Below, piece by piece: positions 1 to 42,349 of a stretch of DNA of 42,349 nt. The notes beneath the pieces are model-generated. The model was not told the origin of the DNA, searched no databases, and saw nothing but the letters and a program-made list of their open reading frames with translations. The DNA comes from Phycicoccus flavus (GTDB lineage Bacteria > Actinomycetota > Actinomycetes > Actinomycetales > Dermatophilaceae). The position numbers and the translations under genes were made by a program. The DNA lies in the NCBI RefSeq assembly GCF_004025965.2, contig NZ_SAYU02000035.1, positions 1 to 42,349 of the forward strand, given 5' to 3'. Within the stretch, counting starts at the first letter, position 1. Each line of letters opens with the position of its first letter.

Positions 1-577
1 TCACGAGCCGCGTCCCGACCGTAGGCATTGGCTCCGCCGCGGCGCGCTTCGCGGTGGAGAGGGCTACTTGCCGTGCAGGCAGCGGTCCTGTTGATTCGTC
101 GACAGGGGGATGTCGCTCATGGGGTATTTGGCCCGCTGCGGACCGACGTCGTCGCCTAAGATCCGGCTGTGGCTCAGAAGCGCCCAGAACCGAACACGTT
201 GGACATCTTCGTGGGTAGGTTGACCCGGGGGTCCTCCACGATGCTCGAGTACAACCAGCGCCAGTTCCTGAAGGCGCAGGCGGCCAGGCGAGATCGGACT
301 GTACGTCGTCTCGGCCGCCCAAGCGAGGCGAAGGACGAGGGGTCGAGCTGAACTGTGGAACACCTCGAATCGTGAAGACGTGCTCACTGCAGCTGAAGGC
401 ATCTCCGCTGCGCTATGACGCAGCCAGGTGGCGGTGAGGTCTCGGGCGCACGAGCGGGCCTGGGCTGGACAGGTGGTGGGGTCCTGACGACGGGGTGAGG
501 TCGCGCGTCCGCCCGGACTACCGCTGCAGGTCGTCGAACACTTCCGTCGGCAGACGGCGCCCGCCTCCAGACGCGGC
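1..577. other. Unassigned left-edge sequence
   Basis: I find no gene here that I can support. Open frames on both strands are short or low in complexity. A short plus-strand frame around 241-351 (starting MLEYNQRQF, ending in TGA) reads somewhat like protein but has no family signature or clear ribosome binding site. The sequence just before 578 stays open in the same frame as the LuxR fragment that follows, so part of it may be the decayed upstream portion of that gene. Confidence 0.4.
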
Positions 578-792
578 GTGACGGCGTCCGTCGGCAACCT
601 GACGGATCGCGAGGCCGGGATCCTAGGCCTTCTGGTCGGAGGAGCCACGACGCGGCAGATCGCCACGCAGCTCTTCCTGGAGCCGGTGACGATCCGAATC
701 CACATCCACACCATCCTGCGCAAGCTGCGGGCAAGGACCGTCAGGCGGCCATCGACCTCTTCACCGGCGGTGAAGGATCCACGGGGAGGTGA
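578..792 (+). pseudogene. LuxR-type HTH fragment, frameshifted
   Basis: The frame from the GTG at 578 encodes a typical C-terminal LuxR DNA-binding domain: LTDREAGILGLL, then GATTRQIATQLFLEPVTI and HTILRKLRA. Such domains end response regulators or ATP-dependent LuxR activators. No receiver or other N-terminal domain is readable upstream. After LRKLRA the frame is lost at about 731-735. Adding one A restores AKDRQAAIDLF and an end at the TGA at 790-792, a normal LuxR tail. The gene is therefore an N-terminally truncated and frameshifted remnant. A sequencing indel could explain the frameshift but not the missing N-terminus. It lies in the debris zone left of the tRNA half-site, which fits decay. 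Confidence 0.6.
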
Positions 793-951
793 CGGCCACC
801 GCGCACAACCGCCCTCCGGACGACCCTTTCGGGTAGAAGACCCGGGCGGTCCCGCCCACGGACCGGCGGCGCGGCCCGCCCCTCACAGCGGACCGCGCCG
901 TCGGCCGTCCGCGGTCCCGGTGCCGGGCCACTGGGGAACGGCGACCGTCGC

Positions 952-990
952 TCACCCCTTGACGGCACCCGAGGTGACTCCGGACCAAGA
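952..990 (-). pseudogene. C-terminal remnant of a MalG-type sugar permease
   Basis: On the minus strand the last codons before the TGA at 952-954 read SGVTSGAVKG. This is the signature tail of CUT1 carbohydrate ABC permeases of the MalG type; the intact permease at 8207-9025 ends GVTAGAVKD. Upstream homology stops within a few codons, where the IS481 transposase fragment begins at about 998. The rest of the permease was probably lost through IS insertion or deletion. The fragment is short, so the call rests on the distinctive tail alone. Confidence 0.45.
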
Positions 991-997
991 ACCGCTG

Positions 998-1093
998 CCG
1001 CCCCGTTACCGCCCTCATCCACGGCCTGCACATCACCAGCAGCGACGCCACCACCGGCGAGATCCTGCGCGAGCTCACCCTCGACACCACCCG
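998..1093 (+). repeat. 96-bp direct repeat, left copy (IS481 tail)
   Basis: This stretch is repeated at 42254-42349 in the same orientation. By eye I count two substitutions: gttacc versus gtcacc, and accagcagc versus accatcagc. The right copy is cut by the window edge, so the true repeat is probably longer. Left of 998 the two copies diverge at once. Confidence 0.9.
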
Positions 1094-1133
1094 CCGATAC
1101 CAACCCCAACACCAGAAACTCCCCGAACCCTGA
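998..1133 (+). pseudogene. IS481-type transposase, C-terminal fragment (left copy)
   Basis: The plus frame reads RPVTALIHGLHI, then TTGEILRELTLDTTRRYQP and ends LPEP at the TGA at 1131-1133. The GE(I/L)LREL..D.TR.YQP tail is typical of DDE integrase-type transposases of the IS481 group. Only the last roughly 45 codons remain and the catalytic DDE core is absent. Bases 998-1093 match 42254-42349 at the right edge of the window with two differences, in the same orientation. The downstream hairpin and short terminal palindrome are retained, so this is the right end of a former insertion sequence. Confidence 0.75.
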
Positions 1134-1143
1134 GGGTTCGGGG
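1121..1143 (+). terminator. Hairpin at the end of the IS481 transposase
   Basis: CCCCGAACCC (1121-1130) and GGGTTCGGGG (1134-1143) form a perfect 10-bp stem around a TGA loop. That TGA is the transposase stop codon. No T-run follows, which is common in high-GC actinobacteria. It could end transposase transcription or block read-in. Confidence 0.6.
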
Positions 1144-1170
1144 AGTCCGCGATGTCCTGAGACATCACAC
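1144..1170 (+). repeat. Probable IS481 right terminal end
   Basis: GATGTC-CTGA-GACATC at 1151-1166, followed by ACAC, is a short palindrome right after the transposase hairpin. IS481-type elements often end with TGT...GACATC-like terminal repeats. The tRNA half-site starts two bases later, so the IS appears to sit directly against the tRNA 3' end. The exact terminus and target duplication cannot be set because the left end of the element is missing. Confidence 0.45.
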
Positions 1171-1171
1171 C

Positions 1172-1215
1172 TGCGCGCCCGAAGGGATTCGAACCCCTAA
1201 CCTTCTGATCCGTAG
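1172..1215 (-). other. 3' half of tRNA-Arg(ACG): attachment-site core
   Basis: Read on the minus strand, the sequence runs from the anticodon loop CTACGGA through the 3' anticodon strand TCAGA, the variable region AGGTT, the T arm AGGGG-TTCGAAT-CCCTT and the acceptor strand ending GGGCGCGCA. The central loop triplet ACG indicates tRNA-Arg. The 5' half (acceptor 5' strand, D arm, anticodon 5' strand) is absent: 1216 onward does not pair with it. A 3' half of this kind is the usual crossover core left at the distal end of an element integrated into a tRNA gene. On that model the element lies at higher coordinates and the original chromosome at lower ones. It is not a working tRNA gene. Confidence 0.75.
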
Positions 1216-1418
1216 ACCGCCGGCCAGGTGTCTGGAGCCGACCCGGCACGCCCACGGCCGACACCCACTGCGGTCGAACGTAGCAGGTCAGGCCGGGTGG
1301 ACTCCCCGGTGTCGGAACCGGTCGGATGCGGTCGCGCCAGGGCGGACCGCCGATGTCGCGGAGAGGTTCTGGGGCCATTCCGGGGCCAGCACTCGCCGAT
1401 TCCCAAGATCCAAACTGT

Positions 1419-1441
1419 CTTACACTGCGTGTTACATTCGC
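1419..1441 (+). promoter_or_regulatory. Putative promoter/operator of the toxin-antitoxin pair
   Basis: Two TTACA elements (1420-1424 and 1432-1436) lie 12 bases apart immediately upstream of the antitoxin ATG at 1446. RHH antitoxins usually bind short repeats overlapping their own promoter, so this is the natural place for autoregulation. There is no strong Shine-Dalgarno before the ATG, and the transcript may be leaderless or nearly so. The assignment rests on position and the repeat only. Confidence 0.3.
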
Positions 1442-1445
1442 TGGC

Positions 1446-1679
1446 ATGGCCGACACGATCACCTTTCGCCCCGACGAGGACGCCGCTCGAGCACTCGCCG
1501 CGCTGACCGCAGACGGCACATCAGTCTCCACCGCGGTCCGGGCCGCACTGATCGACGCCGCCCGTGACCGTGCCCGCACGGCACTGCGCGCCGAGGCCGA
1601 GGCGCTGGCCGCCGACGAGCACGACCGGGCCGAAGCCGCACAAGTGCTGAGAGACATGGAGACCCTGCGTGCGTGGTGA
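1446..1679 (+). CDS. RHH-type antitoxin of a MazF-type toxin
   Basis: This 77-residue protein begins MADTITFRPDEDAARALAAL, a ribbon-helix-helix start with a beta strand (TITFRPD) followed by two helices. A long charged helix rich in Ala, Glu and Arg follows (to ETLRAW), of the kind that wraps the toxin. Its stop overlaps the toxin start by 11 bases, the tight coupling expected of a toxin-antitoxin pair. The ATG at 1446 is chosen because the RHH strand begins there; an upstream in-frame start at 1326 adds only low-complexity residues. Predicted role: neutralise the downstream endoribonuclease and repress the operon. The location beside the tRNA half-site suggests a stabilising module of an integrative element. 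Confidence 0.75.
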   Translation: MADTITFRPDEDAARALAALTADGTSVSTAVRAALIDAARDRARTALRAEAEALAADEHDRAEAAQVLRDMETLRAW

Positions 1680-1980
1680 GGTCTTCCGGCTGGTGGCGCC
1701 CCGAGACGCCCGCGGACACGAGCAGGCACGCACCAGGTACGCGGTCGTCGTCCAGTCCGACTCACTCCCGCTCACGACCTGGCTGGTCGCCCCCACCTCC
1801 ACCTCGGCACGCCCGGCCAGCTTCAGACCCGAGGTCCTGATCGCCGGCCGGCGCACGCTGGTGCTCGCCGAGCAGACGACCGCCGTCGACCCCAGCCGAC
1901 TCGGTGACAGCACGGGCCACCTGACCTACAACGAGCTCCGGCGCGTGGAGGCAGCCCTCCGCCTCGTCCTCGATCTGTAG
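1669..1980 (+). CDS. mazF: MazF/PemK-type mRNA endoribonuclease toxin
   Basis: The 103-residue protein starts at a GTG (1669) overlapping the antitoxin stop. It shows the MazF core: RGEVFRLVAPRDARGHEQ.RTRYAVVVQSD at the N-terminus, VAPTSTSARPASF in the middle, and a C-terminal helix NELRRVEAALRLVL. Family members are small SH3-like barrel ribonucleases that cut single-stranded mRNA when free of antitoxin. The GHEQ..TRYAVVVQSD strand is the most recognisable part. Length is close to the family norm (about 100-120) and no disruption is visible, so the pair may be active. The next gene is convergent (operon end at 2169). Confidence 0.85.
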   Translation: MRGEVFRLVAPRDARGHEQARTRYAVVVQSDSLPLTTWLVAPTSTSARPASFRPEVLIAGRRTLVLAEQTTAVDPSRLGDSTGHLTYNELRRVEAALRLVLDL

Positions 1981-2115
1981 CTGACCAGTTCGCTCAGCGA
2001 CGAACCCTTGGTGGGAGCCGCCTCCGTCACCACCACAGATCAGTTGTCACCGATCGGTGCAGCAGTCCCCGGCGTACCCCAGACCGTCCTTGGTCGCGAT
2101 GACGACTCCGGACAG

Positions 2116-2155
2116 CCGTAGGCGCCGACCCCAAGAAGAGGGCCGGCGCCTACGG
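2116..2155 (-). terminator. Terminator at the end of the sugar operon
   Basis: CCGTAGGCGCCG (2116-2127) and CGGCGCCTACGG (2144-2155) form a perfect 12-bp stem with a 16-nt loop. It lies 13 bases beyond the stop of the secreted glycosidase and downstream of mazF on the other strand, so it can serve both converging units. Confidence 0.75.
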
Positions 2156-2168
2156 GGTGGTGCCGTTG

Positions 2169-5100
2169 TCAGCCCACGCGGATGAGCCGGTCGACGACGT
2201 GCGCTACCTGGACCTGGCCGAGGTTCACGTCCATCCGCTGCGGGTCGACCACGGCGACGACGTCACCGTCGGCGCTGAGCAGCCGGACCGACCCGTCCTG
2301 CACCGAGACGGTGAGGCGGTGGCCGCCCGCGGTCGTCAGCGTGTCACCGTCGGCGGCGAGCAGGTTGCGGCTGACCAGGGTCGTGCCGGGCAGCACGTGG
2401 TCCAGCAGCAGCTGCTCCACCTGGCCCACCGGCAGGTCCCGGATCTTGCCAGCCGCGGCCCGCTCGTTGGGCAGGCTCTCCCCAGTCAGCTGCGACAGGG
2501 CCTTCGTGAAGGCGGTGTCGTCGACGAGGAACACCGTGGCCGACGTCGCCGGGTCGTCGAGCAGCGCCAGGGTCGAGCCCTTCTTCTGCTTCAGCACCCA
2601 GCTCTTGGCGAAGGTGAACAGGTCGTAGTCCTCTCCGTTCACCGACTGCCCGTTCTCGGGACCCGAGCCGTCCCGAGCGAGCACCGCACCGACCGAGGTC
2701 GCTGTCGCCCACTGCGGCGGCGTGAACGGCGCGATCTCGATGCGGTCGATGATCGGGGCGTTCGGCGAGCGCAGGATCAGGCCGGGGTATTTCGGCCCCC
2801 AGACGTCCGAGGCGTAGGTCTCGCCGTCCCAGTTGGGCTCCTCCTCCGAGCGGAAGGAGATGGTGTTCTTCCCGGCCTTCAGGGGCAGATAGACAGTGCG
2901 CTCCCAGAAGTTGTTCTCGTGGAACGTCGGAACGAACATCGTCTGCGGGAGCACGAGCTTCCCGTTGACCGAGATGTCGGCGTGCCGGGCGACCGGGTTG
3001 GGGTTGTAGTGCGTCGCCGGCACCTGCTCCGGGTTGGAGAACCGCAGCGTCATCGCGTAGGTCCCCGCGGAGTCCGCGGTGACGTCGAAGGTGAGCGTGT
3101 TGTCGTTGCCCGGCTCACCGCCGACGCCCTCCACGGCCTGGCCGCCGCTGGCGAGGTCGAGGTCGGAGACGTGGGCATCGCCGCCCAGGCGCGCATCCTC
3201 GGCCTCGTAGCTGCGCGGGAGCCAGCTGACGTCGGGGGCGACGACCAGCCGGTCCACCCACGCCGTCCCGGTGACGACGACCTTGTTGACGCCGCCCTCG
3301 AGGTAGGCCCGGGCGGTGCCGTCCTTCAGGTACCGGACAGCCCGGCCGTTGACGGTGAGCGAGCCCCGCGCCGTGCCGACGGTGTCGACGTCCAATGCCT
3401 GCTCGCCCTCATGTGCTGCGTACACCCAGAAGGTGGCCGTGTCGCCGGACCCGAGTGTCGCGCCGCCGGGGCCGGACACGTCCGCCCCTGCGGGGGCCGT
3501 CCAGCTGGTCGTACCGCCGGAGAGCTCGGCGTACTCGCCCTCGTAGACGGAGGCCGCCGCGGCCGGGTTCGGCAGACCGAGGACGATCCGGTCGACGATG
3601 GCGTCGCCGGTCGTGTGCCTCGTCCCGTCCTTGCTCTGGACCGACAGCGAGATGGTGTGGGTCCCCTCGGTGAGGTCGACGGTGGTGTCGGCGTGGTCCC
3701 AGACCACCCACTTGTAGGCCAGCGGCAGGTGAATCTCCTGCTCCTGGCCACCATCGACCCGCACGAAGACGTTCGTCGGCCCCTGCTCCTGCACCGAGGC
3801 GAAGGTGTTGAGGGTGCTGGAGAAGACCTGCAGGTCGTACGTGCCGTCCTGCGGTGCGTCCACGGAGAAGTCGAGGGTGAGGTCGGAGTCGGTGCGCAGG
3901 GCGCCGACGTCGCGTCGTCCCGAGGTGTAGAAGCCGCTGACGTTGCTCGGGCTGCCCTCCGGGCCGTTGAGGTAGTACGGGCCACCGGTGTGGCTCGCGG
4001 CCTCGGCCTCGTACGACTTCTGCCAGAGCATCGGTGCGACCGAGGTCGAGGTCCCGACGCCGGCCGGTGACACGAGGATCCGGTAGGCCGAGGACTCGGT
4101 GAGGGTCGGCAGCGCGTCACCGCCGAAGTCCAGCGCCACCGAGCCGTTGGTCACGGGGACGGTGAGCTCAGCGACGTGGCGGGGTTCCGGCGAGTCGCCG
4201 ATCTGGCCGGTCCAGGGGATCTCCTCGACGGTCACCCGCACCTGCTCGCCCATCGCTGCCGCGACGTGGTCGAAGGCCACGAGCGAAGGGCCGCTCTTGC
4301 CGCCGACGATGGCTTGCGCGAGGTTCTTGTCGGGATCGAGCGTCGCGACACCCTGCAGCGTGTAGCTGGTGTTCGGCTGCGGCGGGGTCACCTTCACGGT
4401 GTGCCCGGTCATCCGGGAGTACGCGTTGTACAGCCACCACTGGCCGTTGCCGCGGTTGGTCTGAACGGCCGAGTCGTTGAGGTTCCCGTTGAGGTTCCAG
4501 AACGCGATCATCCCGTCGACCTTCTTGTCCTCGAAGGCAGAGATCCACTGGATCATCTGGCCCGGGACGGAGGTGTGGTAGTTGAACGCGTACTCGTCGA
4601 TGTTGATGGGACGGTCGGTGCCGGTGCCGAAGACCTCGTCCTCCCAGCCCCTCAGACGATCGACGGATGTGCGCACCGAGGCGGGGTTGCTCAGCTCGTG
4701 CCAAGTGATGATGTCCGGCGCGGTACCGGCGTCCTTCGTGTGCTGGAGGAAGCCCTTGACCTGGTTGAAGAGAACGCTGGTATTGGGCCCGGCGACCGGC
4801 GTGTCCGGCAGCTCCTTCTTGATCATGGCCTGGGCCTTGTCCCACGCGGCGAAGTAGTCGGTGGGGTTGTTGAGCCAGCTGGTGCCGTTGTAGCTCCACC
4901 GGCCGGTGCCGAACATGTTGCCCTCGGGCTCGTTGAAGGGCTCGATGACGATGTTGTCGGCCAGGTCCGGGTTCTGCTCGATGACGGCCTTGACCTGGTC
5001 CAGCTGGGTCTGCAGGACGCGGAAGTAGTCGTCCAGACGGGCCTGCGGGGTGTCGCCCGGCCACTGGTAGGGGAAGCCGCGGTAGTAGTCCGTCGGGCGG

Positions 5101-6353
5101 ATGTAGATGTCGCCGTTCGTGGTGCGGGCGAGCGGCTTCAGCACCTCGAGGGCGTCCGAGCCCGGGTGCTGCGCGCCGTCCTGGCCCTTGGTGGCGTTGG
5201 TCTGCAATCCGAACCCGTCGATGAGGTTGTCGGTGGGCATGCCGTCGTCGTAGAGGCCGTAGAGCGCGCCCGCAGCGCCGCCCTTGAAGGGACCGGTGTC
5301 GGTGCCGAGGTCGATGCTGATCTCGCCTTCGCGGATCACCCGGACGGTGGCGGTGACGGCCGTGCCCGCGGCGTCCCCGGCGACGGTGAAGGTGCCGCGC
5401 TGGGCGTAGCGGGCGGGGTCCACCGACTCCCAGACGATCGGCACGTTCCGGTCATAACCGTCGCTGTAGGACGTGCGGACCGATGCCGGCAGCGCCGGGG
5501 CGGTGCCGATGGTGGTCTGCACCTCGAACTCGGTCCTGGTCGGCGATCCGGCGGTGGGCGGGGTCACCCCCGTCGCGGCGGCGATCTGCTGCGGCGTGAG
5601 TGCGGACCCGTAGACCGCGAAGTCGTCGAGTGCTCCCGAGAACAGCGGGTCGGGGTACATCGACTTGCCGAGGAACCCGGACGAGGTCGCGCCCTCCACG
5701 AGCTGCGCGGCGGTCGCTGTGGTCGTCGCCGAGGCTACGGCGGCCCCATCGAGGTACGTCGTGACACGGTCGGCGTCGGTGTCGAGAGTGACGGCGACGG
5801 TCTTCCAAGACGTGGCGGGCAAGGGGGCGTAGCCGGAGTTCTGCGCCTCGGCACCCGCAGAGTTCGTCGTCACGGCGGTGCGCAGGACGCTGCCGTTGGA
5901 GGGAGTGGTGAAGAGATAGCGGTTCGTGCCGCGTCCCAGGTCGAAGATCCGCTGCCACGAACCGCCGGTGCCGTCCCAGCTGACCCGTGCGGTGACGGTG
6001 ACGCTGGACCGGCCGTCCAGCACGCCCTTGGGAACGCGCACGTAGGCGCCGTTCGAGGACGACGAGCCGCCGGGCAGACGCAAGGCGTCACCGTCCGCGT
6101 CACCGGCGACCCTGCTGGCGGTGGCGCCGTTGACGAGGGTGCCATCGAGGCCGTTACCGGAGTCGTCGGCGATGATGCCCGTCGCTGGGTCGTCGTCGAA
6201 GGCGTAGTGCACGACCGGGCCAGGCACGTCGACGGCGGTAGGGGCCGCCGAGGCCGGCGTAGCACCGGTGCTGGTGGCCAGCAGGGCAACGACGGCGGCC
6301 GCCACCAGTGGTGAACCGGTTCGATGGACAAGTCTGGAAGGGGGTGATGACAT
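2169..6353 (-). CDS. Secreted multidomain glycoside hydrolase (GH39-like, with LamG, CBM and FAS1 domains)
   Basis: This 1394-residue exported enzyme probably attacks an extracellular polysaccharide. A signal peptide (basic start, hydrophobic core, ATPASAA near residue 37) is followed by a LamG-type sandwich (about 45-250), a bacterial Ig-like module (about 275-340) and a clan GH-A barrel (about 345-700). The likely acid/base is E475 in FNEPEGN and the likely nucleophile E587 in NIDEYAFN. Three CBM6/35-like modules follow (starting YEAE near 781, YEGE near 937, YEAE near 1049), then a FAS1 (fasciclin) domain (about 1243-1394). ATG 6353 is chosen because AAGGAG precedes it and the signal peptide starts there. 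It is the last gene of the LacI-controlled operon, 85 bases after the GH63-like gene. The GH39-like label is by active-site pattern; the substrate is not readable. Confidence 0.8.
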   Translation of the reverse strand: MSSPPSRLVHRTGSPLVAAAVVALLATSTGATPASAAPTAVDVPGPVVHYAFDDDPATGIIADDSGNGLDGTLVNGATASRVAGDADGDALRLPGGSSSSNGAYVRVPKGVLDGRSSVTVTARVSWDGTGGSWQRIFDLGRGTNRYLFTTPSNGSVLRTAVTTNSAGAEAQNSGYAPLPATSWKTVAVTLDTDADRVTTYLDGAAVASATTTATAAQLVEGATSSGFLGKSMYPDPLFSGALDDFAVYGSALTPQQIAAATGVTPPTAGSPTRTEFEVQTTIGTAPALPASVRTSYSDGYDRNVPIVWESVDPARYAQRGTFTVAGDAAGTAVTATVRVIREGEISIDLGTDTGPFKGGAAGALYGLYDDGMPTDNLIDGFGLQTNATKGQDGAQHPGSDALEVLKPLARTTNGDIYIRPTDYYRGFPYQWPGDTPQARLDDYFRVLQTQLDQVKAVIEQNPDLADNIVIEPFNEPEGNMFGTGRWSYNGTSWLNNPTDYFAAWDKAQAMIKKELPDTPVAGPNTSVLFNQVKGFLQHTKDAGTAPDIITWHELSNPASVRTSVDRLRGWEDEVFGTGTDRPINIDEYAFNYHTSVPGQMIQWISAFEDKKVDGMIAFWNLNGNLNDSAVQTNRGNGQWWLYNAYSRMTGHTVKVTPPQPNTSYTLQGVATLDPDKNLAQAIVGGKSGPSLVAFDHVAAAMGEQVRVTVEEIPWTGQIGDSPEPRHVAELTVPVTNGSVALDFGGDALPTLTESSAYRILVSPAGVGTSTSVAPMLWQKSYEAEAASHTGGPYYLNGPEGSPSNVSGFYTSGRRDVGALRTDSDLTLDFSVDAPQDGTYDLQVFSSTLNTFASVQEQGPTNVFVRVDGGQEQEIHLPLAYKWVVWDHADTTVDLTEGTHTISLSVQSKDGTRHTTGDAIVDRIVLGLPNPAAAASVYEGEYAELSGGTTSWTAPAGADVSGPGGATLGSGDTATFWVYAAHEGEQALDVDTVGTARGSLTVNGRAVRYLKDGTARAYLEGGVNKVVVTGTAWVDRLVVAPDVSWLPRSYEAEDARLGGDAHVSDLDLASGGQAVEGVGGEPGNDNTLTFDVTADSAGTYAMTLRFSNPEQVPATHYNPNPVARHADISVNGKLVLPQTMFVPTFHENNFWERTVYLPLKAGKNTISFRSEEEPNWDGETYASDVWGPKYPGLILRSPNAPIIDRIEIAPFTPPQWATATSVGAVLARDGSGPENGQSVNGEDYDLFTFAKSWVLKQKKGSTLALLDDPATSATVFLVDDTAFTKALSQLTGESLPNERAAAGKIRDLPVGQVEQLLLDHVLPGTTLVSRNLLAADGDTLTTAGGHRLTVSVQDGSVRLLSADGDVVAVVDPQRMDVNLGQVQVAHVVDRLIRVG
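6311..6324. promoter_or_regulatory. LacI-type operator inside the glycosidase coding start
   Basis: GTGAACCGGTTCGA matches 12 of 14 positions of the operator found upstream of the LacI gene (TCGAACCGGTTCGA) and keeps the whole GAACCGGTTC core (6313-6322). It lies about 30-43 bases downstream of the glycosidase start codon, within signal-peptide codons. A repressor bound there could block elongation. Confidence 0.5.
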
Positions 6354-6438
6354 CGAGTGCTCCTTTGCAGCTCCGGTGTGCGCCGGGTCGGCGCCTTCCG
6401 TGGATCGGGGTGGGCGGCCCATGACCGGGCCGTAGCAG

Positions 6439-8193
6439 TTAGGGGGTGCGGCGTGCGTGGTCGGCAGCCAGGGTCAGGTACACGGCTGCGGTCCAGGTGT
6501 AGGCGCGGTCGCGTAGCCCGGCGCCGGTTCGCGCGTCGAAGTTCTCGGCGAAGCCGGACCGCTCGCACAGGGCCCGGAACCGCGCGCTCACCGTGTCGGC
6601 AAGGTCGGGGAACCCGCTCGCGCGCAGGCCGTCTTCGATGAGGGCGGTCGACGGGGCCCAGATCGGACCGCGCCAGTAGCCGTCGTCCTCGTACAGCGGC
6701 GAGTTCACCGGCTCCGTCGCGGGCCCGTACTCGGTGAGGTGGCCCTCCAGCCGGGTGGCCAGCAGGTCGCGGACCTCACGCGGCAGGCGCTCGCCGAGGA
6801 CGAGCGGCAGCAGGTTGAGGAGGCTGGTGACCGTGCTGGGCCGCCCGCTCAGCGCACCGACGGCGACGAACTCCTCGCCGGTCCACAGCCCTTCCAGCAT
6901 GACCTCGAGCACCTCGTCCCGGGTCTCACGCCACGCCGCCGACGGGTGGCCGAGCTCGTCGGAGAGGTCGGCGAGGACGTCGAGCTGCACGACGAGGAAG
7001 CCCGCGAGGTCCGGGGCCTCGATGACGCGGTCGAGGTCGAAGGTGGTCGAGTTGTCCCAGCCGCTGTCGTTGCCGTGCTGGTAGTACGGCAGCACGTGCC
7101 CGGGCCGGCGTCGTGAGTCCAGCCAGAACCGGGTCCACCGGACCAGGCCGTCGTGGATGCGGTCGAGCTCGGGGCGGGACAGGGGGCGCGCCGCGGTTGC
7201 CCGCAGCCGGCGCAGCGCCCAGCCGTGGATCGGCGGCTTGACGTAGTTGTAGAGGACCTCGGTGTGGGTCAGCGAGTCCGGCAGCGCCCCGCGGTCGTCC
7301 TGATGGTCGAAGGGCGCGAGCAGCTGGTCGACCGCGGCGTCCGGGCGACCCGGGGCCAGGGCGAGGGCGTTGAAGCAGTGGTCCCAGCTCCACAGCTTGT
7401 CCATCCAGTGCTTGGACATGAGCACCGACTCGCGGGTCATCAGACCGCTGGGCGCCACCGTCGCCGACCACAGCACGTAGGCCGCGCGGCCGGCGGCCGG
7501 GGTCCGGGCGTCCCGCCACGGCGCGAGGTCCTCGAGGTAGGCGGCGAAGTCCGCCCGCGAGTCCGCGACGACCTGCTCGAAGGTCCGGAGCGGGGAGGGG
7601 ATCGTTGTCTGCGAGGTCGACTCGCGCACCTCAGCCTCCCACCAGCCGCCGTCGGCGCCCAGGGTCACCGCGCGGGTCGCCTGCCCGAGCGCCTCGCTAC
7701 CTTCGACGATGGAGGCCCCGGACAGTACCGAGACCCGGTAGCGGTGCCCGGTCTCGTAGCTGGTGAAGACGAGGGCGTCGTCCACCGGGTCGGTGAAGAG
7801 GTAGGTCCCGGTGAAGGGCGTGAGCGCGGCGGCGGCGTCCGAGAGTCGCAGCCCGAGTCCCGACCCCCGCAGCCGCACTGCGTCGGCCCCGTCGAAGGCG
7901 GCCTCCACCGTGGCGTCGCCGTCCGACCAGCGGAACACGCCGGGGTCGGCGGACCATGTCGCTTCGACCGGCACGCCGTCCCGCTCGGGGGCCAGCGCGA
8001 GGACACCGTGGAAGCCGTTGCGGTGCGAGACCAGGTGCACGAGGTCGCTGTGGGTGTGCAGCGCGACAACGGGTGAGAGGTCCAGCCAGGAGCCGCGCCG
8101 CGAGAACGGGATCTCCCGGACGTCGAAGGTGAGGTCGTCGGCGGTCTCGCGGGCGCGGTCGCCGGGCAGCAGGGTGGTGTCGGGGATGGTCAT
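6439..8193 (-). CDS. Intracellular (alpha/alpha)6 glycosidase, GH63/MGH1-like
   Basis: The 584-residue protein lacks a signal peptide and is probably cytoplasmic, cutting oligosaccharides imported by the adjacent ABC transporter. The N-terminal half (to about 200) is a beta-rich domain and the C-terminal half a helical toroid. The toroid carries family-type motifs WSWDHCFNALAL (268-279), HGNDSGWDNST (373-383) and YEDDGYWRGPIWAP (501-514). In GH63-like enzymes the Asp of the NDSGWDNS segment is a candidate catalytic acid. The ATG at 8193 lies 13 bases after the malG-type stop, so translation is coupled. Specificity within this superfamily ranges over glucosides, mannosides and glycerate glycosides and cannot be set from sequence alone. 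Confidence 0.8.
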   Translation of the reverse strand: MTIPDTTLLPGDRARETADDLTFDVREIPFSRRGSWLDLSPVVALHTHSDLVHLVSHRNGFHGVLALAPERDGVPVEATWSADPGVFRWSDGDATVEAAFDGADAVRLRGSGLGLRLSDAAAALTPFTGTYLFTDPVDDALVFTSYETGHRYRVSVLSGASIVEGSEALGQATRAVTLGADGGWWEAEVRESTSQTTIPSPLRTFEQVVADSRADFAAYLEDLAPWRDARTPAAGRAAYVLWSATVAPSGLMTRESVLMSKHWMDKLWSWDHCFNALALAPGRPDAAVDQLLAPFDHQDDRGALPDSLTHTEVLYNYVKPPIHGWALRRLRATAARPLSRPELDRIHDGLVRWTRFWLDSRRRPGHVLPYYQHGNDSGWDNSTTFDLDRVIEAPDLAGFLVVQLDVLADLSDELGHPSAAWRETRDEVLEVMLEGLWTGEEFVAVGALSGRPSTVTSLLNLLPLVLGERLPREVRDLLATRLEGHLTEYGPATEPVNSPLYEDDGYWRGPIWAPSTALIEDGLRASGFPDLADTVSARFRALCERSGFAENFDARTGAGLRDRAYTWTAAVYLTLAADHARRTP

Positions 8194-8206
8194 GGGGTCC
8201 TTCGGG

Positions 8207-9025
8207 TCAGTCCTTGACGGCGCCCGCGGTCACGCCGGCGGCGACGTACCGCTGCGCGACGACGAGCAGGATGGCGGTGGGGATCGAGGCGGCGACAGCG
8301 GTCGCCATGAGGGCGCCCCACTCCTGGTTCTGCGACCCGATGTAGTCGTAGAGACCCATCGTGATCGGGCGCAGCTTCCCGCCCTCGCGGTTCAGGGTGG
8401 AGGCGAATATGAAGTCCGACCAGGCCCAGAGGAACGCGAACAGCGCCACCGTGACAGCCGAGTTGCGGGAGATCGGCAGGACGACCCGGGTGAAGGTCAC
8501 CCAGGTGTTCGCGCCGTCGACGGCCGCGGCGTTGAGCAGCTCGCGCGGGATGCCGGCCATGAAGGCCGAGAAGAGCATGACCCCGAACGGGATGGCGACC
8601 GTGGAGTCGGCGACGACCAGCCCGGGCAGGGTGTCCAGGACGCCGAGGTCGGTGTAGACCGTGTAGAAGCCAAGGGCCATGACCACTGCGGGGATCATCT
8701 GGGCGACGATGAGGCAGAAGTTCAGCGCTCGCCGTCCGGGGACGAACAGCGAGGACAGGGCGTAGCCCGCGGGGGCCGAGACGAGCAGGGTGAGCAGCAC
8801 CGTCCCGAGGCCGACCACGAGGCTGGTCCCGAGGTAGGGCAGCTGGTCCTGGAGCACCAGGCGGTAGTTGTCGAGCGTGAACGCGCGCGGGTAGAGGTCA
8901 CCGCTGCGAATGGCGCTGCGCCGGGTGAGCGAGACGTTGACCATCCAGTAGAGCGGGAAGAGCATGAGCGCGGTGAGGACCAGGCCGACGCCGGTCTTCC
9001 ACCAGGTGCGGGGGCTGTCGGTCAT
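8207..9025 (-). CDS. Carbohydrate ABC transporter permease, MalG type
   Basis: The 272-residue inner-membrane protein is the second permease of a CUT1 sugar importer. It has about six membrane segments, beginning TGVGLVLTALMLFPLYWMVNVS. The cytoplasmic EAA loop, which docks to the ATPase, reads LNAAAVDGANTWVTFTRVVLP. It ends with the typical tail GVTAGAVKD. ATG 9025 is one base past the stop of the MalF-type gene; an upstream extension to 9331 would only overlap that gene. No ATP-binding subunit is encoded nearby, so a shared MsiK-type ATPase elsewhere is likely, as is common in actinobacteria. Confidence 0.92.
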   Translation of the reverse strand: MTDSPRTWWKTGVGLVLTALMLFPLYWMVNVSLTRRSAIRSGDLYPRAFTLDNYRLVLQDQLPYLGTSLVVGLGTVLLTLLVSAPAGYALSSLFVPGRRALNFCLIVAQMIPAVVMALGFYTVYTDLGVLDTLPGLVVADSTVAIPFGVMLFSAFMAGIPRELLNAAAVDGANTWVTFTRVVLPISRNSAVTVALFAFLWAWSDFIFASTLNREGGKLRPITMGLYDYIGSQNQEWGALMATAVAASIPTAILLVVAQRYVAAGVTAGAVKD

Positions 9026-9026
9026 C

Positions 9027-10007
9027 TCATGCCTCCTGGTCCCGGCGCTGTACGACGAGGTAGACGACCCCCATGACGAGGGCCAGGACGAGCAAGATCG
9101 TGCCGACCACGGAGGCCTCCGAGTAGCGGATGACGGCGGAGGTGCCCTTCCCGAAGGCCATGCCGTAGGCCCAGGTGGCGAGCGTCTGCGACGTGCCGGT
9201 GCCCGTCGTCGTGATCCAGATGATGTCGACGACCTTGAGGGTGTAGACGAACCCGAGGAGCAGCGTGATGGCGCTGACCGGGCGCAGCAGCGGCAGCGTG
9301 ATGGAGACGAACCGGCGCCAGGCTCCGGCACCGTCGAGCGCGGCGGCCTCGTACAGATCGGCAGGGATGTTCTGCAGGCCGGAGTAGAGGATGACGAGGT
9401 TGAACGGGATGCCGAGCCAGATGTTCGCGATGGTCACCGCCCACAGCGAGTTGTCCGCGCCGAGCCACCACACCGGGTCGAGCCCGAACAGCCCCAAGAA
9501 ACGGTTGAGGATGCCGGAGTCGGCGTCCATCATCCACTGCCAGGTCGTCGCCGAGACGATGATCGGCAGCAACCACGGGACGAGGAAGAGGCCGCGCAGG
9601 ACGATCGACAGCGGGAAGTGCCGGTGGAAGAACACCGCCAGGCCGAGCCCGATGACGTACTGGAAGACCAGCGAGCCGACGACGAAGACCGCCGTCTGCT
9701 GCACGGTCGGGACGAACGCCGGGGCGGTCAGCACCTCGCGGTAGATCTCGGTGCCCACGTAGGGGGCCTCACCGGTGATGTACGTCGCCCGGGTGAAGCG
9801 GTGCAGGCTCATCGACACGTTCTCGACGAGCGGGTAGGCGTAGAACACGACGAGGTAGACGACGAGCGGGGCGACGAAGGCGACGCCGGCCCACCGGCGG
9901 CGGCGGCGGCGTGGCCGGTCGCCGGCGGCGTCCGCGACCCGGTCGGCCGCGGCCGCGCGCGTGGCCCGGCGCTCCAGCGTCGGCGTTGCTGCGGAGTTCC
10001 TGCTCAC
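9027..10007 (-). CDS. Carbohydrate ABC transporter permease, MalF type
   Basis: The 326-residue membrane protein is the first permease of the CUT1 importer. A basic N-terminal tail (RPRRRRRRW, about 32-40) precedes six or so membrane segments. The EAA motif is YEAAALDGAGAWRRFVSITLP. GTG 10007 is preceded by GAGGAGGT at a good distance, and an ATG in between runs into a stop. It sits between the binding-protein gene and the MalG-type gene in a single minus-strand operon. Confidence 0.92.
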   Translation of the reverse strand: MSRNSAATPTLERRATRAAAADRVADAAGDRPRRRRRRWAGVAFVAPLVVYLVVFYAYPLVENVSMSLHRFTRATYITGEAPYVGTEIYREVLTAPAFVPTVQQTAVFVVGSLVFQYVIGLGLAVFFHRHFPLSIVLRGLFLVPWLLPIIVSATTWQWMMDADSGILNRFLGLFGLDPVWWLGADNSLWAVTIANIWLGIPFNLVILYSGLQNIPADLYEAAALDGAGAWRRFVSITLPLLRPVSAITLLLGFVYTLKVVDIIWITTTGTGTSQTLATWAYGMAFGKGTSAVIRYSEASVVGTILLVLALVMGVVYLVVQRRDQEA

Positions 10008-10080
10008 TGCTCCATACCTCCTCGGTGGGGGGTCCGGGACGGGCTGGTGGTACAGGGCGCCCGCCCGTCCCGGACGGTCC

Positions 10081-11343
10081 TCAGCCCTGGGTCTCCTGCG
10101 CCGCCGCCTCGAACGCGGACTTCACCTGGCCGGCGTCGCCGGCGGCGTTGAGCGCCGCCTGCTCGGCCTTGGACAGGGCCGCAGAGGTCTGCAGGTACGC
10201 GGTCCCCAGGTCCGTCGTGCGGCCCTGTGCGTTGTCGATGGCGTCGGTCCAGCTCGTGTAGACCGGCTCGGCGGCGATCTGCTCCGTGCGAGTCTCCTGG
10301 TTGGCGGTGAAGTAGCCGAGCATGTTGTCGGTCTTCACCTGGTTGTCCGAGCTGAGCAGGCAGTCGATGACGGCCTTCGCGGCGGCATAGTGCGCCTGCG
10401 CGTTCTCCTTGTGCAGCGGCACCACACCGAACTCGCCACCGGTCGGGACCGGGGCAGCGCCGCCGTCCTTCGCGGGGATCGGCATCATCGCGATCGGGAA
10501 CTTCTCATCCGCCGCGGACTTGGCGAACCACGACCCGTTCTCAGCGAAGCCGTAGTCACCGGTGAGGAAGAGGTCCCAGGAGGCCGACTGGTTGTCGGTG
10601 ATGGCCGACTTCGGGGCGTAGCCCTTGCCGATCCAGTCCGAGACCAGCTGGCCGGCCGCCACGGCCTCCGGCGAGCCGATGTCCTTGAGGTTCGCGCCCG
10701 CGCCCCAGAACCACGGAAGGAACTGGAAGGTCCCCTCCTCGCCCGGGATGCCGGCGAAGGTGATGCCCTTGTGGCCGGCGCCGGTGACCTTCTCCAGCGC
10801 CGCGTTCAGGCTCGCCCAGTCGGTGATGCCCGAGGGGTCGACGCCCGCGTCCTTCAGCACCTTCTCGTTGTAGTAGAGGCCGAGAGTGTTCGCGCCGAGG
10901 GGCACGCCGTAGGTCTTGCCGTCGACGGTGCCGGGGCCGGCGAGGTTCGGGTCCGCGTCCGAGGCGGCGATCCCGACCTCGTCGATCGGGACGAGCAGAC
11001 CGGACGCGGAGGCCTCGGGCACCGCCGGGTTGTCCAGGAACACGACCTCGGGCGCGTTGTCCTCCTTGACCGCGGTCGTGAGGTTGTTGATGAGGTCGGT
11101 GTTCGGCGCGGCCGTCCGGGTGATGGTGGCACCCTCGGGGGCGCACGCCTGGACGTACTTCGCCCAGTCGCTGCTGTCGTCGTACTGGGGGTAGGGGTCC
11201 CAGAAGCCGATGTTCGTCACGGCTGCGGACGAGCCACCGCCGGAGCTCGCGGAGTCGTCGGAGCCGCAGGCCGCGACCGTCGTCGACAGCGCGGCCACGA
11301 GGAGGAGGGCGGCGGATCGCCGGACCGTGCGGGTGGTGTTCAT
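10081..11343 (-). CDS. Sugar-binding lipoprotein of the CUT1 transporter
   Basis: This 420-residue extracellular solute-binding protein (family 1) captures the sugar and delivers it to the MalF/MalG permeases. The lipobox LSTTVAAC places the lipidated cysteine at residue 26, followed by a Gly/Ser linker. Typical family segments include VKEDNAPEVVFLDNP, YGVPLGANTLGLYYNEKVLKDAGV and FLTGDYGFAENGSWF. ATG 11343 has GGAAGGA just upstream and begins the signal peptide; the frame extends further upstream without protein-like sequence. A LacI-type operator lies 43-56 bases upstream, so this is the first gene of the regulated operon. Confidence 0.92.
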   Translation of the reverse strand: MNTTRTVRRSAALLLVAALSTTVAACGSDDSASSGGGSSAAVTNIGFWDPYPQYDDSSDWAKYVQACAPEGATITRTAAPNTDLINNLTTAVKEDNAPEVVFLDNPAVPEASASGLLVPIDEVGIAASDADPNLAGPGTVDGKTYGVPLGANTLGLYYNEKVLKDAGVDPSGITDWASLNAALEKVTGAGHKGITFAGIPGEEGTFQFLPWFWGAGANLKDIGSPEAVAAGQLVSDWIGKGYAPKSAITDNQSASWDLFLTGDYGFAENGSWFAKSAADEKFPIAMMPIPAKDGGAAPVPTGGEFGVVPLHKENAQAHYAAAKAVIDCLLSSDNQVKTDNMLGYFTANQETRTEQIAAEPVYTSWTDAIDNAQGRTTDLGTAYLQTSAALSKAEQAALNAAGDAGQVKSAFEAAAQETQG

Positions 11344-11385
11344 TGCGTGTCCTTCCACGTCGTTGTGAGAGCGATTGCGTTGGTG

Positions 11386-11399
11386 TTGAACCGGTTCGA
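11386..11399. promoter_or_regulatory. LacI-type operator upstream of the binding-protein gene
   Basis: TTGAACCGGTTCGA differs at one position from the TCGAACCGGTTCGA core of the perfect palindrome upstream of the LacI gene. It lies 43-56 bases before the ATG of the binding protein, where it would overlap the promoter of the transport/glycosidase operon. Confidence 0.75.
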
Positions 11400-11440
11400 C
11401 AGTGCCGTCGTGAGAGCCGTGCTGGGGCGACGGCCGTGGC

Positions 11441-12445
11441 CTACCGGGTGCTACCTCGGTCCCGCAACACGGGTGCCACGAACCGGAGGATGGGTGGGCC
11501 CGCGTCGGCCGCTGAAGCGATGCGGGCGATGAGCCGCGAGACCGCCTGCCGGCCGAGGTCGTCGGCTGCGGACTCGACGGCGGTGTACGGCAGGGAGAAC
11601 TCCTCGCCGAAGTCCCGGGAGTAGAGGCTGACGACACTGAGGTCGTCGGGGACCCGGACGCCGCGCTCGCGCAGGATGGGAGGGAGGGCGGCGATGGTGG
11701 CGTCGTTGTGGACGATGAGACCGGTGGCGCCGGGGTGGGCGTCCAGGACGGCGTGCACGGACTCGGCGATGGCCGGCTGCCGGGACTCGCCGTGGTACAC
11801 GTGGATCTGCAGACCGTACCGGGCCGCCCGCTCCACGGCGGCGTCCCGGAACCGCCAGGCGTACGAGCCGCCGCGGTCGACGACGTGCTGGGGCGGGGCG
11901 ATCAGCAGCAGCTCGCGGTGGCCGCGCTCCTGCAGGTGGTCCACGAGCATCCGGGCGGCCTCGCCGAAGTCGAGGTCGACGATGTCCAGACCGCGGGTGT
12001 CGCGGGCCAGGCCCAGCAGGACACCGGGCTTGGAGACCGCTCGCAACGCCTCGAGCCGCGGGTCGTCCGCGGTGACGTCGAGCAGGACGATGCCGTCGAC
12101 CATGTGCGAGTCGGCGATGCGGTGGATCGCCGACGGGCCGTCGGGGTCGGTGACCATGAGGATGTCGTAGCCGAGCTCGCGGGCCTGCATGGAGATGGGG
12201 AGGACGTACTGGAGCATCGCCGGTGCGAACTCGTCCTGGTGGAACTGCAGCAGGAGGCCGAGGACCATGGTCTGCGAGGTGGCCAGGGCCCGCGCCCCGG
12301 CGTTCGGGGTGAACCCGAGGTCGCTGATCGCCTGCTGCACCCGACGCCGGGTGTCGGAGGAGATGGTGCGCTTGCCGGACAAGGCGTACGACACCGTGCT
12401 CCGGGAGACGCCCGCCTGCCGGGCAACGTCCTCGATCGTCGCCAC
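11441..12445 (-). CDS. LacI-family transcriptional repressor
   Basis: The 334-residue regulator begins MATIEDVARQAGVSRSTVSY, the LacI headpiece, with a hinge helix near NAGARALAT (about 48-56). A periplasmic-binding-protein-like sensor domain follows, with segments such as HMVDGIVLLDV and TGLIVHNDATIAALP. GTG 12445 has GGGAGGTG just upstream. The gene is first of the minus-strand cluster and a perfect 16-bp palindrome lies 20-35 bases before it, which implies autoregulation. The same site recurs before the binding-protein gene and inside the glycosidase start, so it is very likely the operon's repressor, released by an imported or processed sugar. The inducer is unknown. Confidence 0.93.
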   Translation of the reverse strand: MATIEDVARQAGVSRSTVSYALSGKRTISSDTRRRVQQAISDLGFTPNAGARALATSQTMVLGLLLQFHQDEFAPAMLQYVLPISMQARELGYDILMVTDPDGPSAIHRIADSHMVDGIVLLDVTADDPRLEALRAVSKPGVLLGLARDTRGLDIVDLDFGEAARMLVDHLQERGHRELLLIAPPQHVVDRGGSYAWRFRDAAVERAARYGLQIHVYHGESRQPAIAESVHAVLDAHPGATGLIVHNDATIAALPPILRERGVRVPDDLSVVSLYSRDFGEEFSLPYTAVESAADDLGRQAVSRLIARIASAADAGPPILRFVAPVLRDRGSTR

Positions 12446-12464
12446 GCCGCACCTCCCGTTCTTC

Positions 12465-12480
12465 GTCGAACCGGTTCGAC
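12465..12480. promoter_or_regulatory. Perfect LacI operator (autoregulatory)
   Basis: GTCGAACCGGTTCGAC is a perfect 16-bp palindrome with the central CG step typical of LacI-family operators. It lies directly upstream of the LacI GTG and is the best of three copies. Confidence 0.8.
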
Positions 12481-12823
12481 TCCGAACCGTTGACGACGAG
12501 TGTGGGCGATCGCGGAGCGTCCGTCAAGGGGCAACATCACGCGTCTTCGTCGGTTTACACGTCCCCGACCCGTTCAGGTGGCGCACCGAGGTCGTCATTG
12601 ACCGGCCGGGACGTGGCCGCAGGGTTGCGGATGTCCGGCCCGATGAGGTCGGCGATGGCGTCGCCCATTCGTGCTTCCGCTCCGGTTCTTGGTCAGCACA
12701 GACACCGGATCGCCACGGTCCCCTTGATGAGATCGACGGTCGTGTTGGTGTCGACGGGTCAGCGAGATGCCAAGCCGTCTGCGACGGAGAAGACCAGATC
12801 ACATCGCAATCAGGGCGAGACCT
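12481..12823. other. Region between the LacI operator and the tautomerase gene
   Basis: Apart from a 37-codon minus frame (12555-12668, listed separately) I see no supported gene, terminator or repeat here. The minus-strand gene at 12824 ends into this region and the LacI unit starts from it, so it must hold the LacI promoter. Confidence 0.4.
12555..12668 (-). CDS. Possible 37-residue small protein or gene remnant
   Basis: An ATG at 12668 is preceded by GGAAGCACGA and opens a frame beginning MGDAIADLIGPDIRNPAATS and ending at the TAA at 12555-12557. The amino acid composition is plausible, but I recognise no family. It may be the start of a gene that lost the rest of its sequence, or chance. 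It lies in the gap between the tautomerase gene and the LacI promoter. Confidence 0.2.
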   Translation of the reverse strand: MGDAIADLIGPDIRNPAATSRPVNDDLGAPPERVGDV

Positions 12824-13213
12824 TCACAGTCGACCCACCAGGTACTGGGCTTCGCCGTTGCCGAAGCTCCAGTCATCCGTCCCGTTGGTCATGATCGAGA
12901 CGAAGAGGTCTTGGGGGTCCAGGCCGGTGCGGTCCTGTAGTCGTTCGGCCAGAAGGCTGTAAAGCCGCTTCTTCATGTCGGGAGTGCGTGGGCTGGTGAA
13001 GATGTGCACCACGACGGCCCGCTCGGTGCGCTCGAACCCGAGACCGGTGTCCAGGATGATCATCTGACCCAACGCATGCTGCGTGACGATCTGGTAGCGG
13101 TCATCGGCGGGCACTTCGAAGGCGTCGACGACACAGTCCTGGACGGTGTCCGCGAGGCGACGTAGCTCGTCGGCGCTACGACCCTCGTTGATGTCGATCC
13201 TGACCAATGGCAT
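12824..13213 (-). CDS. Tautomerase-superfamily protein
   Basis: The 129-residue protein begins MPLVRIDINEGRSADELRRL. After Met removal it would expose Pro2, the catalytic base of 4-oxalocrotonate-tautomerase-like enzymes. The length is about twice that of the short (62-residue) tautomerases and fits the single-chain, duplicated-fold group. ATG 13213 is chosen because it sets Pro at position 2; a frame start at 13246 would bury it. Relatives tautomerise enols or dehalogenate in aromatic catabolism, and the nearby monooxygenase/hydrolase cluster fits such a role. The substrate is unknown. The ribosome binding site is weak (GAGAGG). Confidence 0.8.
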   Translation of the reverse strand: MPLVRIDINEGRSADELRRLADTVQDCVVDAFEVPADDRYQIVTQHALGQMIILDTGLGFERTERAVVVHIFTSPRTPDMKKRLYSLLAERLQDRTGLDPQDLFVSIMTNGTDDWSFGNGEAQYLVGRL

Positions 13214-13921
13214 GGCGGGCCTCTCACTGAACCGAAGTGGTGACATGTGAAGTGTGCCACCGCCTCGGTGCCGCAGTGGCGCGGCACCGTGTGGCCGGGG
13301 TGATCAACCGGCAGCGGTCACCGACGCATCCTTGGACCCGCAGTCGGCCCGGTCACGGACGCCGGCAAGGGCGAGGTCCTCATCTTCGAATCGTCCCCAC
13401 GCGAACACTGGCGCACGTTCTGGTGCGCTAACCCACCGGACCGGCTGGGCCCGGAGAACCAACGCCGCTCCGTCGTCGGGATCCCGTCCCAACGACGCCG
13501 CCGTCATCCGCCTCATCGGAATGTCCCGGCCGACACCCACGACGAGTGGACCCCCGACGAACGCCGCAATCTCTCCGAGGCATGCGCGAGCAGGATCGTC
13601 ACGACCGGCAATGGTGACCTCGTCGCCCTCACCCAGGGCTGACCGATGGGCACCACGACGACCTTGAAGCACAGCTCCCCGCGGGACGCGTACTCCTTGC
13701 CACTTCCCGCGAGGCCGCGAGGGGCGCACCGGGGCACGACACGGCTGAGCCGGGCGCCCGCTGCGTTTTGGACAGCGTGAAGGAACTCCCCGGATCCCGG
13801 ACGCGCGACCGTCGGCTCGGCCGTTCACGCGACCTTGGACATCGCCGTGCCCTCCAGAGGTCTGCTGCGAGTTTGCGGCCACATAGAGCCTCCCGACGTA
13901 CCGGGCTACGGCCGCGTGGCG
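13214..13921. other. 708-bp gap with possible decayed coding sequence
   Basis: No intact gene is supported. On the plus strand, short stretches read like protein in changing frames: GKGEVLIFESSPREHWRTFW around 13366-13425, and DEWTPDERRNLSEA continuing to ALTQG before the TGA at about 13640-13642. They may belong to one gene broken by frameshifts, but I recognise no family. No clear hairpin separates the flanking minus-strand genes. Confidence 0.3.
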
Positions 13922-15523
13922 TCATCGAACGGAAGGGGGCGAGACCAGAGCGAGAAAGTGCTGGACGGCCGTCCACGCCTCGTCGCCGGACTTCGAGCCC
14001 GGGAGCGGCGTCGGCGCAACCACACCGATGTAGCCGTCCGGCCGGACCAGAACCAGCCCTGATCCCGGCATGCCGTAGACGCTCCGGAGCGCGCTGCTCG
14101 GCTCCGGCACCAGGACGGTCACGACCTGCGCACCCGCCCGCGGGAAGTCCAGCCCGGCGACCGCCGCACCGGCCTCCGCGCCCAGAGCGAGAAGGGTGAA
14201 GTGCGGCCCACGAAATGCCCGGTGCAGCCGCCCGTGGCGTCCTCGGTCGTCGACATAGACGGCGTCGGGGGCGCGGTCCCCGGCGACCAGGCGGCCAGTG
14301 GCCGCTCCCTTCCCCGCCAGCGGGCCACCCTTGTAGCTCAGGCGCAGCTGGCGCTCCTCGTCCCCGCGGGAGGCACCGGCGAGCGGACGGCTGCTCATGC
14401 TCGCGTAGATCTCGCTGGACAGCCCAAGGACGCGGGCCGCGACGGGCTGCCGCTCGGTCTCGTAGGAATCCAGCAACGCGTCGGGAGCTCCCGCGAGCAC
14501 CTGGGCCAGCTTCCAGCCGAGGTTGTAGGCGTCCTGGATTCCGGTGTTCATGCCCTGCGCACCGGTGGGGGGGTGGACATGTGCGGCATCCCCGACGAGG
14601 AGGACGTCACCGTGACGGTAGCGCCGCGCAAGACGGATGTTGGGACGCCAAACCGAGGACCAGTGCACCTCCTCGATGGCGATGTCGGCCTTCCCCACGA
14701 AGTCCTCGACCATGCGCCGCACCGTGGCCTGATCTACGTCTGCGCTCTCGTCGGGGCGCAGCTTGAGCATGAGCTGGAACCTTCCGTCGGGCAGAGGACA
14801 CAGGGCCATGAATCGTCCGGCGTGCCGGGGCCAGATGTGCCAGCGGTTCCGGGACAGCCCGCTCAGGGTGAGGTCGGCGACGACCATCCGGTCACTCTCG
14901 TCCGTCGTTCCCGGGAACTCGATGCCCGCGCCGGAGCGGACGGTGCTGCCGCCCCCGTCCGCTCCCACGAGGTAGCGCGCCCGCACCCTCTCGAGCCGGC
15001 CGTCGGCGTGCTCGAGGTCGGCGAGGACCCCACGGTCCTCTTGCGAGTGGCCGACCAGTCGGACGCCGTGATGGACCCCGCCGCCGAGTTCGGCGAGCCG
15101 GCGGCGCAGGGCGGCGTCGGTGTCGTACTGCGCGACGAGCAGGGTGTTCGGATGAGGAACGTCCTCGGAGGCCGCGTGGTGCTTGATCATCGTCTTGGGG
15201 AGGGTGACCGGTCCGAGGTGGATTCCGAGCTTCGGATAGAGCGTGCTGTGCGCCTCGATGTCAGCGAGCGCGCCCAGGTCGTCCAGGACCTCGCAGGTCC
15301 GCGGCTGAACTCCTTTGGCCCGCGAGCCCTCGAAACCTCCGGCGGCGGCGCTCACGATCCGGTGCCGTACGTCGCGGCGCTGCAGGTCGCAGGCCAAGAC
15401 GAGTCCGGCCGGGCCCGCACCGACGATCAGCACCTCGACGTCCGTGGGGTGCGCGTCGTCGTCCGACGCCTCGGGGACAGGCTGCCCACCCGAGCCGCTT
15501 CGTGTATTGATCGTCTCGTTCAT
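13922..15523 (-). CDS. FAD-dependent aromatic monooxygenase (class A flavoprotein)
   Basis: The 533-residue enzyme would hydroxylate an aromatic or N-heteroaromatic substrate with NAD(P)H and O2. The FAD dinucleotide fold is at VLIVGAGPAG (31-40). The second motif is GADGGGSTVR (187-196), and the FAD-ribityl motif GDAAHVHPPTG continues into MNTGIQDAYNL (311-335). The C-terminal domain after about 400 resembles the thioredoxin-like extension of phenol hydroxylase/MhpA relatives. ATG 15523 is preceded by AAAGGGG. It lies 89 bases downstream of the amidohydrolase-fold gene on the same strand, so the two are likely co-transcribed with the alpha/beta hydrolase. The ring substrate cannot be read from sequence. 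Confidence 0.88.
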   Translation of the reverse strand: MNETINTRSGSGGQPVPEASDDDAHPTDVEVLIVGAGPAGLVLACDLQRRDVRHRIVSAAAGGFEGSRAKGVQPRTCEVLDDLGALADIEAHSTLYPKLGIHLGPVTLPKTMIKHHAASEDVPHPNTLLVAQYDTDAALRRRLAELGGGVHHGVRLVGHSQEDRGVLADLEHADGRLERVRARYLVGADGGGSTVRSGAGIEFPGTTDESDRMVVADLTLSGLSRNRWHIWPRHAGRFMALCPLPDGRFQLMLKLRPDESADVDQATVRRMVEDFVGKADIAIEEVHWSSVWRPNIRLARRYRHGDVLLVGDAAHVHPPTGAQGMNTGIQDAYNLGWKLAQVLAGAPDALLDSYETERQPVAARVLGLSSEIYASMSSRPLAGASRGDEERQLRLSYKGGPLAGKGAATGRLVAGDRAPDAVYVDDRGRHGRLHRAFRGPHFTLLALGAEAGAAVAGLDFPRAGAQVVTVLVPEPSSALRSVYGMPGSGLVLVRPDGYIGVVAPTPLPGSKSGDEAWTAVQHFLALVSPPSVR

Positions 15524-15612
15524 CGTGCACGCCCCTTTGCCCTGGTCATCACAGATAACTTGTGTTCGAAATATCCTGGTCGCGGACCGTTTCTCGGTCG
15601 CTGCGCGTGGCC

Positions 15613-16431
15613 TCAGAGCCAGCCGACCCAGCGCCGCACGGCCCGACCCATGACGAGTGCGAGGTCGTCCCCGGCGAGCCATGGCAGCTCCTCGGCGAAA
15701 GCCGTGACGCACTCACGCCAGCTACAGGGCATCCGGGTGATGTCGCTCCCCCAGAAGACGCGCTCCGGGCCGAAGGCGTCGAGCGTGCGACGCAGCACCT
15801 CGTGGGTGCTCTCGAAGGGGTAAAGATCGGTCGCCATGCTCGGGACGCCGCTCGCCTTGACGGCCACGTTCGGCCGCTGGGCGAGCTTGAGCAGGGTGTC
15901 GAGGTGCGCGGCAGCCTCGGGCAAGCCCAGGAACGGCAGAACACCCAGGTGGTCGACGACCAGTCGGGTCGCCGGGAACCGAGTGGCGATGTCGCCGACG
16001 AGTGGGATCTGGGCCGGGTGGACCATGAGGGCGACGGGCAGCTCGAGCTCGTCGGCTCTCTCCCACACCCAGTCCAGGTCCCCGGTGGCAAGCCGCTCGG
16101 CGAGGTCGGGCATGGCCAGTACGAAGCGCAGCCCGAGCATCCCAGGGCGTTCCATGAGCCGGTCGACCTCCCGGGGCGCCGGCTCGCCCTCGAGCGGGAA
16201 CCAGCCCAAGGAGGCGATACGGTCCGGCTGCTGGGCGGCGACCTCGGCGGCATAGTCGTTGGCTCTCGGGTCCCAGATGGCGGGGCAGTTCAGGGCACGG
16301 TCGACCCCGGCGGTATCCATCTCGGCCAGCGCCTCCTCGACGAGGAAGGGGGTCTGGCGATGATGCTGCGGCGCGCCCCCGCCCTGCCAGAGGTGGATCT
16401 GTGCGTCGACGATCTCGACATCGTGCTCCAT
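15613..16431 (-). CDS. Amidohydrolase-2-type TIM-barrel hydrolase or decarboxylase
   Basis: The 272-residue protein begins MEHDVEIVDAQIHLWQGG. This is the first strand of Amidohydro_2 enzymes (ACMSD, 2-pyrone-4,6-dicarboxylate lactonase and fuconolactonase relatives). The usual metal HxH is QxH here. Later landmarks are PVALMVHPAQ, TRLVVDHLGVLPF and ERVFWGSDITRMP; the Asp of WGSD is the usual catalytic acid. ATG 16431 is preceded by GGAAAGGG, shared with the likely end of the alpha/beta hydrolase gene. Its place between a C-C-type hydrolase and a ring monooxygenase suggests a catabolic hydrolysis or decarboxylation step. Confidence 0.8.
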   Translation of the reverse strand: MEHDVEIVDAQIHLWQGGGAPQHHRQTPFLVEEALAEMDTAGVDRALNCPAIWDPRANDYAAEVAAQQPDRIASLGWFPLEGEPAPREVDRLMERPGMLGLRFVLAMPDLAERLATGDLDWVWERADELELPVALMVHPAQIPLVGDIATRFPATRLVVDHLGVLPFLGLPEAAAHLDTLLKLAQRPNVAVKASGVPSMATDLYPFESTHEVLRRTLDAFGPERVFWGSDITRMPCSWRECVTAFAEELPWLAGDDLALVMGRAVRRWVGWL

Positions 16432-16448
16432 CTCGATCGGCCCTTTCC

Positions 16449-17614
16449 TCAGTCCGCGCCGCGCGCACCAGCCGCGCGCGCATCCAGTCGGCCACGAGGT
16501 CGTCCCGGTCCTCGCGGTGGTTGTAGACGCAGTGGTCGCCGTCGGAGAAGACGACCAACTCGCGCTCCGCGGTCGGCGCGGCATGCAGTACCGCCTGCAC
16601 CAGCTCGTCCGACACCAAGGGGTCCCGCCCGCCGTGCACGACGAGCAATGGGTAGCCCTCGCCCGGGCCGGGTGCGGTGGGGTCGACGCTGCTCCAGTCT
16701 CGGCTGGCCTCCTCGTCGGTGGCGGCGTCGCAGAACGCTTTCATCTTCGCGAAGAACGTCCCGATCTCCGGCGGCACCTGGCCCGGGGCGGGGACTCCGC
16801 CGTTGTCACAGACCGCCCGCACCCTCGCGTCGGCGGCCGCCAGCGCCATTGCGAAGGACCCACCCATGCTGTTGCCGACAATTCCGACCGGCACCCCCGG
16901 CGTGCGGCCCTCGATGGCAGCCAGGACGCTGCGGTAGGCCGCCTGCCAGCTCGGGGTGAGGTACACCCCGTATCGCATCCGGCTCTCCCCTTGACCCGGA
17001 CCGTCGACAAGGTAGGCGTCGATCCCCCGCGCCGCCAGCGCCAGTCCCATGACGTCGAAGTCCATCGCATACCCCTCGACGCCACCGACGACGAGCGCCG
17101 CCCCGACCGGTTCGCGCTCGGGGACGTGCCAGGAGACCAGCCGTCCCTCGGGCGAGTCCACCTCGAGGCGGAACCGGTCGCCGGTGATCTCGGCCGCCTG
17201 CGAGTACAGGTCCGCCGCACGGATGTGGATCTCCCGACGCTCGTCGGTGTCCACGAGCATCATCATCTGGCTCATCCGCACCAGGGCCGACGCTCTCCGC
17301 AGCAACGCCGCATGGGTCGGAGGGGACGGCTCGGGCCAGTGCGCACCGAGGCTGTCGAGGCACACACGCGCCGTTGCCGCTGCCGCCTGCTGCCAGGGCG
17401 TCCCGCCGAGCACCTGCGCGCGCAGCTCCACGGCGTCCGCGGAGCCGACGCCGTAGCCCAAGAGTCGCTCGACGGAGAACTGACGCAGCGCCGCCCGGTC
17501 GGAGGCCCCGAGTCCGCTCAACGACTCCTCGGCCGCGGGCCGGCGCCCGAGGAACTCCCGGGTGGTGGCCCGGACTCCGGTCGTCTTCATCGGGGCATGT
17601 TCGGACCTGGCCAT
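16449..17614 (-). CDS. Alpha/beta hydrolase, C-C-bond/FrsA-like type; 3' frameshift suspected
   Basis: The protein has an N-terminal helical part (to about 150) and an alpha/beta-hydrolase core. The nucleophile elbow is GNSMGG, the acid loop HGGRDPLV and the His segment DGDHCVYNH. The overall pattern resembles 2,6-dihydroxypseudooxynicotine hydrolase and related C-C hydrolases. ATG 17614 follows AAAGGAAGAG. The printed frame does not stop here: it runs on to 15722, through the amidohydrolase gene. One extra base in the GC-rich stretch 16452-16475 would bring the TGA at 16449-16451 into frame, giving 388 residues and a normal overlap with the next ribosome binding site. I therefore place the end there. 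A real frameshift and a sequencing error are both possible. Confidence 0.72.
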
Positions 17615-17658
17615 CTCTTCCTTTCACCACGGTGGTCGGCGTCGGCGTCCCGCCTTTT

Positions 17659-17675
17659 CGGCTACAGCGTAGCCG
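17659..17675. promoter_or_regulatory. Candidate TetR operator
   Basis: CGGCTAC-AGC-GTAGCCG is a perfect 7-bp inverted repeat with a 3-nt centre. It lies between the divergent alpha/beta hydrolase and TetR genes, 45 bases before the hydrolase start. The position fits local TetR control of both directions. Confidence 0.5.
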
Positions 17676-17783
17676 TTACTGAGGCGGGCAGCGACCATCC
17701 GCCATCTCCACGGCCTCCGCGGCATCGACACGGCTGGGACACGCGATGATGGACGCGCGCATCCATAGACCGGAGGTCCTCAC

Positions 17784-18470
17784 GTGTCGGCGCAGGAACC
17801 CGTTCGCCCCGTTCGTCGAGGGGTGGGGCGACCAAAGCTGCCCTTCGAACACATGGTCGCCATAGCGCTGCAGATCATCGACGAGAACGGTGCGGACGCC
17901 CTCACATTGCGGGCTCTTGCGCAGCGGCTCGGGTCGAGCACCGCCACGATCTACCGTCACGTGCAGAACCGGGCCGACCTGATGGAGCACGTCGTCGAGC
18001 GTGTGCTCGGGGAGGTGCAGGTCGAGGAGATCGCGCTCGAGGACGCGGACTGGACCGTGGCGTTCCGCGCCATCGGACGTGGCCTCTTCGACGCCATCGG
18101 CCACCATCCCCACGTGGCGCCGGTGCTCGCCGAGACGGTACCGACCGGGCCGAACGCCATGGCGCTACGAGAGCGCGGCGTCGCCGTCCTGCTCGCCCAC
18201 GGATTCGAGCCCGAGCCGGCCAGGGTCCTTACGGCGTCGTTCGCGCGGTTGGTCATTGGTTTCGCGATGCAGCTGCGCTCCGGGCCCGACGCCGAGCGTG
18301 CGGAGGCCGAGGCTCGAGAGCGGCTCCGGACCGCCGACCCGGACCGGTACCCGGCGCTGCGCGAGACCGCCGCCGCCGGCACGTCCTCACTCGGACAGGA
18401 GCTCGACCTCGCCCTCGACCTGTTCCTCGCCGGCATGGCGCGCGCCGCGGCCGTCGATCACACCCCCTGA
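17784..18470 (+). CDS. TetR-family transcriptional regulator
   Basis: The 228-residue regulator has an N-terminal HTH (about 20-65: MVAIALQIIDENGADALTLRAL then STATIYRHVQNRADLMEHVV) and a TetR_C-type ligand-binding helical domain. GTG 17784 has GGAGGT six bases upstream. It is divergent from the alpha/beta hydrolase, amidohydrolase and monooxygenase genes, with a perfect inverted repeat in the shared promoter region, so it probably represses that catabolic unit until its substrate binds. The ligand is unknown. Confidence 0.9.
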   Translation: MSAQEPVRPVRRGVGRPKLPFEHMVAIALQIIDENGADALTLRALAQRLGSSTATIYRHVQNRADLMEHVVERVLGEVQVEEIALEDADWTVAFRAIGRGLFDAIGHHPHVAPVLAETVPTGPNAMALRERGVAVLLAHGFEPEPARVLTASFARLVIGFAMQLRSGPDAERAEAEARERLRTADPDRYPALRETAAAGTSSLGQELDLALDLFLAGMARAAAVDHTP

Positions 18471-18841
18471 CGCTGAACGGGGCGACCCGTATCCCCCTGC
18501 GTCCTCGTGGCCGCTGCGGAGCCACCGTGAAGGCCGCACCCGCTGGGCCAGTCACACCCGCCGGGGCCGGGGCGCCGTATGCGGTGCTCGATTCCGAGCT
18601 CCCCGTCGTCGTACGGGCGGATGGCCGGCGTACTTGCAGTTGTGCCACATCTGCAAGTCAACTCTCGTCAGATGACCGGCGTTACGACACCAAGGATCAG
18701 CACGGGCGGTGTAGGAGGTTGGACAGACGGACCGTGGCTCTTGATCCGGCAGTTATCTGATGACTAACGTGATGCCAGCCGGGCGGATGCACGCCTCCGG
18801 CAACGCTGAACCAGAAACGCACGGGAATGATGGGAGCAGAG
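18471..18841. other. Intergenic region with an inverted repeat at 18632-18658
   Basis: No gene is supported here. ACTTGCAG (18632-18639) and CTGCAAGT (18651-18658) form a perfect 8-bp inverted repeat with an 11-nt spacer. This is the spacing of a dimeric operator or a weak hairpin, between the TetR gene and the VOC gene. The promoter of the VOC gene must lie in this stretch. Confidence 0.45.
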
Positions 18842-19357
18842 ATGTCCTTCATAGCGGCTCGAGTCCACCACGTCGGACTCATCGTCACCGATCTGGAGAG
18901 GTCGATGGCCTTCGACAACGATCTGTTCGACAAAGAACCGGACATCCTCACCACCGTCGACAACTCGGCAGGACTGTCGCGGCAGTTCGGCGTCGGTGAG
19001 GAGCCCGGCGACGCAGTGGCCAAGATCGCCTTCTACCACGTCGACAACACCTCGGTCGAGCTGATCCAGGTGACCAAGCCAGGCGATGATCTCGTCCAGC
19101 CACCCGTCCACCAGGCCGGGGCCAAGCACCTGTGCTTCCAGACCGACGACATCCAAGCCGCGTACGACGATCTGGTGTCGCGCGGGATCGAGTTCCAGTC
19201 GACACCCACCTGGTTCACACAGGACCAACCTGACCTCGATGGAGTCAAGTTCGCCTACTTCTTCGACCCTGACGGCAACTTTCTCGAGATCATGGAAGAT
19301 CCCGGCAAGGCGGGTTACATCGGGTCCGAGCAGAAGGCGGGCCTCCCCCGCGGCTGA
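18842..19357 (+). CDS. VOC-superfamily (glyoxalase-like) protein
   Basis: The 171-residue protein is a two-module vicinal-oxygen-chelate fold. Candidate metal ligands are H10 (HHVGL), E73 (VELIQV), H96 (AKHLCF) and E149 (FLEIMED), the usual H-E-H-E set, so it is probably a metalloenzyme. Family roles include epimerases, glyoxalases, extradiol dioxygenases and isomerases. ATG 18842 is chosen for the GGGAGCAGAG before it; an in-frame ATG at 18827 is less well placed. It follows the TetR/hydroxylase cluster and may act in that pathway, but no direct link is visible. Confidence 0.8.
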   Translation: MSFIAARVHHVGLIVTDLERSMAFDNDLFDKEPDILTTVDNSAGLSRQFGVGEEPGDAVAKIAFYHVDNTSVELIQVTKPGDDLVQPPVHQAGAKHLCFQTDDIQAAYDDLVSRGIEFQSTPTWFTQDQPDLDGVKFAYFFDPDGNFLEIMEDPGKAGYIGSEQKAGLPRG

Positions 19358-19403
19358 ATGAAAGCCACAGATGTCGTCGGACTGGGGAGACGTGGACGAT
19401 GTT

Positions 19404-19418
19404 TGCGAAAGGTTCGCA
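19404..19418. promoter_or_regulatory. Inverted repeat upstream of the response regulator gene
   Basis: TGCGAA-AGG-TTCGCA is a perfect 6-bp inverted repeat with a 3-nt centre, about 110 bases before the response regulator start. It could be an operator for that unit. No other copy was noticed near the kinase or katG. Confidence 0.35.
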
Positions 19419-19528
19419 GTTTAACGACCACCTCACCCTCGGCGCTTGCCCCCGCGTCAAATTGGAGGCGACGACGCGTTCTAGGGTCGTGGCCGGCGAC
19501 GCCGACTCCTGGATGAGAAGGGGACGAC

Positions 19529-20293
19529 GTGCGACTTCTGCTCGTTGAGGACGACGCAGCAACGGCAGCCGCTGTCGCGCGGGGCCTGCAGATGCGGGGC
19601 TATCACGTCGATGTCTCGAGCGGCGGGTCGGATGCTCTACTGCGCGATCACGACGACTACGACGCCGCAATCATCGACCTCAGCCTCGGGGACGCGGTAG
19701 ACGGAGTCGACGTCTGCCGCACGTTACGTGAGCGGGGCTTCTGGGGTGCTGTCTTGATTGTCACGGCGCGAGCCGGCGTCCACGACCGCGTGCTCGGTCT
19801 CGACGCGGGAGCAGATGACTACATCGCCAAGCCCTTCACCCTCATCGAGCTCGCCGCCCGCGTCCGCGCGCACACTCGGCGCCCACCTGACAGCCGGCCC
19901 GTCGTTCTCGGCGTGGGCGACCTGACGCTCGATCCGGCGTCGATGCGGTGCTGGCGCGGTGGCGTGGAGATCGAGTTGACCCGACGGGAGTTCGCCGTGC
20001 TGCAGGTCCTGATGCGACACCCCGGGCAGGTTCTGACCCGAGGCGTCATCCTGACCCGAGCCTGGGAGGATCCAGACGCTGTCGACTCCAACGTCGTCGA
20101 CCAGACGGTTCGCTACCTCCGTCGCAAGATCGACCTGCCCTTCGGCCTGGACGAAATCCAGACGGTACGGGGCGTCGGATATCGACTGCACGCCAGTGGC
20201 AGTCGCAGATCTCGAAGCCGCGGGGACGTCACCCCTGTCGAGGGCAGGTCAGGCCGCCTATCGGGGCGAACGACGGCTCTGACATCGTCGTGA
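19529..20293 (+). CDS. OmpR/PhoB-family response regulator
   Basis: The 254-residue protein has a receiver domain (1-120) with acidic pocket E7/D8, phospho-acceptor D50 (AAIID), T79 and K101 (IAKPF). A winged-helix DNA-binding domain follows (about 128-225: LTRREFAVLQVLMRHPGQVLTR, ending QTVRGVGYRL). GTG 19529 fits the MRLLLVEDD start. The C-terminal tail of about 30 residues is Ser/Arg-rich and probably disordered. The likely partner kinase is the convergent gene at 21245-22750, with an aquaporin gene in between. Confidence 0.92.
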   Translation: MRLLLVEDDAATAAAVARGLQMRGYHVDVSSGGSDALLRDHDDYDAAIIDLSLGDAVDGVDVCRTLRERGFWGAVLIVTARAGVHDRVLGLDAGADDYIAKPFTLIELAARVRAHTRRPPDSRPVVLGVGDLTLDPASMRCWRGGVEIELTRREFAVLQVLMRHPGQVLTRGVILTRAWEDPDAVDSNVVDQTVRYLRRKIDLPFGLDEIQTVRGVGYRLHASGSRRSRSRGDVTPVEGRSGRLSGRTTALTSS

Positions 20294-20367
20294 CATAAAG
20301 GGTCGATAGAACGGCGCCGACGCGCCGACCGGCTCGTCGTCCACGGCTATCCCTGGAGGCAGTCGCC

Positions 20368-21168
20368 ATGACGTCGAACCCACCTGACAGCACCGACACG
20401 CAGGACGGCGACTCCAACGACACCGGACAAACGCCGAGTCGGATGGCGGGGTTGTACGGAAGCTCACCCGGGCTCAACATGGCGGCCGCCTCCGGCGCCG
20501 AGCTCATCGGGACCTTCCTTCTCGTCCTGGCCATCGCCTCCACGGCCGTCGCAGGCACCTTGCGAGACCCGGCGGTCGGCGGTGCGTACAACTCGCTGTC
20601 CATGCCGCTCGTCAACGGTTTGAGCCTGGCCGCGCTCGCAGTCGCGTTCGGTCACGTCAGCGGCGCCCATTTCAACCCAGCGGTGACCGTCGCGCTGGCG
20701 GTGACCAAGCGGTTTCCTTGGGGGAGCGTGGCGCCGTACATCGGCGCACAGATGGTCGGCGGAGTCCTGGCGGCCCTCCTCACGTGGGCGATGTTCGGCT
20801 CCGCCGCTCGGTCGGATGCGGGTCTGGGGGCGACTGCGCCGGCGGACGGAGTGTCGTCGCTGACGGTGCTCCTGGTCGAGACGGTCGTGACGTTCCTGCT
20901 CATGATGGTCGTCATCGCGGCGACCACCGACGAACGGGCTCCGGGAGCGGCGGCACCCCTCGCGGTCGGCTTCGCGCTGGCGGCGGCTGTCTTCATTGCC
21001 GCCCCCCTCACCGGGGCCGGAGTCAACCCCGCGCGAGCGCTCGGCCCGATGCTTGCCGCCGGCACGATGACGGCCTGGTGGGCCTACCTCGTCGGTCCGA
21101 TCGTCGGCGCCGTCCTCGCAGCTGTCGCGTACGACCGATTCGTGGGCAAGGCCACGGCGCCCGACTGA
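20368..21168 (+). CDS. Aquaporin / MIP-family channel
   Basis: The 266-residue protein has a hydrophilic N-terminal tail of about 35 residues and six membrane helices. Both half-helix motifs are intact: SGAHFNPAVT and GAGVNPARALGP. It moves water or small neutral solutes, possibly including hydrogen peroxide. The start is the ATG at 20368. It is co-directional with the response regulator (74-bp gap) and may share its transcript. Long Ala-rich loops make the glycerol/water subtype unclear. Confidence 0.9.
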   Translation: MTSNPPDSTDTQDGDSNDTGQTPSRMAGLYGSSPGLNMAAASGAELIGTFLLVLAIASTAVAGTLRDPAVGGAYNSLSMPLVNGLSLAALAVAFGHVSGAHFNPAVTVALAVTKRFPWGSVAPYIGAQMVGGVLAALLTWAMFGSAARSDAGLGATAPADGVSSLTVLLVETVVTFLLMMVVIAATTDERAPGAAAPLAVGFALAAAVFIAAPLTGAGVNPARALGPMLAAGTMTAWWAYLVGPIVGAVLAAVAYDRFVGKATAPD

Positions 21169-21191
21169 TCGCAGTCGGTTCCTCCATGACT

Positions 21192-21243
21192 CCTGCGGCT
21201 CCCGGACTGACACGCGTGGGGCGTTGTTCCCGGGAGCCGCAGG
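21192..21243. terminator. Bidirectional terminator, aquaporin / histidine kinase
   Basis: CCTGCGGCTCCCGG (21192-21205) and CCGGGAGCCGCAGG (21230-21243) form a perfect 14-bp stem with a 24-nt loop between two converging genes. The kinase stop lies one base beyond it. Confidence 0.75.
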
Positions 21244-21244
21244 C

Positions 21245-22750
21245 TCACCCCCCACCCAGACCTGGCATGCCCTCTCGGTCCCGAGCATCTGCACGACTTC
21301 GATCGGCCGCGTGCAACGGAGACACGGACTTCGGACCGCGCACCGGGAGGACGACGCGAACGAGTGCGCCGCCGTTGTCTCGATTGGAGGCTGTGATCTC
21401 ACCGTCGTGAGCCTCGACGATCGCCTTCGCGATGGCCAGACCGAGGCCATGACTCTGCCGACGCGATGTGGCCTTCCCGCCCTGCTCGCCCCGGACGAAG
21501 CGTGTGAAGACGACGTCGCGATCAAACTCCGAGCCCCCGGTGAACCCGGGGCCATCGTCGGCCACCGTGAGAGCAAGGCGCTCGGCGTCGACCGCTGTCG
21601 CCGCCAGTTCGATGCTTCCTCCCTGGCCCAGAGCGCGGAGCGAGTTGTCCACGAGGTTGCCGAGCACCTGCATCAGGCGCAGCCGATCACCCACGAACGG
21701 TGACAAGGCATCGAGATCTCCCTGGACGACGATGAGCCGTGTTCCCTGCCTCTCGGCCGCCCGCTCGTGAGCAGACCTGCTCTCTCTCAGCAGATCGGCC
21801 GGCTCCAGCACCACCAGCTCTAAGAGCGACGACCCGGAGGCTCCGACGGCCAACAGAAGATGTCGCTCGACGAGATCGACCAGGCGTTCGACGGAGCACC
21901 GCGCGGTGTGTAGGTCCTTCGAGGCCTGCGGGTCGGCTGTCTCAACGAGTTCCAGCTCCAGCCTCAACGCCGTCAGCGGGGTCCGCATGTCGTGAGCGAG
22001 TTCGGCGTACTCGGCATGCCGATCTGCGAGCGCGGCATACAGCCGCCGGACCAGATCGTCCAAGGTCCTGCCAAGCTGCTCGACCTCGTCGCCCGTGTCG
22101 GGAAACGGCAAGCCTTCGCCCGCACCGGTCACCGTGACCGAGTCGGCGCGCCGACGCAGTTCCTCGACCGGTCGTAACGCGACTCCGGCGAGGATCCATC
22201 CGACCGCGCCGGCCACGAGCGCGGACGGGACTGTGGCACCGGCCAGGAAGAGGACAACTGTCCTGATGACGTGACGATTGCCCGTCAGCGAACCACCAAC
22301 GGCGACAACGAACCGCTCGTCGTCGGGCCCCACGACGGAGACGGCGAGGACCTTGGTGGGCTCTCCGGCCACGGACATGACCGCCGACGTCTGGACCGTA
22401 CGGCCCGACAACGCACGGATCGACGCGGCGGGGAGCAAGCGTGCGCCGGCACGTGGCTGGGAGAGAATCCGCTCCCCTTCCGCGGTGTAGATCTCGGTGA
22501 CGATCGAGGTGCGCGGAACCACGCCAGCGGTCGAGCCCACTCGCTCGACACCACGCGGACCGCTGACTCGAACCACCGTCTCGACACTGGACAGACGTTC
22601 GCCGAGGACGGCTGCGACGTCCGCATCGATCCTCCGGTCCAAGGTCGCGATGGCGAGCCCGCCGCACAGGGGTACCAAGACGACGTTGACAGCAGCCGCG
22701 GTGAGCGCGAGCCGCCCGCGGACGGTTCGCCACATTCGGAGACGAGCCAC
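21245..22750 (-). CDS. Sensor histidine kinase
   Basis: The 501-residue membrane kinase has a first membrane helix (about 12-35), an extracytoplasmic sensor (about 36-160), a second helix (about 163-190), a HAMP linker, a dimerisation domain with phospho-acceptor H253 in [13 protein letters not shown], and an ATPase domain. ATPase motifs are NLVDNS (365-370), DDGPG (398-402) and [15 protein letters not shown] 22750 fits the [10 protein letters not shown] start. It is divergent from katG (126-bp gap) and convergent with the aquaporin, so kinase and regulator genes are split rather than adjacent. Pairing with the regulator at 19529 is inferred from proximity. Confidence 0.92.
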
Positions 22751-22876
22751 GGCAAGACGCTAGCGCCAGTGACACATCGGCACGAATCTGTGACCGCTCG
22801 TCGTGCTCGGCCCGGGGTGCCGGTACGGTGTCAACGGACGCCCCACGCGCCAACTCTGCTGGAAAGGTTTCATGGC

Positions 22877-25135
22877 ATGCCTGAGTATTCTGAATACTCC
22901 GAGGTGCTGGGCGGCAAATGCCCGTTCGGTGGCGACACCGTGGGTGGGGCGTTCACCTCCAAGCCCACGCTCTCGGACTGGTACCCGGACCGACTGCGGG
23001 TCGAGCAGCTGCACTCCGACGGTGTCGTGGCCGACCCGCTCGCCGACTTCGACTATGAGACGGCGTTCTCCGGGATCGACCTCGATGAGCTCAAGACCGA
23101 CATCAAGGACTTCCTCACGACCTCGGTCGACTGGTGGCCGAGCGACTACGGCAACTACGGCCCGCAGATGATCCGGATGGCGTGGCACGCCGCCGGTACC
23201 TACCGCATCGCAGACGGTCGCGGTGGGGCGGGGCAAGCCATGCAGCGCTTCGCCCCCATCAGCTCGTGGTGGGACAACGGCAACACCGACAAGTCACGAC
23301 GCCTGCTGTGGCCGATCAAGAAGAAGTACGGGAACGCGATCAGCTGGGCCGATCTCATGGTCCTGACCGGCAACTGTGCGCTCGAGATCATGGGTCTGCC
23401 GACGACTGGGTTCGGCGGCGGCCGCCGCGACTCCTGGGAGGCCGACGATGCGACGTACTGGGGCCCGGAGTGGATCGAGAACTCCCATCCGGAGTCCTTC
23501 GATGCGATGGTGATGCGCTCGCAGCGCTGGAACGGGCAGCCTGGCGACAGTGACTACGAACTGGAGCAGCCGCTCGCTGCCTCGCACCAAGCACTCATCT
23601 ACGTCAACCCCGAGGGCCCGAACGAGAACGGCAATCCGCGGGACTCGGCCATCGACATCCGCATCACCTTCGCGCGGATGGCGATGAACGACGAAGAGAC
23701 CGTGGCACTCATCGCGGGCGGGCACGCTTTCGGCAAGAGCCACGGGAAGGTCGCGGCGGGCAAGATCGGCCCACCGCCGGAGATCGCGCCGATGGAAGAC
23801 CAAGGCCTCGGCTGGAGCAATCCGGAGGGCAAGGGCTTCGCCGAATACACGATGACCAACGGCATCGAGGGTGCCTGGACGCCGAACCCCACGCAGTGGG
23901 ACAACGACTACCTGACGAATCTGTTCAGGTTCGAGTGGGAGAAGCACGAGAACCCCCACACCGGCGCGACCCAGTGGCGGCCGGTCGACCCGGACGCCCC
24001 GAAGACCCCCGACGCGCACGTCGAGGGCCAGATGAACCACCTGATGATGATGACCTCGGACATCGCCCTCAAGGTGGATCCGGTCTACCGCGAGATCTGC
24101 TTGCGCTTCCTCGACGACTTCGACTACTTCACCAAGGCGTTCTCGGAAGCCTGGTACAAGCTCACCCACCGCGATATGGGGCCGAAGTCGCGCTACCTCG
24201 GACCGGAGGTCGCCGAGAAGGACTTCCTCTGGCAGGACCCGCTGCCGCCGCACGAGGGTCCGGTCGTCGGTGAGTCCGAGATCGGAACGCTGAAGCAGGC
24301 GATCCTGGACACTGGGCTGTCGGTGTCGGACCTGGCGTTCACCGCGTTCTCCTCGGCTGCCACCTACCGCGACACCGACAAGCGCGGCGGACCCAACGGG
24401 GCGCGCCTGGCGCTGGAACCGCAGAAGGACTGGAAGGTCAACGTCCGGACCGGAGAGGTCGTGGACCGGCTTACGCAGGTCAAGGCGTCGTCCGGGCTCA
24501 ACGTCAGCCTGGCTGACCTCATCGTCCTTGGTGGCTGCGTGGCCGTCGAGCAGGCCGCCGCATCCGCCGGTCACCCGGTGACGGTGCCGTTCACCCCGGG
24601 CCGGGTCGATGCGCTCCAGGAGCAGACCGACCCCGAGCAGCACGCGTGGCTCGAGCCGGTCGTCGACGGTTTCCGTAACTACGTGATGCCGGAGTTCTCG
24701 TCGGTCTCGAAGGTCTCTCCCGAGCAGATGTTCCTCGACCGGGCTGCACTGCTCAATCTTTCCGCCCCCGAGTGGGTGGCGCTCACCGGTGGGCTACGCG
24801 CGCTCGGCTGCAATCACGATGGGTCGACGGTTGGGATCTTCACCGACCGAGTTGGCACGCTCTCGACCGACTTCTTCGACGTCGTCACCTCCATGGACTA
24901 CGAGTGGACGAAGGTCGACGAGGCCGGCACCTCGTTCACGGTCGATGACCGCGCCACGGGCGAGTCGAAGTTCGAAGCCTCGCGCAACGACCTGCTGTTC
25001 GGAGCGAACTCGCAGTTGCGGGCGATCTCCGAGGTCTACGCCGGCTGTGACGGTGGCGAGCTTTTCGTCCGCGACTTCGTCGCCGTGTGGGACAAGGTCA
25101 TGATGGCCGACCGGTACGACGTGACGAAGGGCTGA
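22877..25135 (+). CDS. katG: Catalase-peroxidase KatG
   Basis: The 752-residue haem enzyme removes hydrogen peroxide by catalase and peroxidase reactions. The N-terminal domain keeps the distal residues R100, W103 and H104 ([12 protein letters not shown]), Y242 (LIYVNPEG) and M268 (FARMAMND), the partners of the Trp-Tyr-Met crosslink needed for catalase activity. It also keeps the proximal H283 ([11 protein letters not shown]). The duplicated, haem-free C-terminal domain follows. ATG 22877 is preceded by GGAAAGG; an ATG five bases upstream is out of frame, and longer extensions overlap the kinase. No furA-type regulator lies upstream, unlike in many actinobacteria. Confidence 0.97.
22883..22899. 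promoter_or_regulatory. 17-bp palindrome in the first katG codons
   Basis: GAGTATTC-T-GAATACTC is a perfect 8-bp inverted repeat with a one-base centre covering codons 3-8 of katG (EYSEYS). It could be an operator, an RNA hairpin near the start codon, or a by-product of the repeated EYS codons. Confidence 0.35.
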
Positions 25136-25172
25136 CGCTCCCGGTTCGACGTATAGCCGCTCCCTCGTCGGC

Positions 25173-25211
25173 ACGATGGGCCCCGTCGCCAGGAGCGACG
25201 GGGCCCATCGT
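25173..25211. terminator. Bidirectional terminator, katG / ulaF
   Basis: ACGATGGGCCCCGTCGC (25173-25189) and GCGACGGGGCCCATCGT (25195-25211) form a perfect 17-bp stem with a CAGGA loop, between the end of katG and the end of the converging ulaF-type gene. Confidence 0.9.
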
Positions 25212-25331
25212 CTGGTGTGTTCGAGCCCCGTGGAATGCTCAGTGGCCGTAGAGCTGCACCCTCGATAGCACCGCGCTGGGCGGCGCAGAGAGTTCTGGCG
25301 ATGGGCTGCAGGAGGGCGCGCGCAGGGCTCG

Positions 25332-26000
25332 TCAGGCGGTGACTCCGTGGCTCGCCGACATTGTGCCGTAGCGGTTGCTGTAGCGGTCGAAGTTCGCCTC
25401 GATCTCTTCCTGGGGCAAAGAGGTGACCTCTCCGAGGCCCATCGCCACCGCCACCGTGTGAGCGACGTCCTCGACCATGACCGCTGCCTGCAGGGCCTTC
25501 GAGATGGAGGGCCCGATAGTGAACACCCCGTGCTGTTGCATGAGGATGGCAGGCGAGCGACCGATCTTCGCAATGACCTCCTTGCCGATCTGGTCGCCTC
25601 CGATGGAGGCGTACCCGCCGCACGGCACCGGCCCACCGAACTCGTCGGCGATCGCGGTGAGGCAGCAAGGAATCTCCCGGCCGACCGCAGCGAACGCTGT
25701 CGCGTAGCGAGAGTGGGTGTGCACCACCGACTGGACATCGGCTCGGCCGGCATAGATCCCCAGGTGGGACTGAGTGTCCGACGACGGGCCGTGGTCACCC
25801 TCGACGACGTGGCCGTCGTAGGAGACGACGACCATGTCCTTGGGTGTCATGGCGGAATACAGAACTCCCGAGGGCTTGATGACGATCATCTCCCGATCCT
25901 CGTCCCGCGCCGACAGGTTCCCGCCCGTCCAGGCCACCAACCCGGCCTCTGCGAGGGCGAGGTTCCCTGCGCACACCTGCTCCTTCAAGTCATCCAACAT
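25332..26000 (-). CDS. ulaF: L-ribulose-5-phosphate 4-epimerase, UlaF/AraD type
   Basis: The 222-residue class II aldolase-fold enzyme would convert L-ribulose 5-phosphate to D-xylulose 5-phosphate, the last step of the Ula route. Family features include the MLDDLKEQV start, GNLSARD, IKPSGVLY, PSSDTQSH, zinc ligands H94/H96 (VVHTHSRYATAF) and H157 (QQHGVF), and candidate catalytic D119. ATG 26000 matches the AraD start; an earlier in-frame start at 26063 lacks support. It is third in the minus-strand ulaD-ulaE-ulaF order, 66 bases after ulaE. The related 3-oxotetronate-phosphate decarboxylase is an alternative, but overall similarity and context favour the epimerase. Confidence 0.87.
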   Translation of the reverse strand: MLDDLKEQVCAGNLALAEAGLVAWTGGNLSARDEDREMIVIKPSGVLYSAMTPKDMVVVSYDGHVVEGDHGPSSDTQSHLGIYAGRADVQSVVHTHSRYATAFAAVGREIPCCLTAIADEFGGPVPCGGYASIGGDQIGKEVIAKIGRSPAILMQQHGVFTIGPSISKALQAAVMVEDVAHTVAVAMGLGEVTSLPQEEIEANFDRYSNRYGTMSASHGVTA

Positions 26001-26066
26001 GGTGCTTCCCTCTCTTGATCGGGTGCCGGGGGCCGAACCGACCTCGGCGATATCAGGGGACATAGC

Positions 26067-26945
26067 TCAGTGGCGGATACCCGCGGCATCGAGGTGCTTC
26101 TCGACCACCAGCCGCGCCGCCACACAACGCTCGACAGAGTCGTCCGCGTCGTCGTTCCACATCTCGACCATCATCCGGCCGCTCCACCGCTGTCGGGCCA
26201 GCTCGGCGAAGGCCTTGTCGAAATCAGCCACGCCGTCGCCCATAGGCACTCGGCGAGGTTCACCCACCCTGACGTCCTTGACGTGGATGGCCAGCATGTG
26301 GCCTGCCCCGGCCCGGAGTTCAACCTCCTCGTCGAGTCGCTGCTCGGCGATGTTGCCCACATCCGGATACAGCTGCAGCCAGGGCGAGTCAATCTCGCGT
26401 ACCAGCTCCATGGCGCGGGTCAGCGAGGTGACGTCCGCGCCGTCGACGTTCTCGATGCCGAGCAGGACGCCGGCGCGAGCCGCCTTGGGAACCGCTCGTC
26501 GCAGAGAGGCGACATAGCGGTCCCGCTGACCGGGATCCGGCGACTCGTAGAAGGCGTAGTAGCCCGCCACCTGCAGAACCGGTGCCCCGAGGTCAGCACA
26601 GAGGCGAATGCCCTGCTCGAAAATCTGGTCGGCCTCGTCGGCCACTGCCGGGTCCGCCGATCCGGGGCCGACCGCGCGGTGCACCGACAGACACACCCCG
26701 CCGATGGCGATGCCGTTGCGAGCCGCAGCGTCACGGACTTCGATCCTCTTGTGGGGCGGCCAGTGCAAGCGGGCCCTCCGTTCGGTCGACTCGTCCACCG
26801 ACAGGTCGACGAAACGGAACCCGGCGTCCTTGGCCTGACGGAACAGCCGGTCCCAGTCGCCCGTCCACCGCAAGGCCTTCTCGTAGATCCCGAGGACGAC
26901 CTCGCAGCACGGAGTCCCGGTGCCACCGGAAGCGATGACGCTCAC
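26067..26945 (-). CDS. ulaE: L-xylulose/L-ribulose-5-phosphate 3-epimerase, UlaE type
   Basis: The 292-residue TIM-barrel sugar-phosphate epimerase would turn L-xylulose 5-phosphate into L-ribulose 5-phosphate. The four metal ligands of the family are visible: E165 (LLGIENVDG), D195 (QLYPDVGNIAEQ), H221 (AIHVKDVR) and E261 (MMVEMWND). The GTG at 26945 overlaps the ulaD stop as GTGA, so translation is coupled; another GTG two codons earlier is possible. The sequence CLSVHRAVGPGS matches the UlaE/SgbU substrate region. No disruption is seen. Confidence 0.88.
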   Translation of the reverse strand: MSVIASGGTGTPCCEVVLGIYEKALRWTGDWDRLFRQAKDAGFRFVDLSVDESTERRARLHWPPHKRIEVRDAAARNGIAIGGVCLSVHRAVGPGSADPAVADEADQIFEQGIRLCADLGAPVLQVAGYYAFYESPDPGQRDRYVASLRRAVPKAARAGVLLGIENVDGADVTSLTRAMELVREIDSPWLQLYPDVGNIAEQRLDEEVELRAGAGHMLAIHVKDVRVGEPRRVPMGDGVADFDKAFAELARQRWSGRMMVEMWNDDADDSVERCVAARLVVEKHLDAAGIRH

Positions 26946-27604
26946 GCCCACACCCGGGCCAGCTCGTCCTGCAGCTCGGTGGCAGCGGCAAGCGGGTCCT
27001 CCGCTTCGACGATCGACCGACCGGCGATGACCACCCCCACCGGTGCGCCCTGGAAGGTCTCGAGGTCCTTCACGGTGACACCGCCGGTGATCGTCACGGT
27101 CAGACCCAGGCCGGCGAGCTCTCCGACCCGATCGACGTCCTGCTCGCCCCACGTGAGTGATCCGGCCGCCTCCTTGTCCCTCGATCGCTTGACGATGACG
27201 TGCTGCACGCCAAGGTCGCGCCAGCGTCGAGCCTGCTCGACGTCGTAGCTCTCGCCGAGCTCCACCTGGACCTCTCCCCCGTGGTCTTCGGCCACGGTGA
27301 CCACCTGCTCCACCGTGGTCAGGGAGGCGCCGGCGACCACGCTGACCCAGGAGGCCCCCGCATCGAAGCAGTGCTTGGCGATGATGGAGCCGGCCTCGAC
27401 GATGCGAACGTCGGCGAGAACGACCTTGTCGGGATAGAGGGCCCGGACCTCGCGAACCGCCCGGAGTCCTTCGCCGAGGACCAGGACGGTGCCGCACTCG
27501 ATCACATCCACCTGGCTCACCGCCTTGTTGAGAGGCCGAAGCGCGCTCGAGAGGTCGGTCATGTCGAGGGCCAGCTGCAGCCGTGGCCGGGGGAGGTGAG
27601 TCAT
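26942..27604 (-). CDS. ulaD: 3-keto-L-gulonate-6-phosphate decarboxylase, UlaD type (altered motif)
   Basis: The 220-residue barrel belongs to the OMP decarboxylase suprafamily and aligns with E. coli UlaD from LQLALDMTD to the IAGRSI phosphate loop. UlaD converts 3-keto-L-gulonate 6-phosphate to L-xylulose 5-phosphate. D14, E36 and D65 are retained. The hallmark DxKxxD reads DVRIVE (65-70), so the catalytic lysine is Arg67 and the last aspartate Glu70. This change could alter rate or specificity. ATG 27604 has AGGAGATTCCG upstream. It is the first gene of the minus operon and divergent from ulaG across a 586-bp region with several palindromes. Confidence 0.82.
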   Translation of the reverse strand: MTHLPRPRLQLALDMTDLSSALRPLNKAVSQVDVIECGTVLVLGEGLRAVREVRALYPDKVVLADVRIVEAGSIIAKHCFDAGASWVSVVAGASLTTVEQVVTVAEDHGGEVQVELGESYDVEQARRWRDLGVQHVIVKRSRDKEAAGSLTWGEQDVDRVGELAGLGLTVTITGGVTVKDLETFQGAPVGVVIAGRSIVEAEDPLAAATELQDELARVWA

Positions 27605-27827
27605 CGGAATCTCCTGCGTGTCGGTGCGTCTGCCGCCTCCATCGGTACGGGTGGCACAACCGTGGAACGGTGGGCCAACCGGGAGGAATGGACGTGAGGC
27701 GACGAACCTAGGAGCAGGACTCGGCAGTCAGGAACGGCTCATGAACATGTGTGCCCACAGTCGGATCGAGCTGGCCCTTCGAGCACCACAGAGCCCAGAA
27801 GCACGCCTCGACGGTGCCTCGGACAGG

Positions 27828-27844
27828 GGTGTGACGTTCACACC
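27828..27844. promoter_or_regulatory. Inverted repeat GGTGTGA-N3-TCACACC
   Basis: A perfect 7-bp inverted repeat with a 3-nt centre lies 224-240 bases upstream of the ulaD start. It resembles a CRP site but the spacer is too short (3 rather than 6), so another dimeric regulator is more likely. Confidence 0.4.
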
Positions 27845-27916
27845 TGTTCAATCAGGGCGTCCTCGGCCGACGTCGGCGGCACCGGCTTGCGATCGGCATC
27901 CCCGGGGGCGCGCCAA

Positions 27917-27943
27917 CTGACGGATCCGTCAGCACATCTGTGC
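27917..27943. promoter_or_regulatory. Overlapping palindromes in the ulaD/ulaG divergent region
   Basis: CTGACGGATCCGTCAG is a perfect 16-bp palindrome. Its last base begins GCACA-TC-TGTGC, a second perfect inverted repeat. Both lie about 250 bases before ulaG and 315 bases before ulaD. Confidence 0.4.
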
Positions 27944-28190
27944 GATGACATCGTCAAAGGCTCTGCGTTGCTCACGCCGTACCGGTACGCGAGGACACCT
28001 CGTGCACGAAAGTGCACCAGATCCGGCGAGCGTGCCCGGATGACCGGCACCATTCACGGAGCCGCATCTGCGGCGCCGTATAGCGAGGAGCGGGCGTTCG
28101 TCCGATTGCCCGACGATTGCGGCAGCCGCCACGGTACGGACCGAGCAGGACCCGACTCGCGGGCCGGCGACGACGAGAGGACACAGTGCA

Positions 28191-29255
28191 GTGACGAACG
28201 TATCCGACATCACCCGTGAGTCATGGATCCTGTCGACGTTCCCCCAGTGGGGGACGTGGCTGAACGAGGAGATCGAGGAAGCGCAGGTCTCCCCCGGGAC
28301 GTTCGCCATGTGGTGGCTGGGTAACACCGGCATCTGGGTGAAGTCCGAGGGCGACGCCAACATCCTCATCGATCTCTGGGCGGGCTCCGGCAAGCGCACC
28401 CAGAAGACCGCTGACATGGTCGCTCGTCACCAGATGGCGCGCATGTCCGGTGTCCGCAAGCTGCAGCCGAACCTTCGCCTCTCCCCCTTCGTCATCGACC
28501 CGTTCGCGATCCGGACGGTGGACGCCGTCCTGGCCACGCACACCCACACCGACCACATCGACGCCAACGTCGCGGCAGCGGTTCTGCAGAACTGTGAGCC
28601 CACCGTTCCTTTCGTAGGGCCGAAGTCCGCCACCGACCTGTGGCAGAAGTGGGGGGTACCCGCGGACCGGTGCATCACCGTCCGCCCCGGTGACGTGGTG
28701 CCCGTCAAGGACACCGAGATCCACGTCGTCGAGTCCTTCGACCGCACCATGCTCATCACCCAGCCGGAGGACGTCGAAACCAAGGGCCGGCCGGTGGCGG
28801 ACATGGACGACCTCGCAGTCAACTGGATCATCAAGACCCCAGGAGGCTCGCTGTACCACGGCGGCGACTCGCACTACTCGAACATGTACGCCAAGCACGG
28901 CAACGAACACGACATCGACGTGGCCATGGGTGCCTTCGGCGAGAACCCCCGCGGGATCACCGACAAGCTCACTGCAGCGGACATGCTTCGGATGGCCGAG
29001 GGCCTGCAGACCAAGGTCGTCATTCCCTTCCACCACGACATCTGGTCGAACTTCATGGCCAACCCTGAGGAGATCGTGACGCTCTGGGAGATGAAGCGAC
29101 ACGCGCTGAAGTACGTTTTCCAGCCCTACATCTGGCAGGTCGGGGGAAAGTTCGTCTTCCCCGAGAACAAGGACGACCTGCGGTACCACTACCCTCGCGG
29201 CTTCTCGGACGTCTTCAGCTGCGAGCACGAGCTGCCGTACGACGCCTTCCTCTGA
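28191..29255 (+). CDS. ulaG: L-ascorbate-6-phosphate lactonase UlaG
   Basis: The 354-residue metallo-beta-lactamase-fold enzyme opens the lactone of L-ascorbate 6-phosphate to 3-keto-L-gulonate 6-phosphate. The metal motif THTHTDHID gives H117, H119, D121 and H122. Further family landmarks are [14 protein letters not shown] near the start, [33 protein letters not shown] and [11 protein letters not shown]. Length equals that of E. coli UlaG. The GTG at 28191 has a weak GAGAGGA upstream. It is divergent from ulaD-ulaE-ulaF. Because UlaG acts on a phosphorylated substrate, a kinase or PTS must act before it, and no PTS gene is in the window. Confidence 0.93.
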
Positions 29256-29296
29256 CGTCGTCCGTCGTCAGGCTCGACGCCGACGCGCGCCGAGAA

Positions 29297-29336
29297 GGGG
29301 CGGGGTGGGCGAGGTGAGGCTCGTTCGCCCCGCCCC
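29297..29336. terminator. Bidirectional terminator, ulaG / MFS
   Basis: GGGGCGGGGTGGGCGAG (29297-29313) pairs with CTCGTTCGCCCCGCCCC (29320-29336) as a 17-bp stem with three G-T wobbles and a 6-nt loop. It separates the converging ulaG and MFS genes. Confidence 0.8.
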
Positions 29337-29353
29337 GCCTTTGCCAAATCGTC

Positions 29354-30856
29354 CTACCCGACCACCGAGTCGTCCCGATCCTGAGCGCCCCGGAACGCTC
29401 CCGGGCTCTCGATGGCCGGGTCGTCACCGTCGAGCCAGCGGGACAGGTCCGGCACGGGGAGCCGGCGGTAGGAGGCAAGGAATGCGACAGTGCAGACGAA
29501 CAGTGTGCCGACCCCGATCGTGACCGCGATGCCGAGGGTGATGGCGACCTGCCGCTCCTGTGCGGCCCCGTCGGCAGAGATCAGGGCGGCGAACTGCACC
29601 AGCACGGGACCGATGAGGAAGTCACCGATCGACCGGACGAGCTCGACGAACGCGAAGATCCGACCGAGAGCGGCCGAGGGCGTCGACAGACCTGCGAGGA
29701 AGAGGGCCGGGCTGACCGTGGCTCCCGCACCGAACCCCAGAGCACCGAGAGCCAGCTGACTTCGGCCGAGGTCCTCGGGGAGTCCAGTGCTCATCAAGAC
29801 CAGACCTGCGAGGATCATCGCCACCAGCCCGAAGAGGATCAGGACGGGCAGGTAGCGCGTCCTGAACACCAGCCCGAGGGTGACGGCAGCCAGTAGCGCA
29901 CCGGGTACGAGTGGCCACAGGTCGAGACCGACCCGACCCGGATCAAGACCCCAGAGAGTGACCATACGCAGCTGGGTGAGACTCACCAGCGACAGAAAGA
30001 CGCCTCCGGCGAAGGACGCCACGAGTGTCCCGATCACCGGAGCGGTGCGGATCAGCAGACCGACGGCGACAAGAGGTTCGCGGCGGCGGTCCTCAACGAT
30101 GAAGATCGCCGCAAAAGCAGTGAGCCCGACGAGCAAGGGCGCGAAAAACCACGGAGAGACGAAGCCGACTGACGGCAGCAACGCCACCGCGCCGAACGCG
30201 AGAACCGTCGCGACCAGCGCCAGGACCACCACCGGGGGATCGGCCACCAGGTCGGGCGCCATGGCCGGTGTCCGCTCCAGCACCGAGGCGCCGAGCACCA
30301 CAGCGAGCGCCGTCGTCAGCGCCAGGACAGCGAAGAGGACGCGCCAGCCGCCGAACCGGTCGACAATACCGGCGGCGAGCGGGCCCCCCGCAACCCCACC
30401 GAAGAGACCCACGTTGACAAACACCGCTGTCATTGGCACCTTCGCCGCCGGGAATCTCTGGATCGCCGGGGGCAGCGAGACGATCAGCAGGAGGCCGGTC
30501 GTCAGGCCGACAAGCACGAAGCCCACAGCGAAGGACCACGCACCCAGCAACCCGAGCGCCAGAAGCCACCCGACGAGCGCCAGTGCGATGAGAACAAGGT
30601 AGGTCGGGCGCTGGGGGAACCGCCGACCCAGGTCTCCGGCCAGCAGCGCTCCGAAGGCGTACATCGCCGTCGCCATCGACTGGGTGACGTCCACGAAGCC
30701 CGACGAGACAGACAGGTCGGCCGCGAGCCCGTCGCCCAACAGGCGGAGGGCCGAGGTGGCCACCAGGTAGGGCACCAGTGCCAGCAACGTGGTCAGCACT
30801 ACCGGGCCGTACCGGCCGCGAATCCCGTGGTCTTGGCGACCCGTGTTGGTCTTCAC
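29354..30856 (-). CDS. MFS transporter (DHA2-like, 500 residues)
   Basis: The hydrophobic protein has about 14 membrane segments and the MFS loop signature after helix 2 (GDLGRRFPQRPTYL). Length and the helix count point to the DHA2 (14-helix) branch, usually exporters. GTG 30856 has AGGAA upstream. It lies 29 bases downstream of the SorC-type regulator on the same strand, so both are probably one transcript under autoregulation. It might export a toxic intermediate or take part in substrate uptake; the sequence does not tell. Confidence 0.82.
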   Translation of the reverse strand: MKTNTGRQDHGIRGRYGPVVLTTLLALVPYLVATSALRLLGDGLAADLSVSSGFVDVTQSMATAMYAFGALLAGDLGRRFPQRPTYLVLIALALVGWLLALGLLGAWSFAVGFVLVGLTTGLLLIVSLPPAIQRFPAAKVPMTAVFVNVGLFGGVAGGPLAAGIVDRFGGWRVLFAVLALTTALAVVLGASVLERTPAMAPDLVADPPVVVLALVATVLAFGAVALLPSVGFVSPWFFAPLLVGLTAFAAIFIVEDRRREPLVAVGLLIRTAPVIGTLVASFAGGVFLSLVSLTQLRMVTLWGLDPGRVGLDLWPLVPGALLAAVTLGLVFRTRYLPVLILFGLVAMILAGLVLMSTGLPEDLGRSQLALGALGFGAGATVSPALFLAGLSTPSAALGRIFAFVELVRSIGDFLIGPVLVQFAALISADGAAQERQVAITLGIAVTIGVGTLFVCTVAFLASYRRLPVPDLSRWLDGDDPAIESPGAFRGAQDRDDSVVG

Positions 30857-30885
30857 GGCCCATTCCTACCCCATCGCGATGGAGG

Positions 30886-31857
30886 TCAGGCGTAGTCCAG
30901 AAGTAGCCGGGCCGTCGACTGGTCGGTGGCCAGTCCCGTGATGAGTCCCGCCTTGAGGATGGCGGCGATCGCCGGAACTTTGTCGGTGCCCCACGCCATC
31001 GCCATGACCAGTCCGATTCCCGCCAGCCGTTCCGGCTCCATCGCCATGGTCCGCTCGCAGAGCGAGGTACGCAGGTGCCGGCCCTTGGCATCGAAGAAAT
31101 GTCCACACAAGTGCGCGACGGCGCCGACTCTACGGAGCTCGTTGGTCTGGGCTGAACCCATGAACGGCCCGAGGATCGGGCCAGGGTGTCCTCGGTGATC
31201 GATGGCTCCGACTCCGAGCAACGCGATGTCGGAGCGGGCTGCCAGCTCCAAAGACGTGAGAACGACCTCCTCCTGACGCATCGAGCGCGCCACCTCCGTC
31301 GATCCCAGGACCAGGGGCACGGGCAGTGGGCGGAAGGTGCCGCCCAGCCGCGCGGCGAGGGATCGGCACAGCTCGGGGCTGTCAGCCAGCAGAGGGTCGC
31401 CGGAGCCGATGGACCCGACCATCTGAATGACTCCGGAGTAGCTCCATCGCTGGCGCGGCATCGCGTGGACGAAGGCGCGCAGGGAGGTGCCGTTGGACAG
31501 CGCGATCATCGACCGTTCGTTGCCCCGCTCCGCCACGGCGAGGGAGGCCAGCCGGGCTACCGCCTCGGCAGGCTGTGTCCTCGGCTCGACCGCCGCCACG
31601 AGAGCGACCTCGAGACCGTAAACCTCGCGCAGGCGGCGTTCCTCGTCCATGGAGCCGGCGGCAGGCTCGCTGATGCTGATGTGGACCATGCCGGACTGTC
31701 GCGCCTCGGTCAACATTCGGCTGACGGTCGGCCGGGAGTAGCCGACCGTCCGGGCGATGTCGTCCTGGGATGCATCCTCGAGGTAGTACATCCGAGCCAC
31801 CCGATGCAGGAGATCGAGTCGTGACCGGTCCGAGACCGGTCCCCGTGCGGCGCACAT
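30886..31857 (-). CDS. SorC-family sugar-responsive regulator
   Basis: The 323-residue regulator has an N-terminal HTH (about 10-55: LLHRVARMYYLEDASQDDIA then YSRPTVSRMLTEARQSGMV) and the SorC sugar-phosphate-binding domain (ALSNGTSLRAFVHAM, SDIALLGVGAI, GHFFDAKGRHL). Such regulators sense phosphorylated sugars and can activate or repress. ATG 31857 begins just before the HTH; an open extension to 32064 looks non-coding. It is divergent from the PfkB kinase gene, with 11-bp tandem repeats between. Its ligand may be an ascorbate or sugar-acid phosphate, by context only. Confidence 0.88.
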   Translation of the reverse strand: MCAARGPVSDRSRLDLLHRVARMYYLEDASQDDIARTVGYSRPTVSRMLTEARQSGMVHISISEPAAGSMDEERRLREVYGLEVALVAAVEPRTQPAEAVARLASLAVAERGNERSMIALSNGTSLRAFVHAMPRQRWSYSGVIQMVGSIGSGDPLLADSPELCRSLAARLGGTFRPLPVPLVLGSTEVARSMRQEEVVLTSLELAARSDIALLGVGAIDHRGHPGPILGPFMGSAQTNELRRVGAVAHLCGHFFDAKGRHLRTSLCERTMAMEPERLAGIGLVMAMAWGTDKVPAIAAILKAGLITGLATDQSTARLLLDYA

Positions 31858-31906
31858 CCGTTCTCGATTCTGTCCTGACGCGCCGACGGACGCGGCGCGG
31901 CTTCCT

Positions 31907-31928
31907 GCATTTTGCCAGCATTTAGCAG
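31907..31928. promoter_or_regulatory. Tandem 11-bp repeats, candidate SorC operator
   Basis: GCATTTTGCCA (31907-31917) is followed directly by GCATTTAGCAG (31918-31928), matching at 8 of 11 positions. The stretch is AT-rich for this genome and lies 50-71 bases before the SorC-type start, in the region shared with the PfkB kinase gene. Confidence 0.4.
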
Positions 31929-32101
31929 GTCGCGGAAGGCGTCGAGCGCGGACACTCCTCCGGCGGAGCACGAATGTGCCGGGACCGGCCGGCGATGGCC
32001 AGCACCTTCGGTAGACATTCTCTTCACACACCATCCGTCCCGCCTCACCACGGTTCAGAGCCACCCGCCGACTCGGGTTGCGTCTTCAAAGGAGAAGCTC
32101 A

Positions 32102-33049
32102 ATGTTCGACCTGACGACCATCGGCGAAGGACAGATCCGGCTGACGGTGGCCCAGGGCGAGCGGCTGTCCCGCTGCAACACCCTGAGAGTCTCGGCTGCC
32201 TGCTCCGAGGCCAACGTCTCCGGCCTGCTGGCCCAGCTGGGCCACCGAACCTCCTGGTGCTCACGAGTGCCGCGAGGTGATCTGGCCGAACGCTGTCTGT
32301 CGGAGTTCCGCTCCGTCGGGGTGGACATGTCGGCGATGCTTCGCACCGACGAGGGTCGGATGGCGCTGTACTTCATGGAGCCGGGACAGCCCCCGATGCC
32401 ATCGCGAGTCAGCTACGACCGCACCCACTCCCCGTTCCGCACGATCACTCCAGAGATGGTCGACTGGGACGTCCTGCTCTCGACCCGTCTGGTGTTCGTC
32501 ACCGGCATCACCGCAGCCTTGACGGACCAGACCTACGAGACGCTCCGGCACTTCGTGAGCCTCGCGCACGACAGCGGCATCGACGTCGCGCTCGACGTCA
32601 ACTACCGCAGCCTGTTGTGGTCGCCCACTCAGGCACGCCGAAGGCTCGGGTGGATCGCAGAACGTTCGAGCATCATCTTCTGCTCACGAACCGACGCACG
32701 GGTCGTCTTCGATATCAACGCGCCTGGCGCCGAGGCCTCGCTGGCCCTCCGGGAGATGTTCGGAGCCACCCACGTCGTCTCCACGGACTCCACGGACGGC
32801 GTCTACTACGCCGGTCCGGACGGTGAGCAGGACTTCGAGGTCCGAACTGTGCCCATCGTCGACCGGCCGGGCGCCGGCGACGCCTTCGTCGCGGGCACTC
32901 TGCACGGCTTCCTGAGCGGCGACATCGTCGGCGGCATCGGCCACGGCCTCCACGTCTCGAAGTTCGCTCTCACGCATCACGGTGACCTCACCCATGTCAC
33001 CGCGGAGGAGCTCGGCGCCGACCCGCAGAGCACCGACATCCTGCGCTGA
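32102..33049 (+). CDS. PfkB-family carbohydrate kinase
   Basis: The 315-residue ribokinase-fold enzyme begins MFDLTTIGEGQIRLTV and carries the C-terminal anion-hole and catalytic-base motif DRPGAGDAFVAGTLHGF. An N-terminal segment, ACSEANVSGLLAQLGHRTSW, is the substrate-side PfkB pattern. It most resembles 2-keto-3-deoxygluconate kinases, which phosphorylate sugar acids. ATG 32102 has AAAGGAGAAG upstream. A transporter gene follows after 80 bases. In this locus it is the obvious candidate to provide the phosphorylated substrate needed by UlaG. That role is inferred; a KDG or fructose-type kinase is the alternative. Confidence 0.88.
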   Translation: MFDLTTIGEGQIRLTVAQGERLSRCNTLRVSAACSEANVSGLLAQLGHRTSWCSRVPRGDLAERCLSEFRSVGVDMSAMLRTDEGRMALYFMEPGQPPMPSRVSYDRTHSPFRTITPEMVDWDVLLSTRLVFVTGITAALTDQTYETLRHFVSLAHDSGIDVALDVNYRSLLWSPTQARRRLGWIAERSSIIFCSRTDARVVFDINAPGAEASLALREMFGATHVVSTDSTDGVYYAGPDGEQDFEVRTVPIVDRPGAGDAFVAGTLHGFLSGDIVGGIGHGLHVSKFALTHHGDLTHVTAEELGADPQSTDILR

Positions 33050-33129
33050 ACCCCACGACCGCGCGACAAGCCCGGCACGACAACGCCAGCACTCGCCGGC
33101 CCAACCTGACACGAAAGGCAGTGACACCC

Positions 33130-34491
33130 ATGACCGCGACAGATCCCCGGACGCCAACGGCGACCGAGCAGATCGACGGAAGGCCGTTGACCCGCAACCA
33201 GAAGAGCCTCATCGGCCTGGTTGTCACCGGCAACATCAGCGAGTTCTTCGACATGTTCCTCATCGGTTTCGTCGTCGCGCTGCTGACGAAGCCGTGGAAC
33301 CTGACGGGCGTCGAGGCCGGAGTCATCCTGGCCTGTTCCGGCCTCGGCACTGTGCTGGGTGCGATCATGTGGGGCCGTCTCGCCGACGTCATCGGTCGCA
33401 AGCGGACCTTCTGGTGGTGTGTGGTCTCCTTCGTGGGTTTCACCGCGGTGATGCTGCTGACGCCCGACCGCGGATGGTGGTTCCTGGCCTTGTGCCGCAT
33501 CGGCGTGGGCATCGGTGTCGGCGGACTGAACATCAGCTCGATCCCCTACGTCCAGGAGTTCGTGCCGGCCAAGCAGCGAGGGCTCCTTGCCGGGCTTGCA
33601 TCGGTCTTCATCCCGGCCGGTCTGCTGCTCGGAGCCCAGGCCCAGAAGTGGATCGGGCCCACGATCGGCTGGCGGGGGATGGTCGCTCTCGGCATCATCC
33701 CGATCCTGTTGCTGCTGTGGCTCCGACTCGTGCCCGAGTCCCCGCGGTACCTGCAGGCCAAGGGCCGGTTGGAGGAGGCCCGCGAGTCGCTGGCCTGGGC
33801 GATGATGATCCGACCCGACGAGGTGGGTGAGCTCCCGACGTACGAGAAGCCGGCGCGCTCCTCGTACGGATTGATCTTCGACAAGTACAAGAAGCAGCTG
33901 ACGATCATCACCATCGGCTCCTTCTGCTTCATCCTCGGGTCCTTCACCATCCAGTCCTGGGGGCAGACCTTGCTCAAGGACGGTTTCGGCTACGACGCCG
34001 CCTATGTCGGGGTGCTGTTCACCTGGGTGGCGCTGGCTGATGTCGCCGGTCGTCTCGGCTCGGCCTGGCTCGCCGACATCGTCGGACGACGGCTGGTCAT
34101 GTTCTCCTTCGGGCTCATCGGGGCCGTCGGCGCCGGGATCTGCGCCGTCGCGGCGACGCAGGCCAACGCGACGATGTTCTTCGTCGGTATCCTCGTCGCG
34201 ATGGCCTTCGGTGACGGGGCGTTCGGCATCCTCAATGCTTTCGGTGCCGAGCAGTTCCCGAACGAGGCGCGCTCCACCGGGCTCGGCCTGGGCTACGGCA
34301 TCGGTTCGACGGCCAAGATCTTCGGCCCGGCGCTGATGGGGGCTCTCATCGGCGGCTCGATGATCGACGTCAACGTGACACTCAACGCGGTGCCGACCGC
34401 CTTCTGGCTCTTCTCTCTGCTGCTCGTCATCGGCGGCGTCACCTACCTGTTCGCCACGGAGACGCGCAACGTCTCGCTGGACAAGATCTGA
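33130..34491 (+). CDS. MFS sugar/organic-acid transporter
   Basis: The 453-residue protein has 12 predicted membrane segments with MFS signatures GRLADVIGRKRTFW after helix 2 and LVPESPRYLQAKGRLEEA in the central loop, typical of the sugar-porter/MHS branch. A second half-motif reads AWLADIVGRRLVMF. ATG 33130 is preferred because AAAGG is only 2 bases from the GTG at 33121 but 11 from the ATG. It follows the PfkB kinase gene and probably imports the compound that kinase phosphorylates. It ends at a strong hairpin. Confidence 0.87.
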   Translation: MTATDPRTPTATEQIDGRPLTRNQKSLIGLVVTGNISEFFDMFLIGFVVALLTKPWNLTGVEAGVILACSGLGTVLGAIMWGRLADVIGRKRTFWWCVVSFVGFTAVMLLTPDRGWWFLALCRIGVGIGVGGLNISSIPYVQEFVPAKQRGLLAGLASVFIPAGLLLGAQAQKWIGPTIGWRGMVALGIIPILLLLWLRLVPESPRYLQAKGRLEEARESLAWAMMIRPDEVGELPTYEKPARSSYGLIFDKYKKQLTIITIGSFCFILGSFTIQSWGQTLLKDGFGYDAAYVGVLFTWVALADVAGRLGSAWLADIVGRRLVMFSFGLIGAVGAGICAVAATQANATMFFVGILVAMAFGDGAFGILNAFGAEQFPNEARSTGLGLGYGIGSTAKIFGPALMGALIGGSMIDVNVTLNAVPTAFWLFSLLLVIGGVTYLFATETRNVSLDKI

Positions 34492-34501
34492 ACCTGCGAC
34501 A

Positions 34502-34545
34502 CCGAGAGGGTGGGGCGGCCGACCATGGTCACCCCACCCTCTCGG
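34502..34545. terminator. Bidirectional terminator, MFS / SMP-30
   Basis: CCGAGAGGGTGGGG (34502-34515) and CCCCACCCTCTCGG (34532-34545) form a perfect 14-bp stem with a 16-nt loop, itself holding GACCATGGTC. It lies between two converging operons. Confidence 0.88.
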
Positions 34546-34561
34546 GCTGCGCCCAGAACCG

Positions 34562-35518
34562 TCAGCGCTGCGACGCAGGACCCAGAGTCAGCATCAGCAG
34601 GTCCGCGTCGCCGGTGACGAACAAGCGCGAGTGGTCCGAGTCGAAGGTGCAGTTGCTGACGATGTGCGGTGCCGGGACCAGTCCCAGAGTGGCCCCCCGG
34701 TCGTCGAAGACCTGGATGCCGGTGCGCGAGCTCGACCACAGCCAGCCCCTATCGTCGACGGCGAACCCGTCCGGAATGCCCTGCTCCACGTGAGCGAAGT
34801 GGCGCCGCCCCGACAGTCGGCGCCCGTCCCAGTCGAACGCGACGATGTCCGCTGCCGCGTCCGGTGGGGTCCGGGAGACGTAGAGCACTCTCTCATCCGG
34901 CGAGAACCCGAGGCCGTTCGGTCCGTCCAGCGTGGCCATCAAGGTCGCCGCACCCTCGACGAACCGGTAAACGCCTTCATGATCGACCTCTTGCCGCCCC
35001 ATGAAGCCCTCCTCCGGCTGGGTGAGACCGAAGACGGGGTCGGTGAACCAGATGGCGCCGTCACGGGCGACGACGATGTCGTTCGGCGAGTTCAGCCGTC
35101 CGTCGGCGGATCGCTCCACGAGCAGCTCGTTGCTGTCGCGCCGAGTCCGGCTGATTCCGCGCCGGCCGTGCTCACAGTGGACGAGGTCGCCGTCTGCGGT
35201 GACCGCGTTGCCGTTGCAGTACGGCGTGGCGTCGAGCAGCACGTCGACGGCACCGTTCTCCCGCCGACCAAGGACCTGACGCCCTCGGACGTCGGAGAAG
35301 ACCAGGGTCCGCTCATGCTGCCACCACACTGGCCCCTCGGACCAGATTGCATGCTCATAGAGGCGCACGAGCCGAGCGCTCGGGTCCAGCACCTCCGCCA
35401 GCCGTGCGTCATCGACCCGCACTCCAGGGAGCTCGAGCATCTCCGGCTCACCCGGGTCTCGCAGTCGGAGCGGAGACGCGGAGCCGGCGCCGGACACGAC
35501 GACCGGCCCGGTGACCAT
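34562..35518 (-). CDS. SMP-30/gluconolactonase-family lactonase
   Basis: The 318-residue six-bladed propeller should hydrolyse an aldonolactone. The four metal ligands of the family are visible: E61 (IWSEGPVWW), N146 (LNSPNDIVV), N201 (DGPNGLGFS) and D250 (GIPDGFAVDD). ATG 35518 shares one base with the cupin stop (TGATG), so it is the last, translationally coupled gene of the five-gene sugar-acid operon. A threonolactone or gulonolactone-type substrate would fit the context, but that is inference. Confidence 0.88.
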   Translation of the reverse strand: MVTGPVVVSGAGSASPLRLRDPGEPEMLELPGVRVDDARLAEVLDPSARLVRLYEHAIWSEGPVWWQHERTLVFSDVRGRQVLGRRENGAVDVLLDATPYCNGNAVTADGDLVHCEHGRRGISRTRRDSNELLVERSADGRLNSPNDIVVARDGAIWFTDPVFGLTQPEEGFMGRQEVDHEGVYRFVEGAATLMATLDGPNGLGFSPDERVLYVSRTPPDAAADIVAFDWDGRRLSGRRHFAHVEQGIPDGFAVDDRGWLWSSSRTGIQVFDDRGATLGLVPAPHIVSNCTFDSDHSRLFVTGDADLLMLTLGPASQR

Positions 35519-36006
35519 CAGAAGGGGTGCCGCGTCGGAGGCACCGGAGACTGCGCGAACTGCACAAGCATCTGGAAACAGGGCTCGTTGCCTACACAGC
35601 CGGACAGGTGGCCCCGCCGCTCCTCCTTCTCGACGGTGTCCTGGTCTTGGCCGAAGTGGATGTCACCAGGACCCATCTCGACCCGTCCCCCGTCTTGGGT
35701 CTCGATGAACCACCGGCCGCGCACGGGGACCACCCACTGCGGGTGGGGGCTCTCGTGCCATTGCCCTACCCAGCCGACCGGGAGTACCGCGAAGGAGACC
35801 GACGAAACCTCACCCGGGAACGGTCGGAGCCATTGCGGGTCGGCGCCACCTCCGATGCTCTTCATCGCGAAGCCGCCCATCAGGGAGTCCGTGATTCGAC
35901 TGCTCCCCTCCGAGTCGGTCCAGAGATGCAAGAACGGCATCTTCGGGGGTACGTCGGGGTTGCCCCCGTCGTTGTCGAGCGGGTAATCCGTGGGTGTACG
36001 CGGCAT
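35518..36006 (-). CDS. Cupin-fold protein
   Basis: The 162-residue protein has one cupin barrel. The first motif is GQWHESPHPQWVVPVRGRWFI, with candidate metal His residues in WHESPHP. The second is EMGPGDIHFGQD. ATG 36006 has AAGGAGAAGG upstream; a GTG at 36051 is possible but less well supported. It lies between the permease and lactonase genes. Cupins in sugar-acid operons include isomerases and accessory proteins, so a missing isomerase role is conceivable but not shown. Confidence 0.75.
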   Translation of the reverse strand: MPRTPTDYPLDNDGGNPDVPPKMPFLHLWTDSEGSSRITDSLMGGFAMKSIGGGADPQWLRPFPGEVSSVSFAVLPVGWVGQWHESPHPQWVVPVRGRWFIETQDGGRVEMGPGDIHFGQDQDTVEKEERRGHLSGCVGNEPCFQMLVQFAQSPVPPTRHPF

Positions 36007-36058
36007 CTGCACAAGCCTTCTCCTTGTCGATTTCGTCAGGGCGTAAGCCACCCCACGC

Positions 36059-37504
36059 TCATGCGAGCGCGAAGATCAGGGCGGTGAGGAGGAAGCCTGA
36101 CACGCCAGTGACGGTCGTCAGGACCGTCCACGTCCGTAGGCCGTCCGCGACGGACAGACCCAAGTACTTGGTGACGATCCAGAACCCGGAGTCGTTGATG
36201 TGCGACAGACCGAGGCCGCCGAATCCGATGGCCAGGGTGATGAGGGCCACCTGCAACGAGCTGTACCCGCCATTGGTGATCGCGTCGGCAAGGAGGCCTC
36301 CCGTCGTCAGGATGGCGACGGTGGCCGAACCCTGGGCCGCGCGAAGAGCAGACGAGAGCAAGAACCCCGAGACGATGAGCGGAAGGCCGAGTCCGGTGAG
36401 GCTGTCGGTGAGGGCTTTGCCGATCCCCGACTCGACGAGGACGTTGGCGAACACCCCGCCGGCTCCGGTGACGAAGATGATGATGGCGACCAGCGGCAGG
36501 GCGGAGTCGGCGACGATGCTGCGCTGGGTGCGATCCCATCCGGCCCGAGAGCCGATGACCAGGTAGGCCACCAGGACACCGACGAGAAGCGCGGTGGTCG
36601 GCGAGCCGATGAACGAGGCGTACGGAACCAGCGCGTTGTCCTCCCCGAGGACCGTGGTGAGGACCGACCCCACCATGATCATGACGATCGGCAGCAGGAT
36701 GAGGCCGACGACCGTACCGGTGCCCGGCACGCCGGCGCTGCCGTTGTGTGAGGACGCGTTGTCGGTGTCGGTCCTCGCCTCGGTCTTGGTCGCGGTCCCT
36801 CCGGACCCGGTCGTGTCGGGCCCGTCCGCGAAGGACGTCCCCCCGTCCGCGTCCTCGGTGCTTGCGGTGGCGGGCGACGGGCCGAGGGTGATGCCGTCGA
36901 CCTTGATGATCCTGGCGGCGAAGAAGCCCACGGCTCCAGCTGCTGCGCCGACCACCAAGGCGAGGAGGGTGAGCAACCCCACGGAGGCGCCAGTCACAGC
37001 GGCTGCGGCGACCGGCCCGGGGTGGGGTGGGACGGTGACGTGCAGGGCGAGCAGGACGACGCCGACAGGAAGTCCGACCTTGAGGGGGTTCAGGCCGGCG
37101 ATCTTGGCGAAGGCGAAGACGATCGGGGCCAGGATGATGAAGGCGACGTCGAAGAAGACAGGAATCCCGAGGACGAATGCCGCCGCTGTGAGCGCCACGG
37201 TGACTCGGGCCGGGCCGAGACGCTCGGTGAACCGGCGCGCCAGGTGATCGGCGCCTCCGGAAACCTCGATCAGACGCCCGAGGACCGAACCGAGGCCGAC
37301 GACGATCGCGACCGAGCCGAGCACCTTGCCCATCCCGGCGATCATGGTGGGGACAACCTCCTCCACCGGAATGCCGGCCAGGAGAGCCGCGCCCATGGAC
37401 ACCAACAGCAGGGAGACGAAAGCCGGAAGTTTGAACCGGACCACCAGCAGGAGCAGCACGGCGACGGCTACCGCTGCGGTCACGAACAACATCGTCGAGC
37501 CCAT
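36059..37504 (-). CDS. GntP-family gluconate/sugar-acid permease
   Basis: The 481-residue membrane protein begins VTAAVAVAVLLLLVVRFKLPAF and has the GntP patterns PVFFDVAFIILAPIVFAFAK, HVTVPPHPGPVAAA and a C-terminal GFGGLGLSHINDSGFWIV. These H+ symporters import gluconate, threonate or related acids. A hydrophilic insert of about 60 residues (near 215-275) separates the two halves and is longer than usual. ATG 37504 is one base past the LtnD-like stop. It is the transporter of this operon. Confidence 0.9.
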   Translation of the reverse strand: MGSTMLFVTAAVAVAVLLLLVVRFKLPAFVSLLLVSMGAALLAGIPVEEVVPTMIAGMGKVLGSVAIVVGLGSVLGRLIEVSGGADHLARRFTERLGPARVTVALTAAAFVLGIPVFFDVAFIILAPIVFAFAKIAGLNPLKVGLPVGVVLLALHVTVPPHPGPVAAAAVTGASVGLLTLLALVVGAAAGAVGFFAARIIKVDGITLGPSPATASTEDADGGTSFADGPDTTGSGGTATKTEARTDTDNASSHNGSAGVPGTGTVVGLILLPIVMIMVGSVLTTVLGEDNALVPYASFIGSPTTALLVGVLVAYLVIGSRAGWDRTQRSIVADSALPLVAIIIFVTGAGGVFANVLVESGIGKALTDSLTGLGLPLIVSGFLLSSALRAAQGSATVAILTTGGLLADAITNGGYSSLQVALITLAIGFGGLGLSHINDSGFWIVTKYLGLSVADGLRTWTVLTTVTGVSGFLLTALIFALA

Positions 37505-37505
37505 G

Positions 37506-38399
37506 TCAGTCCTCCCTCGCGCCCAGGACGGTGATGACGGAGGAGTCGTCGGCCGCGGCCAGACCAGCGGCCTGCCCCAGCAGGAAGATCTGTTCGGCCG
37601 CTCCGGCAACCGGGGTGGCCAGCCCCGCTGCCCGGGCGGCCGAACTGACGATGCCCATGTCCTTGACGAAGATGTCGAGGCGGCTGTTGACCTCGGCGCC
37701 CCCGTCGTCGAATGCCTGCAGCATCCTCGGGCCGCGGTCGCCGAGCATGAAGGACGCTGCTGCGCCGGCGCCCAGGGTCTCCAGGACCAGGCGCTGGTCC
37801 AGACCCAGAGCACCGGCGAGAGCGAGCGCCTCCGCCCCGGCCGCGATGTGGACCCCGCAGAGGAGCTGGTTCACCGTCTTCATCGCTTGGCCATCACCAG
37901 GAGATGAGCCCATCCGCCGAAGCGTGGAGGACAGGTGCTCCAGGACGGGTTCGGCGACTGAGTATGCCTCGTCGCTCGCGCCGACCACGATGAGCAAGTC
38001 GCCGACGCCAGCTCTTTTGGGCCCACCCGAGATCGGTGCGTCGACCAGGTGGATACCGTCGGCCTGCAGCTTCTGGGCGACCTCGCGCACCGGACCGATG
38101 CCGATGGTGGATGTGAGGACGACGACGCTGCCGGTGCGCAATACCTCGGCGACGCCGTTGTCCCCGTAGAGCGCGTCTTCCAGCTGGGCACCATTGCGGA
38201 CGGCGAGCAGGACGCAGTCTGCGTCCTGGGCGGCGGCCCGCGCTGAGTCCGCCGGGTCGACGTTCTTCTCGGACGCCGCTCGGATGCGCTCGGGGTCGAG
38301 GTCGTAGCCTCGGACGGTGAACCTCTCGGCCAGGCGGGTCGCCATGGGCAACCCCATGGCACCGAGTCCGATGACGGCGATGGTGGGTTCGGACGACAT
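37506..38399 (-). CDS. ltnD: L-threonate-type dehydrogenase (3-hydroxyisobutyrate dehydrogenase family)
   Basis: The 297-residue NAD(P)-dependent enzyme has the Rossmann motif GLGAMG (11-16), the substrate motif DAPISGGPKRAGVGDL and catalytic K174 (AMKTVNQLLCG). In four-carbon sugar-acid pathways LtnD oxidises L-threonate to 2-oxotetronate. Location between a DUF1537 kinase and a GntP permease supports that call, although other beta-hydroxyacid dehydrogenases (tartronate semialdehyde reductase) share the fold. ATG 38399 has AAGGAG upstream, placed in the loop of a short hairpin. Confidence 0.82.
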   Translation of the reverse strand: MSSEPTIAVIGLGAMGLPMATRLAERFTVRGYDLDPERIRAASEKNVDPADSARAAAQDADCVLLAVRNGAQLEDALYGDNGVAEVLRTGSVVVLTSTIGIGPVREVAQKLQADGIHLVDAPISGGPKRAGVGDLLIVVGASDEAYSVAEPVLEHLSSTLRRMGSSPGDGQAMKTVNQLLCGVHIAAGAEALALAGALGLDQRLVLETLGAGAAASFMLGDRGPRMLQAFDDGGAEVNSRLDIFVKDMGIVSSAARAAGLATPVAGAAEQIFLLGQAAGLAAADDSSVITVLGARED

Positions 38400-38400
38400 G

Positions 38401-38418
38401 CTGTTCCTCCTTGAACAG
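38401..38418 (-). promoter_or_regulatory. Hairpin presenting the ltnD ribosome binding site
   Basis: On the minus strand CTGTTC-AAGGAG-GAACAG forms a 6-bp stem whose loop is exactly the Shine-Dalgarno, ending two bases before the ATG. It may tune translation of the dehydrogenase, or be an operator or chance. Confidence 0.35.
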
Positions 38419-38482
38419 TCGGTGACGCCGTAGGGCGTGCGCTCGAGCGGCGGGATGAGACGTGGTACGAGTGGATGAACGA

Positions 38483-40699
38483 TCAGGCCGTCAAGGTGGC
38501 GACGACCTCGGCCAGGCTCGAGTCGTCCCCGACGTTTCCGGCGAAGACGACGTAGGGGATGCCCTGGGCCGGACCGTCCGTCGGCTCCCAGAGTGAGACG
38601 ATGCCCGGGAGCATCGGGCCGCGAACCATCGCACGCGCGATGGAGAGGCCGCGGCTCGCGACCTCGGCCGAGGTGATTCCTCCCTTGGCCACGACGAACC
38701 GCGGCGGCGCGGCCTCGAGTACTTGGCGTACGACCTCGACGACCGCGCTCGAGACCTGCCGCGCGATGTCCAACGAGTCATCGGCGTTCTCACCGACCAC
38801 GAGCTCGCGCGAGGTCGTGACGACGACGTTGCCGGAGCTCAGGCCCTCCACGGTCTCGCGAACGATCCGGTCCAGATGCGCCTCACGGTCCGGGCCCAGC
38901 ACCTTCTCGACCGCGATCGTCATGACAGTGGGATCCTGCTCCTCCAGAAGCCGTTTCAGCTGCCGTGTGGTGAGCCCCACGTGAGAGCCGACGACCACGA
39001 GCCCGTAGCTCGACCCGTCGCCCTCTCCGCCTGCGATGATCTGGTCGACATCGGAGTTGCTGAGAGGTTCCAGCACGTCCTGCCCGATGAAGCCTCTGAC
39101 GAACGGCGGTCCCACCCGGAACAGGAAGCGCTTCCCGGCGTCCTCTGCGGCCAACAGGGCCAGCGACAGCACGCGCAGGTCGGTCTCCTCGACGATGTCG
39201 ACCACGACAGGTCGAGCGTCGTGGAGACCGAGCAAGATATCGGTTACGGCCTCATGGCCGGATCGCAGGATGTCTAACGGAACTGTCGCCACGTCCGAGG
39301 CCGCGATCCGACCCGCGGTCTTCTCCTGGACCCATTCGCGAAGGTCCGACGCCGCGTACCCGAAGGTGGCGTCGCGAGCGAACTCGGTCTCGCTGGCCGG
39401 CACGTAGCCATCCGCTTCTGACCCGGCGTAGTGGACCGATCGAACGGTCACGCGTCCGGCGTCACCGAAGGCAGGCACCAGCACGACGGCGTCCACCTGC
39501 GCCCGAGCCTCCTCGAGCGCGGCGACCAGTGTGTCGGGCTCGAGCGGGTAGTGGCCGCGCAGCGTGGAGTCCGAGCGAGAGACGAAGTCGATCTCCACGT
39601 CCAGCAGCGCGGCGGCGTCCAAGGCGTTGCGGGCCACTTCGCGGTTGACCCGCTCGGCGTCTGCCGCGTCGAGGCTTCGCGAGTTGGTGAGCACGTAGAC
39701 CGCGTCGGCACCAGTGCGCAGGGCCCATGCGAGGTCCTCGGTGTCCCAGCGCGTGAGTACCGGGAGGTCCGCCACCGACTGGGTGCCCGTCGGATCGTCG
39801 TCGAGGACGACCAGCGTGCGCCGGGGTCGCTGGGCCCGAGATGCGCGGATCTCCTCGGCCGTCACACTCCGCGGAGGAGGCATGTCGCGGAGCAGTTCGT
39901 CCTTGGTCCGGGCAGCATCGTGGTCGGTCACGTCGTCTCCATCTGGGTGATTGAGGGATGAGGACACATCAGAGGTGAGACCAGCGGCCGAAACCGCCGA
40001 CTTGCCGACACCGGACAGGTACCTGCGGGCGTCGTCGCGGGTCTGGATCAGGTGTTCGCGCATCGCCGTGGCCGTCGTCGAGGCACGGCCGGTGTGCAAA
40101 GCCGCGAGGATCGCGGCGTGATGGACGATCGCATGCTCGCGGATATCGTGAACCGCGGCCGTGAGGCGTTGGGAGTACACAAGGGACTCGGCGACCGGAG
40201 CAAAGGCCACCCGGACGAACGGGTTCCCACAGCCCTCGATGATGCGGGTGTGGAATGCGAGGTCGGCGGCCACGAACGACTCGACGTCGTCCTCACGATG
40301 AGCGAACCGCATCGCGGCAACGTTGTCGGCAAGCGTCTCGAGATCCGCGGGGGCCGCCAAGGGCGCGAACAACTCGGCCGCGCCGACCTCGAGCATCCCG
40401 CGAACCTCCACGAGGCGACCGATGACTTGCGAAGCATCCCCTTCGCTCACCCGGATGACCGCCCCGACGGAGGTCCACCGGCCGACGGGGGCCACGAATG
40501 TCCCGACTCCCTGCACGGACCGCACGACTTGACCTGCGGCCAGCATCTTCACGGCTTCGCGCATAGTGAGCCGGGAGACCCCGAACTGGCCGGCCAGCTC
40601 TGACTCGGAGGGCAGCAGGGATCCCCCGACGAACTCGCCGGAGACGATCCGGTCCAACAGACGTCCTGCGACGTCCTCGACCAGGCTGGTGCGCGGCAA
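38483..40699 (-). CDS. GntR/FadR-type regulator fused in frame to a DUF1537 four-carbon acid-sugar kinase
   Basis: One open frame of 738 residues covers two proteins usually encoded apart. Residues 1-70 are a GntR winged helix (LPSESELAGQFGVSRLTMREA), about 80-225 an FCD ligand domain, and about 230-275 a Ser/Asp-rich linker. About 290-735 is a DUF1537 (OtnK-type) kinase with VVLDDDPTGTQS, SRSDSTLRGHY, VAKGGITSAE and FAGNVGDDSSL. TTG 40699 is chosen because GGGAGG precedes it and the HTH starts there. No stop separates the halves. A GTG at 39931 (residue 257) with GGAG upstream could also start a separate kinase, so two products are possible. The kinase would phosphorylate 3-oxotetronate or a related acid. 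Confidence 0.82.
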   Translation of the reverse strand: MPRTSLVEDVAGRLLDRIVSGEFVGGSLLPSESELAGQFGVSRLTMREAVKMLAAGQVVRSVQGVGTFVAPVGRWTSVGAVIRVSEGDASQVIGRLVEVRGMLEVGAAELFAPLAAPADLETLADNVAAMRFAHREDDVESFVAADLAFHTRIIEGCGNPFVRVAFAPVAESLVYSQRLTAAVHDIREHAIVHHAAILAALHTGRASTTATAMREHLIQTRDDARRYLSGVGKSAVSAAGLTSDVSSSLNHPDGDDVTDHDAARTKDELLRDMPPPRSVTAEEIRASRAQRPRRTLVVLDDDPTGTQSVADLPVLTRWDTEDLAWALRTGADAVYVLTNSRSLDAADAERVNREVARNALDAAALLDVEIDFVSRSDSTLRGHYPLEPDTLVAALEEARAQVDAVVLVPAFGDAGRVTVRSVHYAGSEADGYVPASETEFARDATFGYAASDLREWVQEKTAGRIAASDVATVPLDILRSGHEAVTDILLGLHDARPVVVDIVEETDLRVLSLALLAAEDAGKRFLFRVGPPFVRGFIGQDVLEPLSNSDVDQIIAGGEGDGSSYGLVVVGSHVGLTTRQLKRLLEEQDPTVMTIAVEKVLGPDREAHLDRIVRETVEGLSSGNVVVTTSRELVVGENADDSLDIARQVSSAVVEVVRQVLEAAPPRFVVAKGGITSAEVASRGLSIARAMVRGPMLPGIVSLWEPTDGPAQGIPYVVFAGNVGDDSSLAEVVATLTA

Positions 40700-40717
40700 C
40701 GCTGCCTCCCACTTCCA

Positions 40718-40730
40718 GACATCTGATGTC
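40718..40730. promoter_or_regulatory. Candidate GntR operator
   Basis: GACATC-T-GATGTC is a perfect 6-bp inverted repeat with a one-base centre, 19-31 bases before the TTG of the GntR-kinase gene. Size and symmetry fit a FadR-subfamily operator, so the operon is probably autoregulated. Confidence 0.6.
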
Positions 40731-40980
40731 CAGTCAGGCGAACGTAGTGCTCCTCCCGTACCTGACGCAAGGTCACCTCGAAACACGGCCCGTACCGGGC
40801 CACCTTGCGGTGCGATCCCACCGTTCCGCTTGTACGAGACCGACTGCGTCCCCCTCGACGGCCCGTTCAGGACCGTCGCCTGCACTCGCGACTGCTGACG
40901 GTTCGGCCGACACTGACCTGCCCCCCGGTTTGGTTCCAGTGGTGGTGGTGAGTCGAGCGCCTGACTGGAAGGCTCTGACA

Positions 40981-41277
40981 GTGCCTCGTCCCTACCCTCC
41001 GGAGTTCCGCGCGCGAGCAGTCGCGCTGGTCCGATCCGGCACACACGTCAAGCAGACCGCCTACGAGCTCGGCATCAGCGCCGGCTGCCTGCACGAGTGG
41101 CTCAAGCAGGACCGGGTCGACCGCGGCGAGATCACGGGCGTTCCCGCAAGCGAGTCCGCCGACCTGCGGGCCGCCCGGAAGCGGATCCGTGAGCTGGAGC
41201 GCGAGCTGGCGATCATCCGACAAGCAGCGACATTCCTGGCGGAGGACAAGCCCCACCCAAAAGGATTCACCCGGTGA
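40981..41277 (+). CDS. IS3-family transposase OrfA (element A)
   Basis: The 98-residue protein starts at a GTG with MPRPYPPEFRARAVALVRSG, an HTH of the IS3 OrfA type, followed by a leucine-zipper-like coiled coil (ADLRAARKRIRELERELAII). It would form the DNA-binding part of OrfAB. The gene appears intact, but the partner orfB is broken, so it cannot support transposition by itself. Confidence 0.85.
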   Translation: MPRPYPPEFRARAVALVRSGTHVKQTAYELGISAGCLHEWLKQDRVDRGEITGVPASESADLRAARKRIRELERELAIIRQAATFLAEDKPHPKGFTR

Positions 41278-41397
41278 TCGACCGACTGGCCGACGCCGGG
41301 GTCCCCGTCGACAACAGCTGCGCCGTCCTCGGAGTCTCCCGGCAGGGCTACTAACGGTACAAGCGCCGCGCCCTGTCCAAGACCGCGCTGCGCCGCA
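41274..41397 (+). pseudogene. IS3-family OrfB start, nonsense codon and truncation (element A)
   Basis: The frame begins at the GTG overlapping the orfA stop and reads VIDRLADAGVPVDNSCAVLG then VSRQGY. A TAA (41352-41354) stands where relatives have a second Tyr codon before RYKRR, consistent with a C to A change. The frame then continues RYKRRALSKTALRR and is lost. The integrase core is absent. Confidence 0.75.
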
Positions 41398-41557
41398 CCG
41401 ACCGGCCCAGACGCACCGCCCGCAGCCGGTGGCCCGCGACGTAGCGCTCCACGCTGCGCCGGGGGCAGCGCAGCTGTTTGGCCGCCTCGTCCAGTGTGAG
41501 GAGGAGGGTGTCGGTCGTGGACGGCTCAGGGGTGTCGAGGGCGCTCGAGGTCTCCAT
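41398..41557 (-). pseudogene. Excisionase/MerR-like HTH fragment
   Basis: The minus frame from the ATG at 41557 reads METSSALDTPEPSTTDT, then LLLTLDEAAKQLRCPRRSVE and RYVAGHRLRAVRLGRSVR, the compact winged HTH of Xis-like proteins of integrative elements. After LGRSVR the sequence becomes the antisense of IS3 element A, so the C-terminus is lost (the open frame continues to 41351 through IS sequence). The other side abuts element B exactly at the ATG. It is a remnant of a recombination directionality gene, meaningful together with the tRNA half-site at 1172-1215. Other small MerR-type HTH proteins are possible. Confidence 0.55.
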
Positions 41558-41838
41558 ACCCGCATGAGCCGGGCGACCTGGTCGCGGCCGACGTCGATCC
41601 CGGCGCGGTGGGCGGCGTGCCACAGCTTCCGGGCCCCGTACACGCCCCAGTTCTCGGCCCAGAGGGTGAACAGCGCGTTGGCCAGGTACGCGTCCTGCAG
41701 CACCGCGGCCGAGACCGGGGCTGCCCTGTGGGCGTAGTACGTGGACGGCGCGATCGTGATGCCCTGCTGAGACAGCACGACACAGACCGGCTCGACGCCG
41801 TGTCGCTCCTTCACGGAGTCGACATAGTCCACGATCAC
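41558..41838 (-). pseudogene. IS3-family OrfB N-terminal fragment (element B)
   Basis: The frame starts with GTG at 41838, overlapping the orfA stop as GTGA. It reads MIVDYVDSVKERHGVEPVCV, then IAPSTYYAHRA, then NWGVYGARKLWHAAHRAGID and VARLMRV. This is the HTH_21 region before the DDE core. Homology stops at 41558 where the excisionase-like reading frame begins, so the catalytic core is missing. Confidence 0.85.
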
Positions 41839-42167
41839 TTCAGTCGGCGGTCGAGCTCCGCCCGGGCGAAAAACGCTGACGCGGTCGTGAGGATGTCGTT
41901 GGCCCGCTCCAGCTCGGCCACCCGCTTCTTCAGCGCCCGCACCTCCTCGGAGTCCACCGACCTCGAGGCCGCCGACGGTGCCCGCACACCCTCAGCACGT
42001 TCGGCGTCCTCGACCCAGTTCCGCAACGTCGCCGGGTTCAGGTCCAACATCGACCCGACATGCCGGCGTGCTCCGAGCTTGGAGTCATGTCCCTCGGAGA
42101 GGCGGTCGCGGTACATCCGCACCGCCCGGTCCCGGAACTCCCGCTCGTACTTCCTCGGTGCTGCCAT
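41835..42167 (-). CDS. IS3-family transposase OrfA (element B)
   Basis: The 110-residue protein begins MAAPRKYEREFRDRAVRMYR, an IS3 OrfA HTH, and ends with a coiled coil (EEVRALKKRVAELERANDIL) before ASAFFARAELDRR. ATG 42167 has GGGAG upstream. It looks intact, but its orfB is truncated, so the element is not autonomous. Confidence 0.88.
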   Translation of the reverse strand: MAAPRKYEREFRDRAVRMYRDRLSEGHDSKLGARRHVGSMLDLNPATLRNWVEDAERAEGVRAPSAASRSVDSEEVRALKKRVAELERANDILTTASAFFARAELDRRLK

Positions 42168-42222
42168 GAGAGTCAGTCTCCCTTGCTAGATCAGCACCCT
42201 CCGGGAAACCCAGGGCGGTTCA

Positions 42223-42349
42223 ACTCCATCGGCCTCGGCCGACACCACAACAGCCGCCCCGTCACCGCCCTCATCCACGGCCTGCACATCACCATCAGCG
42301 ACGCCACCACCGGCGAGATCCTGCGCGAGCTCACCCTCGACACCACCCG
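42223..42349 (+). pseudogene. IS481-type transposase, C-terminal part (right copy, runs off the window)
   Basis: From the edge of IS3 element B the plus frame reads SIGLGRHHNSRPVTALIHG and then TTGEILRELTLDTT to the last base. It is the same transposase tail as at 998-1133, in the same orientation, with more N-terminal sequence (IGLGRHH) preserved. It was interrupted by insertion of element B. The C-terminus lies outside the window. Confidence 0.8.
42254..42349 (+). repeat. 96-bp direct repeat, right copy (IS481 tail)
   Basis: This stretch matches 998-1093 with two substitutions and in the same orientation. The repeat may extend past the window. Confidence 0.9.

Follow-up and report, generated by a model that had tools for sequence, protein, structure and literature searches.

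Two described bacterial systems bear on the locus reported here. In the ula regulon of Escherichia coli (ulaG and ulaABCDEF), entry is through the UlaABC phosphotransferase system (PTS), the regulator UlaR belongs to the DeoR family, and ulaG is divergent from ulaDEF. According to a survey that covered over 100 genomes, the unit is ulaABCDEF in all cases (PMC3219644). The second system is the yia route, encoded by yiaKLX1X2PQRS in Klebsiella and yiaKLMNOPQRS in E. coli, where a non-PTS transporter (the secondary transporter YiaX2, for instance) and a kinase feed homologs of UlaD, UlaE, and UlaF (PMC4324149, PMC6958661). Its operon encodes an FGGY kinase and the dehydrogenase YiaK, and it has no UlaG.

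Here, we describe a gene block of Phycicoccus flavus that has features of both. The window, by which we mean the whole stretch of 42,349 nucleotides that was analyzed (G+C of 68%), encodes homologs of UlaG, UlaD, UlaE, and UlaF, with a SorC regulator, a PfkB kinase, and an MFS transporter close by (Table 1). Counterparts of UlaA, UlaB, and UlaC, and with them the PTS entry of the Ula pathway, are absent from the window (E. coli queries; best E = 0.49). A preliminary description of this DNA had placed the same genes at the same positions and had remarked on the missing UlaABC, and we can confirm both. As in E. coli, ulaG is divergent from ulaDEF, whereas a SorC protein takes the place of UlaR. 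Neither a YiaK dehydrogenase nor an FGGY kinase, the hallmarks of a yia/sgb operon beside UlaDEF, was found among the scanned genes of 25332-34491, which instead include PfkB and UlaG. A second MFS gene, unmentioned in the preliminary description, comes after the SorC gene. Farther along, the next block (34562-41044) is similar to L-threonate catabolism genes; L-threonate is a product of ascorbate breakdown in plants (PMC12540250).

Table 1. Features of the ula-type gene block and the evidence for each (positions in the window)
Feature	Position	Strand	Evidence
UlaF-like L-ribulose-5-phosphate 4-epimerase, start uncertain	25332..26063	-	NF005123 (L-ribulose-5-phosphate 4-epimerase subfamily), 309 bits, cut-off 251
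UlaE-like L-xylulose/L-ribulose-5-phosphate 3-epimerase, start not fixed	26067..26936	-	NF009688, 322 bits, cut-off 317
UlaD-like decarboxylase	26942..27604	-	Best-matching family, below both cut-offs
Divergent intergenic region ulaD/ulaG, 586 bases	27605..28190	.	No motif in common with 31856-32101 beyond the level of shuffles
UlaG, L-ascorbate 6-phosphate lactonase	28191..29255	+	Lactonase model, 620 bits, cut-off 306; HTHTDH motif
Second MFS transporter	29354..30856	-	13-14 hydrophobic peaks; drug-efflux models matched only weakly
SorC/DeoR-type regulator with Sugar-bind domain	30886..31857	-	Domain, 162 bits
PfkB kinase, KDG-kinase-like, candidate L-ascorbate 6-kinase	32102..33049	+	PF00294, 88.6 bits, cut-off 25.8
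MFS transporter, aromatic-acid/sugar-porter type, candidate importer	33130..34491	+	MFS_1, 145 bits

In the pathway that we infer for the locus, down to each substrate, the direction of transport, and the regulation, the MFS protein encoded downstream of the kinase would import L-ascorbate or a very close relative in unphosphorylated form. PfkB would phosphorylate it at O6 to ascorbate 6-phosphate, and UlaG would open the lactone to 3-keto-L-gulonate 6-phosphate. The UlaD-like enzyme would decarboxylate this product to L-xylulose 5-phosphate, UlaE and UlaF would epimerize the latter to D-xylulose 5-phosphate, and SorC would respond to a sugar-phosphate intermediate. Judged from the genes, we consider such a PTS-independent Ula pathway somewhat better than an even bet.

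The preliminary description had called all four ula homologs clear, and for three of them we agree: UlaG belongs to the lactonase family, and UlaE and UlaF belong to the epimerase families of the Ula pathway, each passing at least one curated cut-off. UlaG is 68% identical to its E. coli counterpart. UlaE passes a second model (243 bits, cut-off 200) and fails a third (228 vs 272 bits), and the family match of UlaF starts near 26000.

Much of the weight of the argument lies in the recurrence of these genes elsewhere. A UlaG scan of a species-genome collection covered the best 80 of 106 relatives; no actinobacterial copy of the cluster was found among them with exact 8-residue peptide patterns, which is no proof of absence. 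A similar gene set is present in the family Trueperaceae (G001, G002, and G003 are named as such) and in further genomes of the phylum of that family, which for G001 we take to be Deinococcota. One contig each of G001 (locus L024) and G090 (locus L106) carries a SorC gene divergent from a run of genes for UlaG, a substrate-binding protein (SBP), two permeases, UlaD, UlaE, UlaF, and PfkB, with the kinase gene of L024 running past the contig end. UlaG scores above the cut-off in 9 of the 111 genomes of the phylum and gives weaker matches only in eight more. None of the nine has UlaA (PF03611), and PTS Enzyme I (PF05524) was found in none of 12 genomes (the nine plus G086, G089, and G095). The same Enzyme I search was positive in 7 of 14 control genomes, including E. 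coli and Deinobacterium chartae. Since the comparison genomes are largely drafts whose completeness is not given, single absences are weak.

The kinase gene stands beside at least one ula gene in seven of the nine UlaG-positive genomes (G001, G002, G003, G083, G085, G090, and G091), in which contigs are often broken inside the operon. In three of them (G001, G090, and G091), a single contig holds both the kinase gene and ulaG, of which only the final 43 codons are present in G091. Seven genomes (G001, G087, G085, G090, G091, G083, and G002) have a confirmed second permease gene. When the UlaD of G090 served as the query, 13 of the 111 genomes gave a match of any kind, nine of them a close one. 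In seven of these nine, two genes separate ulaD from the kinase gene; in G089, which gave no ulaF match, one gene does; the G087 contig stops within ulaD. Four genomes with a close UlaD (G086, G089, G095, and G087) have no UlaG over the cut-off, and the contigs of the first three stop just upstream of ulaD. In G002, a close UlaD was not found, and the contigs break at that place. Of 90 locus rows, in which three contigs are represented twice, 46 gave a UlaA match and four (three contigs) a PfkB match, and no row gave both.

Because UlaG, UlaD, UlaE, UlaF, SorC, and PfkB recur together in other genomes, their grouping in the window is more than chance. The operon of the Trueperaceae phylum shares with the window this gene set, including a sister PfkB, but has an ABC importer where the window has an MFS protein; the kinase is thus the constant part and the importer the variable one. 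Of the earlier proposal that a transporter and a kinase replace the PTS, the recurrence in genomes with sister kinases beside UlaG, UlaD, UlaE, and UlaF and with neither UlaA nor Enzyme I speaks in favor, and the substrate of the kinase is the inferred part. The related genomes, which according to the same proposal should be searched for ulaG clustered with pfkB and an MFS gene in the absence of ulaABC, do combine UlaG with PfkB and lack UlaA, but their importer is of the ABC type.

Identities may point to more than one history within the set. UlaD, UlaE, and UlaF of the window share 52%, 46%, and 60% identity with their L106 counterparts and 44%, 37%, and 40% with the E. coli proteins, whereas for UlaG the order is reversed (63% to L106 vs 68% to E. 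coli). The genes thus need not have traveled as one unit: UlaDEF and PfkB look like one lineage in these comparisons, with a possibly distinct history for UlaG.

UlaD is the homolog for which "clear" went too far, as its family is indeed the best-matching one but its scores lie under both cut-offs (243 vs 250 bits and 216 vs 294 bits) and its active site deviates. The source for the UlaD signature residues (PMC5980557, Table 1) lists Asp, Lys, and a second Asp for KGPDC, HPS, and OMPDC rows. This D-x-K-x-x-D pattern is not found in the window protein, which reads DVRIVEAG; Lys64, Asp67, and His136 of E. coli UlaD are replaced by Arg, Glu, and Lys, respectively, and D11, E33, D62, E112, R139, T169, and R192 are retained. 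The G090 protein likewise has R64 and E67, together with H136 and with A169 replacing T169. Arg and Glu occupy positions 64 and 67 in all nine readable relatives with this UlaD type (G002 and G083 are unreadable). More widely, UlaD was matched in 57 of 96 loci: 46 have Lys/Asp, six rows (five contigs) have Arg/Glu, and five are unreadable. All six Arg/Glu rows carry the kinase-linked type, and a further 23 loci have the Lys in 21 cases and no motif in two. By sequence, the Arg/Glu change marks the kinase-type UlaD. In the UlaD tree, the window protein lies near the Arg/Glu relatives, and an exclusive clade of the two is unsupported.

With these three replacements, the reaction of UlaD could differ, and the Arg/Glu change is the main caution about it. 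It also lends some credit to the idea that the locus degrades another lactone or sugar acid, the specificity of UlaG, UlaD, UlaE, and UlaF having changed, since the change is common to the window and all readable relatives and UlaG occurs in two further gene settings without UlaD (see below). We nevertheless hold this to be improbable, as UlaG is highly conserved and UlaD keeps the seven residues named above, even if the Ala169 of the L106 protein weakens the latter argument.

The kinase itself is a member of the PfkB domain family, with a GAGD motif (G257-A-G-D260) that is invariant across eight aligned rows and with AAAGGAG upstream of its gene. The nearest NCBIfam models are those of 2-keto-3-deoxygluconate (KDG) kinases, and the protein stays far under every cut-off, those of the KDG-kinase families included (best 199 of 440 bits). 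The solved structures nearest by sequence are KDG kinases, of which 1v19, 2afb, and 2v78 share the PfkB fold and rank among the best relatives, and PfkB proteins without assigned function. The same structures are nearest in a fold comparison of the predicted model (mean pLDDT 72, pTM 0.79; adequate for the fold alone). KDG kinases act on open-chain sugar acids and transfer phosphate to the hydroxyl at C6 of a six-carbon acid of this kind, which makes an O6 kinase of ascorbate chemically reasonable. One structure, 2dcn, is titled as a KDG kinase with 2-keto-6-phosphogluconate.

That the window kinase is a plain KDG kinase, standing beside ula genes by chance, would agree with these nearest models and structures but seems very unlikely to us for several reasons. 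It repeatedly adjoins ulaD, ulaE, and ulaF in other genomes. In a tree of 24 kinases, it groups with eight kinases from seven genomes of the Trueperaceae phylum (support 0.974; 36-41% identity), and all nine members of this clade have GEG(Q/N), a motif absent from 12 other readable kinases (GE plus another residue; three of the 24 are unreadable at that position). The aligned KDG-type kinases fall outside the clade and lack the motif. Several of them have eda or a galactonate dehydratase gene nearby, two directly adjoining eda, whereas no KDPG-aldolase (eda-like) gene was found beside PfkB among the scanned genes of the window, and the gene that follows the kinase in L106 is not one either. 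A Thermomicrobium kinase (37% identity) was considered as a linked relative and dismissed, as no ula gene is annotated near it.

The kinase could also act after lactone opening rather than before it. An altered UlaG or spontaneous hydrolysis would then yield 3-keto-L-gulonate, to be phosphorylated by PfkB as by LyxK in the yia route, where UlaDEF homologs are fed by a kinase said to use 3-keto-L-gulonate (PMC6958661). The preference of the KDG-kinase relatives for open-chain sugar acids fits this order of events. UlaG would, however, be idle or changed despite being 68% identical to the E. coli ascorbate 6-phosphate enzyme, and no YiaK-like dehydrogenase was found among the scanned genes of 25332-34491. 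We therefore regard this order as unlikely, if slightly less so than a change of substrate for the whole locus. Of these readings, a PfkB that would act on ascorbate is the likeliest.

Hydrophobic peaks of the candidate importer (33130-34491) number 12 when the threshold is loose and 10 when it is stricter, and the protein matches aromatic-acid/H+ symport and sugar-porter models under their cut-offs. We rejected it as a YiaX2 homolog since it is only 20% identical to the MFS protein of a yia-type example from Pantoea. The regulator gene probably starts at the ATG at 31857. In the window, it faces away from the PfkB gene, and in the relatives of the Trueperaceae phylum, it faces away from ulaG. 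A comparison of 27605-28190 with 31856-32101 gave no signal of a shared operator (four common 16-mers vs 0-9 in 20 shuffles).

UlaG is also found in other settings. G099 and G101 have a UlaG over the cut-off and no match to UlaDEF or the kinase at that locus; in G099, its neighbors belong to the BtpA and creatininase families according to Pfam, and the proteins beside it in G101 look similar to these. By eye, the importer next to both UlaG genes is of the peptide type. An FGGY kinase at least 50% identical to that of L009 (itself included) is encoded in 17 of 20 proteobacterial loci (L001-L020); L005 has UlaA in its place, and neither was found on the 6.2-kb contig of L001 or the 14.6-kb contig of L010. 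In twelve of these loci, the importer has a binding protein that shares 42-45% identity with its Trueperaceae counterpart. Neither UlaD nor UlaA was found in any of five searched beta-proteobacterial genomes with UlaG, and Enzyme I is present in both of two such proteobacterial genomes tested; the pathway of those loci must differ. As UlaG thus occurs without UlaDEF and the kinase (G099 and G101) or without UlaD (beta-proteobacteria), it is no proof of an ascorbate pathway on its own.

Wider searches, in plasmid records and viral contigs, brought no second actinobacterial case. Among plasmid records, no actinobacterium appeared in 40 of 75 UlaG rows, and the actinobacterial UlaD matches (Rhodococcus, Arthrobacter, Streptomyces) in 60 of 129 records are 34-41% identical and annotated as hexulose-6-phosphate synthase, orotidine decarboxylase, or nothing. 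Two actinobacterial UlaF neighborhoods, from 25 of 705 rows, contain an FGGY kinase and gave no match to UlaD, UlaG, or PfkB. Nothing was found in the viral contigs searched.

How new is this arrangement? The preliminary description spoke of an undescribed entry route, which is too broad: the yia route already supplies UlaDEF homologs with substrate through a kinase and a transporter other than a PTS (PMC4324149, PMC6958661). This closest precedent, whose operon is without UlaG, reduces the claim of novelty, and the apparently new part is PfkB together with UlaG. In open-license titles and abstracts, we recognized no description of UlaG paired with a PfkB kinase and did not find L-ascorbate 6-phosphate treated together with a kinase and an ABC transporter. 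An "ascorbate kinase" activity was likewise not met in the open-license literature searched.

The fullest version of our proposal, namely that PfkB is an ATP-dependent L-ascorbate 6-kinase in a PTS-free Ula pathway of at least two phyla, with a decarboxylase that has Arg in place of the conserved catalytic Lys of its superfamily, is a tentative one on the present sequence evidence, its chances falling a little short of even. If true, it would show how vitamin C can be used by bacteria without a phosphotransferase system and would put forward an ascorbate kinase candidate that can be tested, as well as a natural replacement of Lys by Arg in a decarboxylase superfamily that has been studied closely. 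It would also caution against reading a PTS into the presence of UlaG.

At the positions of the conserved Lys64 and Asp67 (E. coli UlaD numbering), the UlaD-like protein of the window carries Arg and Glu, and the same pair is present in all nine kinase-type relatives that were readable there.

The second window MFS gene, which sits downstream of SorC, is matched weakly by drug-efflux models. An MFS protein on an aphid-symbiont plasmid (L146) is 50% identical to the window MFS protein encoded at 33130-34491, and no ula genes are annotated near it.

UlaG also occurs in other gene settings. Most of the 20 proteobacterial UlaG loci (L001-L020) contain an FGGY kinase and an ABC importer, and many contain UlaE/UlaF-like genes; UlaD was not found in any of the five genomes searched from this set. 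At L108 and L109, in two genomes, UlaG is adjoined by BtpA- and creatininase-family genes; UlaDEF had no match at these two loci, and Enzyme I of the PTS was detected in neither genome.

The window ula locus is adjoined by a gene block that resembles L-threonate catabolism genes; its threonate-dehydrogenase-like protein scores below the cut-off. A GntR/FCD regulator and a DUF1537-type sugar-acid kinase share one 853-aa open frame with no intervening stop, reflecting a fusion, overlapping frame use, or a sequencing error.

Coordinates of the features discussed
Feature	Position	Strand	Members
UlaD-like protein	26942-27604		
Second window MFS	29354-30856		
L-threonate catabolism-like block	34562-41044	-	SMP-30-type protein; GntP-family transporter; threonate-dehydrogenase-like protein; DUF1537-type kinase
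853-aa frame	38483-41044		
Plasmid MFS protein (L146)	12001-13362
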